This document shows positions 1 to 43,549 of a DNA stretch of 43,549 nt, one piece after another (position 1 is the first letter of the stretch; each line of letters opens with the position of its first letter). A model generated the notes under the pieces. It was not told the origin of the DNA. It searched no databases and saw only the letters and a program-made list of their open reading frames with translations. Origin of the DNA: Fibrobacteria bacterium (lineage in GTDB: Bacteria > Fibrobacterota > Fibrobacteria > UBA11236 > JADFYW01). Position numbers and translations under genes: made by a program. The stretch spans positions 1-43,549 of the forward strand of contig JADFYW010000024.1 in assembly GCA_015232855.1 (NCBI GenBank). Reading direction: 5' to 3'.

Positions 1-88
1 AATAATCTTGGATATATTGTAGCCACTAACCAAATAATTATTCCGTGATTTTCTTGCTCTCTCTTAAACCAACATTTAATTTACACTT

Positions 89-448
89 ATGACAAAACAC
101 TGGGAAATTAAAAAGCATGAGTATGCCACCATTTTAACGGTGCTTCATGATTGGGATCTAGATATAGCTAATGAATTTTTGAGCTATGCAGAAAAGCACT
201 TTCATGCAGAGCAACACAAGAATTTTATTTTTGATTTACATCTGGTAAGTCAGGTTGATTCGATGGTTATTGGGATTTTTATCAGTATTTCCAAAAAAAT
301 CAAAAAAAATGGTGGAAAAGTCTTTTTATTAAAGCCTTCCAAAGTGGTCGAGAACCTTTTACTTGATATTGGATTGTTGTCTTTTTTTAATGTTTATCAT
401 TCTATTGAAGAAATCAAAAAAATTATTTCGTCCGATTCTCTGGACTGA
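89..448 (+). CDS. STAS-domain protein, anti-sigma factor antagonist-like (copy 1)
   Basis: A single STAS domain fills the 119 residues, the usual size of SpoIIAA/RsbV-type anti-anti-sigma factors. These bind a partner-switching anti-sigma kinase in the cytoplasm. The beta strand FIFDLHLVSQ leads into D57-S58-M59, the loop before the first alpha helix, where SpoIIAA carries its phosphorylated serine in DSSGLG. Here that residue is Met59. The C-terminal stretch with KVFLLKPSK also fits the family. The gene starts at ATG. A paralogue follows 20 nt downstream and the two are clearly a tandem duplication. No kinase, phosphatase or sigma factor lies nearby, so the partner is unknown. The first 48 nt of the window are open in frame 1 and could be the end of an upstream gene, but this is too short to call. 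Confidence 0.85.
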   Translation: MTKHWEIKKHEYATILTVLHDWDLDIANEFLSYAEKHFHAEQHKNFIFDLHLVSQVDSMVIGIFISISKKIKKNGGKVFLLKPSKVVENLLLDIGLLSFFNVYHSIEEIKKIISSDSLD

Positions 449-468
449 ATTAAGGTTAAATTATTATT

Positions 469-840
469 GTGCAGAATTTCTGGGAAATAAAAGAAAGATC
501 TTTCGGGACGACCCTGACGTTGTTATCCGAGTGGGATATTGACAGAGTCAATGAATTCTCAAATTATGTTAATGAGAATCTTAAACCCGAAAAAAATCAG
601 AATTTTGTTGTTGATTTACAGCATGTCGAATTTATTGATTCAATGGCCTTAGGGGTGTTGATTCATTTAAAACGGATTTTTGAATCAGAGGGTGGTTTTG
701 TGTATTTACTTAAACCTTCCAAGACAGTAGAAAAAGTTCTACAGCAATCAGGGGTAATTAAGATTTTCACAATTTTCCATTCTGAACCAGACCTGATTAC
801 CTTCATACAAAACAAGAAATCAGAGCATTCCGGAGAATAA
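469..840 (+). CDS. STAS-domain protein, anti-sigma factor antagonist-like (copy 2)
   Basis: This is a second 123-residue STAS protein. It is close to the preceding gene along its whole length: both share the N-terminal W-E-I-K, the W-D-I/L-D segment, and D57-S58-M59. The canonical phospho-acceptor position is again Met (IDSMALG against DSSGLG in SpoIIAA). The start is GTG at 469, placed so that WEIK aligns with copy 1. It lies 20 nt after copy 1, so the two are probably one transcript. A hairpin follows the stop. The role is inferred from fold only: either a regulator that cannot be phosphorylated or a structural member of a partner-switching complex. Confidence 0.85.
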   Translation: MQNFWEIKERSFGTTLTLLSEWDIDRVNEFSNYVNENLKPEKNQNFVVDLQHVEFIDSMALGVLIHLKRIFESEGGFVYLLKPSKTVEKVLQQSGVIKIFTIFHSEPDLITFIQNKKSEHSGE

Positions 841-851
841 TCGGGTTTTCA

Positions 852-887
852 AAAACAGGAAATCTGTTTTTAAATTTTTCCTGTTTT
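852..887 (+). terminator. Candidate transcription terminator hairpin after the STAS pair
   Basis: An 11-bp perfect inverted repeat (852-862 and 877-887, AAAACAGGAAA pairing with TTTCCTGTTTT) encloses a 14-nt loop. It begins 11 nt after the stop of the second STAS gene. The right arm ends in TTTT, which could act as a short U-tract. The stem is AT-rich, so strength is uncertain. Confidence 0.4.
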
Positions 888-928
888 GTATTACCTTCCT
901 GAGTTGAAAGAAACATACCGTCCTGTTT

Positions 929-1687
929 ATGCAATTTCCTGAAGAAATAAATACCATTCTTTTATCGTTAGCGCGAATCCCCTATGAGAACTTAAGCAAA
1001 ATAGTTGCTTATCATAAGGCGGAAACTCTTGAATCCGCTCTGGATACACCAGATAAAATGTATCGAAAAAGTATGGAAAGTGGTGCCGGGGGCACATGTT
1101 TTTCCTTAACCTTTTACCTAAAAGATTTATTACATCAAAAAGGGTTTTCCTCTGAATTTATTATGGGTGATAAGTATACCTATAGCAATATTCACTGTGG
1201 TTTGCTATTTGATTGGGAAGGTGTACCGTATCTGCTTGATCCCGGATATATGATTTTTACTCCCATGCAGCTTCCGGAGAAAGGGCTTACTTTGCATTAT
1301 GCGCTTGAACCTAACGCTGTAAGCCTGGAAGATAGACCTTTGGAAGATGTTTGGAGGTTGTATACAGGAAGATCGCCTCAATTAAAAATGCGATTTGATT
1401 TTCGTAAGAAACCTGTTTCGCATGATGAATTTCTGGCTTATTGGCGTGATACCTTTTTTTTCAATATGATGGAGTATCCGGTTTTAAATAAAGTTGATGG
1501 TAATGTTCAGTATTATTTGCAAAAGAAGACTTTCTTAACCAGAACTAAAGAAGGGAGTGAAGTCAGGGAAGTGACCCAAGCCCAATTTGAGCATCTTGCA
1601 GAGTCTGTTTTTGGAATTTCAGACGAATTAATAAACCAGGCACTGGAGATTATTCTTAAAAAAGAACGGCCACTGTTTTTATCATAG
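929..1687 (+). CDS. Arylamine N-acetyltransferase-like / transglutaminase-fold protein
   Basis: The 252-residue protein matches the NAT family layout. IPYENLSK near residue 17 resembles the conserved PFENL motif. The three catalytic positions are visible: Cys57 in GGTCFSL, His89 in NIHCGLL, and Asp104 in LLDPGY. NATs transfer an acetyl group from acetyl-CoA to arylamines or related amines through a Cys thioester; the natural substrate here is unknown. Length is slightly below the typical 270-280. The start is ATG at 929 without a strong Shine-Dalgarno. It sits between the STAS pair and rpe and has no obvious pathway partner. An acyltransferase or cysteine-protease-like role in the same superfamily cannot be excluded. 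Confidence 0.75.
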   Translation: MQFPEEINTILLSLARIPYENLSKIVAYHKAETLESALDTPDKMYRKSMESGAGGTCFSLTFYLKDLLHQKGFSSEFIMGDKYTYSNIHCGLLFDWEGVPYLLDPGYMIFTPMQLPEKGLTLHYALEPNAVSLEDRPLEDVWRLYTGRSPQLKMRFDFRKKPVSHDEFLAYWRDTFFFNMMEYPVLNKVDGNVQYYLQKKTFLTRTKEGSEVREVTQAQFEHLAESVFGISDELINQALEIILKKERPLFLS

Positions 1688-1744
1688 TGAATTATTAATA
1701 TTGTGGTTTTTGATTTTTTTAGTAACACACTTTTTTATATAAAT

Positions 1745-1748
1745 GGAG
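1745..1748 (+). promoter_or_regulatory. Ribosome binding site of rpe
   Basis: GGAG lies 7 nt before the ATG at 1756 and fixes that codon as the rpe start. Confidence 0.6.
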
Positions 1749-1755
1749 CACATAT

Positions 1756-2427
1756 ATGTATAAACAATTAAAGCTTGCACCGAGCATATTAAGTGCTGAT
1801 TTCAGCAGGCTAGGCGAACAAATAGAAGAGATTGAAAAGGGCGGTGCTGATTGGGTGCATCTTGATATCATGGACTGGCATTATGTTCCTAATCTTACTT
1901 TTGGCCCCCCAATTGTAAAAGACCTTAAAAAATGCTCTGATTTATTGCTCGATGCACATCTTATGGTGGAACATCCGGAAAATTACTTTGATGAACTGGC
2001 TGATTACGGTGTTGAGATAATAACCATCCATCAAGAAGCGGTAACTCATCTTGATGTTGCTATTCAGAAAATTAAAAAACTAGGATGTAAAGCTGGTGTA
2101 GCGCTTAACCCAGCTACTCCCTTAGATACGATTAGCCATGTATTGCCTGAAATCGATCTTGTACTTATTATGACTGTTAACCCGGGGTTTGGTGGGCAGA
2201 GTTTTATTTCTTACTGTATGGATAAAATATCAGATCTTCGGGAAAGAATCAATCAGCAGGGAAGAGATATTGATTTGGAAGTTGATGGGGGTATTAAACT
2301 CGATAATCTTGAGGCTGTTATTCAGGCAGGTGCGAATGTTATTGTATCGGGTTCTGGTGTTTATAATGGCAATCCCACGGAGATGTGCGCTAAGTTTAAA
2401 AAAGTAATGGCGGCGTTAGCTAAGTAG
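1756..2427 (+). CDS. rpe: Ribulose-phosphate 3-epimerase
   Basis: A 223-residue TIM-barrel enzyme that interconverts D-ribulose 5-phosphate and D-xylulose 5-phosphate in the pentose phosphate pathway. The family signature is complete: APSILSADF with Ser10, the metal ligands His35 and Asp37 (VHLDIMD), His68 (DAHLM), and catalytic Asp177 in LEVDGGI. The phosphate-binding GFGGQ and VSGSG loops are present. One oddity is Trp41 in DIMDWHYVPN, where the family almost always has Gly (MDGHFVPN). The ATG is supported by GGAG 7 nt upstream. The 3' end overlaps the convergent pdxA by 12 nt, leaving no room for a terminator between them. Confidence 0.97.
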   Translation: MYKQLKLAPSILSADFSRLGEQIEEIEKGGADWVHLDIMDWHYVPNLTFGPPIVKDLKKCSDLLLDAHLMVEHPENYFDELADYGVEIITIHQEAVTHLDVAIQKIKKLGCKAGVALNPATPLDTISHVLPEIDLVLIMTVNPGFGGQSFISYCMDKISDLRERINQQGRDIDLEVDGGIKLDNLEAVIQAGANVIVSGSGVYNGNPTEMCAKFKKVMAALAK

Positions 2428-3384
2428 TTGTATGGCAAGCTTCCAGGCCTCCAACATGGAAGTACCGTCAGCATTTCCACTACCAGCTATGTCAAAAGCC
2501 GTACCGTGGTCAGGCGAAGTACGGATAAAAGGTATACCAAGGGTACAATTCACTCCGTGGGCCAGATCGAGAGTTTTCATAGGACCAAATCCCTGATCAT
2601 GATACATGGCTATAATTCCGTCGAAATCACCCCGCATACCATTATAAAAAACAGTATCAGCGGGATAGGGGCCCAGTATATTCATACCTTCTTTTACCAG
2701 GGATTGTATTACAGGGATCAGGATGTTATTTTCTTCATGTCCAAGAAGGCCATTCTCGCCGGCATGGGGGTTGATTCCGGCAAAAGCAATTTTTGGTGAT
2801 GCTATCCCCCGGGCCTTTAGTGCATTGAAGGTGAGTCTCGTAACGTCTTTAAGTCGCCTGGGCGTAATGGCGTCCAGGGCCTGTCGTAAGGGGATGTGAT
2901 CCGTAACATGGCTGACAACCAGTTTGGGGTGGATAAGTGTCATTACAACGGTGGCACCTGTCAAACGCTCTAAAATTTCGGTATGGCCGATAAAATGGTG
3001 TCCAGCTTTGTTCATGGCTTCCTTACATAACGGAGCACTTACTATACCATCTGCTTCATGTTGCATACATCTTTGAATTGCAGAAACGAAATATTGATAT
3101 GCGGCATTACCACAGGCCTTTGATATTTGTCCGGTCAGGTAATCACCTGGCTTCAGGATATTACCACTGTGTACTTTTATGCAATCTGTTTTTGGTGTAT
3201 TAGCTGGACAAAAGGAAATATCCAAATCCAGTCTGTGTGCTGTTTCTTCAAGTATCCATTGTTCCCCGATTATTTCATGATCAATACTATGTTGACCCCT
3301 AAATTGATGATCGGCAAGCAGTTTTACTATAACTTCTGGCCCGACCCCAGAGGCATCGCCAAGGGTTATGAGTAATTTAGGCAT
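2416..3384 (-). CDS. pdxA: 4-hydroxythreonine-4-phosphate dehydrogenase
   Basis: The enzyme oxidises 4-phosphohydroxy-L-threonine on the DXP-dependent pyridoxal phosphate pathway. The 322 residues match the family length. Visible motifs are GDASGVGPE at the N-terminus, GHTE (metal His), NPHAGENG, the PADTVF loop, AMYHDQG (metal His), and the C-terminal RTSPDHGTAFDIAG. ATG start. It is the last gene of a minus-strand run from the RodZ-like gene; hisB lies 47 nt upstream. It overlaps rpe tail to tail by 12 nt. PdxA2-type homologues with other substrates exist, but the conserved motifs fit PdxA. Confidence 0.96.
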   Translation of the reverse strand: MPKLLITLGDASGVGPEVIVKLLADHQFRGQHSIDHEIIGEQWILEETAHRLDLDISFCPANTPKTDCIKVHSGNILKPGDYLTGQISKACGNAAYQYFVSAIQRCMQHEADGIVSAPLCKEAMNKAGHHFIGHTEILERLTGATVVMTLIHPKLVVSHVTDHIPLRQALDAITPRRLKDVTRLTFNALKARGIASPKIAFAGINPHAGENGLLGHEENNILIPVIQSLVKEGMNILGPYPADTVFYNGMRGDFDGIIAMYHDQGFGPMKTLDLAHGVNCTLGIPFIRTSPDHGTAFDIAGSGNADGTSMLEAWKLAIQLLS

Positions 3385-3431
3385 GTCTATTTACACTGAC
3401 GTGGGGAAATGAAGGGAGGTCGTGAACCCAC

Positions 3432-4019
3432 TCAGAGCATACCTTTTGTAGAAGGAATGCCACGTACCCGGGTAGAAGAAGATATTGCCATACTGAGAGC
3501 TCTGGCAAAAGATTTAAATATCCCTTCTATACAGTGATGGGTATTGCTACCCCGTATAATGTCAATATGGAGGTTTATTTTGGCAGCCTGGGCAAAAGAC
3601 TGGAAAAAATGAATAATCATTTCAGTTTCCAAATTACCAACGATATTGTTTTTTAGTTTACCCTTGAACACAAAAGAAATCCTTCCGCTGAGGTCTAAAA
3701 CCGTACGGACCAGAGCCTCGTCCATTGGAACATAATAATGACCAAACCTCTCTATTCCTTTTTTATTTCCCACAGCTTTTAATAAGGCTTCTCCCAAACA
3801 AATTGCAATATCTTCTGAGGAATGATGCATATCTACATCAACATCTCCTTTGCATTCAACAGACAAACCAATACCGCCATGTGTTGAAAATAAATCCAGC
3901 ATATGGTCTAGAAAAGCCGAACCGGTATTAATGTGCTTTTTAATAGATTTATCCAAATCAAGCTTGAGTGTAATGTCTGTTTCGTTTGTTTTGCGCTTAA
4001 TAGTGGCTGTCCGGTTCAT
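3432..4019 (-). CDS. hisB: Imidazoleglycerol-phosphate dehydratase
   Basis: A monofunctional HisB of 195 residues that dehydrates imidazole glycerol phosphate in histidine synthesis. The two manganese-binding His motifs are intact (DMHHSSEDI and NTHHCIEG), as are HMLDLFSTHGG and the ETEMIIHFFQSFA segment. There is no HAD phosphatase domain. No other his gene is in the window. It lies 2 nt after the small membrane protein and before pdxA, so it is part of a mixed operon. Confidence 0.97.
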   Translation of the reverse strand: MNRTATIKRKTNETDITLKLDLDKSIKKHINTGSAFLDHMLDLFSTHGGIGLSVECKGDVDVDMHHSSEDIAICLGEALLKAVGNKKGIERFGHYYVPMDEALVRTVLDLSGRISFVFKGKLKNNIVGNLETEMIIHFFQSFAQAAKINLHIDIIRGSNTHHCIEGIFKSFARALSMAISSSTRVRGIPSTKGML

Positions 4020-4021
4020 AA

Positions 4022-4219
4022 TTATGACTTCTCCGATGCTTGTGTTTCTGGGTCAGAATCTTTTTCCGGTAGTCCAGAATTGATTTCATTTGAATATCGT
4101 TTTTCAAGATCACTGATAAATTTTTTATATTTGTTTTCGAGTGCATTCATTTGCAGGTTCAGGTAGAACATACTGGCTAACATTCCTATAAATGTGATGA
4201 CTAAAAAGAGGGTAAACAT
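4022..4219 (-). CDS. Small single-pass membrane protein, function unknown
   Basis: A 65-residue protein with one hydrophobic helix (about residues 3-24). A charged, probably coiled-coil stretch follows (about 25-46), then a polar tail rich in Ser, Glu and Asp. I do not recognise the family. Reality is supported by tight packing: it starts 5 nt after the RodZ-like gene ends and stops 2 nt before hisB. The topology suggests an inner-membrane protein with a cytoplasmic or periplasmic coiled coil, perhaps an accessory to the RodZ-like protein (inference from position only). Confidence 0.65.
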   Translation of the reverse strand: MFTLFLVITFIGMLASMFYLNLQMNALENKYKKFISDLEKRYSNEINSGLPEKDSDPETQASEKS

Positions 4220-4224
4220 TTTGG

Positions 4225-5133
4225 TTACTCTATAAGCTGGCCTTTATATATAATAAATTTTGCTTTTTTTGGGTGAAAAGGGATTCCATTAATATATAAC
4301 CTGAATCCACCGATTACTCCGGATGTAATAAAAATTGAGTCTGAATGGGCTACTTTCCAAATGTTACCATTTGTGATTATTTTGTTGAGGTTTCGTTTCC
4401 CCTTTTTTTTAACTCCAAGCCACACGCTATCAACAATACATTCAAAAGTAACTAAGCTATTTGTTTTTGAAGAAGCAACATCATTAGTTTGTATGGGTGG
4501 TGACTTTTTAATTTCTTTAGCCGTGGATGCTGGTGTTACAGGTTCAGGAGGCGTTTCTAATTCTGGAGGGGCTCCTACGGGCTCTTTGAAACCAGAGTCA
4601 CTTAATGTGACTACATCGCTTTCTTTTTTAATGGTATCCCTATCAGGTATATCGTTCCCTGGTTTGATATGATCTCGCTGGCTGTCAGCTGGAGACGCAA
4701 AATCTTCAACCTTAGGGGGTGGGACTTTACCTCCAATATTGTAGAAAGTAATGATGGTAATAGCGAGCAAACCAATAAAAATTGAAATAGAAGCACGCTT
4801 TCTTTTCCTAGTTACAATAGGTTTAGGTGCAGGATCTTCTTCTTTAATGATCTTTTCTGGCTTTACTCCCATTTCCAAATTCAGTTTTTGAAGAATTTCA
4901 ACCTGGTTCAATTTTAGGTGTTTGCACAAGGTTACTAAAAACGCTCTGATATATGGGAATGGAGGAAGCTTGTCGTATTGTTGTGTTTCCAGAGCGATCA
5001 AAATATCCTGGTTGAGTCTTATCTCCTGACTGAGGGACTCAGGAGTGTACCCGGCACTCTCCCGAGCTGCCTTTAACAGCTTACCAAGGGACTCGTTTAG
5101 ATCAGAAGAATCTGGTAGTTTGCTTTCGTCCAT
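4225..5133 (-). CDS. RodZ-like helix-turn-helix membrane protein
   Basis: The 302 residues show the RodZ order. A cytoplasmic helix-turn-helix of the HTH_25 type spans about 12-90 (GKLLKAARESAGYTPESLS, then PPFPYIRAFL). A basic patch RKRKR (109-113) precedes a single membrane helix at about 115-131. A Pro/Glu/Ser/Thr-rich periplasmic linker follows, then a C-terminal DUF4115-like beta domain from about 225. RodZ links MreB to the elongation machinery, but no mre genes are nearby, so RodZ identity is by architecture only. First gene of the run to pdxA. Start ATG at 5133. Confidence 0.8.
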   Translation of the reverse strand: MDESKLPDSSDLNESLGKLLKAARESAGYTPESLSQEIRLNQDILIALETQQYDKLPPFPYIRAFLVTLCKHLKLNQVEILQKLNLEMGVKPEKIIKEEDPAPKPIVTRKRKRASISIFIGLLAITIITFYNIGGKVPPPKVEDFASPADSQRDHIKPGNDIPDRDTIKKESDVVTLSDSGFKEPVGAPPELETPPEPVTPASTAKEIKKSPPIQTNDVASSKTNSLVTFECIVDSVWLGVKKKGKRNLNKIITNGNIWKVAHSDSIFITSGVIGGFRLYINGIPFHPKKAKFIIYKGQLIE

Positions 5134-5235
5134 GGTGGTAATTACTTAATAAATAAAGAGTATCTGTTTTAAAATATAATGGTTATCGATTCAAGTGTAA
5201 GAAAAAAATGGAAATAACAGGTATTTTATATGGAG

Positions 5236-5832
5236 TTAATTATGAACAGACAGAAAAAATGGTTTTAATAATTCAAGAGATAATTGGATTGGCATACCCA
5301 CTACATTATAATAACAACCCTGAATTGATTTTACTAAAAATGCGCCTTTACCTTGTATTGCATAGGAACCAGCTTTATCTAATGGTTCTATTGAGAAAGC
5401 ATACTGTTTTAGTAAATCAGGATGATGTTGAGCGAATGTTACCCGTGTAGTTTCTTTTGCTTCTGCAATTGTTTTACCCTTGAAGGCAATAGAAAGTCCT
5501 GTGATCACCTCATGGGTTTTCCCATTTAAGCTTGAAAGCATGGTCAAAGCCTCAGAAGAATTTTGCGGCTTTCCCAGAATATTCCCATTAAAATGAATAA
5601 CAGTGTCAAAACTTATCACAAGTTTATCCGGGAACTTACCTGATATGGATAAGGCCTTTTGAACAGCAAGGTATTGGGGATATATTTTCAGGTCATCCAA
5701 ATGCAGGTTATGAGGTGAAGGTTCATTATACTTTGGGCTGATGCAGGTATAATCTAATCCAAGCATATTAAAAATTTCGCGGCGCCTGGGTGACTGGCTG
5801 CCCAGAATAATGGGTTGTTTGAGTTTAAACAT
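5236..5832 (-). CDS. maf: Maf-family nucleoside triphosphate pyrophosphatase
   Basis: A 198-residue Maf/YhdE-like protein that hydrolyses non-canonical or pyrimidine nucleoside triphosphates to monophosphates. The signature GSQSPRR sits at residues 11-17, with the catalytic Asp in SFDTVIH (D76-T77), GKPQ, LNGKTHEVITG, and the C-terminal KAGSYAIQGKGA and NVVGMP motifs. The Tyr-Ala-Ile-Gln loop suggests the dTTP/UTP type. It lies 102 nt upstream (on the minus strand) of the RodZ-like start, so it is probably a separate unit. ATG start. Confidence 0.93.
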   Translation of the reverse strand: MFKLKQPIILGSQSPRRREIFNMLGLDYTCISPKYNEPSPHNLHLDDLKIYPQYLAVQKALSISGKFPDKLVISFDTVIHFNGNILGKPQNSSEALTMLSSLNGKTHEVITGLSIAFKGKTIAEAKETTRVTFAQHHPDLLKQYAFSIEPLDKAGSYAIQGKGAFLVKSIQGCYYNVVGMPIQLSLELLKPFFLSVHN

Positions 5833-5981
5833 CTATGGCATCATTTTAGAAAAATCCTGGCAATGGCGCAAACAATCCTACGGACTTAATTGATTTTGTA
5901 TTGGGCTGGATAATCAAGTCTTTTAATTATGAAAAAGGGACAAGTATGAACCTTTCTCATATTATTTCTATTAAAGGGATA

Positions 5982-6383
5982 CTATATTTTGTTTACAAAC
6001 ACCGAAACATCCAGACTACATTCTAAATCTATTTTCAGGTTAATGAGATCGTCTTTTTTAATAGGAGCGTTTCTGACCGGTTCACCAATTTTGTGTGTTA
6101 CAGAACTAAAAAGGGGGGTATTTTCAGTTACAGGGCGATTTTGATTATGGTTACAGGCTTTTATGGATGAAGGCTTTTTTTTTATAGAACTAAGAAGAGG
6201 AGCAATTTCTTTGTCTTTTAGTTGGAATACCTGTGTATCTTCCATTTCATATGTTATACCTTCACAAAAAAGTAAGAGGTCGTGGCAAACCGGACAATTA
6301 AGAACCATAAAATAGGGTTGAGAGGCCAGATAAAGCTTGCTGGATTCAAGACAGTGTGGACAGTGTATAATCAGGGGTTTCAA
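5982..6383 (-). CDS. Zinc-ribbon protein, function unknown
   Basis: A 133-residue protein whose N-terminus carries two CxxC knuckles (C8-P-H-C11 and C30-P-V-C33). This is a classical zinc ribbon of about 40 residues, followed by a polar low-complexity tail rich in Lys, Ser and Pro. The start is TTG at 6383, placed directly before the ribbon. Such proteins often bind nucleic acid or act as adaptors, but nothing here fixes a role. It is divergent from the next gene with 91 nt between them. Confidence 0.6.
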   Translation of the reverse strand: MKPLIIHCPHCLESSKLYLASQPYFMVLNCPVCHDLLLFCEGITYEMEDTQVFQLKDKEIAPLLSSIKKKPSSIKACNHNQNRPVTENTPLFSSVTHKIGEPVRNAPIKKDDLINLKIDLECSLDVSVFVNKI

Positions 6384-6474
6384 TTATTAATTTCCAATAA
6401 AAGCCATACTTTATTATGATATGGATACAGCATGAGATAGTCAAGTATTTTTAGAATATTGTTTAAAGCAGTCA

Positions 6475-7047
6475 ATGATTTTTCATTTTCGGACGATAAT
6501 GAATAATAAGAAAATTAGCCCTGATATGGACAAGCCTGTTTTAAATATGAAACTTATAAGTAGTATAATTTTTTTCTTTTTACTTGAGTCTATTGCAGAA
6601 AAGAATCAGACTGGAACTATGCATGAGGACAATTTGAATTCTTCCGGATTTTTAATAATTAATGAAAAAGAAACCAGATGGAAGGATTGGGAGAGTACCA
6701 AAAATATGGTTTTACAAGATTCATCAGGTACAATTTTTCCATTTTTGCCTCCGGTAATTACAAAATATGAAAAAAGTAATCCTCAAAATCCTGATAATAC
6801 GGCTAAAAAGTGGTTTTCATCTATTAATCCGCAACAAAATGATTCTGGAGGCGTAAAGGGAGAAAAATTAGAGAAGAAAGAATTAATTACAGAGGATATG
6901 AACCGTAACACTGATATGGAAGAGGAAATGGTAAAAAGTGTACCAGAAAATGATAGGATATCAGAAAAAAAGAAAGTGGTACCTCAAAAAATTGATCCTG
7001 ACAATGATATTCGTTATACTCCTCCTGAGAAAGTCATACCAGAATAA
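6475..7047 (+). CDS. Hypothetical membrane-anchored or secreted charged protein
   Basis: Unrecognised. One hydrophobic stretch (about residues 27-41, IISS...FFFLL-like) is followed by about 150 residues of Lys/Glu/Asp/Asn/Pro-rich sequence without visible domain structure. If the true start is the ATG at residue 24 (position 6544), the protein begins MKLISSIIFFFLL and looks like a signal peptide or anchor. The first ATG has no convincing ribosome site. Base composition is strongly AT-rich and the tail is probably disordered. An inverted repeat lies downstream. Confidence 0.45.
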   Translation: MIFHFRTIMNNKKISPDMDKPVLNMKLISSIIFFFLLESIAEKNQTGTMHEDNLNSSGFLIINEKETRWKDWESTKNMVLQDSSGTIFPFLPPVITKYEKSNPQNPDNTAKKWFSSINPQQNDSGGVKGEKLEKKELITEDMNRNTDMEEEMVKSVPENDRISEKKKVVPQKIDPDNDIRYTPPEKVIPE

Positions 7048-7097
7048 TTCCGTTGTAGATCAGAGTTATTATTTGGTAAATTAGTTCACAATCAAGA

Positions 7098-7125
7098 ATA
7101 TTGCCGAGTATTCAACTGGCAATAT
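7098..7125 (+). promoter_or_regulatory. Inverted repeat upstream of the THUMP-like gene
   Basis: A perfect 8-bp dyad, ATATTGCC (7098-7105) and GGCAATAT (7118-7125), has a 12-nt spacer. It lies in the 105-nt gap between the charged protein and the methyltransferase. No U-tract follows, so an operator or weak terminator are both possible. Confidence 0.3.
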
Positions 7126-7152
7126 GCAGTGAATTTAACTCTGTGAATAAAT

Positions 7153-8370
7153 TTGAAAATTGATGAAAAAATTAATTATTGGGTTTCCTCGGAAGCGCAA
7201 ACAATTCTTTGTGGATTACAACAAAAAATTGAGACAGGGAGCTTGAGTCAAGAGGAATTTTCTTTTCAGCGTAATCAGTTTTTACCCCATGTTCCCTCTC
7301 CATTACAGACAATATTATTGGAACAATTAGCTTTACGATTAAAAGCAAAAAAAAAAATATTTCAAGCGTCACAACTGCTTTTTACAAAATTAAATCTTGA
7401 GCAGGCAACCCGTGAAATAGTTAGCAGACATAAAGCAAAAAAACTGGCTCACTTTCCGGTTATTGCGGATTTATGCTGTGGGATTGGGGGCGATTCTTTT
7501 TTTCTTGATAATCGTATTGTTGGAGTAGACATCAATCCTGGGATTCTTAAACTGTATGACTTTAATATGCGAAAGCTGAATAAGGACTTTATAGCGGTTT
7601 GTACTGATGCCACTCGATGCAATATTCGATCACAAGCAGCCCTCCTTGACCCTGCCAGAAGGCAGACTGCTCATAGTAATACGGGCTGGCAGGACGATTC
7701 TCTTTCTCCCGCACTATCTCAAATTGAAGGCTGCATAAAGCATTATAAAAATATGGGGATAAAATTAAGACCGGGGATAACGGTACCTGAATTTTTGTGT
7801 GATTACGAACTGGAATATATTGGAGTAAAAGATGAATGCATTGAACTGACCGTTTGGACAGGAGATTTGGGCTGTAGTCAGCGAGTTACCGCAGTTGAGC
7901 TCGAAAGTGGTAGTTCGATTTCTGCTTCAATTTCTGATATTCCAGATACATTTTCTCATATCAATTATCCCGGTTCTTATATTTTTGAGCCGGTAAAAGT
8001 ACTCGTTCGTTCGCATCTTTTTGGCGTCCTCGCCAATCAGTTGGGCTTGTGGCAGATTGATTCCCAAATAGCTTATTTAAGTGGTAATGAACCGGTATTA
8101 CATCCGTTTCTAAAGTCGTATAAAATTATTGGACAGTACTCACTTAATCTGAAGGGGCTTAAACGAGTTATCAAAGAACATGATATTGGTATTTTAGAGA
8201 TAAAAAAAAGAGGTGTTGCTGTTTCGCCTGAAAAAGTAAGAAAACAATTGTCTCCAAAGGGTTCACAATCGGGAATCCTGATATTTACCCGGGTAAAGAA
8301 CAAAAAAACAGTATTCTTAGTACAACCTTTTAAAAGAAGAGCATGTCAGGAAATGGAGTCTTTAATCTGA
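7153..8370 (+). CDS. THUMP-like-domain class I SAM methyltransferase
   Basis: A 405-residue protein with a Rossmann methyltransferase core. Motif I is DLCCGIGGD (residues 106-114), followed by VGVDINP, and LLDPARR at 165-170 sits where N6/rRNA-type enzymes carry the D/N-P-P-x motif. The C-terminus (about 335-400, with RGVAVSPE and QSGILIFTR) fits the THUMP_like domain found at the end of this family. Substrate is unknown, probably RNA. The start is TTG at 7153. The last 25 nt overlap the convergent FHA gene. Confidence 0.8.
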   Translation: MKIDEKINYWVSSEAQTILCGLQQKIETGSLSQEEFSFQRNQFLPHVPSPLQTILLEQLALRLKAKKKIFQASQLLFTKLNLEQATREIVSRHKAKKLAHFPVIADLCCGIGGDSFFLDNRIVGVDINPGILKLYDFNMRKLNKDFIAVCTDATRCNIRSQAALLDPARRQTAHSNTGWQDDSLSPALSQIEGCIKHYKNMGIKLRPGITVPEFLCDYELEYIGVKDECIELTVWTGDLGCSQRVTAVELESGSSISASISDIPDTFSHINYPGSYIFEPVKVLVRSHLFGVLANQLGLWQIDSQIAYLSGNEPVLHPFLKSYKIIGQYSLNLKGLKRVIKEHDIGILEIKKRGVAVSPEKVRKQLSPKGSQSGILIFTRVKNKKTVFLVQPFKRRACQEMESLI

Positions 8371-8630
8371 AAAGTAATGGGCCCTATTGCAAAAAAATCA
8401 CCCAATTGCAAAATAGCATTGGAAACTTGAACACCTTGAATATACAAGCCATTACTAGATCCTAAATCCATAAGGGTAAAAGAGTTATCAGACACCACGT
8501 CAATAGATAAATGTGTTTTTGAAATGCTCGGTACCGGTATACAAATATCGCACTTTTTTGATCTTCCCACAATATTCATGCCCGATTTAAGTGGAAAAGT
8601 ATGATTTTTACTGGTTATACAAAAAGACAT
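8346..8630 (-). CDS. FHA-domain protein
   Basis: A stand-alone forkhead-associated domain of 94 residues, which binds phosphothreonine peptides. The diagnostic residues are present: G22-R23-S24, the SISKTH motif ending in His40, and DLGSSNG at 55-61 with the binding Asn. No Ser/Thr kinase is in the window. The stop lies inside the 3' end of the THUMP-like gene (25-nt convergent overlap). It is divergent from the response regulator with a 101-nt shared upstream region. Confidence 0.88.
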   Translation of the reverse strand: MSFCITSKNHTFPLKSGMNIVGRSKKCDICIPVPSISKTHLSIDVVSDNSFTLMDLGSSNGLYIQGVQVSNAILQLGDFFAIGPITFQIKDSIS

Positions 8631-8649
8631 TTGATTTTAGACCACTAAA

Positions 8650-8663
8650 TGTAGTAATCTACA
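8650..8663. promoter_or_regulatory. Small dyad in the FHA / response-regulator divergent region
   Basis: TGTAG-TAAT-CTACA is a 5-bp inverted repeat in the 101-nt region between two divergent genes. A protein-binding site for either promoter is possible. The repeat is short and may be chance. Confidence 0.2.
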
Positions 8664-8731
8664 ATATAGCATTGATTTAAAAAGGCAAAGTCTTTTTTTT
8701 GGAAGAAATAAGTATATAACGTGGAGTTAAC

Positions 8732-9910
8732 ATGACTAGAATGCGAATTCTCATTGCGGAAGACTCCAAAACTCAGGTTAAAATTCTTGAGAAACAGTTA
8801 TCAGCGTTATATGATTTAACCACGGTTTTTGATGGTGCAGAAGCTATTAGAAAACTGGGAACCGGAGAGCTTCCCCAAGTTATTATTCTGGACATCAGAA
8901 TGCCGAGGGTAGATGGCTTTAAGGTAATGGAGCATATTGATGCAGAAAAGCTTCCGGTAAAGGTACTTGTCATTACATCCGCACTTCGTCAGTCTGTTGA
9001 AGCAAAGGCATTAAGACTTGGGACAGATTATATACTTACCAAGCCCCTTGATATGGAAGCCTTACATAATTTGCTGGCAAGATGGAGCAAGGAGATTATG
9101 GGTAATGCTGAAATTAAATTACAGGAGGATCTCACTGGCAATAAACTTCCTTTTACTATAGTGGATAAATGCTGTTATATATGCGGATATGAAAAGGTGA
9201 AAATATTTATGCCTATTAAAGGGGCGTATGTTGAAAGTTGGGAAAATGGATTGTTTCCTGTGTATACCAGCATGAAGGGATATGGTTCCTGGGATTTTTT
9301 TAAAACAATAATTTCGATTTGCCCTTTTTGTTTTTTTGCATCCTCTGATCCTGAAGATTTTTCCGAAAATCCGAGTATGCGGTTTCCCTATGAAGGGGAC
9401 GCGAAAAAGATTTTATCCCGGACCATTGGTACCAGGAAAAAAATGGTAGCTGAATCCAAAGAAATTGATTTACGTTTTAATCCGCCTGATAGGGATGTTG
9501 AACTGGTTATTGATAGTTTAAAACTAGCAGAAAAGTGTATGAACGGTCTTGTTTTAGGTGGAAAAAGTAGTGCCCATGCTCTATTGGGGTTTTATCAAGT
9601 TTTATTAGGGAGTATTAATCGTCAAACCCAGACCAAATATTATGATTCGGCTTTAGAATGTTTTCAGAATCAACTTCGTATTACCAATACATCTCCGGAA
9701 ATTATCAGCATGTCTAATTATTTCCTGATGGTCCTGAATATGGCGATAGGCAAGTCTGAAGTTGCAAAGGAAGTGATGAAAAAAGTAGTAGATTGGTATT
9801 CTGATAGGGGTAATGAAGGTATTGGTTCTGGTGAGAAACTCTGGCTGAAGCGACTTTCTGATGTCTGGAACAATGGGCTCCTGCCTGATACTCTCAGAGA
9901 AATAGAATGA
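8732..9910 (+). CDS. Response regulator fused to a DUF2225-like zinc/TPR-like domain
   Basis: The N-terminal receiver domain (about 4-120) has the acidic pair Glu10-Asp11, the phospho-acceptor Asp54 in ILDIRMP, Thr82/Ser83, and Lys104 in LTKP. After a short linker, residues about 138-392 resemble DUF2225. They carry Cys148/Cys151 (CYICG) and Cys197/Cys200 (CPFC), likely a zinc site, followed by a helical TPR-like tail in which a helix pattern A-L-E-C-F-Q is visible. No DNA-binding domain is present, so output is probably protein-protein. GGAG 5 nt before the ATG supports the start. No histidine kinase is nearby. The next gene, a GT4, starts 32 nt downstream on the same strand. Confidence 0.85.
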   Translation: MTRMRILIAEDSKTQVKILEKQLSALYDLTTVFDGAEAIRKLGTGELPQVIILDIRMPRVDGFKVMEHIDAEKLPVKVLVITSALRQSVEAKALRLGTDYILTKPLDMEALHNLLARWSKEIMGNAEIKLQEDLTGNKLPFTIVDKCCYICGYEKVKIFMPIKGAYVESWENGLFPVYTSMKGYGSWDFFKTIISICPFCFFASSDPEDFSENPSMRFPYEGDAKKILSRTIGTRKKMVAESKEIDLRFNPPDRDVELVIDSLKLAEKCMNGLVLGGKSSAHALLGFYQVLLGSINRQTQTKYYDSALECFQNQLRITNTSPEIISMSNYFLMVLNMAIGKSEVAKEVMKKVVDWYSDRGNEGIGSGEKLWLKRLSDVWNNGLLPDTLREIE

Positions 9911-9942
9911 CTCTCTGAAGCCTGTTTTGTAAGTATAAACCT

Positions 9943-10977
9943 ATGAAAATGTTTTTAGTCCACTGCTCTAACGCATCATTGGGGGGAGCTGAACGTTCGT
10001 TGTTAGCCGAGTTGCAAACGTATCAGGAAAATCCAAATAGTTGTCACTTTATTCTTCCTGCCAGAGGAGCTCTATCACAAACTTTAGAGAAAAGAAATAT
10101 CAGTTATACAGTGATACCCTGGCCGGCGGGATTACGATGGTTCACCCAGCATCAATTTTGGTGGCAATGGACTTTATTAATCTTTGGTCCTTTTTATATG
10201 TATTCATTCTTAAGATATATTTTGAGATTAAACCGTTGTTTAGTGAAGTTTGATATACAGGGTCGGTCTGTATTGAGTAGTGGTATTAAAAGCCACTGTT
10301 TGCTGTTGTTGCTTGCACCATGGTTTGCTAAGAACATGATTTTTAATATCAGAGATTTTATTGAACCGATTGTTTTTAGGAAATGCTTATCGGGCTTGTT
10401 TGGCTTTTTTGAAATTGAAGTGGTGGCCAATAGCAAAGCAGTTGGGAAGGACTATCCTCACCCCACTATAAAGTACCCATATGTTAGTTTAAAAAGGAAT
10501 TATGTAAACAGGAGAAAAGAGGACGGGCCTGTTATTATAACACATGTTGCGTATTTTGCCCCATATAAAGGACAAGATCTTTTTTTGCAATATGCTCAGA
10601 AGATTTTAGATGAAGGGGTAAACGCCCAATTTTGGATAGTGGGGGATGTTATATACCCGGGAAACAGGTATTTGAAGTATAAAGCAAAGGTCCTCTCTCT
10701 GATAGACTCATTACAAATAAGTGATAACGTGAAGGTATGGGGAGAAGTGGACGATGTACAGCAGTTGCTTGAACAAAGTCATGTGCTTTTGCACTGTACA
10801 CGGGACCCGGAACCATACGGGCGTGTGGTTATGGAAAGTCTCTTATGCGGATGTGAAGTGATGTGTCATAAAGACAGTGGGGTATGCGAGCAGTTAAAGG
10901 CGAAAGACCCTGAGGAACTGTCTATTCCTATGAACATTGGTTTTGAGGATAAATATATATTTGTGCAAAGACTATAA
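9943..10977 (+). CDS. Glycosyltransferase family 4
   Basis: A 344-residue GT-B enzyme. The N-terminus has the SLGGAERSLL motif typical of GT4 proteins that sense the acceptor side. The C-terminal half has HVAYFAPYKGQD, IVGDV, and PEPYGRVVMES, which carries the ExxxxxxxE-type nucleotide-sugar site. The only locus GT on the plus strand; it marks the left border of the polysaccharide region. It ends 4 nt from the convergent fucosyltransferase gene. Donor and acceptor cannot be told. Confidence 0.88.
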   Translation: MKMFLVHCSNASLGGAERSLLAELQTYQENPNSCHFILPARGALSQTLEKRNISYTVIPWPAGLRWFTQHQFWWQWTLLIFGPFYMYSFLRYILRLNRCLVKFDIQGRSVLSSGIKSHCLLLLLAPWFAKNMIFNIRDFIEPIVFRKCLSGLFGFFEIEVVANSKAVGKDYPHPTIKYPYVSLKRNYVNRRKEDGPVIITHVAYFAPYKGQDLFLQYAQKILDEGVNAQFWIVGDVIYPGNRYLKYKAKVLSLIDSLQISDNVKVWGEVDDVQQLLEQSHVLLHCTRDPEPYGRVVMESLLCGCEVMCHKDSGVCEQLKAKDPEELSIPMNIGFEDKYIFVQRL

Positions 10978-10981
10978 GCGG

Positions 10982-11923
10982 CTAAATTGTTATCCAGGAA
11001 CCGGGTAACAGATCCGGACTGTTAAATGCTTCATTTGCTCGCCATACTGCGGGGGTTATTATTGTTTTATTCGGGTATGTATTTAACCATGCTCCCCACC
11101 AACTAAAAGTACTATTGGGGACAATTTGATGTTTACAGAGGCTCATGAGTCTTAGATCTTCATGCTCTTTGTCCATGTTTCCGTCAATAAAAGTGGAAGG
11201 ATATTTATAGTTAATATGTTCTTTGGCCCAGGAGGGATCATCAGAAAAAATAAATAATTTAAGTGCAGGGTGTTTTTTTGACAAAATCTCAATAGCCCTG
11301 TCATAAAATGATAAGTCTGTTACGCCAAATTTAGAAAGATCCTCCGGCCTGCGGTTGCCATCAGCATCATAGCCAAAAAGCCTGCGACAATGCAAACATA
11401 CTGATTCTGAAGATGAGATGTTTTTTGCCAGGTCATGATTTAAACCTTGTAATGGAGTATTTACCGAAAGTTCTTTCTGTAACATGGATTTGATATCTAC
11501 AAAGTATTTTTCAGATTGCCAGTAACCTTCAAGATATGCCTGTGTTAGGGAAATTTCCGAAAGAAAGGGGTTATACCTCATGCTTGTTTCTTTTAAGTAA
11601 TATTTTTTTTTATGGTTTAAGAGCCTGGCTCCAAGTTTGCAGAGGGGAGGTACTTTTAGGTAATTATGTAGGCGCAGCATGTTTTTAAACAGAAACTGAG
11701 CAGAGCCCAGGCTTTTTGCTTGTTGAATTTCTGAAGGGGAGGCGACTTCTGCTTTAATGGCGAACTTATCCAACCGATAGCATCGTTTGTATACATCATC
11801 TTGAGAAAAGCCTGTTACCGTATCCAGTTTAAGGGGTATGTTGTTCAGTAGGGAAAGTTTTCTTCCCATGGCATACTGGAAGAGTTGATTTCCCAAACCG
11901 CCAACTAATTGTACAACGATCAT
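10982..11923 (-). CDS. GT11 alpha-1,2-fucosyltransferase-like protein (copy 1)
   Basis: The start is the GT11 hallmark GGLGNQLFQYAMGR (residues 8-21), with EGYWQSEKYF and the C-terminal NSTFSWWGAWL motif. The family transfers fucose from GDP-fucose in an alpha-1,2 link. The GDP-binding motif normally reads HxRRGDY. Here it is H178-C-R-R-L-F-G, keeping His and both Arg but not Gly-Asp-Tyr. Its tandem neighbour shares this change. Length 313 is usual. Last gene of the minus-strand locus. No GDP-fucose synthesis genes are in the window. Confidence 0.9.
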   Translation of the reverse strand: MIVVQLVGGLGNQLFQYAMGRKLSLLNNIPLKLDTVTGFSQDDVYKRCYRLDKFAIKAEVASPSEIQQAKSLGSAQFLFKNMLRLHNYLKVPPLCKLGARLLNHKKKYYLKETSMRYNPFLSEISLTQAYLEGYWQSEKYFVDIKSMLQKELSVNTPLQGLNHDLAKNISSSESVCLHCRRLFGYDADGNRRPEDLSKFGVTDLSFYDRAIEILSKKHPALKLFIFSDDPSWAKEHINYKYPSTFIDGNMDKEHEDLRLMSLCKHQIVPNSTFSWWGAWLNTYPNKTIITPAVWRANEAFNSPDLLPGSWITI

Positions 11924-11933
11924 TTGAAATTAA

Positions 11934-12833
11934 CTAAAACCGCAACCAGGTTTCAGGAAGTAAGTCTTGGTTATCTAATTCGGGACTGTTGCCCCATTGT
12001 TTGGGAGCAATAACGATTTTACCAGGGAACCGGTTTAGCCATGCGGCCCACCAACTAAAAGTGCTATTGGCAATGATGTGATGTTTACAAAAGCTCATAA
12101 GACGTAAATCTTCGAATTCGTGGTCGAGATCATTATGTGATACATATACCGAAGGGCATGGGAATTTCACATTTTCGATAACCCACAGAGGATCGTCGGA
12201 AAAAACGAAAATTTTGATATCGGGGAATTTCTTGTAAATATATGCAACGGCTTTGTCATAATAATCAATGCTCGTTGTTCCAAAAAGTTTAACATCATGT
12301 TCTCTGGCGTTACCTGTTACTGAAACCCCGTGTAGCCTTCTAATATGCACACAAACAGCATGAGAAGACTTTATTTTGTTGGCCATATTGAGATTTGGCC
12401 CTTGTAAGGAGTGTTTTACTTGTAATTCTTCTTTAATTTTGTCTTCAATATCTATAAAATATTTTTGAGTTTGCCAGTAGCCATTGAAGTACGCGTCTTT
12501 ATATTGTTTAAGTATAAAAGGAGAATACCCTATATCATTCTGGGTGATGATATAGGGTTCATAAAACGGTAAAAATGAAAGGAGTTTCCGTTGAATACGC
12601 CAGGCCAAATTTCTGGACGTATAGCGCCTGTATTTTCTCATGTCTTTCACCGTAGCAATATCCCCATGAATATTGAAATGGTGTAGTTTATAGCTGCGAT
12701 TGTAAAAGCAATTTTCAAAGCTGGTGTATATATCAAATTTCAACTGATATCCGGTCAGTAGAGAGAGTTTTCGGCCAAGGGCGTACTGGAACAATTGATT
12801 TCCAAGACCTCCTTTAAGTCGCATAATAATCAT
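11934..12833 (-). CDS. GT11 alpha-1,2-fucosyltransferase-like protein (copy 2)
   Basis: A 299-residue paralogue of the next gene downstream, similar along its whole length (GGLGNQLFQYALGRKLSLL, NGYWQTQKYF, NSTFSWWAAWL). The donor-binding motif is H163-I-R-R-L-H-G rather than HxRRGDY. Together the two look like an old tandem duplication that diverged, perhaps adding the same sugar at two sites or to two acceptors. The stop is 10 nt from the start of copy 1. Confidence 0.9.
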   Translation of the reverse strand: MIIMRLKGGLGNQLFQYALGRKLSLLTGYQLKFDIYTSFENCFYNRSYKLHHFNIHGDIATVKDMRKYRRYTSRNLAWRIQRKLLSFLPFYEPYIITQNDIGYSPFILKQYKDAYFNGYWQTQKYFIDIEDKIKEELQVKHSLQGPNLNMANKIKSSHAVCVHIRRLHGVSVTGNAREHDVKLFGTTSIDYYDKAVAYIYKKFPDIKIFVFSDDPLWVIENVKFPCPSVYVSHNDLDHEFEDLRLMSFCKHHIIANSTFSWWAAWLNRFPGKIVIAPKQWGNSPELDNQDLLPETWLRF

Positions 12834-12848
12834 GATAAAGAACCTGAT

Positions 12849-13949
12849 TTAGGAAATTTCAAGGGGGAAAACTTTTGGGGCCAATATATATAGAATTCTG
12901 TTTTGTAATCTAATGACTTGTTTGGCGAGTTTATACGGAAAAAGGCTATGAATCAAGCAGAATAGGCTAAAATAGATGCTACTAAGGTAAAAGTCGGCGC
13001 GCAGAGAGGCCAGAGAAGAAAATAGACTGCGATATTTTGTAAGCATATGGATGGGTGAGGCTGCCTGAATAGATGCAGTAAGATTGGTAATGGCTGCTCG
13101 CTCTGCCCAGTATAGAGGATAGCGGTTACCGGTTTTCTGTAAATAATAATGGGTATAAGGTAAAGTAAATATTTTGTGGGTAAGAAAATATCGTTCAGTG
13201 GCAGGGAAGATGTGATTTAGACATGATATGGCTGAAGAAGAATGCCGGAAATATTTTACAACAGGTTGGTTAATGAAGTACACTTTATAATTCAAACTGA
13301 TTTTAATATGAAAAGCGGCATCTTCACTAAAACTTCTCCAAAGAGCATTGTCATAAACCCCTACTTTTTCATCAAAACCTCCTACTTTTTCTGCAATATC
13401 TTTGCGGACAATTGTAGCGCCAGTTTGAGGCAGATGAGATAAATTAGAGAGCCAGTCCATACCCGCCCGAGGTGGCAGGTTCTCTCCGGAATAAACGAGT
13501 CCGGTATCCTGAATATAACTTTGCTCTCCAGGGAGATACACTCTGTAAGTGCTGCCAAAGCTCATGGCGATAGTTGAGTCTTTAAGCAGGGGGGGGATAA
13601 GAATATTAATTTTATCAGGAAAAAAATTATCATCAATATCCAAAAAACAAAGAAAGTCACCTTTAGCATATTGAATACCAGAGTTTCTTGCAAAGGCAAC
13701 CCCTTGTTTATTCTCCTGGAATACTCGTATTTGTTTAGGATTGTTCTGTTTTAAATATTCAATTTCCTCTAGAGAATTGTCCGTAGAGTTATTGTCGATA
13801 TAGAGTACTTCCCAGTTGGTATAGTGCATTGATTGCAGGTTTTGAAAAGATGCCCGTATACGTTCACTTCCATTAAAAACAGGTATTATAATACTGACTA
13901 ATGGGAAGGAAGGCATGGTTGTGTCTGAGAACTCCACACGAGGAGTCAA
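12849..13949 (-). CDS. Glycosyltransferase family 2
   Basis: A GT-A enzyme whose catalytic domain starts at VSIIIPVFNGS. It shows IDNNSTDNS, ARNSGI and the metal-binding FLDIDD motif, followed by a GGFDE segment. The C-terminal 120 residues are basic and hydrophobic, as in membrane-associated GT2 proteins. The longest frame starts at TTG (13949); the ATG at 13916 (residue 12) is a more usual distance from the domain and may be the true start. It follows the fusion protein by 8 nt. Confidence 0.88.
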   Translation of the reverse strand: MTPRVEFSDTTMPSFPLVSIIIPVFNGSERIRASFQNLQSMHYTNWEVLYIDNNSTDNSLEEIEYLKQNNPKQIRVFQENKQGVAFARNSGIQYAKGDFLCFLDIDDNFFPDKINILIPPLLKDSTIAMSFGSTYRVYLPGEQSYIQDTGLVYSGENLPPRAGMDWLSNLSHLPQTGATIVRKDIAEKVGGFDEKVGVYDNALWRSFSEDAAFHIKISLNYKVYFINQPVVKYFRHSSSAISCLNHIFPATERYFLTHKIFTLPYTHYYLQKTGNRYPLYWAERAAITNLTASIQAASPIHMLTKYRSLFSSLASLRADFYLSSIYFSLFCLIHSLFPYKLAKQVIRLQNRILYILAPKVFPLEIS

Positions 13950-13957
13950 CCGAAATG

Positions 13958-16408
13958 CTAATCAACAGCTTGTTTTGGAATATAATCGGAAACAAACCTT
14001 TGGAGATAAGTCCGGATTTCCTTGTTAGTTTTGGTATATAAGTTTTCTTCAATACTGCTAATATCCTCCAGAGTAAGAGGCAAATCCGTATTGACTGTCT
14101 GGTGTAAAACAAAGATTTTTTTATGCTCTGTGGTTTGTGTATTTTCAAGATCTGTTAATAATTCTTCCTGCATTTTTTCGCCGGGCCGCAACCCGCTATA
14201 GACGACTGGGATATCAACTTCAGGGAGCAGACCTGAATACTCAATCATTTGGAAAGCAAGATCACGTATTTTTACCGGGTCACCCATTTTTAAAATGAAG
14301 ATCTCTCCTCCATCACCCATAGCGCCTGCTTGTAATACCAACTGGCTTGCTTCTGGGATAGACATAAAATAACGGGAAATATCCTGGTGGGTAATCCTGA
14401 TAGGACCACCTTTTTCAATCTGGCGCTTGAATATGGGTATGACACTGCCCCTGCTTCCCAAAACATTACCAAATCTAACAGCCATGCATTTCATCTGACT
14501 CTGCCGGGCAAAAAATTCAAACATGACTCTTTCTGATAGGGCTTTGGAGGCTCCCATTACATTTGTGGGACGTACCGCCTTATCGGTAGAAATCATAACG
14601 AACCGGTTTACCTTATAGGTGGAAGATAACGTCAACAAGTTTCTGGTTGCTATCACATTGTTGGAAATTGCTTCCTGGGGATGCTCTTCCATTAAGGGAA
14701 CGTGTTTATAAGCTGCAGCGTGCAAAACTATTTGAGGCTTGAACTTTTTAAATAAGAGCTCCATTTTTGGAATATGCCGGATATCACCGATAAGTACTTG
14801 AGTGTCAATTGCACAATTCATCTCGTCTAGTTCGGTCTGGATGTCATAAAGCAGTGTCTCGTCTTTGTCGAGTAATAATAGTTTGTGCGGGAAAAAAGGT
14901 ATAATCTGGCGGACCAGTTCCGAACCAATAGAACCTCCCGCTCCTGTGATAAGAATTGTTTTATTCCGATAAATTTTTTCTAGGAGAGACTTATTTAATT
15001 GGACTTCTTCACGACCTAAAAGGTCTTCATATTTGAGCTCTCGGAGTTTATTTAAATTGACTCTTCCGGCTAATACATCGGAAATCGAAGGAATGGTTTT
15101 TATTTTGACATTATACCTTGCGCTTAAAGAAGACAACGCGATAGTATCTTGTCGGGACAGTGTGGGATAAGTATTGATTATTGCTGTGATATCATTACTG
15201 CGTAAGATGCCTTCCAGACTTTCAATGGTTCCCAGTATTTTTTTCCCGTGTATTCGAAAACCTCTTTTATTAGAATCAAGGTCAATAAATCCGGCCACTT
15301 CATAGGCAAGATCAGGATCTCTATTAAGATCCCGTAAAAAGGCCTCACCCCGGTCGCTGGCTCCTAAAATGAGAACCTTTTCAGTACTTTTAGGAGTGAT
15401 GGGATAGTAGGCTTCTCTGAGAAAACGTGTGGAAAAGCGTAAGCCAGTAAATAAAATAAGGGACAGAATACCGTCGATTATAATTACTCCTGTGGGGAAT
15501 GCCGGATCCAGGAAAATATACTCCAGAATAAAAAAGCATACAATAGATGATACGGTAGCTTTAAAAATATTAAATACATCTTTAAGGCCTACATATCTCC
15601 AGTATCCGTGGGTTAACCCAAAGAGAGAAAGAAACACGAACTTGACAACGATGATAACGGCAACAGTCTTTTGAAAACGGACGAATTCCAAATAGGGTAG
15701 CGTTCCGTCAAATCGCAGAAGGAATGCGAAGAAATAGGTTAATCCGGAAATAAAAATATGCACAAACAGGATAAGCAGGCGCCTGCGCTTTAAAGCATGC
15801 TCGCGCATATAGCCACTCTGATTGGTCATGACTGAAATTAAAGTCAACAGGATCAATTGGAGATCGTAAAAGAAAGATACCTTTTCTACATAGGCCAAAT
15901 CAAATGTTGCTTTTTTTGGCACCAATATATTTTTGTGATATTCGAAAATTTCATCATCGGTGCCAACAATTTCTTCTTCGTCCCGGTGATATATTGTGGC
16001 AGGAGAGGTTATCCCTGGTTTAACGGAAAGAAGTTTTCTTTGTTCGGGAGTATAAAATGCTACCAGTTCAGGTATTTCGGGGCGGGGGCCAACCACAGAC
16101 ATATGGCCGATGAGTACATTAAAAAGCTGAGGAAGTTCATCTAGTTTTGAGGCTCGAAGAATTTTTCCAAACCCGGTGATCCGATTGTCATTATTTTTAG
16201 TGACAGGAAGACCGGGTGTTTTTAAAATATGCATGGTCCTGAATTTAAAAATTTTAAAATTGTAGCCGTCCTTACCTACGCGCATTTGACGGTAAAATAC
16301 GGGTCCTCGTGAAGTAAATAAAACCCCAATAGAAATAAGCAGAAAAAGGGGGCTTAGTACTAAAAGGCAGCTAAGAGAAAAGCAAAAATCAAACAGGCGT
16401 TTTGTCAT
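13958..16408 (-). CDS. Fused monotopic phosphoglycosyl transferase and nucleotide-sugar 4,6-dehydratase (PglC-PglF type)
   Basis: An 816-residue fusion. Residues 1-200 are a bacterial sugar transferase: a re-entrant membrane helix with Ser19-Pro20, FKFRTM, and the catalytic Asp90-Glu91 in KLDELPQL. It would move a sugar phosphate onto undecaprenyl phosphate. About 208-330 form four membrane helices. About 343-470 is a Rossmann segment (LILGASDRGE). From 484 comes an SDR domain with GAGGSIG (489-495), ISTDKAV (606-612) and Met618-x3-Lys622. Met replaces the usual Tyr, as in PglF/WbpM UDP-HexNAc 4,6-dehydratases. In most loci these are two genes. One polypeptide can therefore make the 4-keto-6-deoxy intermediate and begin the lipid-linked unit; a C4 aminotransferase is missing from the window. 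Start ATG at 16408 after a 92-nt gap. Confidence 0.93.
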   Translation of the reverse strand: MTKRLFDFCFSLSCLLVLSPLFLLISIGVLFTSRGPVFYRQMRVGKDGYNFKIFKFRTMHILKTPGLPVTKNNDNRITGFGKILRASKLDELPQLFNVLIGHMSVVGPRPEIPELVAFYTPEQRKLLSVKPGITSPATIYHRDEEEIVGTDDEIFEYHKNILVPKKATFDLAYVEKVSFFYDLQLILLTLISVMTNQSGYMREHALKRRRLLILFVHIFISGLTYFFAFLLRFDGTLPYLEFVRFQKTVAVIIVVKFVFLSLFGLTHGYWRYVGLKDVFNIFKATVSSIVCFFILEYIFLDPAFPTGVIIIDGILSLILFTGLRFSTRFLREAYYPITPKSTEKVLILGASDRGEAFLRDLNRDPDLAYEVAGFIDLDSNKRGFRIHGKKILGTIESLEGILRSNDITAIINTYPTLSRQDTIALSSLSARYNVKIKTIPSISDVLAGRVNLNKLRELKYEDLLGREEVQLNKSLLEKIYRNKTILITGAGGSIGSELVRQIIPFFPHKLLLLDKDETLLYDIQTELDEMNCAIDTQVLIGDIRHIPKMELLFKKFKPQIVLHAAAYKHVPLMEEHPQEAISNNVIATRNLLTLSSTYKVNRFVMISTDKAVRPTNVMGASKALSERVMFEFFARQSQMKCMAVRFGNVLGSRGSVIPIFKRQIEKGGPIRITHQDISRYFMSIPEASQLVLQAGAMGDGGEIFILKMGDPVKIRDLAFQMIEYSGLLPEVDIPVVYSGLRPGEKMQEELLTDLENTQTTEHKKIFVLHQTVNTDLPLTLEDISSIEENLYTKTNKEIRTYLQRFVSDYIPKQAVD

Positions 16409-16500
16409 ACGAGAAAGATACGTTTTTTATGAAAAGAGAAAATATAAAACCTCATGATTAATGAAAATATCAATAAATTTAAATCGGATTTGTGGTGATA

Positions 16501-17502
16501 TTATCGGGTTTTATTGAAAGGAAAAAAATAAAATTTGAAAAAGCCCTTTAGGAAGCCAAAACCATATGAAGCATGTAAAATAAAATAAGTAAGGCCGACT
16601 AAAAGTGAAATTTTTACCGGCTGATTTCTTGTACCTACGGTTGTAGCATGGAAATTAGCTGAGGCGTAAATGAACAAAAAGAATAAGAGTAAATAAAAGG
16701 CCGGACTATAAAAGGCAGAAAATAGAGGCAATAGTGTCAATGTTAATGCAAAGCAACAAGGAATAAAATGTCTTAATGATGGAGCTTGTTTGTGCTTTTG
16801 AATAACACGAACCTTCCAAAAACCATATTCGAAATATTGTTTCCATAGAGCCTGTAATGAATCCCGTGGGTAATAATAGGAGATAATTTCAGGGGAAAGA
16901 TAGATTTTTTTACCATTTAAAATAAGCCGGAAGTTTAATTCGTCATCCTGGTTGCGAACTAATTCTTCATCAAAATAGCCGATTTCTGAAAATACTTCTT
17001 TTCGAAAAGCTCCTAAATAGACCGTGTCGACAAATCCTTCGAAATGTTCAAAATGGAAGGATGAATTTCCTATACCAAATTTAGAACAGGTGGCATATTT
17101 AATAGCCTTTTGGATTGCTTTATCACCCATAGGGCGCATAGGGCCTCCGACATTATCTGCAATGCCTTTGTCCAGATATTCGGCGCATTTGCTAATATAA
17201 TCTTTTGCATACAGCGTGTGGGCATCTATACGTATGATATATTTACCCTTTGCTTGTTGTATACCCATATTTAAAGAAATGGGAACAATTTTTTTTTTGT
17301 GGGTAAGTAAAGTGTGAGAAACATCAGGCCATTTATATTTGGATATTATTTCCCGGGTATCGTCGCTGCTGCCGCCATCAATAATTATTATTTCCATGTC
17401 CTGTTTGGGAAAATCATTTATTAATATAGAATTGAGGCATTGCTCAATATATGCAGACTCATTAAGAACTGGAATGAGAATGGAGACGGAAAAGTTACCC
17501 AT
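16501..17502 (-). CDS. Glycosyltransferase family 2 with membrane anchor (ExoA-like)
   Basis: The GT-A domain begins VSILIPVLNES, with IIDGGSSDDT and the metal site IRIDAH, followed by LGAFRKEVF and the QDDELNFR acceptor motif. Two or three C-terminal hydrophobic helices (from about residue 240) anchor it. The layout resembles succinoglycan ExoA-type enzymes. The longest frame starts at ATG 17520, inside the preceding gene. The second ATG at 17502 has AGGT 7 nt upstream and lies after that gene's stop, so I prefer 17502. Confidence 0.88.
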   Translation of the reverse strand: MGNFSVSILIPVLNESAYIEQCLNSILINDFPKQDMEIIIIDGGSSDDTREIISKYKWPDVSHTLLTHKKKIVPISLNMGIQQAKGKYIIRIDAHTLYAKDYISKCAEYLDKGIADNVGGPMRPMGDKAIQKAIKYATCSKFGIGNSSFHFEHFEGFVDTVYLGAFRKEVFSEIGYFDEELVRNQDDELNFRLILNGKKIYLSPEIISYYYPRDSLQALWKQYFEYGFWKVRVIQKHKQAPSLRHFIPCCFALTLTLLPLFSAFYSPAFYLLLFFLFIYASANFHATTVGTRNQPVKISLLVGLTYFILHASYGFGFLKGFFKFYFFPFNKTR

Positions 17503-17510
17503 TTGATTAC

Positions 17511-18305
17511 CTATGAACATTTGGATAGTTCAAATATACCGCACCCATATGTACAATTGAAATTATTATCCATTTCTTGTTTGCGTAAAGGCACATTTTT
17601 GTGTAATTGCCCAGAGTCATCTACATAAGAAAAATCATCAATAGTAAATTTGTCTTTAAATAGGAATAAGAGGTGCCTTATTGAAAAAACACGATGAGCA
17701 TTAAACTCTATTCGTTGTGGACCAATGGGAACTGAAAAATAGAATTTTCCGTCAGGTTTCAAAAAAGTATACAAATTTTTGAAACCCTTGATATAACCTT
17801 CATAAGAAATGGGGTCTCCATACCGACCCAGGCCAAAGTGTTCTAAAGCATGCAAACAGGAAAGCGAATCGCAGTAATTATTAAATTTATCATCAACCTG
17901 CATCAGGTCTGCCTGAACAAATTTTATGGAATGTGTATCGCATTGTAACGGGCGAATATCGAAAACTTCAATAGTCCTAAATGAGGCTACATGGGCGACA
18001 AAGCCATCAATTCTTGAACCAACATCTACATGTTTCTGAGGATTTTGCTTGAAAATTTTATTGGCCACTAACAAATCCTGATTGAAATAATATCCCCCGA
18101 TATTTCCGCTTTGAGATGATTTGTCATCAAAAAATGGAGTGATTTTTCCCATTGGCCAAAAATGGGCAGAAGTGGCCCCTTGTTTTTTCAATTGCATTAA
18201 TTGAACGAAAAAGGATGGCAGATTAAGCATAGATTTTATAGTCCGGGAAGGGTTAAATCCTAATAGTGACATCCAAAAATATAAACGGTTATAAAATTTT
18301 CTCAT
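17511..18305 (-). CDS. DUF268 family protein, methyltransferase-like fold
   Basis: The 264 residues match DUF268 proteins found in polysaccharide loci. KHVDVGSRIDGFVAH resembles a SAM-binding motif I. FDIRPLQC, the LHALEHFGLGRYGD motif, and PDGKFYFSVPIG follow the order of class I methyltransferases. The activity of the family is not established. It starts with an ATGA overlap with the preceding methyltransferase, which points to coupled translation and a joint step, perhaps sugar O- or N-methylation. Confidence 0.75.
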   Translation of the reverse strand: MRKFYNRLYFWMSLLGFNPSRTIKSMLNLPSFFVQLMQLKKQGATSAHFWPMGKITPFFDDKSSQSGNIGGYYFNQDLLVANKIFKQNPQKHVDVGSRIDGFVAHVASFRTIEVFDIRPLQCDTHSIKFVQADLMQVDDKFNNYCDSLSCLHALEHFGLGRYGDPISYEGYIKGFKNLYTFLKPDGKFYFSVPIGPQRIEFNAHRVFSIRHLLFLFKDKFTIDDFSYVDDSGQLHKNVPLRKQEMDNNFNCTYGCGIFELSKCS

Positions 18306-19021
18306 GTATTAATATTCTTTATAGGGTTAATGGTGTTAGTATGTTTTTCTCCTATATATAACCAGTGGCTGCATAAAATATTTAATTTACACAATTGTCG
18401 GACAAGAAACCTGGAATGGATATATTTTTGAAGAGGAGGAAGTAACCAAACCGGGATATACTTGTTAAAGTGAAAAAGCGGATCGTATTGAGATAACTCA
18501 CTTCGTTTGATGGCACATACATTCGGATTAGGGCTCCAATACCGCATATCCAGGGATATAAAGATCCCTCCGTCTTTTAATATCCGATGAGACTCTGAAA
18601 TAATATGAGCGCGATGTTTCTTACTGAGAATGGAGGAAAGACAGACAAATTGAAAAACAATGTCAAAGCTCTTGTCTTTATATGGCATATTGCCCGCGTT
18701 TGCATGGTAAAAATGTACATCAGTATTATACGTTATCCCTCTTTGAAGCGAATCTAAACGGATGTCCAAGCCATGAAGAGACGAAAAAGGCAGTAAAGAA
18801 GAGAACCGCTTAATAATATTGCCTGAGCTGCATCCGATTTCCAATATGGTTAACTGTTCAGATTTATTTTGCAAGCGTTTTTTGAATTCTGTTTGAATAT
18901 GACCAAAAATTATTTCCCAAACCACGGTTTTGGCGATGTTTGCACGCCATTTATTCTTTTTAGAAGAATTATGGGTGTATTTCGTGTATACCTGTTCTAT
19001 ACGTGTTCTTTCAGTATCCAT
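18302..19021 (-). CDS. Class I SAM-dependent methyltransferase
   Basis: A Methyltransf_11/25-type domain: motif I LEIGCSSGN, motif II GLDIR, NAGNMPYKDKSFDIVFQF, and RILKDGGIF. The longest frame reaches 19090 but overlaps the PaaK-like gene by 62 nt. The ATG at 19021 (residue 24 of that frame) starts just after the PaaK-like stop and is preferred, giving 239 residues. It ends in an ATGA overlap with the DUF268 gene. Likely to methylate a sugar of the glycan; in Wzt/Wzm systems a terminal methyl can serve as the export signal, which would fit the Wzt at the locus start (inference). Confidence 0.85.
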   Translation of the reverse strand: MDTERTRIEQVYTKYTHNSSKKNKWRANIAKTVVWEIIFGHIQTEFKKRLQNKSEQLTILEIGCSSGNIIKRFSSLLPFSSLHGLDIRLDSLQRGITYNTDVHFYHANAGNMPYKDKSFDIVFQFVCLSSILSKKHRAHIISESHRILKDGGIFISLDMRYWSPNPNVCAIKRSELSQYDPLFHFNKYIPVWLLPPLQKYIHSRFLVRQLCKLNILCSHWLYIGEKHTNTINPIKNINT

Positions 19022-19028
19022 TTTTACA

Positions 19029-20399
19029 TTATCGCTGTGTACCGGCAAGAGGAAAATCAAGTTCTGAAATAAAATGAAGGCGTTTACCATTTTTTAGTTT
19101 AGGTAATGCATCAAGGTATTCGAATGTGATGTTAAGATCTTTATTCAATGTTTTTCTGGTTTTTTCTTTTAATAGGGTAATTGATGATTCGGAAAATTTT
19201 TCGCCTTTTATAATAGAAAAATGTATGTGATTAATTGCTTTTTGGGTAATGCGAAACTGTTTTATGTTGCTTTTGTTTTTCAAAAGACTTCGTGCTATAT
19301 AATAAAAAACTAAACCGCTGGAAACCTTACCGTCAACAGTCATTACCATATTGTTTAATCTTCCTTCAATTGTTTTAATAAGCGGTAACGCACAACCGCA
19401 AGAACAACTTGTGTTTGAATAGCTACCTGCATCTCCTATTTTATATCTAATAAGCGGCATGCGCTCATTGTCTAAATTGGTAATGACAATTTCTCCGGTT
19501 TTGTTTTCGGGGACACAGGTATTGTTTTCTATAAATTCCAGATAATTATTTTCGTAAACAAGATGCATGTTTTTATGGGCGCAGGAATGTGCTATTATTC
19601 CGGTTTCACTACTTCCATATTCATTTACCACAGGACATTTCCAAACTTTTTCAATCACATCTCTTTCGGAATCATGTAATACTTCTGAAGTGGTAATCAC
19701 GGCTTTTAATGTTAAGCCTGGGTCTTGGTTACATCGTTGTATATATTCAGAAAAACGAAAGATAGCTGAGGCATATCCGTAAATGTAGGCTGGTTTGTAG
19801 TTACGGAGTTGTTGTATATAGTTTTGAAGGTACTTATCACCAAGCTTAAATACTGAAAAGCGCTTTCTGTTCATGAGAAAATCCTTAATGGATTCTTTCC
19901 AGCGTGATGATGTATCTAGTGGTATGCCGTAAAACCGGGCTTCTTTGTCTCCTATTCCTATGTTAAACCAGGAATGTTCCCGGTATTTAGCAGCCCTGAA
20001 AGCAGCGGCATAATTTCTTGAAATCTGAAACCGCATAGGTTTACCTGTAGAGCCACTTGTGGTTTCAGTAGCAAAAGGCCCGGAATCTTTAGTGCTGATT
20101 AATGCGTCAGTATGTTGAATAATGTCCTGTTTGGTAAGATAAGGAATTGAAAGTAATTCTTTTTTGTTCCGAAAGTTATAGGGATTAAAATTACAAGATT
20201 TGAAACGGGCATAATATAAAGGAACATGTTCATAGGCATGTATAAGAATGTTTTTCAATTTTTCCATTTGAAGTTGTTCAAGTTCCTGTTTTGATAGATG
20301 CTGGCTTTTGCAAACTTGATGGAAAATGCGCAATACTGGCTCTTTACGCAAAAATTGAATAAGCGGATAAAGTATGTTTCCAGCTAATGTTGAATTCAT
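19029..20399 (-). CDS. PaaK/CapK-like adenylate-forming enzyme
   Basis: A 456-residue member of the phenylacetate-CoA ligase-like branch of the ANL superfamily, common in capsule and exopolysaccharide loci. The AMP-binding loop TSGSTGKP is at about 114-121. NEYGSSETG, MPLIRYKIGD and a C-S-C-G-C metal-type loop follow, and then the hinge and C-terminal domain. The family activates a carboxylate as acyl-adenylate; the substrate is unknown. It may feed acylation or amidation of a sugar. It begins in an ATGA overlap with the upstream GT4. Confidence 0.85.
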   Translation of the reverse strand: MNSTLAGNILYPLIQFLRKEPVLRIFHQVCKSQHLSKQELEQLQMEKLKNILIHAYEHVPLYYARFKSCNFNPYNFRNKKELLSIPYLTKQDIIQHTDALISTKDSGPFATETTSGSTGKPMRFQISRNYAAAFRAAKYREHSWFNIGIGDKEARFYGIPLDTSSRWKESIKDFLMNRKRFSVFKLGDKYLQNYIQQLRNYKPAYIYGYASAIFRFSEYIQRCNQDPGLTLKAVITTSEVLHDSERDVIEKVWKCPVVNEYGSSETGIIAHSCAHKNMHLVYENNYLEFIENNTCVPENKTGEIVITNLDNERMPLIRYKIGDAGSYSNTSCSCGCALPLIKTIEGRLNNMVMTVDGKVSSGLVFYYIARSLLKNKSNIKQFRITQKAINHIHFSIIKGEKFSESSITLLKEKTRKTLNKDLNITFEYLDALPKLKNGKRLHFISELDFPLAGTQR

Positions 20400-21424
20400 G
20401 CTTTTAGTCCTTTAAATAAATCAGACCAGAGTAATTTTACTTTGTCCCACGAATAATGTTCAACAGACTTTCTGGCGCAAGTGAGGACAAGGGTTCCTGC
20501 TTCTGGATTCTTAATGATCTCGGTTATTTTTTGTGCCATTGCGGAATAATCATCTATTGAAAAGAGAAACGCTTCATTATTGTGTTTAAATAACTGGGGG
20601 ATGCCGCCGGCGTTGGTAGATATCAGAAGGAGTCCCATGGCGGCTGCTTCTATGAGTGTAAATGGAGTGTTATCTATTTTTGAAGTATTTATGAAAAAAT
20701 CATGCCGCATGCCTTCCTGATTAATTTCTTTTTTTGATAGTCTCCCTGGGAATAGGATGTTATTTTCCAGCCCGAGTTCTTTAGTAAGTGATTTACATGA
20801 TTTAAATGCACCTGAATCAGGCCCTGCCATAGTAAGCAGGCAATGGGGATACTGTTTTTTTAATTCAGCAATAAGCTTAACTGCCATGAGGGGATTATAA
20901 ATATTATGAAACCTGCGTAACCAAAATAATCGGGGTCTAAATGTATTCCGCTTTTTAAAGGTGTAGTTTTCAAGCATAATAGGATTTGGAATTATTTGGC
21001 ATAGCTTTGTAAAGCGGAGCGCCCAGGATTGTAAATAAAACGAAGGAGAAATAATTTTGGCTGCGTGAGAAAGTAAAAAGGAAAAGAGAAAGGTATGCTT
21101 TTCTGAAAAAGGAGGAAGATTTCCGCCTCTCAAATCAAGCATATATGGCTTATGCAGTAGCTTTAATAATATTCCAGAACAAAATCCCCAATAGAAGGCA
21201 GGGCCGGAAAAGAGTTCAATAAGCACACAGTCATATTTATTTCGTTTAAATATAATAGTGCACATCATTCCCATAAATCGTAATGGTTTAGATTTGAAAT
21301 GACTAGTAGTGATAACTGGTATGGCCATATTGGTAAAATTACGGGCCAGGAATTCACCCATTTGTGGAGTATGCCCATGTTGAGAAATAAAGTTACCAAT
21401 AAGGAGTAGTCTCGGGTACATCAT
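20396..21424 (-). CDS. Glycosyltransferase family 4
   Basis: A 342-residue GT-B enzyme. The N-terminus has LIGNFISQHGHTP. The donor domain has LTMAGPDSG, PGRLSKKE, and TPFTLIEAAAMGLLLIST, which carries the second Glu of the EX7E-type site. The stop overlaps the PaaK-like ATG (ATGA). The segment around residue 95 is hydrophobic and may rest on the membrane. Confidence 0.86.
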   Translation of the reverse strand: MMYPRLLLIGNFISQHGHTPQMGEFLARNFTNMAIPVITTSHFKSKPLRFMGMMCTIIFKRNKYDCVLIELFSGPAFYWGFCSGILLKLLHKPYMLDLRGGNLPPFSEKHTFLFSFLLSHAAKIISPSFYLQSWALRFTKLCQIIPNPIMLENYTFKKRNTFRPRLFWLRRFHNIYNPLMAVKLIAELKKQYPHCLLTMAGPDSGAFKSCKSLTKELGLENNILFPGRLSKKEINQEGMRHDFFINTSKIDNTPFTLIEAAAMGLLLISTNAGGIPQLFKHNNEAFLFSIDDYSAMAQKITEIIKNPEAGTLVLTCARKSVEHYSWDKVKLLWSDLFKGLKA

Positions 21425-21450
21425 TATACACTTAAGAATAAAGGGTCATT

Positions 21451-22866
21451 TTATTTCAACGAAAATAAATTTTTTATGGAGAGAGTTTTTTGTGTTGATG
21501 ACAATGTTACGAAGGCTAAACCATATACAAAAGCAGGTAGTGCCAGACGCATAGACGAATGGGAAACAGTTAATAATGAAAAACTGACAAACGCAATGAG
21601 TACAAGTTTTGAATCAGTTATTTTATGTTCTTTAAATTTTTGGAAGGGTAGTGTTAACATAAAAAAGAGAGAAAGTAGTCCAAGAAGTCCATGTTCGGCA
21701 AGCATACGGGTAAATTCGGTGTGGGCTGAGGCCTGTCTCCCAAAACTATAGTGACTTCTCGCTATCCGGCCCATACCCGGTCCTACCCCAAGGAGGAAAT
21801 TATCTTTGAAAATTTCAATATCATCTTTAATTATGTCTTGTCGACCAGTAAATGAAAATCGAACATCAGTATGTGCAATTACTTGATAACGTTGTGTTAA
21901 CATACCATCAGTAAAACTATTCAAGCTTCTCCAAAGTTGGAAAAAGATGACTATTGCCAAAATACTCATTAAGAAAATGCGTTCAGTTAGATTCCTTTTT
22001 TTTGCGGAGAACTGAAAATACAAAATTAAAAGGAAGCAGGATATAACTGCGGTAATTACTCCTCCGCGAGAAAAGGTTAATAGGCCGAATACCAAAAAGA
22101 GACCAAAAAAGGCTAAATCTCGATAAAACTTGTGGAAAAGGGATTGTTTTAGCAGAAAGCATAAAAAAATCAATATCACTCCAAATCCGAGTGCAGTAGA
22201 AACCTGGTTTGGACCGTAGCCTCCGGATAATTCATAGTTTGAATACATATTGAAAGTGATATCTTCAAGATTATAAAAATTTTTGATCAAAAAACTTAAG
22301 GCGCTGATTAACGGTAAAAGCAAGTAGAGCACTGTCTTGGTGAACTCAGCAAGAGTCATTGTAGTTTTATTAAAATACATAGTTGCAAGACATAATAATG
22401 CAGGGCCGGAAAGAGTGGAAGCAATCATTTCACGAAGAGCCATTCCACTGACATTGGGGTCTGACAAAATAATGGAAGGTGTTAATAATAAAAAGTATGC
22501 GAAAATGGATTTATTAAACCGTAAATTGAAAGGGTTGGTTTTAAGGCCCATAAGAAGCAGTAGTATTGTACTATATTTGCCATATTCCCAAAAAATATTG
22601 GCCCGAGTCATCCTTAATATGAGTTCCAGTCCAACCATATAAGCTGCAAAAAAATGGGCCAAATTTTGTTTCTTTTTAAATTGGATTGCATGAATACCAT
22701 AGGCAAGTGCTAGATATGCCCATATTGTTGAAAAATTGGAATCTTTCTGGATGAATAACCCCAGCACAATATGGATTCCAACCCAAAAAAACAAAGATTG
22801 CTTGTTTATGTAGGGCACTGCTTTTGTAGATGTCTCGGAAATATTGTTATGTGACGATATTTGCAT
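21451..22866 (-). CDS. O-antigen polymerase/ligase-like membrane protein (Wzy/WaaL family)
   Basis: A 471-residue protein with about ten to twelve hydrophobic helices. A large loop carries RFSFTGRQDIIKDDIEIF, LLGVGPGMG and SAHTEFTRMLAEHG, the pattern of the Wzy_C/O-antigen ligase family. It could polymerise lipid-linked repeats in the periplasm or ligate chains. Wzy versus WaaL cannot be separated by sequence inspection. No Wzx flippase or chain-length regulator is visible in the window, whereas a Wzt ATPase is present, so a ligase role is a real alternative. Confidence 0.8.
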   Translation of the reverse strand: MQISSHNNISETSTKAVPYINKQSLFFWVGIHIVLGLFIQKDSNFSTIWAYLALAYGIHAIQFKKKQNLAHFFAAYMVGLELILRMTRANIFWEYGKYSTILLLLMGLKTNPFNLRFNKSIFAYFLLLTPSIILSDPNVSGMALREMIASTLSGPALLCLATMYFNKTTMTLAEFTKTVLYLLLPLISALSFLIKNFYNLEDITFNMYSNYELSGGYGPNQVSTALGFGVILIFLCFLLKQSLFHKFYRDLAFFGLFLVFGLLTFSRGGVITAVISCFLLILYFQFSAKKRNLTERIFLMSILAIVIFFQLWRSLNSFTDGMLTQRYQVIAHTDVRFSFTGRQDIIKDDIEIFKDNFLLGVGPGMGRIARSHYSFGRQASAHTEFTRMLAEHGLLGLLSLFFMLTLPFQKFKEHKITDSKLVLIAFVSFSLLTVSHSSMRLALPAFVYGLAFVTLSSTQKTLSIKNLFSLK

Positions 22867-22881
22867 AGAAAGGGAAGCCTG

Positions 22882-24516
22882 TCAGTTGCTATTTATGGGA
22901 ATCTGAGGAAATTTATTTAGCATTTGCTTTGCCTGTTGCATCCTTAATCTTACCTGCCATAGAGTGAAAGGCAGTAAAATAAAGGCAATTGATAACCTCA
23001 GGATTTTCTTGATATATGTTCCTTTTATTACGAAAGTGCCAAATACCCGGTGCCACATCATCTCTTGAACCTGCTCCCTGGAAAAATGCCTGCAGGCCAA
23101 ATACCATTCAGAAACCGAGGGCAAATGTAGGTGAAATAGTTTGGTTCTGCTACTAGAATAGGTGACTTTACGCATATTATGAAAGCGTAAGCCACCTGAT
23201 GTTGCTTTGTGATGAAAAACACGAATTTTTGGATTAAGAATCATTATACATCCGCTTAAATATAGCCGAATACCCAAATCAAAATCCGCTCTCATACCGT
23301 TATCATAAGCCAAATCAAACAATCCAGATTTATTTAACATGTTTTTTGCTATTAAACAGTTGTTGGTGGGGAGTACGTCACTGAGACGGAGAAAAGAAAA
23401 ATTAAAGGGGAGGGGCGAAGCATCTTTTTCATCAACTACTCCACATGAAACACCAGCATTATAAGCTTTGAGGGTTGCATAATGTTGTTCAAGAAAATCG
23501 GCAGGGATTTTGTCATCATCATCATCTATAAAAAGGAGAAAATCCCCATTACTGGTGTTGATGCCAGTGTTTCGGGCAGAGCATTGTCCGGGAATATCCT
23601 GATAGATATGCTTAAGAGGTAATTTTGGGAATTTTCCACTTAAATCGGTTTCACGTTGGGATATGGGTGATTGATCTATTATGATGATTTCAAAGGGAGA
23701 TATACTTTGAGTCTCTAATTGACGGAGTACCGTATATAAATATGAGTATCTTGATAAGGTAGGGATAATGACAGAGATCTTTGGATTTGAGGGGTGGGTG
23801 GAAGAAAACTTTGCAGGCGCGTGTGGATAGTGGGACACCTTATAAGAAGGAACCTGAGTATTGCTGACCTGACGGTACATTTTTTGTAACCTATAGAGAG
23901 AACTGCTTTTGGTCAGATAGTAACGCATAAGACACCACCGTAACCAGGATATGCCAAAACTGCATTTTACAAAATATAACTGTTCAACTAACGGAGGGGA
24001 AATGGGTGTAAGATTTTTGTTGTAGGGAAGCATTTCTGGAGTATTGAGGATAATGATTCCTTTTTGATAAAAGCGAAACCCCATTTCGAGTCCGGCCATG
24101 TCAAGACTAAAAAAATAAGGGTTCAGGTGAGCAAGAGTAGTAAGTACTTCATGCCGCATAATACAAGCGCGAAGGGAAAGTCTCCAGGATACATATGTAC
24201 AATTATGTTGTGGTTCAGTATTGAACATTGATACGGGATCAACATATTTAAGAAATTCAGGATTACCCTGAGTCCCCAGGTCATAACCAGCATGCCATAC
24301 CTGTCCTGAAGTTGAAAATATTTTTGATAGCAAATGGTAATGGAGCTTGCCCAGTTTGGCGTCCCAAATACAAACAAAATCTACATCTTTTTTGTGCTTA
24401 ATCGTGTCTAGTTTTTGGTAAACACTTTTCACCGAAGGCAGGGCAGCATGTACTTGTCCGTATGACCAGGAAAAGAGCTCTGATTCGCCGTTTAATAAAA
24501 TTACATCAATCACCAT
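22882..24516 (-). CDS. Two-domain glycosyltransferase with C-terminal GT2
   Basis: Residues from about 245 form a GT2 domain: ISVIIPTLSRYSYL, IIIDQSP, CSARNTGINTSNGDFLLF, the metal motif IDDDDD, and MRADFDLGIRLY. The first 220 residues look like a second, degenerate GT-A half (VCIWDAKLG, CIMRHEVL, DMAGLEMGFRFY) lacking a full nucleotide-binding motif. The longest frame starts at 24591 inside the upstream GT4. The ATG at 24516 lies 10 nt past its stop and starts MVIDVILLNGE, so I chose it (544 residues). Confidence 0.83.
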   Translation of the reverse strand: MVIDVILLNGESELFSWSYGQVHAALPSVKSVYQKLDTIKHKKDVDFVCIWDAKLGKLHYHLLSKIFSTSGQVWHAGYDLGTQGNPEFLKYVDPVSMFNTEPQHNCTYVSWRLSLRACIMRHEVLTTLAHLNPYFFSLDMAGLEMGFRFYQKGIIILNTPEMLPYNKNLTPISPPLVEQLYFVKCSFGISWLRWCLMRYYLTKSSSLYRLQKMYRQVSNTQVPSYKVSHYPHAPAKFSSTHPSNPKISVIIPTLSRYSYLYTVLRQLETQSISPFEIIIIDQSPISQRETDLSGKFPKLPLKHIYQDIPGQCSARNTGINTSNGDFLLFIDDDDDKIPADFLEQHYATLKAYNAGVSCGVVDEKDASPLPFNFSFLRLSDVLPTNNCLIAKNMLNKSGLFDLAYDNGMRADFDLGIRLYLSGCIMILNPKIRVFHHKATSGGLRFHNMRKVTYSSSRTKLFHLHLPSVSEWYLACRHFSREQVQEMMWHRVFGTFVIKGTYIKKILRLSIAFILLPFTLWQVRLRMQQAKQMLNKFPQIPINSN

Positions 24517-24526
24517 AATATTATTT

Positions 24527-25744
24527 TTAGAGGGATTTATACAGCTCTTCAAATTTTGAAATTTGATCTTTAATAAAAAATTGGGACACAATGCGTTCTC
24601 GGCCTCTCTTGCCCATTTGGTTAATAAAAGAAGGTTGCTTACTAAACATCATAACGGCATCTGCAATAGCAGATGGGTCGCGGCGAGGGACTATTATCCC
24701 GGTATGATTATGAATAACATTCTCCGATAACCCACCGGCGTCAGAACAAATAACGGGTGTTTGCATTGCCTGACTTTCAATGACACTATTGCAAAAGCCT
24801 TCTGATACTGAAGGATGAAGGAAAATATCGGCCGATTGGAGTTTCTTTTTGGCTTCATTTGGAGAGTGGTATCCGGAAAGGGTAATAATATTGTTAAGTC
24901 CGTACTGATGAATGCAATAAGCAAGAACCTCAAAATAGGTGCCGTCCCCAATTATATCATATGTTACCTGGATATTACGTTGGCAGAGAATCCATATAGC
25001 CTGAATAGAATATTCAAGGCCCTTTACCCAATGCAAGCGGCTAATGCTTAAAAGGCGAAGAGGGCGCAGCCCTGGGAGGTAATCTGAGGTGGAGGAGGGG
25101 CTAAAAAAATCACAATCAATAGCTGGAGGGATCAGTACATATTTTTTGCTCTGGGTCATCCCTCGTTTTAGTGCTTGTTGGTAGAGACTAGTACCTAAAA
25201 AATGCATAGCATGAGACGTTTGAAATACCTCTTTATAATATTCGGATTTTTCTACTCCGGAGATATTGATATCACTTCCTCTAAAACTAACAACAGCCTT
25301 ACACTGAAGTAGTCTGGCTAGATATATCTTTTCCCGTGCGAGGCCTCCAAATTCGTAATGAATAACATCAGGGGCAAGCAGGATGATACGAGCGTCTAAA
25401 TATACCTTTTTGAAAATGTTCCATCCAAAAGATTTGTGCCCTCTTATAATATAGCGCGTAAAAACTACAGGTCTTTTAATAAACAGGCCGATGAGTACAG
25501 GCAAGAAATAGAGGGCTGCTTTCCATGCGGGTTTATGAGGAAAATTTTGAAATACACGAGTTGGAAGAAGGCCTGCATTATCTTGCTGATTAAGATATTC
25601 CCATGCTTTTTTATTATGAACATCGCAAATTATATGAATATTCCATCCCCGCTTGTCAAGCCCTATACATTTATTTAAAATAAAGGTTTCGGAGTTTTGT
25701 GGAAAAACAGGTACATAACAAACAAGAGTGTCTCGCTTTTGCAT
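24527..25744 (-). CDS. Glycosyltransferase family 4
   Basis: A 405-residue GT-B enzyme. The start has VPVFPQNSETFILNK, a pattern common in GT4 of colanic/exopolysaccharide loci. The donor side has SISRLHWVKGLEYSI, IIGDGTYF, LSGYHSPNEA, and SVSEGFCNSVIESQAM with the EX7E site, then SDAGGLSE. It is a paralogue of the next GT4 upstream (62 nt away), with the same order of motifs. Confidence 0.9.
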   Translation of the reverse strand: MQKRDTLVCYVPVFPQNSETFILNKCIGLDKRGWNIHIICDVHNKKAWEYLNQQDNAGLLPTRVFQNFPHKPAWKAALYFLPVLIGLFIKRPVVFTRYIIRGHKSFGWNIFKKVYLDARIILLAPDVIHYEFGGLAREKIYLARLLQCKAVVSFRGSDINISGVEKSEYYKEVFQTSHAMHFLGTSLYQQALKRGMTQSKKYVLIPPAIDCDFFSPSSTSDYLPGLRPLRLLSISRLHWVKGLEYSIQAIWILCQRNIQVTYDIIGDGTYFEVLAYCIHQYGLNNIITLSGYHSPNEAKKKLQSADIFLHPSVSEGFCNSVIESQAMQTPVICSDAGGLSENVIHNHTGIIVPRRDPSAIADAVMMFSKQPSFINQMGKRGRERIVSQFFIKDQISKFEELYKSL

Positions 25745-25806
25745 AATAGAACAGAAAGTTATTTAATTACTTTTTTTCTAAATAGTCAGCAGAAAATACA
25801 GAGCTA

Positions 25807-27009
25807 TCAATATTTGTTTTTGACCTGAATGGCAAGGCGAAGCATATGAGTAAATGCATTTATTTGTTTTTCAAGGGTATGGTGGTTTATAACGTATGTG
25901 CGTGCAGCTTTACCCATTTCTAATCTTTGAATGGGTTCTTCGTACAAGTGAGCGAGTGCCCTGGCCATTGCTACAGGGTTTCTCACTGGTACCAGAATGC
26001 TGCCAGATTTTTGGCCAATGGTTTCTCGCATGCCTCCACAATCTGTGGAGACCACTGGTAATGCACATGCCATGGCTTCCAGGGCGGCATTTGATATGCC
26101 TTCACTTAAGCTGGCTAGTAAAAATGCATCAGCATGTTGTAGACGAGAAACAACTGCTTCTGGCGGAAGTGGCCCTGAGACATGGACATAATTTTTAAGC
26201 TCAAGATCCTGGATAGTAAAAAAGATTCTTTCTGATTCCGGACCGGTGCCTATTATCTCATACCGGACAGGAATACCCTGGTTAACCAGAATTTTAATAG
26301 CCTGGAGAGCATATTCATAACCCTTTCTCCAAATCAATGAACCAACAGAAATAATGGTAAACTCATTGTGTTTGGGGATTGTTTCCAGTGGAAAGAATAA
26401 TTCGGGATCTATGGCAGGATTAATAATATATGTTCTGTCTGATGGTAACCCAAAATGCATGGCCTCTTGTTTGATATGTTTTGATACACAGTGGACTGCG
26501 GAGGCAAGAGGTAAGGTGTCATGCAGTCCTTGTCGTAAGGCAGAACGCCTGGGGTTGTGGGGAGCAATATTTACCTGTGCGCCCCGGCAACTGATAATAA
26601 CAGGAATGCCAATGGCAAATAAGGCCTGATGGGCTATAGCTGCGGCATTCCATGGGAAGTAAATGACATCGTGATCTGTACCACAAAAAGGAAGATGTAT
26701 ATATAATTGCCTGTAAAACTCTTTTGGATTAAACGACTGTCTGATTACTTGTATTAGATGATAGCCAGACTTTGGTTTGCACAGGATATTTTTTACACAC
26801 AAATATAGAAAAATCGGTATTCGTATATATAAGGGGCAGTTCCAGGAAAAGGTGCGTATAAAAGTGAAGTTTTTATGGTTCTGTGTGACGCTTTCCGGTT
26901 TTGTTTGGCAGGCTAAAGTGAGCTGTAATCCTTTAGTACTTAAACCGTTAAACAGACGTAATAGAAACGTCTCGGGTGGCCAGGAAGTACCAATTATCAG
27001 GACCCTCAT
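25807..27009 (-). CDS. Glycosyltransferase family 4
   Basis: A 400-residue GT-B enzyme. The donor domain shows SVGSLIWRKGYEYALQ, EIIGTGPESE, VSGPLPPEAV, SLSEGISNAALEAMA (EX7E) and STDCGGMRE. It resembles the following GT4 and probably arose by duplication. It begins in an ATGA overlap with the Cys-less asparagine-synthase paralogue, which suggests co-translation. Confidence 0.9.
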   Translation of the reverse strand: MRVLIIGTSWPPETFLLRLFNGLSTKGLQLTLACQTKPESVTQNHKNFTFIRTFSWNCPLYIRIPIFLYLCVKNILCKPKSGYHLIQVIRQSFNPKEFYRQLYIHLPFCGTDHDVIYFPWNAAAIAHQALFAIGIPVIISCRGAQVNIAPHNPRRSALRQGLHDTLPLASAVHCVSKHIKQEAMHFGLPSDRTYIINPAIDPELFFPLETIPKHNEFTIISVGSLIWRKGYEYALQAIKILVNQGIPVRYEIIGTGPESERIFFTIQDLELKNYVHVSGPLPPEAVVSRLQHADAFLLASLSEGISNAALEAMACALPVVSTDCGGMRETIGQKSGSILVPVRNPVAMARALAHLYEEPIQRLEMGKAARTYVINHHTLEKQINAFTHMLRLAIQVKNKY

Positions 27010-28799
27010 TTTTTATGGGTCTGTTGGAGGTAATGAATCCAGCTCGAAAAGGATAACAACATAGACACGGTATACCCTCTTTTGTGATAATAGGGGTCTT
27101 GATAAAATTCTGATAATAAAGTCTCAATTTTTCGAGGAGAGACAAACTGATGTACGGAAGTATATTTTTCAAGCAGGCATTCATAGAGTTTTATTTTTCC
27201 TTGTGGGTTCAGAAAATGGACTTCCCAGTTGCGTAGATAGGTTTTTCGGCGGGATACGCTTCTGAGTAATTTTTTAACAGCGCGCTTTGGTATCAGAAGC
27301 GAATCGAAATAGGTATACCAAAACAAATTGGTATCAAAATCCTGCCACGTTATTTTTGCCAGATCCCGAGCATATTTTTTCAAATATTCTATTTGGAAAT
27401 ATCGTTTTGCTACCAGGGAGGAAGGAAGGGTTGCAAAGAAATCGCTTAAGCGAGTATCATAAAAAGGAAGTTTGGGAAAGGCTGCTGCTTGGTACATCCT
27501 TAAGCTTGCAGTGGTAGAGCGAAAAGACCATTGGTCAGTTTTAAATGCTTTTAGCTTGAAATCAGCCTCGGAAAGATGCTGATAGGGTGTACATGCTTTC
27601 TTTAGTAACTCAAACTGACAATCATCTACATCCACACCCTCGGTATGTTTATGACAAATATTATTCAGCAACCAGGTATTCCCTTCTTTCTCGAATTTAT
27701 GTAATGCTTTTTTGACTAAATCACCATTGGTAAAAGGCTCATGCCCGTGCGACAAAAGTCCCATATCGTCGAGCCAAACATCTCCCCAATGACCCGCTAC
27801 CACAGAGTCTGCATGCTCTTGTAACCAGTTAAAAACAAATGCTTGCCTGCACTGAGTGATATCCTGAATACCTTCAGTCGAGCCCTGTATGAGAGGCAAG
27901 CTCTCAAAAATATAGGGCTCAATAGTAAATTTGGTAAAAGGAAGTTGCCGTGATTGTGCGATGTTGGTAGCAATTGAAGTTTCTACAGAACTATTTTGAT
28001 AGCCGTAAGAAAAACCAAAAACATTTCCATGTCTTTTTGCACTATTGTGAGAAAGTGACGAGGCAAGGGTTCTGGAATCAAGCCCTCCGGAAACAGGAAG
28101 CGCTACTCTGCCCGTATTGGAAATTTCGCCAGAGACTTCAAGCAAACGTTCATGAAACCGGGAAAGCTGGTTTGAAAGACTCAAATCCTGCCGTGGGGCA
28201 TGAGTCCAGTCCCAATAGCGGTGTTTACTGAGACAGGTTCCCTGGTTATCAAAGCAATAATGCGATGCAGGCTTACAAATATGCACATCTTTAAAACAAG
28301 TTAGATCATCAGGAAAAAAGCTGGATTTGAAGTACATGGAAATGGCTGGCCAATGCAGCGTATCGGAAATACTATTACGAGATAGTGATATGAGAGACGT
28401 TGCAACAGACGGACATGATGAATGTGTGTTGTAGTATGCATGGAGGGTACCAAATCGGCTTGTCCAGATATGAAACATTTTCGCTTTTTGCTCCCAGGCA
28501 AAAATCAAAAAGTGACCGTTAAGTCTATGAGCATAAGAATAATCTTTAGCAAGTTGTTCCAATACTTGTGCAATCGAAGAAGAACCATATAACTCTCCGA
28601 GCAACCACATGGTTATTCCATTGTAAGTAAAAGGGGTAAATGGGAAACCGTTCCATTTAGTGTCGGGAGGGGTGGTGAAAACTAGAGGAGAGGGTGCTTG
28701 ACTGAGTGTATTCCAGTGACTCCCGGTACGAGTGGGAGGTAAAGGGGTTCCTTGTTTGAATTGTACCAGGAAATCACCAATAGAATTCATGTTGTTCAT
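27006..28799 (-). CDS. Asparagine-synthase paralogue lacking the glutaminase cysteine
   Basis: A 597-residue protein. The C-terminal synthetase domain is intact, with the ATP-binding PP-loop VSGGLDSRTL (SGGLDS at 237-242). The N-terminal 190 residues keep the outline of a class II amidotransferase domain (HRLNGHFLIFAWE, TSRFGTLHAYY) but the protein starts MNNMNSIGD. There is no Cys2 nucleophile, no HRGPD or NGEIYN motif. It cannot release ammonia from glutamine by itself. It lies 7 nt after a full-length AsnB-type gene and may form a complex with it or use another amine. Lasso-peptide cyclases share this loss, but no precursor or protease gene is present. Confidence 0.82.
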   Translation of the reverse strand: MNNMNSIGDFLVQFKQGTPLPPTRTGSHWNTLSQAPSPLVFTTPPDTKWNGFPFTPFTYNGITMWLLGELYGSSSIAQVLEQLAKDYSYAHRLNGHFLIFAWEQKAKMFHIWTSRFGTLHAYYNTHSSCPSVATSLISLSRNSISDTLHWPAISMYFKSSFFPDDLTCFKDVHICKPASHYCFDNQGTCLSKHRYWDWTHAPRQDLSLSNQLSRFHERLLEVSGEISNTGRVALPVSGGLDSRTLASSLSHNSAKRHGNVFGFSYGYQNSSVETSIATNIAQSRQLPFTKFTIEPYIFESLPLIQGSTEGIQDITQCRQAFVFNWLQEHADSVVAGHWGDVWLDDMGLLSHGHEPFTNGDLVKKALHKFEKEGNTWLLNNICHKHTEGVDVDDCQFELLKKACTPYQHLSEADFKLKAFKTDQWSFRSTTASLRMYQAAAFPKLPFYDTRLSDFFATLPSSLVAKRYFQIEYLKKYARDLAKITWQDFDTNLFWYTYFDSLLIPKRAVKKLLRSVSRRKTYLRNWEVHFLNPQGKIKLYECLLEKYTSVHQFVSPRKIETLLSEFYQDPYYHKRGYTVSMLLSFSSWIHYLQQTHKK

Positions 28800-28806
28800 A
28801 GGGAGG

Positions 28807-30678
28807 TTAAAAGGTGTGTGAGCGTTTAAAATGATGTGATTCCCATAAGCTCAGACTTAAAAGATTCCAAAGGGCACGTGAATAGTCTGCCTCCCCATTT
28901 ACATGAGCCTTGTAGAGTTTTTCGATCTGTTTTTTATTGATAGGAAGACCAAGTAATTCCTTTTTGCAAAGGAGTGTGTCGGTGAACATAGGTTTAAGTG
29001 TTGTTTTCAGCCATTGGCCCATGGGGATAGAAAATCCCTGTTTACCGGTACTTTGATAGCAGGTATGTTTTGATAGGGCGGCGCGAAGTGGGGTTTTGCC
29101 AAGTTTATTTTTAATATCCAGGCAGTTTTGCCAGGAGAGTGTCAATGCCGCCTTTACTATTTCCATGTCAAGTAAAGGAACCCGGACTTCAAGTGAGTGA
29201 TACATACTAGCGCGGTCCACTTTCAACAAAACCCTGTTTAAATGACACACCGTTTCATTCCATCGGAGCCATTGAGCAGTTTCGTCCTGATCCCAGCCGT
29301 TGTAATTGAAATACCGGGCATCTGAGGGCCAGTTGGTGATGTCAGGGAAAATGGCTTTTTGCCATTCTCCAGAGAGTTGAGTGTGTTTTTCACGGTACCA
29401 TCTGCCAACATCAGGCCATCGTAAATTCCAATACCCTCCCCCGAGGTTAAAATATTTTTTTAGTGCCCACCGCAAATTTCGTATTATGCGTGGGTGGCGA
29501 AAATCTTTTGCAGAAGATAAAATTGAGGAGATCCGATAAAAATATCCAAAAAAGAGTTCGTCACCTCCATCTCCTGATAAGATGACTTTATGGTTTTCAC
29601 TTGCGAATTGGCTAACCATAAGAGTAGGAAAAATAGAATCATCAGCGAGGGGTTCACCGCAGGACTCAATTACCTCAGATATGTATTGATGGGCATTATC
29701 CGGAGAAAATTGTCGTAGAATTTGTTGGCAGCCGATTTGGCTTGCGTATTGTTTGGCATCTTCAGATTCGTCATAATTTATGTTGTCGGATCCAATAGTG
29801 TATGCGGTGATTTTGTCTTTGGTACTCTCTTGCATATGAGCGGTAACCAAAGGCGAATCTATCCCACCGGACAAAAAAGACGCCACGGGTACATCACTTA
29901 CCATTTGTCGTTTCACTGCCTGGGAAATAACATGCTCAAGTTCCTCTTGTGCTACTGAGAGAGTCCTTGAATTCTCTGCATATTGAGGAAAAGTATAGAA
30001 GGGCTTTATGGTTTTTTGTGTTGGAGAGAGCTGAAGAAAGGTACCCGGCTCCAACATATGGGTGTCCTTCACCAATCCAAAGGGAGCGGGCACATAACCG
30101 AGATGAAAATAGAGTGAAAGGCTCTGGTAGTCGATGTTTGAGGCTTGTGACCAGGGATGGGCGAGTATTTGATTGTACTGGGAAGCAAAAATAATACCTT
30201 CAGGATGTTCAAAGTAATAGAGTGGTTTGATGCCAAACTGATCTCGAGCCAGTAAGAGGGAATTTTTAAGAGTATCATAAAACCCGATAGCAAACATACC
30301 ATTAAATTTTTTAAGAGCGGCAATACCCCACACCGAAAGAGCATATAAGACTACTTCAGTATCTCCATTAGAATGAAAAGTTACGCCTTTGGAAATCAGC
30401 TCCTTACGAATTTCCCGGTAATTATAAATTTCTCCATTAAAAACAATTGTATATCGGCCATCAGCAGTTTCCATGGGTTGGTGCCCCTTCACTGACAGGT
30501 CTAGTATAGAAAGTCTGCGAAACCCAAAATAGCATTGTTTCCTTTTATCACTCCATACTCCCCTGTCATCAGGACCTCTTCGCCAGGCCATATCTGTAAT
30601 TTTGCCAGTTAGAGCAAGCAGCTCTTCATGCTGTGCGCTATGAGGAGAAAAAAGATATTGACCGTAAATTCCACACAT
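28807..30678 (-). CDS. asnB: Glutamine-dependent asparagine-synthase-type amidotransferase
   Basis: A 623-residue full-length enzyme. After Met comes the glutaminase nucleophile Cys2 (MCGIYGQ), followed by RRGPDD, HRR-equivalent FGFRRLSILD, NGEIYNY (Asn81) and Asp106. The synthetase half has the PP-loop FLSGGIDSPL (SGGIDS at 270-275) and GDGGDELFFGY. In sugar loci such proteins can amidate uronic acids instead of aspartate; the substrate cannot be fixed here. One of three family members in 15 kb. The downstream neighbour is the Cys-less paralogue. Confidence 0.93.
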   Translation of the reverse strand: MCGIYGQYLFSPHSAQHEELLALTGKITDMAWRRGPDDRGVWSDKRKQCYFGFRRLSILDLSVKGHQPMETADGRYTIVFNGEIYNYREIRKELISKGVTFHSNGDTEVVLYALSVWGIAALKKFNGMFAIGFYDTLKNSLLLARDQFGIKPLYYFEHPEGIIFASQYNQILAHPWSQASNIDYQSLSLYFHLGYVPAPFGLVKDTHMLEPGTFLQLSPTQKTIKPFYTFPQYAENSRTLSVAQEELEHVISQAVKRQMVSDVPVASFLSGGIDSPLVTAHMQESTKDKITAYTIGSDNINYDESEDAKQYASQIGCQQILRQFSPDNAHQYISEVIESCGEPLADDSIFPTLMVSQFASENHKVILSGDGGDELFFGYFYRISSILSSAKDFRHPRIIRNLRWALKKYFNLGGGYWNLRWPDVGRWYREKHTQLSGEWQKAIFPDITNWPSDARYFNYNGWDQDETAQWLRWNETVCHLNRVLLKVDRASMYHSLEVRVPLLDMEIVKAALTLSWQNCLDIKNKLGKTPLRAALSKHTCYQSTGKQGFSIPMGQWLKTTLKPMFTDTLLCKKELLGLPINKKQIEKLYKAHVNGEADYSRALWNLLSLSLWESHHFKRSHTF

Positions 30679-30757
30679 AATGAGAGAGTTGGTTTATTAA
30701 ATAATAGTCAGTGTCTGGTTCAAAATTTTAGGAATCAAACAATTGGTTAAGGAAACT

Positions 30758-30774
30758 TCCTGCATCGTGCAGGA
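30758..30774 (-). terminator. GC-rich hairpin between GT4 and asnB
   Basis: TCCTGCA-TCG-TGCAGGA is a perfect 7-bp stem with a 3-nt loop. It begins 8 nt after the stop of the GT4 gene, in the 104-nt gap before the downstream asnB. No run of U follows on the minus strand, so a full terminator is doubtful. It may be an attenuating or mRNA-stabilising hairpin. Confidence 0.35.
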
Positions 30775-30782
30775 TATGATTG

Positions 30783-31847
30783 TTATATCGTCTTTATGCG
30801 TAAGTTGAGACGCTTTTGGTATATGCCTGTTAATTGAGTGTATATGTTTTCCCAGGAGTAACTACATGCAAGATTGCGAGCGGCAATTCTAAATGTTTCA
30901 TAGTTTTTAGTATTACTGATAATTGATTTGCAAGAATCAACCATGACAGCAGCATTACCTTGAGGGCATAAGCTCACACAATCATCATTAGTATAGTCAA
31001 CAAAATTAATGACCTTTGTGGCGACAACAGGAAGACCACAAGCAAGTGCTTCATTTAAGGTGTTACTAGAGCCGCCATCTTCAAGGGGAAGTAAAAGAAG
31101 TGTAGCAGATTGATACAAGTGCAGTAATTCATCATCTGAAATTTTCTGGTGAAATTGTACAAAAGGTAAATCAGAAAAACTTTCTTTTTGGTCATAACAA
31201 CCTATCATATGGACAACTAGTTTTTGATAATCTTTTTTGAGCTGTGAAAGCGTTTGGTGGGCAAGCTTAAAGTCACGGCGGTTCACGCCTACCTGCAAAA
31301 TAATGGGATTCTCAGGGTCTGGGATAAAACCAGAGAGAGGTGTAAAAAAATGAGTATCTACACCCAGAGGAAGATAATCGAGGTTATCAGGATTGATAAA
31401 AGAACTAAGATACTCCTGTTGTGCTCTCCCGGTGGCTAGTGCTAAATCGAGGTACTGAAAATGGTTTTTATTGTCCATTCTTTCTTCAAGTTCTTTAATG
31501 GAGAAATAAAAGGTTGCAGCGCATTTAATTCCAAATAATCTGAGGACTTTCCCGGCAAAATGATAATCATGGTCACCATAAAAAAAGTGGACGAGAGCTG
31601 GTCTGTGCCAAATAGCATATAAAAGTGCGGCTATTTCCAGACCGGCGCTCTGGCGGGTATAGGCGGAATGATTTGCTTTTTTGGCCAGAGCTTTGATGAA
31701 ACGGTAAGGTCGTTTGAATTCATTTTCATTAGATATAACCGGCGAACCGGAAAAAAAGTCTAAAAATCGCTCTACAGAGGTATGGCTACCACGAAAGTGC
31801 CATTTGCGAGTTACAATTAACAATTTTTCAGGGGGGATAATTTGCAT
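30783..31847 (-). CDS. Glycosyltransferase family 4
   Basis: A 354-residue GT-B enzyme. The donor half shows LQVGVNRRDFK, VHMIGCYD, LLLPLEDGGSSNTLNEALACGLP (acidic pair with spaced Glu) and VVATKV. The N-terminal half is basic with RFLDFFSGSP. It lies 1 nt after the GT2 gene upstream and is followed by the hairpin at 30758-30774. Confidence 0.85.
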   Translation of the reverse strand: MQIIPPEKLLIVTRKWHFRGSHTSVERFLDFFSGSPVISNENEFKRPYRFIKALAKKANHSAYTRQSAGLEIAALLYAIWHRPALVHFFYGDHDYHFAGKVLRLFGIKCAATFYFSIKELEERMDNKNHFQYLDLALATGRAQQEYLSSFINPDNLDYLPLGVDTHFFTPLSGFIPDPENPIILQVGVNRRDFKLAHQTLSQLKKDYQKLVVHMIGCYDQKESFSDLPFVQFHQKISDDELLHLYQSATLLLLPLEDGGSSNTLNEALACGLPVVATKVINFVDYTNDDCVSLCPQGNAAVMVDSCKSIISNTKNYETFRIAARNLACSYSWENIYTQLTGIYQKRLNLRIKTI

Positions 31848-31848
31848 T

Positions 31849-32901
31849 TTAAATTATTTTACAGGCTAATTTTTTTAGCCAGTACCATTTCCTGAGCATG
31901 GTAAGGGGGAGGGTAGAAAATAAACCTCCGTATAGATAAAAGCACAATTTTTCGGTGGGTGATAAAAAAGACGGGAAATACTGTTTTATAATTTTAAAAC
32001 AATGGATGACGGAATCCTCATCGCGGAAAGTCAGAAAAGGAAAAATCTTTTGTTGATATTTTTTGATAATAATGCGTAGCCAGCTGTCAAAATGAATACT
32101 CCTATTGTGTGGGGGAGTGGTAAGGGCCTGTAAAAAATAGTCATAAGATTTTAGTATTTCTTTCTGATATTTGAGGTTACCCGCAATGCCGAATGAAATG
32201 CCCGTATCTTCAATGCGCTTAAACAGTAATGGGGTATTACCTGGGGTCTTAGCAATAGGGTAGTCCTGCAGGCCGGTTAAAAAATCAAAAAGAATGTCTT
32301 CCGGGCCATATAAACGTTTCCAGTTTTTAGGGCTAATTTTTGAGGCCCTCCATAAACAACTTGAGGTCTGCCAGGTAATCCGGAATAAAGATTCTGGAAG
32401 AATACGAGTGAATTCCTCATTGGTTCGTCCGAGAAGAGTATTACTTTTATTTCTCTCAAGATTATGTGTGAGACAATAGGTCATAATGAGTTCTGGAAAC
32501 TCGGTTAAAAACTTAACCTGTTGTTCAATTTTTGAAGTTGCTAATATATCATCAGAATCCAAAAATTGAATAAAGGTACCTGTTGAAAATTCATGGCCAA
32601 TTTTTCTTGAGATGCCGGGGCCTTGGTTCTGTGTAAGGCGAATACATTTCCATATGCCCTTAAAGCTTAAAAGACTGGACGTTATAGCGGGAAGCAAGTC
32701 TTCTTCTGAAGCATCATCTACAATTAGTATTTCCAGTGGATGGTGGCTTTGTGAAGAAATACAGGAGAGGGTTTCTTTTAAAAGCTCTGTCCTGTTATAA
32801 CAAGGGATGACGATAGATACCAAGGGTGACCCGGTAGGAGAAACAGAATCACAATCGCCTTTAGCGATAATGGACAGGTTTGTTTGTTTCGAATGAGTCA
32901 T
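31849..32901 (-). CDS. Glycosyltransferase family 2
   Basis: A GT-A enzyme of 350 residues. The domain starts VSIVIPCYNRTELL after a polar N-terminal tail of about 27 residues, with ILIVDDASEED, LTQNQGPG and the metal motif FLDSDD. The C-terminal 100 residues are basic and aromatic. The stop is 1 nt from the next GT4 start. It follows the deoxysugar trio after 68 nt (which include a weak 6-bp dyad) and may attach the sugar made there (inference from position). Confidence 0.88.
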   Translation of the reverse strand: MTHSKQTNLSIIAKGDCDSVSPTGSPLVSIVIPCYNRTELLKETLSCISSQSHHPLEILIVDDASEEDLLPAITSSLLSFKGIWKCIRLTQNQGPGISRKIGHEFSTGTFIQFLDSDDILATSKIEQQVKFLTEFPELIMTYCLTHNLERNKSNTLLGRTNEEFTRILPESLFRITWQTSSCLWRASKISPKNWKRLYGPEDILFDFLTGLQDYPIAKTPGNTPLLFKRIEDTGISFGIAGNLKYQKEILKSYDYFLQALTTPPHNRSIHFDSWLRIIIKKYQQKIFPFLTFRDEDSVIHCFKIIKQYFPSFLSPTEKLCFYLYGGLFSTLPLTMLRKWYWLKKLACKII

Positions 32902-32969
32902 GAATATATGTTTGGTAAGTTAAATTACAGAGTAACATCAGCTAACACCGCCCTGATGCTTATAAGACT

Positions 32970-33869
32970 TCATTCATTTTTGGTATAATATGTTTCAATC
33001 GAATAATCATACTTATGCGAAAAAGTAGTATAATATTTTTCGTCATTGAATATGGTATTTCCACTTTCTAGCAATAATGATTCTTTCGGCCAATCCACAA
33101 AATCAATTTCAACCTTATATTTAGCTGCTATAATGGAGGCAACTTTTTTAAGAGAGTGTTTTTCACCAGGTAGATTATAGACATCGAATTTATCTTTTAT
33201 TTTATTAACTAAGGATTTGCAAAGAAATTCAATGTGAGTAAAAGTTCGCATTTGATCACCGTTTCCATAGAGCACTATGTTTTTTCCACTTCTTGCGTTT
33301 TTTATAAACATCCCCATAGTACCATAAGAGAAATCTACAGGTCCTTTAATTAGGTTTCCATAAGGAACGCATAATCTGAATACGGCAGATTTAATATTAT
33401 AATAATTAGAATAGGTCCTGATAACCTCTTCGGCAGCAAATTTTGATATTGCATATGGAGTTAAAAAATGTGTAGTTTCATTTTCTCGAATACTTTCATA
33501 TGCATAGTTATCCTTTTCATTATAAACAAGTCGGGTTGAAATGTATATGAACTCTGTTGCATGATTAGCTATTTTTAATAATATCGTTGAGACTGCCAGG
33601 CAGTTAATTGTAAAATAATCATATATTTTCTCAAAACTCAATGCTGGAGAATTATAACCAGCTAAATACAATATTCTATCAAATCTAGGCCAATCAATCT
33701 TGTTAATCATATCTTTTTTATTAAGATCAAGGTAATAGTATTGGTCTTCAAAAAAGTCATTATCTGTGTATTTTCCATAACATGTTATCGTAAACTTTTT
33801 TGCATTTTTTAAATAATGGAAAATGTTTTTTCCTATATAACCACCTGCTCCAATTATTGCAATATTCAT
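32970..33869 (-). CDS. Extended SDR, probable NDP-deoxysugar 4-ketoreductase or epimerase
   Basis: A 299-residue NAD(P)-dependent sugar SDR. The cofactor loop GAGGYIG is at 7-13, STRLVY holds the catalytic Ser/Thr near 111-112, and the active pair is Tyr139-x3-Lys143 (YAISK). RLCVPYGN and the late LPGE segment fit RmlD/GalE-type reductases. It is the third member of a tightly overlapped trio (4-nt ATGA overlap with the oxidoreductase), so a final C4 ketoreduction of a 2,6-dideoxy-4-ketohexose is the best guess. Its codon use and base composition are visibly more AT-rich than the GT genes around it. Confidence 0.83.
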   Translation of the reverse strand: MNIAIIGAGGYIGKNIFHYLKNAKKFTITCYGKYTDNDFFEDQYYYLDLNKKDMINKIDWPRFDRILYLAGYNSPALSFEKIYDYFTINCLAVSTILLKIANHATEFIYISTRLVYNEKDNYAYESIRENETTHFLTPYAISKFAAEEVIRTYSNYYNIKSAVFRLCVPYGNLIKGPVDFSYGTMGMFIKNARSGKNIVLYGNGDQMRTFTHIEFLCKSLVNKIKDKFDVYNLPGEKHSLKKVASIIAAKYKVEIDFVDWPKESLLLESGNTIFNDEKYYTTFSHKYDYSIETYYTKNE

Positions 33870-34840
33870 AACATGTCCATTAATATTTTTGATTGGATTT
33901 TTGATTGAAATAATATTTCTTGAAATAGTATGTCTCTCTTATTTTTATCATAAATAGCTGAAGCAAAAACATCTAAAATGTTTTTAAAATGGTTGTCAGG
34001 CTCTATATTGATAATTTCTGTATCGTTTTTTGTTACCAACTCTATCCTTACGTTCTCATTTTCTTTTGGAGTAAAGATCTTTGGGATCGTCATATAACCT
34101 TTGCTTCCCCAAATATTACAATTGCATTGATAGTAATTGTCAAAACCATAGCTTAATGTTGCTGAACATGTTTTGGATGCCAGTAGGAGAGAACCATATG
34201 TTGTCATTAAAGGGCTTTCGTCTTCAAATAGATTATAAGAGCCTTTATATTCTATTTCATTGCCTAATAGAAATCCAGCTAGTCTAATTGGATAACCCGC
34301 AGCATCAAATAAAGCGCCGCCTCCAAGAAAGGGGTCATACCTGAAATTTTTGCCATCAAGAGGTGGAAAACCAAATCTACTATGAATCTCCCTTAACTCT
34401 CCAATTGACCCGGAATTTACCAGTTCCTTTATTTTTGTCAATTGATTATGATACTGAAACATATATCCTTCAATTAAAGCAAGTTTTTTTGTTTTTGCTA
34501 TTTGGATTAATTCTAATACGCTGGAATAATTAAACCCAAAAGATTTTTCGGTGTAAATATGTTTTCCTTTTAATAAGGCTTTTTTTATCCATTTTTCGTG
34601 GCTCCCTACAGGTAAAGCTATATATATACAGTTAATTGCAGAATCATTTAATAAGTCTTTATAATCGTTGTAAATATTTACCTTATCCCCGAAATCATGT
34701 TTAGCTTGAGAGTATTTCGATTTAGTTGCAATACCAAACAAATTAAAGTTTTCATTTTTTATGATTGCAGGTATAATTGATCGTATTGCTATGTTTGCAT
34801 ATCCAATTATACCAATAGATAATGATTTGCTTTTATTCAT
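33866..34840 (-). CDS. Gfo/Idh/MocA oxidoreductase, probable NDP-sugar 3-ketoreductase
   Basis: A 324-residue protein. The N-terminal Rossmann fold has IGIIGYANIAIRS; the conserved ALP-x-G-S-H segment at about 75-81 and EKS at 98-100 (usually EKP) follow. The C-terminal half has EGYMFQYHNQ, GELREIHSRFGFPP and GGALFDAAGYP. In deoxysugar pathways, members of this family reduce the C3 ketone left by the 2,3-dehydratase, and that gene is the direct upstream neighbour with an 8-nt overlap. Function assigned on that pairing. AT-rich like its neighbours. Confidence 0.85.
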   Translation of the reverse strand: MNKSKSLSIGIIGYANIAIRSIIPAIIKNENFNLFGIATKSKYSQAKHDFGDKVNIYNDYKDLLNDSAINCIYIALPVGSHEKWIKKALLKGKHIYTEKSFGFNYSSVLELIQIAKTKKLALIEGYMFQYHNQLTKIKELVNSGSIGELREIHSRFGFPPLDGKNFRYDPFLGGGALFDAAGYPIRLAGFLLGNEIEYKGSYNLFEDESPLMTTYGSLLLASKTCSATLSYGFDNYYQCNCNIWGSKGYMTIPKIFTPKENENVRIELVTKNDTEIINIEPDNHFKNILDVFASAIYDKNKRDILFQEILFQSKIQSKILMDML

Positions 34841-36215
34841 AAATATCTAAAATTGAGATTAACGATCTAAGTTGAATGTTTATGATATTGTTATATATCA
34901 TAAAATCATTTATTGAACGTAAACTTATCCATGTATATCTTTCGTCTTCTATTTTAGTGAGATCCCCCTCACCGATTTCAATAATAATATTTCTATTTTC
35001 CTCGTTAAAGAATCGACCACCTTCTTCACTTTGTAAGGTGTCGACTAATACTTTATATTTATTCATGTTTTCAAAAAAACAAAAATAAGGGATTTCATAT
35101 TCAGGTTTAAGATAGCTTCCTGTAATACACTGTATGGTTGGTGCTATTTCAACTACATCAAAGTTTCCTGATTCTACTTTTGCCTGTACTAATAAATATC
35201 TGGCATTATTTACAACTTTTGTAATAAGTATAATTATCCCTGGTTCAATGGGCCTTATCAGTGGTTGATCCCATGATGCAACTTCTCTATTTTCAATTGC
35301 AATCTGCGAGAAAATAACCTCAAAATATTTATTATCCTTTCTTGTGATGGCCTTCGGTGTTATATACCATTCAGATAAATTTGATAGACTCACTTCTTTA
35401 ACATACAAATCATAACTGAATTTCAGGCTAGACAGCCAATGCATATAATTTTGCCACTCTTCAATACCACATTTATAACTATTAATAAATGGGTTGTTTA
35501 ATTGCTTATTTGAAATATTTAAATCGGGATCGTTTAAGCTGTCATAGTCAATTAACGATAAGACTGTTCTGCTATCCATATTAACAAGATTGTCAATTTT
35601 CATTAATTCTTTTAACTGCCCTAAACTCAACCATTTGAAATTTTCAGGTATTTCGATATCTTCAATTACTTCTACTATAATGTTTCTATTTCGTTTTTTA
35701 AAAAAACGAGAACCTTGCTCCGATTGTAATTGATCATAGAGAACTCGAGCCTTAGAATGATCCATAAAAAAATCTAAAAAGAGTGGGTTCTTACCTCCAT
35801 GAACTTTTGTGAAATTGCTTCTGGTAGCTTGAATTGTTGGTGATAATTGAACAAAATTAATATTTCCGGGTTCTATTTTCGCCTGTACTAAAAAATGATA
35901 GACATTATTTATTTTACAAACAATAAACCCTAATATACCTATTTCAGGCTGTAAGATAATTGGCTGATGCCAAATTTCTCTACGGCCAAAATTTGTTTCA
36001 ACTTTAATGCCAATTATTTTAAAAAATTTATTACTTACATGTGATATGGAATCACCATTAAAATGCCAATTTTTAAGTTGCGATAATTCAGTCCTATTTA
36101 CAGAAACGTTAACTTTTGCTCTAATTTCAGCAACCCAATCAAGGACTTTTTTTTTCTCCACTTCACTATTAAATCTATAGTAAAGGGAATCAATAAAATT
36201 CGGTATTTTTTTCAT
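34833..36215 (-). CDS. NDP-hexose 2,3-dehydratase family protein
   Basis: A 460-residue protein made of two similar halves, as in EvaA/TylX-type enzymes that remove water across C2-C3 of dTDP-4-keto-6-deoxyglucose. Each half repeats the same order: WHQPIILQPEIGI / WDQPLIRPIEPGI, FLVQAKIEPGN / LLVQAKVESGN, QLSPTIQ / EIAPTIQ, DQLQSEQGSRFF / DTLQSEEGGRFF and NRNIIVE / NRNIIIE. The C-terminal half appears as complete as the N-terminal one. ATG start, 8 nt after the stop of an epimerase scrap. No rmlA/rmlB-like genes are in the window; dTDP-4-keto-6-deoxyglucose must come from elsewhere. Confidence 0.9.
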   Translation of the reverse strand: MKKIPNFIDSLYYRFNSEVEKKKVLDWVAEIRAKVNVSVNRTELSQLKNWHFNGDSISHVSNKFFKIIGIKVETNFGRREIWHQPIILQPEIGILGFIVCKINNVYHFLVQAKIEPGNINFVQLSPTIQATRSNFTKVHGGKNPLFLDFFMDHSKARVLYDQLQSEQGSRFFKKRNRNIIVEVIEDIEIPENFKWLSLGQLKELMKIDNLVNMDSRTVLSLIDYDSLNDPDLNISNKQLNNPFINSYKCGIEEWQNYMHWLSSLKFSYDLYVKEVSLSNLSEWYITPKAITRKDNKYFEVIFSQIAIENREVASWDQPLIRPIEPGIIILITKVVNNARYLLVQAKVESGNFDVVEIAPTIQCITGSYLKPEYEIPYFCFFENMNKYKVLVDTLQSEEGGRFFNEENRNIIIEIGEGDLTKIEDERYTWISLRSINDFMIYNNIINIQLRSLISILDIYE

Positions 36216-36223
36216 ATTTATAA

Positions 36224-36494
36224 CTATTTAATTTGCAGTTCGGGCAGGAAGTTATTAATGATGTCCAATATCTGGTTTAAAGAGTATCCTTTTCCTGTAC
36301 CGATGTTAATGATCTGATTATCCAATGGGTTATTTAAAAACAGAAGCATTGCATCAATGAGATCTTCAATATAAAAAAATCCCAGCGAATTTCACCGCTA
36401 CCCCAAATATGGACGGAATTGTTTAAAATGGCCTGCTTTAGAATAAAATTAATAAAACCAATTTTTGAGGACTGATGGAAGAAGACTAAACGTT
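36224..36494 (-). pseudogene. C-terminal remnant of a sugar epimerase/dehydratase
   Basis: Reading the minus strand directly after the GT2 stop gives FHQSSKIGFINF, then VHIWGSGEIR. A lost base in a T7 run (36373-36379) is followed by YIEDLIDAMLLFLNN, IINIGTGKGYSLNQ and ILDIINNFLPELQIK before a TAG at 36224-36226. This aligns with the C-terminal third of the decayed epimerase at 37450-38297 (KIGFVDILLKK, IIIWGNGEVRRDF, IDDLIDAV, VNIGCGIGHSLNE). It shares perhaps half its residues, so it derives from a different lineage and not from a recent copy. It has no start and lacks the Rossmann half. Confidence 0.8.
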
Positions 36495-37382
36495 TTAGTA
36501 TTTAATCGTTTCTTTATACCAGGTATGACCCCATCCATAATTTCTGGCAAAAGATCTTGGATATAAAAGACCACATTTTTTAGCTACTTGTTTAAGAAAG
36601 TCTGAAATGGTAAATGTGAGTTTCATAAGTAAAAAAGTTTCAAATTTAGTATACCGTCTGATACCATATGCTTTGGCTATTTGCTTTGATTCTTCGAAAT
36701 ATGCGTCAAAAACAGTTTTGCATTTCTGATTTTTATGTCGGCGGTATCCGGCAAGAATTGTTTCAACACCTAATAAGTCAGCATGTTGGTAAAACCTGGC
36801 CCAGAGCTCAAAATCTCCAGCATGTAAATATTGTTCATCAAGAGAGGAGCCAGCAGTTTCCCAAAGGCTTCGTCTCCAGAAAGTAGATTCTTGTTGGATA
36901 TTATATTTTCCGAAAGGACCGTAGCCAGGAAAAAATTCACCACGGAAGAACCCTTTTTTAGTGAATCCAGCATTATAGGTACAACGAATGGCTCGTCCTT
37001 GTTCGTCCCACCAGATTGGAAAGACCGTAGTTATCCAATTTTCATCTGGCATATTCTGAAAAATATCAGCCACGGTTTTTAATGTCCATGGCATATACAT
37101 ATCGTCTGAATTAAGCCATGCCATGATATCACCCGTTGAATGCTGAAATCCTTTATTGATGGCATGGTATTGCCCTTTATCCGGGACGCTTTCACAGTAG
37201 CTGAGTTGGTCGGCATATTTTTTGATTATTTCGGTACTGTTATCGGTTGAGCCGCCGTCTATAACAATGTATTCTAAATTTGGGTATTCCTGGTCCAAAA
37301 CCGAACAAATGGTTTGTTCGAGATATTGTCCCTGATTATAAGAAGGGGTAACAATAGAAATTTTAGGGAGTTCAGTTATCAT
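36495..37382 (-). CDS. Glycosyltransferase family 2
   Basis: A 295-residue GT-A enzyme. ISIVTPSYNQGQYLEQTI, YIVIDGGSTDNS and the metal site WLNSDDMY are clear, followed by QESTFWRRSLWE and HAGDFELWARF, the usual GT2 acceptor-side motif. ATG start. It lies between two broken epimerase genes and is itself intact, which suggests it was exchanged or kept under selection while its neighbours decayed. Confidence 0.9.
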   Translation of the reverse strand: MITELPKISIVTPSYNQGQYLEQTICSVLDQEYPNLEYIVIDGGSTDNSTEIIKKYADQLSYCESVPDKGQYHAINKGFQHSTGDIMAWLNSDDMYMPWTLKTVADIFQNMPDENWITTVFPIWWDEQGRAIRCTYNAGFTKKGFFRGEFFPGYGPFGKYNIQQESTFWRRSLWETAGSSLDEQYLHAGDFELWARFYQHADLLGVETILAGYRRHKNQKCKTVFDAYFEESKQIAKAYGIRRYTKFETFLLMKLTFTISDFLKQVAKKCGLLYPRSFARNYGWGHTWYKETIKY

Positions 37383-37449
37383 ATGAAAATATTCTTTCCT
37401 TTTCTTTTAGTGTCACACAACTTAATTACATATACAGAAGGCTATAGTT

Positions 37450-38297
37450 TTAGCTGAGAACTGTCATCACTAATTCCTGCACATCAAACAATCTTGATTC
37501 CCCATAAATAACTTTAAGACCGGGCACCATATCCCGCACCAAGTCCAGAACCTCATTCAATGAATGGCCTATTCCACAGCCAATATTTACTGCCTCGTTA
37601 CTTATTCCTTTGTTCAAGAGCAGTTCTACCGCATCAATCAAATCATCAATAAGGATAAAATCCCGACGAACTTCACCATTACCCCAGATTATAATTGGTT
37701 CACCACGCAAAGCTTTTTCAACAATATATCAACGAAACCTATTTTCTGAGACAGGTGAAAAGGACCGAAGGGATTAGAAGGTCTCAGTATCAGGTAGTGT
37801 AGCCCATATAGGTGAGCGTAAAGTTGTATGTATTTAGCAATGGCCAACTTGGTAATGCCGTAGGAACATAAAGGATTAGTTGGATGTGATTCGTTCATGG
37901 GATGGAATACAGGAGGCCCGAAAACCGTACTTCCAGATGATATGAAGACAATTTCATTTACATTTCGTTCGTGCATAGCATCCAGCAATTGTATAGTAGA
38001 AGCAATATTAGTTTGCAAATCATAACCGATATTCTGGTTAGAATTTGAGGGAAAGGTAGTGCTCACCAGATGTACTACCACATCTATTTTTACCTGGTCA
38101 AGAACATGTTTCAGATCCCCACTATTGGAGAAGTCCCCAAAAAACATGGGAACACGGCCAATCAGACTTTTATCCAAAATTTTCACTTTGTGATAATCAA
38201 AAATATAACATTCGTAATTTCCTGCTTCCATCAACTGTCTGCACAGGTTTGTTCCTATAAACCCCAATCCGCCAAGTATTGGAATTCATTTTTTCAT
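37450..38297 (-). pseudogene. Decayed NAD-dependent sugar epimerase/dehydratase
   Basis: The parts of one extended SDR are all visible but not in one frame. (1) The in-frame ATG at 38295-38297 reads Met-Lys-Lys and then TGA (38286-38288), followed by IPILGGLGFIGTNL. (2) The N-terminal part runs to KIGFVDILLKK, where one A is missing in an A5 run (37714-37718); the frame then moves to ALRGEPIIIWGNGEVRRDF. (3) Near 37463-37470 the frame shifts again: DSSQLKL, which continues the family C-terminus, is only found in the next frame. SSGSTVFGPP and YGITK (catalytic Tyr/Lys) are preserved. Three separate lesions argue for decay, although single-base homopolymer errors could explain one. Rescue by an internal TTG start plus -1 slippage is conceivable but unlikely. 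Confidence 0.8.
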
Positions 38298-38325
38298 AAT
38301 GTGATCTTTTGAGGTTTAAATATAA

Positions 38326-39354
38326 TCAGGTAAATCGAGAAGCTATTCGCTTTCGCAGCTTGTGAAAAGTCCTGAGATCGAATACAAGTCCAAAAAAAAC
38401 AAGTTTAAGGAATAAGGGCTTATATAGTGCCAGCCTCCAGCCAGCCCCCTGATTATCAGGAAAGATATTTCTTATGGATTTCAGTGAAAGCTGGTGTTTT
38501 TTCTGAAAATATTCCAGTCTGTTTATGTACTTATGGTAAAAGGAAATGAGGGCTTTGCATTTGTAAAGCTTGGAATCACCCAATTGTAAATCATAAAGTT
38601 TGGACGATACTTTCTTCAATCCATGGAAATGAAAAAATATTACAGGTTTATTGTTAAGCATCATTTGGCCAGAAACTTCTGATAAAAGAGCATTATCCAA
38701 GCTGTAGGTTGAGAGATTTATTGCCCTATTTTTGCAGATTACGGTTTCGGGAAACAAACTGGGGACTGACTCCAGGTACTTCTGGTCACCAAACTTGCCG
38801 TCCTCCAGCCTATCATAACACCATTCCAGACATCTTGCCCTCCACCATTCCAAAAAATGTAACCCTGAGTTATCTTTTTTTACACCAATGAAACCTGCAT
38901 TGAATTTGCCGTATTTCTCGTGAGTACGATACGTACTGGAAAAATTATGAGGAGTAAGTAAAATAGAACCCGAACCCAATTCTACTAAAATATCATCCGG
39001 GCTTGAGTAAAAAAAAGTATCAATATCAATATAGAAGAGAATACCGCAATGGGGAAAATGAAACAAACAGTATCGCATGAGACTGGGTTTCAGAGTAAAA
39101 TAGTACTCAATTTGAGTTCTATTTTCTTTAACTGCCCTGAGTTCGGAATCAAAGTCCTCTAATTCATCAAGAGAAATTATTTTACATTTTTGAATATTTT
39201 CTTGTAATAGAATATTTTTTGCTTCTTCATCCAGACATAGCACATACATGGTAGCTGAAGGATCAACAGCAGAAATAGACTCCAAGTGGGCAAGCGCCTT
39301 AGGAAGAAAATAATGATCAAAAAAAGTACAAAAATTTATTTTTGAGGAAAGCAT
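38326..39354 (-). CDS. GT-A fold nucleotide-sugar glycosyltransferase (GT8-like)
   Basis: A 342-residue protein. It starts INFCTFFDHYFLPKALAH, followed by LYVL-like strands, the metal-binding D110-I-D112 in FYIDIDTFFYSSP, YGKFNAGFIGVKK and WWRARCLEWCYD then GKFGDQKYLE. This set of motifs is typical of a GT family near GT8 that is common in O-antigen loci. Donor unknown. ATG start at 39354. Confidence 0.78.
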   Translation of the reverse strand: MLSSKINFCTFFDHYFLPKALAHLESISAVDPSATMYVLCLDEEAKNILLQENIQKCKIISLDELEDFDSELRAVKENRTQIEYYFTLKPSLMRYCLFHFPHCGILFYIDIDTFFYSSPDDILVELGSGSILLTPHNFSSTYRTHEKYGKFNAGFIGVKKDNSGLHFLEWWRARCLEWCYDRLEDGKFGDQKYLESVPSLFPETVICKNRAINLSTYSLDNALLSEVSGQMMLNNKPVIFFHFHGLKKVSSKLYDLQLGDSKLYKCKALISFYHKYINRLEYFQKKHQLSLKSIRNIFPDNQGAGWRLALYKPLFLKLVFFGLVFDLRTFHKLRKRIASRFT

Positions 39355-39403
39355 TTAGGCTGCTAAAACTGTTTTATACATTGATTAAAGACGTAATACA
39401 CTA

Positions 39404-39598
39404 TTACGCACGAGAAAGGGCTTTATTAAACTCTTTCTCAAGGGATAAAATAACTTTCTCATAATTATATTCTTCATGTGTATTGAAATTATCCATTATC
39501 AAGAAAATTTTATCAGCATTTTCATACTTACGAGCAACAGAGAAAAAAAATGCGAAATCTTTGCCTGTTCGTCTTTCACTTAACTTTGGAAGGTAATA
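39404..39598 (-). pseudogene. Remnant of an IS630-like (DDE_3) transposase
   Basis: The minus strand between two glycosyltransferase genes reads YLPKLSERRTGKDFAFFF, then ARKYENADKIFLIMDNFNTH, then KVILSLEKEFNKALSRA and a stop at 39404-39406. The motif ADKIxLxMDNxNTH is the second catalytic Asp region of IS630-type DDE_3 transposases. About 64 codons remain; the N-terminal catalytic Asp and the final acidic residue are lost, and an in-frame stop lies directly upstream (39599-39601). No terminal inverted repeats were found by eye. Confidence 0.7.
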
Positions 39599-39638
39599 TT
39601 AATCTATCAGAATGCAGAATAAATACATTTTACTATAG

Positions 39639-40604
39639 TCATTTAATTCCACAAATAAATTTCCATATTCTAAAAAAGCGAAAGTAGAACGATTTCTTCT
39701 TTCGGTTAAACCACAACCGAGATTGATATCGATCATTATCTTTTTTTTGCCTTTCTTTTAACCAAACGATAATTTTTCTTTTTGCTTCTTCTGTTTCTAC
39801 CACAGGCAACTTTTCAAATGAGAACGTTTTGGGTAACTTTTGATTGGCCACCAGCCCCCTATTTGTGGTACAATGAGTTCCACTGTTGTCCATCCCGATA
39901 TTCTTGATCAGTGTTTTTCCAGGATATAACGACAGTTTGTTGTGTAAATACACTGATGCCCGCCAAAGAATTGCCCAAGATTGATTTTTTCCTGAAATCT
40001 GATCGCGGAGCATCTGCACGAACCCCATTGCTCCCTCATAGTCAAATTCGTTCTCGAGATGTTTTTTTTCAAGCTTTTCCAAAAGACCTTTTCCATCCCG
40101 ATCAAATATTTTCCAAGCCCTTTCCCAGGTTGCCCATCCCCAGCAATGCGCAGATTTTAAAAAATATTCAGATGGTAATTCCTTAACGGGAAAAGTGTGT
40201 CCTTGTATACATGCCAATTCATTTTCATTCTCGTACATGACTAGCGCCGTTTGCATGTATTTGATAAAAACGGGAGCTATTACTATATCATCTTCCAGAA
40301 CTATAACACTTTTAAATTCTTTTATGGTATCACTAACCATGCTAATAATTGATTCCGCCAAGCCTTTGTTTTTTTCTGATTCATAGATCTTTACCTGTCC
40401 GCACCATTTTCTGCTTCGCAAAAGTCTTCTGACTTCACTCACCTTCAAAAAATCTTTTTCATCTTTTGGGCCATCTGAATGAATAATAAGGTTTGTTTGG
40501 TCAGCTAATTCCGCCTGTTGTATTGATCGCAACACTTTTTCTGTATGTTCTGGACGGTTATACGTAAACAAAAGTAGCGGGGCAGCTTTGTTATATTGAT
40601 TCAT
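39639..40604 (-). CDS. GT-A fold glycosyltransferase with EDD motif
   Basis: A 321-residue protein beginning PLLLFTYNRPEHTEKVL. The metal motif is E104-D105-D106 (VLEDDIVIAP), as in GNT-I/GT13-like enzymes, and CWGWATWERAWKIFD plus NIGMDNSGTHC are conserved in bacterial members of this group. Often annotated loosely as GT2. It lies 33 nt after the amidotransferase gene, and a transposase scrap follows. Donor and linkage unknown. Confidence 0.8.
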   Translation of the reverse strand: MNQYNKAAPLLLFTYNRPEHTEKVLRSIQQAELADQTNLIIHSDGPKDEKDFLKVSEVRRLLRSRKWCGQVKIYESEKNKGLAESIISMVSDTIKEFKSVIVLEDDIVIAPVFIKYMQTALVMYENENELACIQGHTFPVKELPSEYFLKSAHCWGWATWERAWKIFDRDGKGLLEKLEKKHLENEFDYEGAMGFVQMLRDQISGKNQSWAILWRASVYLHNKLSLYPGKTLIKNIGMDNSGTHCTTNRGLVANQKLPKTFSFEKLPVVETEEAKRKIIVWLKERQKKDNDRYQSRLWFNRKKKSFYFRFFRIWKFICGIK

Positions 40605-40637
40605 CTGTTCTAAATTTTTTATTGTTGATCCGATAAA

Positions 40638-42533
40638 TCAAGACTTTCTGCCCACAAAAGCCTGCCACCAGGTAAAATGTACCGGTCCCCAAAACTTCCA
40701 AGCAGTATTCCATTGGGGGGCTGGTGACTTAAGAAATGTTTCGAAATCCGAGCGCAAACTTCGGCCATCAAAAAAGCCGGACTCCAGAAAGGCAGAAGAG
40801 GCCATCTGGTCGCTCATGTATGTTTTCAGAGGGCCTGAAAACCAGTCAACAATTGGACTGTTAAAACCGATTTTCTGTTTATTTAACCGAATACTATCTG
40901 GCAAAATATCTTTAACAGCTTCCCTTAAAACTCGCTTGGTGTATCCACCTCCTATTTTTGACCTCGGAGGTAGAGAAAAGAGGTATTCCACTAACCGATA
41001 GTCAACAAAAGGCATCCGGCATTCTACCCCGTAAGCCATTGAACAACGGTCATATTGCTGAAACAATCCAGGTAGTATGCTTTCAAAAAATTGGGAATAC
41101 AAAAGACGATCCAATGTATTTCCCAGTATCGGCCGTTTAGGTATGAAATTTTCAGATATACCTGAGTCACCTCCTTGAACATTATAAGGAAGGGCAGATG
41201 TATGGCTTTTAAAGTGCCAGAGAAAATATTTCCACCAGGTTTTTACTTTCGCCTGTAAAACACTCTGTAAGACTTTTTTCGCTTCCTTTTTCATACTATA
41301 CTGGCTTGTTTCTCCACATGCCATATAAGTTCGGTATACATCAAAAAACCAGGGAAAATCTTTTAATTCCATGGCTGTATTCAACGCCTCCTTTAGTACA
41401 AAATACCCACCAAGCATTTCATCAGGGCCTTGGCCATCAAGAGTTACGGATATGCCCTGGTTTTTTATTTCACGATACAACTGGGATATCGGATAAAAAG
41501 CCAAGTTTGGCATCGGGCCATCCATTAAGCACATTACCTGTTCAAGGGAATCAGGTGAAGGAGCTGTTATCGAAACGATTTCAAGTTTGTTATTAAGTTT
41601 TTTTGCCAATCCTGTAGCAGCGGCACTTTCGTCAATGGGAGAACCAAAAAAGGCAGCGCAAAAACTTTTGTGTGTATATGTTCTGGAACTATTCGTATTT
41701 TCCAACTTTCTAGTATTGAGCAGTGCTGTAATACTACCACTGTCTAAACCACCCGAAAGACAAGTCGCTACTGGGACATCACTTCGCAACCTGATTTTAC
41801 AGGCGTTTTCAAGTAACTCCAAAAGTTCCTCTGCTTGCGTTTTCAGTGTTCCCGAAACTGGAACTGTGCGTAAAGTATACCATTGCTTAATTACTTTATT
41901 TCCGTCCTTGAGTGTGAGATTACAACCAGCCGGCAGAGAGTATACATTTTGTAAATAGGTTTGTTCGGTTCCATGATGAGCCAAAAATCCGCTGGTTATC
42001 TGGCTAATCACCGTCCCATTAAGGGGATGAGCATAGCCAAGTAAAACATGGAGTGCCTGAACTTCTGACGCAAAGGAAAAATTATTTCTGTGGGTGCTGT
42101 AGTAAACCGGCTTGACACCAAAACGATCTCTCGACAAAAACAGTGATTTATCTCGAACATTATATATAGCCAATCCCCACATACCATTGAGTTTTTGCAA
42201 CATTTGCTCACCCCATTCTTGATATGCAGCTAACAATACTTCGGTATCAGTAGAAGTTCTAAAGTGATGTCCCAAATGCTCTAAATCGCGTTTTAGTTCG
42301 ATGTAGTTGTATATTTCACCATTAAAAACAGCAACTAAATCTCCTTTTATCATTGGTTGCCTGCCAGCAGATGAAAGATCAAGAATGGCCAGTCGCCGGT
42401 GTCCTAGAATGACGGGATATTCTGTATCTTCCCATATTCCCTCACCATCAGGCCCCCTATGAGACAGGTTGTTCAAAGCAGTCTCAAAAAGCGGTCGGGC
42501 GTAATTGCCTACTGAGCCCAAAATACCACACAT
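40638..42533 (-). CDS. asnB: Glutamine-dependent asparagine-synthase-type amidotransferase
   Basis: A 631-residue enzyme with an intact glutaminase half (MCGILGS with Cys2, SHRGPDGEG, HRRLAILDLS, NGEIYNY) and synthetase half (PP-loop LSGGLDSGSI with SGGLDS at 260-265, GQGPDEMLGGY, VDYRLVEYLF). It is only moderately similar to the amidotransferase at 28807, so it is not a recent copy. It starts 1 nt after the Wzt stop, which ties it to the export operon. Amidation of a uronic acid is the likely role in this context (inference). Confidence 0.92.
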   Translation of the reverse strand: MCGILGSVGNYARPLFETALNNLSHRGPDGEGIWEDTEYPVILGHRRLAILDLSSAGRQPMIKGDLVAVFNGEIYNYIELKRDLEHLGHHFRTSTDTEVLLAAYQEWGEQMLQKLNGMWGLAIYNVRDKSLFLSRDRFGVKPVYYSTHRNNFSFASEVQALHVLLGYAHPLNGTVISQITSGFLAHHGTEQTYLQNVYSLPAGCNLTLKDGNKVIKQWYTLRTVPVSGTLKTQAEELLELLENACKIRLRSDVPVATCLSGGLDSGSITALLNTRKLENTNSSRTYTHKSFCAAFFGSPIDESAAATGLAKKLNNKLEIVSITAPSPDSLEQVMCLMDGPMPNLAFYPISQLYREIKNQGISVTLDGQGPDEMLGGYFVLKEALNTAMELKDFPWFFDVYRTYMACGETSQYSMKKEAKKVLQSVLQAKVKTWWKYFLWHFKSHTSALPYNVQGGDSGISENFIPKRPILGNTLDRLLYSQFFESILPGLFQQYDRCSMAYGVECRMPFVDYRLVEYLFSLPPRSKIGGGYTKRVLREAVKDILPDSIRLNKQKIGFNSPIVDWFSGPLKTYMSDQMASSAFLESGFFDGRSLRSDFETFLKSPAPQWNTAWKFWGPVHFTWWQAFVGRKS

Positions 42534-42534
42534 A

Positions 42535-43549
42535 TTACTTTGTATCCAAGGTCAACGGTATATCAAGCTCCTGCTGTTGTTCCCAAGCGTATTGCATCAA
42601 AAAAATTGACTGAAGATTATCCGCATTACGGCCAGTATGATAAAAATCACCCGGATGTACTATAAATGCACCGGCGTTCACAATAAGGTCTGCAGTCTGA
42701 CCGCTAACACTGCAAAAGGTGTTAAAAAAATATTTTCCTGAAACCAGGCACAAGTTAGGCAGAGAACAAAGAAAATACCCTTCACCTTCAACTGATGAGA
42801 AAGGATCTTGTATATAAGTGGTTCCCAAATCTGTCAGTTGCTGCCCGGAGTTATCATTTATAGCTATTGCCACATTCACATTCTTGGCAGGAAGCCTATC
42901 ATGTGTTTTGTATTTAAGTACAAGCCTAAGATGTTCTCCGGTCATACACTCAGTTATTAGCTCATTTTTTTTATTTAAAAGAAAGGCTTCTTGAAATCTT
43001 ATTAAACCATTTCCTTTTCTGTCTACCCTGTCAGAAAGTGTTATTTTTGTATATCCGGAAAATTTTTCCATATATTTTTCAATAACTCTTGTGGGACGTT
43101 CCGAATAGGTCAGAGTTCCTGATTCCAGAAGAATAGCCCTGGTACATAATGATTTAACAGCTAGCATATTATGACTGACAAAAAGAATAGTTCTTCCTTT
43201 TTGAGAAACATCTTTCATTTTCCCCAGACACTTTTTTTGAAATTCCACATCACCAACAGCCAGCACTTCATCCACAATGAGTATTTCCGGCTCAAGATGA
43301 GCGGCGACGGAAAAGGCCAACCGTACATGCATTCCGCTACTGTATCGCTTAATTGGCGTATCTATGTATTTTTCTACACCTGAAAAGTCAATAATTTGGT
43401 CTATTTTTTGACGAATTTCCTGTTTACTCATCCCCAAAATAGCACCATTCAAAAAAATATTTTCTCGACCAGTCAACTCTGGATGAAACCCCGTACCAAC
43501 TTCAAGCAAGCTGGCAATTCTTCTGGAATCAGGAACTCTGACCTATTCG
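42535..43549 (-). CDS. wzt: ABC-type polysaccharide export ATPase, Wzt-like (5' end outside the window)
   Basis: The visible part starts in RRIASLLEVGTGFHPELTGREN, the segment after Walker A in Wzt/TagH-type ATPases. The ABC signature YSSGMHVRL, Walker B ILIVDEVLAVGD and the switch FVSHNM follow. From about 165 a beta-rich C-terminal domain like that of O9a-type Wzt, which recognises the modified chain end, runs to the stop. The Walker A part lies beyond the edge. One caution: an in-frame TAG occurs at 43543-43545, so the TTG at 43509 would be the first possible start inside the window. Either the gene is broken or the last bases of the window are unreliable. Confidence 0.82.

Follow-up and report, generated by a model that had tools for sequence, protein, structure and literature searches.

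Which sugar do three overlapping genes make in the middle of a glycosyltransferase-rich locus of a Fibrobacteria bacterium, and for what product? The genes lie in a window of 43,549 nucleotides (contig JADFYW010000024.1), by which we mean the whole stretch of DNA that was analysed. A preliminary description of this DNA assigned them to the C2 deoxygenation, C3 reduction and C4 reduction of a 2,6-dideoxyhexose, steps known from antibiotic deoxysugars, and placed them in a surface-polysaccharide locus. We find that the cassette is real and that this reading is right in outline: a known pathway occurs here in a surface-glycan version. We put the probability at about 0.8 that the three genes would together supply a 2,6-dideoxyhexose, in nucleotide-activated form, to the surface polysaccharide of their own locus. 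The features that bear on this are collected in Table 1.

Table 1 Cassette genes and neighbouring features of the window
Feature	Position	Strand	Evidence
Predicted phosphoglycosyl transferase fused to CapD/PglF-type dehydratase	13958..16408	-	PF02397 (residues 3-194), PF02719 (485-768)
Wzy-type polymerase / O-antigen ligase-like protein	21451..22866	-	PF04932, E 1e-14
GT4 glycosyltransferase, next after the downstream GT2	30783..31847	-	PF00534, E 3e-13
GT2 glycosyltransferase, directly downstream of the cassette	31849..32901	-	PF00535, E 4e-25
Extended SDR, putative C4-ketoreductase (299 residues)	32970..33869	-	Pfam Epimerase
Predicted Gfo/Idh/MocA sugar 3-ketoreductase (324 residues)	33866..34840	-	Pfam, KijD10 match
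Predicted NDP-hexose 2,3-dehydratase (460 residues)	34833..36215	-	PF03559, twice
Degraded 3' remnant of an epimerase-type SDR, in the gap between upstream GT2 and cassette	36216..36494	-	Translation
GT2 glycosyltransferase, upstream of the cassette	36495..37382	-	PF00535, E 5e-28
Epimerase-type SDR split over two frames	37450..38267	-	PF01370

Layout of the cassette and its first two enzymes

The three reading frames form an operon on the minus strand, in which the dehydratase and ketoreductase genes overlap by 8 nucleotides (34833-34840) and the ketoreductase and SDR genes by 4 nucleotides, ATGA (33866-33869). Their GC contents of 0.297, 0.307 and 0.292 compare with 0.35-0.43 in the flanking genes of the locus, and their GC3 of 0.22-0.25 compares with a mean of 0.352 (sd 0.029, minimum 0.289) in 25 other genes. 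Because both values fall below those of all neighbours, the cassette is, by its composition, foreign to the locus around it, and the earlier picture of three overlapping AT-rich genes is borne out. A scan for promoters and terminators returned numbers close to the shuffled expectation (40 against 30.5 ± 6.0, and 5 against 4.0 ± 2.2, respectively).

The 460-residue protein had been described as a two-half NDP-hexose 2,3-dehydratase, and a profile search agrees with this. PF03559 matches it twice, with 455.6 bits against a curated cut-off of 25 (E 2e-137), and the same two halves were recovered in the genome search. Its only match in the PDB is EvaA (4j7g, E 3e-93), in which Glu139 and Glu190 are the proposed catalytic residues of pocket A (PMC8987622). 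The equivalent residues, E115 and E166, are kept in 81/81 aligned rows, and the window protein retains 108 of 117 conserved columns. By family and catalytic residues, then, we take it to be a full two-half NDP-hexose 2,3-dehydratase. We had considered that a second pocket might be peculiar to the window protein, whose second half has Glu where EvaA has Asp; this was dropped, as the Glu is common, being found in 79/81 relatives and in two actinobacterial proteins.

The product of the second gene carries both the N-terminal (E 8e-14) and the C-terminal (E 2e-14) GFO_IDH_MocA domains, and its best PDB match is the sugar 3-ketoreductase KijD10 (3rbv, E 1e-39), at 139 bits compared with 98 for the next other protein. 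K99 and Y183 align with the Lys and Tyr that differ in the mutant entries of KijD10; both residues are kept in 77/77 rows, and the protein retains 32 of 33 conserved columns. These matches fit the proposed C3 reduction, and identify the protein as a predicted sugar 3-ketoreductase.

The putative C4 enzyme and its exchange among relatives

The third protein is an extended SDR (Epimerase/SDR Pfam match, E 3e-29). The three glycines of its GxxGxxG motif, S111, and the Y139 and K143 of its YxxxK motif are kept in 35/35 rows. We considered whether it could be the dTDP-glucose 4,6-dehydratase, RmlB, which has Asp-Glu after the position corresponding to S/T112. In the cassette proteins R113-L114 come after this position in 35/35 rows, and the window SDR stays far below the cut-off of the RmlB model TIGR01181 (64 bits, cut-off 365), which makes a 4,6-dehydratase an unlikely identity for it. 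The window SDR scores 102-178 bits against other cassette SDRs and at most 48.5 bits against other SDRs of the same loci, so that by sequence similarity it appears to be a divergent member of a cassette-specific clade. Plasmid records searched with a cassette SDR, among them Streptomyces clusters that carry the dehydratase and reductase, gave generic SDRs only, at most 29% identical among the matches listed; within these plasmid records, the clade was not seen in the Streptomyces clusters.

Relatives of the cassette bear on what this SDR may do. We kept the best 80 of at least 566 from a genome scan, so the census is confined to the closest relatives. Most come from Bacteroidota, with Flaviaesturariibacter, Marinifilum and Bacteroides faecichinchillae among the culturable carriers, and the set extends over more than ten phyla in all, including Kiritimatiellota, Verrucomicrobiota, Pseudomonadota, Thermodesulfobacteriota, Myxococcota, Planctomycetota, Cloacimonadota, Cyanobacteriota, Armatimonadota, Chloroflexota and Bacillota; many are metagenome-assembled genomes (MAGs), in which an isolated odd placement may reflect a binning error. 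The dehydratase and 3-ketoreductase occur together in 76/80 loci, with a median gap between cassette genes of 2 nucleotides. Within 3.6 kb, the third gene is a member of the SDR clade in 34 loci and a DegT aminotransferase in 31; no locus has both and 15 have neither. Among these 15 are loci on short contigs and loci whose SDR lies at a greater distance. When the count is widened to 5 kb, a single locus carries both enzymes.

The avoidance of one enzyme by the other gives a Fisher value of 4e-11, which treats the rows as independent and ignores their kinship. The dehydratase tree is the better evidence for exchange: the SDR/DegT label changes about 7 times along it, at least 5 of these changes being forced by well-supported branches, compared with 22 for shuffled labels. 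An unrelated aminotransferase and a reductase-type SDR that alternate in one cassette are what would be expected of two enzymes with a common target, the C4 keto group. This genomic pattern supports a branch point at a predicted C4-keto intermediate, leading either to a 2,6-dideoxyhexose or to a 4-amino-2,4,6-trideoxyhexose. From this exchange, and from its place in the pathway, we infer that the window SDR is the C4-ketoreductase, in keeping with the role first given to it.

The window SDR is also the most deviant row of its clade, with 14 of 55 conserved columns changed. In window numbering the changes include T73N, G74S and T75P, which turn TGT into NSP, together with E90C, P110I and D32G; the last of these lies where the second strand ends and may point to a different cofactor preference. 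Since several clade-conserved residues are lost, the enzyme may differ in stereochemistry or cofactor, or be impaired. We therefore weighed the possibility that it is an epimerase, a reductase of another target or an impaired enzyme, so that the product would not be a simple 2,6-dideoxyhexose but, for instance, a 4-keto sugar employed directly, or else an L-sugar formed via an RmlC-type epimerase. Besides the changed columns, this would be consistent with an rmlC gene in the same genome, and with the predicted model of the SDR (pLDDT 91), whose nearest solved folds are 4-epimerases and 4,6-dehydratases at about 20% identity. Such matches to a predicted model would, however, place the fold and not the reaction, and the Rossmann and YxxxK motifs are retained. 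The alternation with an aminotransferase also fits action on one keto group, and we regard this alternative as unlikely, with C4 reduction remaining our preferred role for the SDR.

Carriage of the cassette is sporadic. The dehydratase is found in 2/168 genomes of the phylum, the other carrier having the aminotransferase version, and the cassette SDR in 1/80 genomes of the family to which a Parabacteroides locus belongs. Actinobacteria were rejected as the nearest source: the window row groups with Bacteroidota and one Cloacimonadota row, on a long branch (1.62) and with an unsure exact placement. A link to phages was likewise set aside, since a single-protein pattern scan of viral contigs, with patterns not drawn from conserved stretches, gave no match and no dehydratase was found in phage records.

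The surrounding locus and the predicted supply of dTDP-sugar

The window offers the surface-glycan setting that had been proposed, with a GT2 glycosyltransferase directly downstream of the cassette. In addition to the proteins in Table 1 it encodes numerous glycosyltransferases and a protein with a Wzt C-terminal domain, and the phosphoglycosyl transferase fusion protein is, from its domains, likely to be the initiating enzyme of the glycan. We considered the alternative that the sugar is destined for a secondary metabolite. The 2,3-dehydratases described in one review all belong to antibiotic pathways (PMC8987622), and Streptomyces plasmid clusters, some of which adjoin polyketide genes, encode homologues of the dehydratase and reductase. 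However, the Wzy-type protein, the initiating phosphoglycosyl transferase and the many glycosyltransferases of the window argue against such a destination, and no polyketide synthase was found among the window proteins scanned. Among 135 sampled neighbours of SDR-type loci, the main families are GT4, GT2, Polysacc_synt, CapD-type and UDP-glucose dehydrogenase, which are mainly surface-glycan families; polyketide synthases are absent from the 25 families shown for these neighbours. The actinobacterial rows are also far from the window on the tree. A secondary metabolite is thus a very improbable destination compared with the surface glycan, and the surface-glycan cassette is not peculiar to this genome but recurs in many Bacteroidota loci.

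The locus bears scars around the cassette. The remnant next to the dehydratase gene is frame-broken, and in a two-sequence comparison is 46% identical over 50 amino acids to the C-terminal part of the split epimerase upstream (E 8e-17). That epimerase is made up of two open reading frames, 37450-37710 and 37689-38267, whose matches to PF01370 complement each other, and the split itself could be an assembly error. A weak DDE_3 transposase-like match at 39355-39638 does not reach the curated cut-off. The epimerase pieces and the DDE_3 fragment together suggest gene turnover where the AT-rich cassette sits. These scars, the base composition so far below that of every neighbour and the rarity of the dehydratase in the phylum are what a recent import, now decaying and without function, might leave. 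Against this, the three frames are intact and translationally overlapping, and the dehydratase and ketoreductase keep nearly all of their conserved columns. Of the alternatives weighed here we give decay the least credence, and we favour a functional cassette.

The preliminary description noted that the window has neither RmlA nor RmlB and that dTDP-4-keto-6-deoxyglucose must therefore be made elsewhere. Indeed, matches to the RmlB model in the window do not exceed 65 bits (cut-off 365), and the RmlA model has none. The second part of the claim holds in part. The genome is a MAG of 5.38 Mb and 79.7% completeness, and its only RmlB over the cut-off (490 bits, cut-off 365) is encoded on another contig (C114:5304-6299), adjoined by rmlC (260 bits); this contig ends 121 nucleotides past rmlC. 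No rmlA was recovered from this 79.7% complete MAG, the TIGR01207 profile giving nothing over its cut-off, which proves nothing because the assembly is incomplete. The genome's two PF00483 matches resemble, by eye, a mannose-1-phosphate guanylyltransferase and a heptose-type nucleotidyltransferase fused to a phosphatase. RmlB passes its curated cut-off in 24/24 dehydratase-bearing genomes tested, this one included, compared with 10/14 control genomes; being so common in controls, its presence is weak evidence for dTDP as the nucleotide. More direct support comes from seven RmlA genes near the cassettes of relatives, which are true TIGR01207 members.

Proposed product and comparison with known systems

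Taken together, the enzyme families, the KijD10 match and the SDR/DegT exchange support the original assignment of the three steps, with the product itself a prediction. In the pathway that we propose, RmlA and RmlB, encoded outside the window, would make dTDP-4-keto-6-deoxyglucose, from which the 2,3-dehydratase would eliminate the C2 hydroxyl to give dTDP-3,4-diketo-2,6-dideoxyglucose. The Gfo/Idh/MocA enzyme would then reduce C3 and the SDR would reduce C4, giving a dTDP-2,6-dideoxyhexose whose two stereocentres would be those of the olivose, oliose, digitoxose or boivinose type. Finally, a neighbouring glycosyltransferase, for which the downstream GT2 is a candidate, would add the sugar to a lipid-linked glycan for presumed export to the surface.

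What is new here is the breadth of the cassette across phyla and the exchangeable C4 enzyme. Its presence in surface-glycan loci over many phyla, those of gut and rumen Bacteroidota included, differs from the antibiotic-only 2,3-dehydratases of the review cited above. The cassette predicts acid-labile 2-deoxy sugars in bacterial coats, and standard acid hydrolysis would destroy or miss such sugars. The C4 switch would be a testable choice between a neutral and an amino sugar. More broadly, we hypothesize, at roughly even odds, that a modular cassette of 2,3-dehydratase, 3-ketoreductase and exchangeable C4 enzyme, with its own C4-reductase clade, is a widely distributed and mostly overlooked source of surface-glycan 2,6-dideoxyhexoses and 4-amino-2,4,6-trideoxyhexoses, and that the divergent C4 reductase of the window may set another stereochemistry.

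The closest enzymes come from antibiotic biosynthesis. Like the dTDP-2,6-dideoxyhexose pathways with dehydratases of the EvaA, TylX3, OleV, SpnO and UrdS type, the cassette has a 2,3-dehydratase next to a Gfo/Idh/MocA 3-ketoreductase, with identical catalytic residues and a presumably identical substrate. In contrast to these pathways, it sits in a surface-glycan locus and takes its C4 enzyme from the SDR clade that was not seen in plasmid-borne Streptomyces clusters. EvaA of Amycolatopsis orientalis shares the two-half architecture and the two glutamates of pocket A, and differs in the second half, at the Asp that is a Glu in the window protein and commonly in relatives. KijD10 is of the same family as the window ketoreductase and shares its Lys and Tyr, but comes from an antibiotic cluster, and the configuration of the product at C3 is not readable from the sequence.

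Among surface glycans, a 2,6-dideoxyhexose had been called chemically unusual. It is rare, but there is precedent: the dideoxyhexose in the S-layer O-glycan of Tannerella forsythia has been identified as digitoxose (PMC4030854; also PMC8550257), and such sugars are thus known on the surface glycan of a Bacteroidota species. The word dehydratase is absent from the T. forsythia glycan literature that we searched, including these two papers, and literature searches on genes for surface-glycan 2,6-dideoxyhexoses yielded nothing beyond 3-dehydratase pathways and papers on antibiotics. For digitoxose of the Tannerella type, the cassette described here offers candidate genes. The O-antigen 3,6-dideoxyhexoses abequose and colitose, made by 3-dehydratase pathways (PMC8987622), are similarly surface sugars that arise through a second deoxygenation of a 4-keto-6-deoxy sugar. 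In those pathways, however, a PLP/PMP-type 3-dehydratase removes the C3 hydroxyl, whereas in the window cassette a Nudix-superfamily enzyme would remove the hydroxyl at C2.

Genes and gene remnants of the glycan locus

Two epimerase-type SDR sequences lie near the cassette, and the one that is broken into two overlapping frames represents either a pseudogene or an assembly error. The weak transposase-like match is possibly the remnant of an IS630-type element. We also found a phosphoglycosyl transferase (PF02397) and a CapD/PglF-type dehydratase (PF02719) fused in a single 816-residue protein. AsnB-like genes occur as well in four loci of relatives (L032, L076 and the Flaviaesturariibacter loci L026 and L030), where they immediately precede the SDR gene.

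Further features of the window
Feature	Coordinates	Strand	Remarks
Fused transferase-dehydratase	13958-16408	-	
Asparagine-synthase-like amidotransferases	27006-28799, 28807-30678, 40638-42533	-	Glycan locus; two full, third protein weakly similar
Epimerase-type SDR, degraded C-terminal remnant	36216-36494	-	Directly upstream of cassette
Epimerase-type SDR, two frames	37450-38267	-	
DDE_3 transposase-like fragment	39355-39638	-	E 7e-4, under curated cut-off

Dehydratases and cassettes in relatives

A distant 2,3-dehydratase (24% identity) on a Hoeflea plasmid (L019, 7938-9218) is flanked on both sides by glycosyltransferases, and no annotated reductase adjoins it. In Pedobacter sp. ISL-64 (L090, near 10001-11335), each dehydratase half is encoded by its own ORF, two in total, which reflects either a split gene or a sequencing error. 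In the second carrier from the window's phylum (L015, 1435-4762), the cassette is of the aminotransferase type, and its predicted product is a 4-amino-2,4,6-trideoxyhexose.
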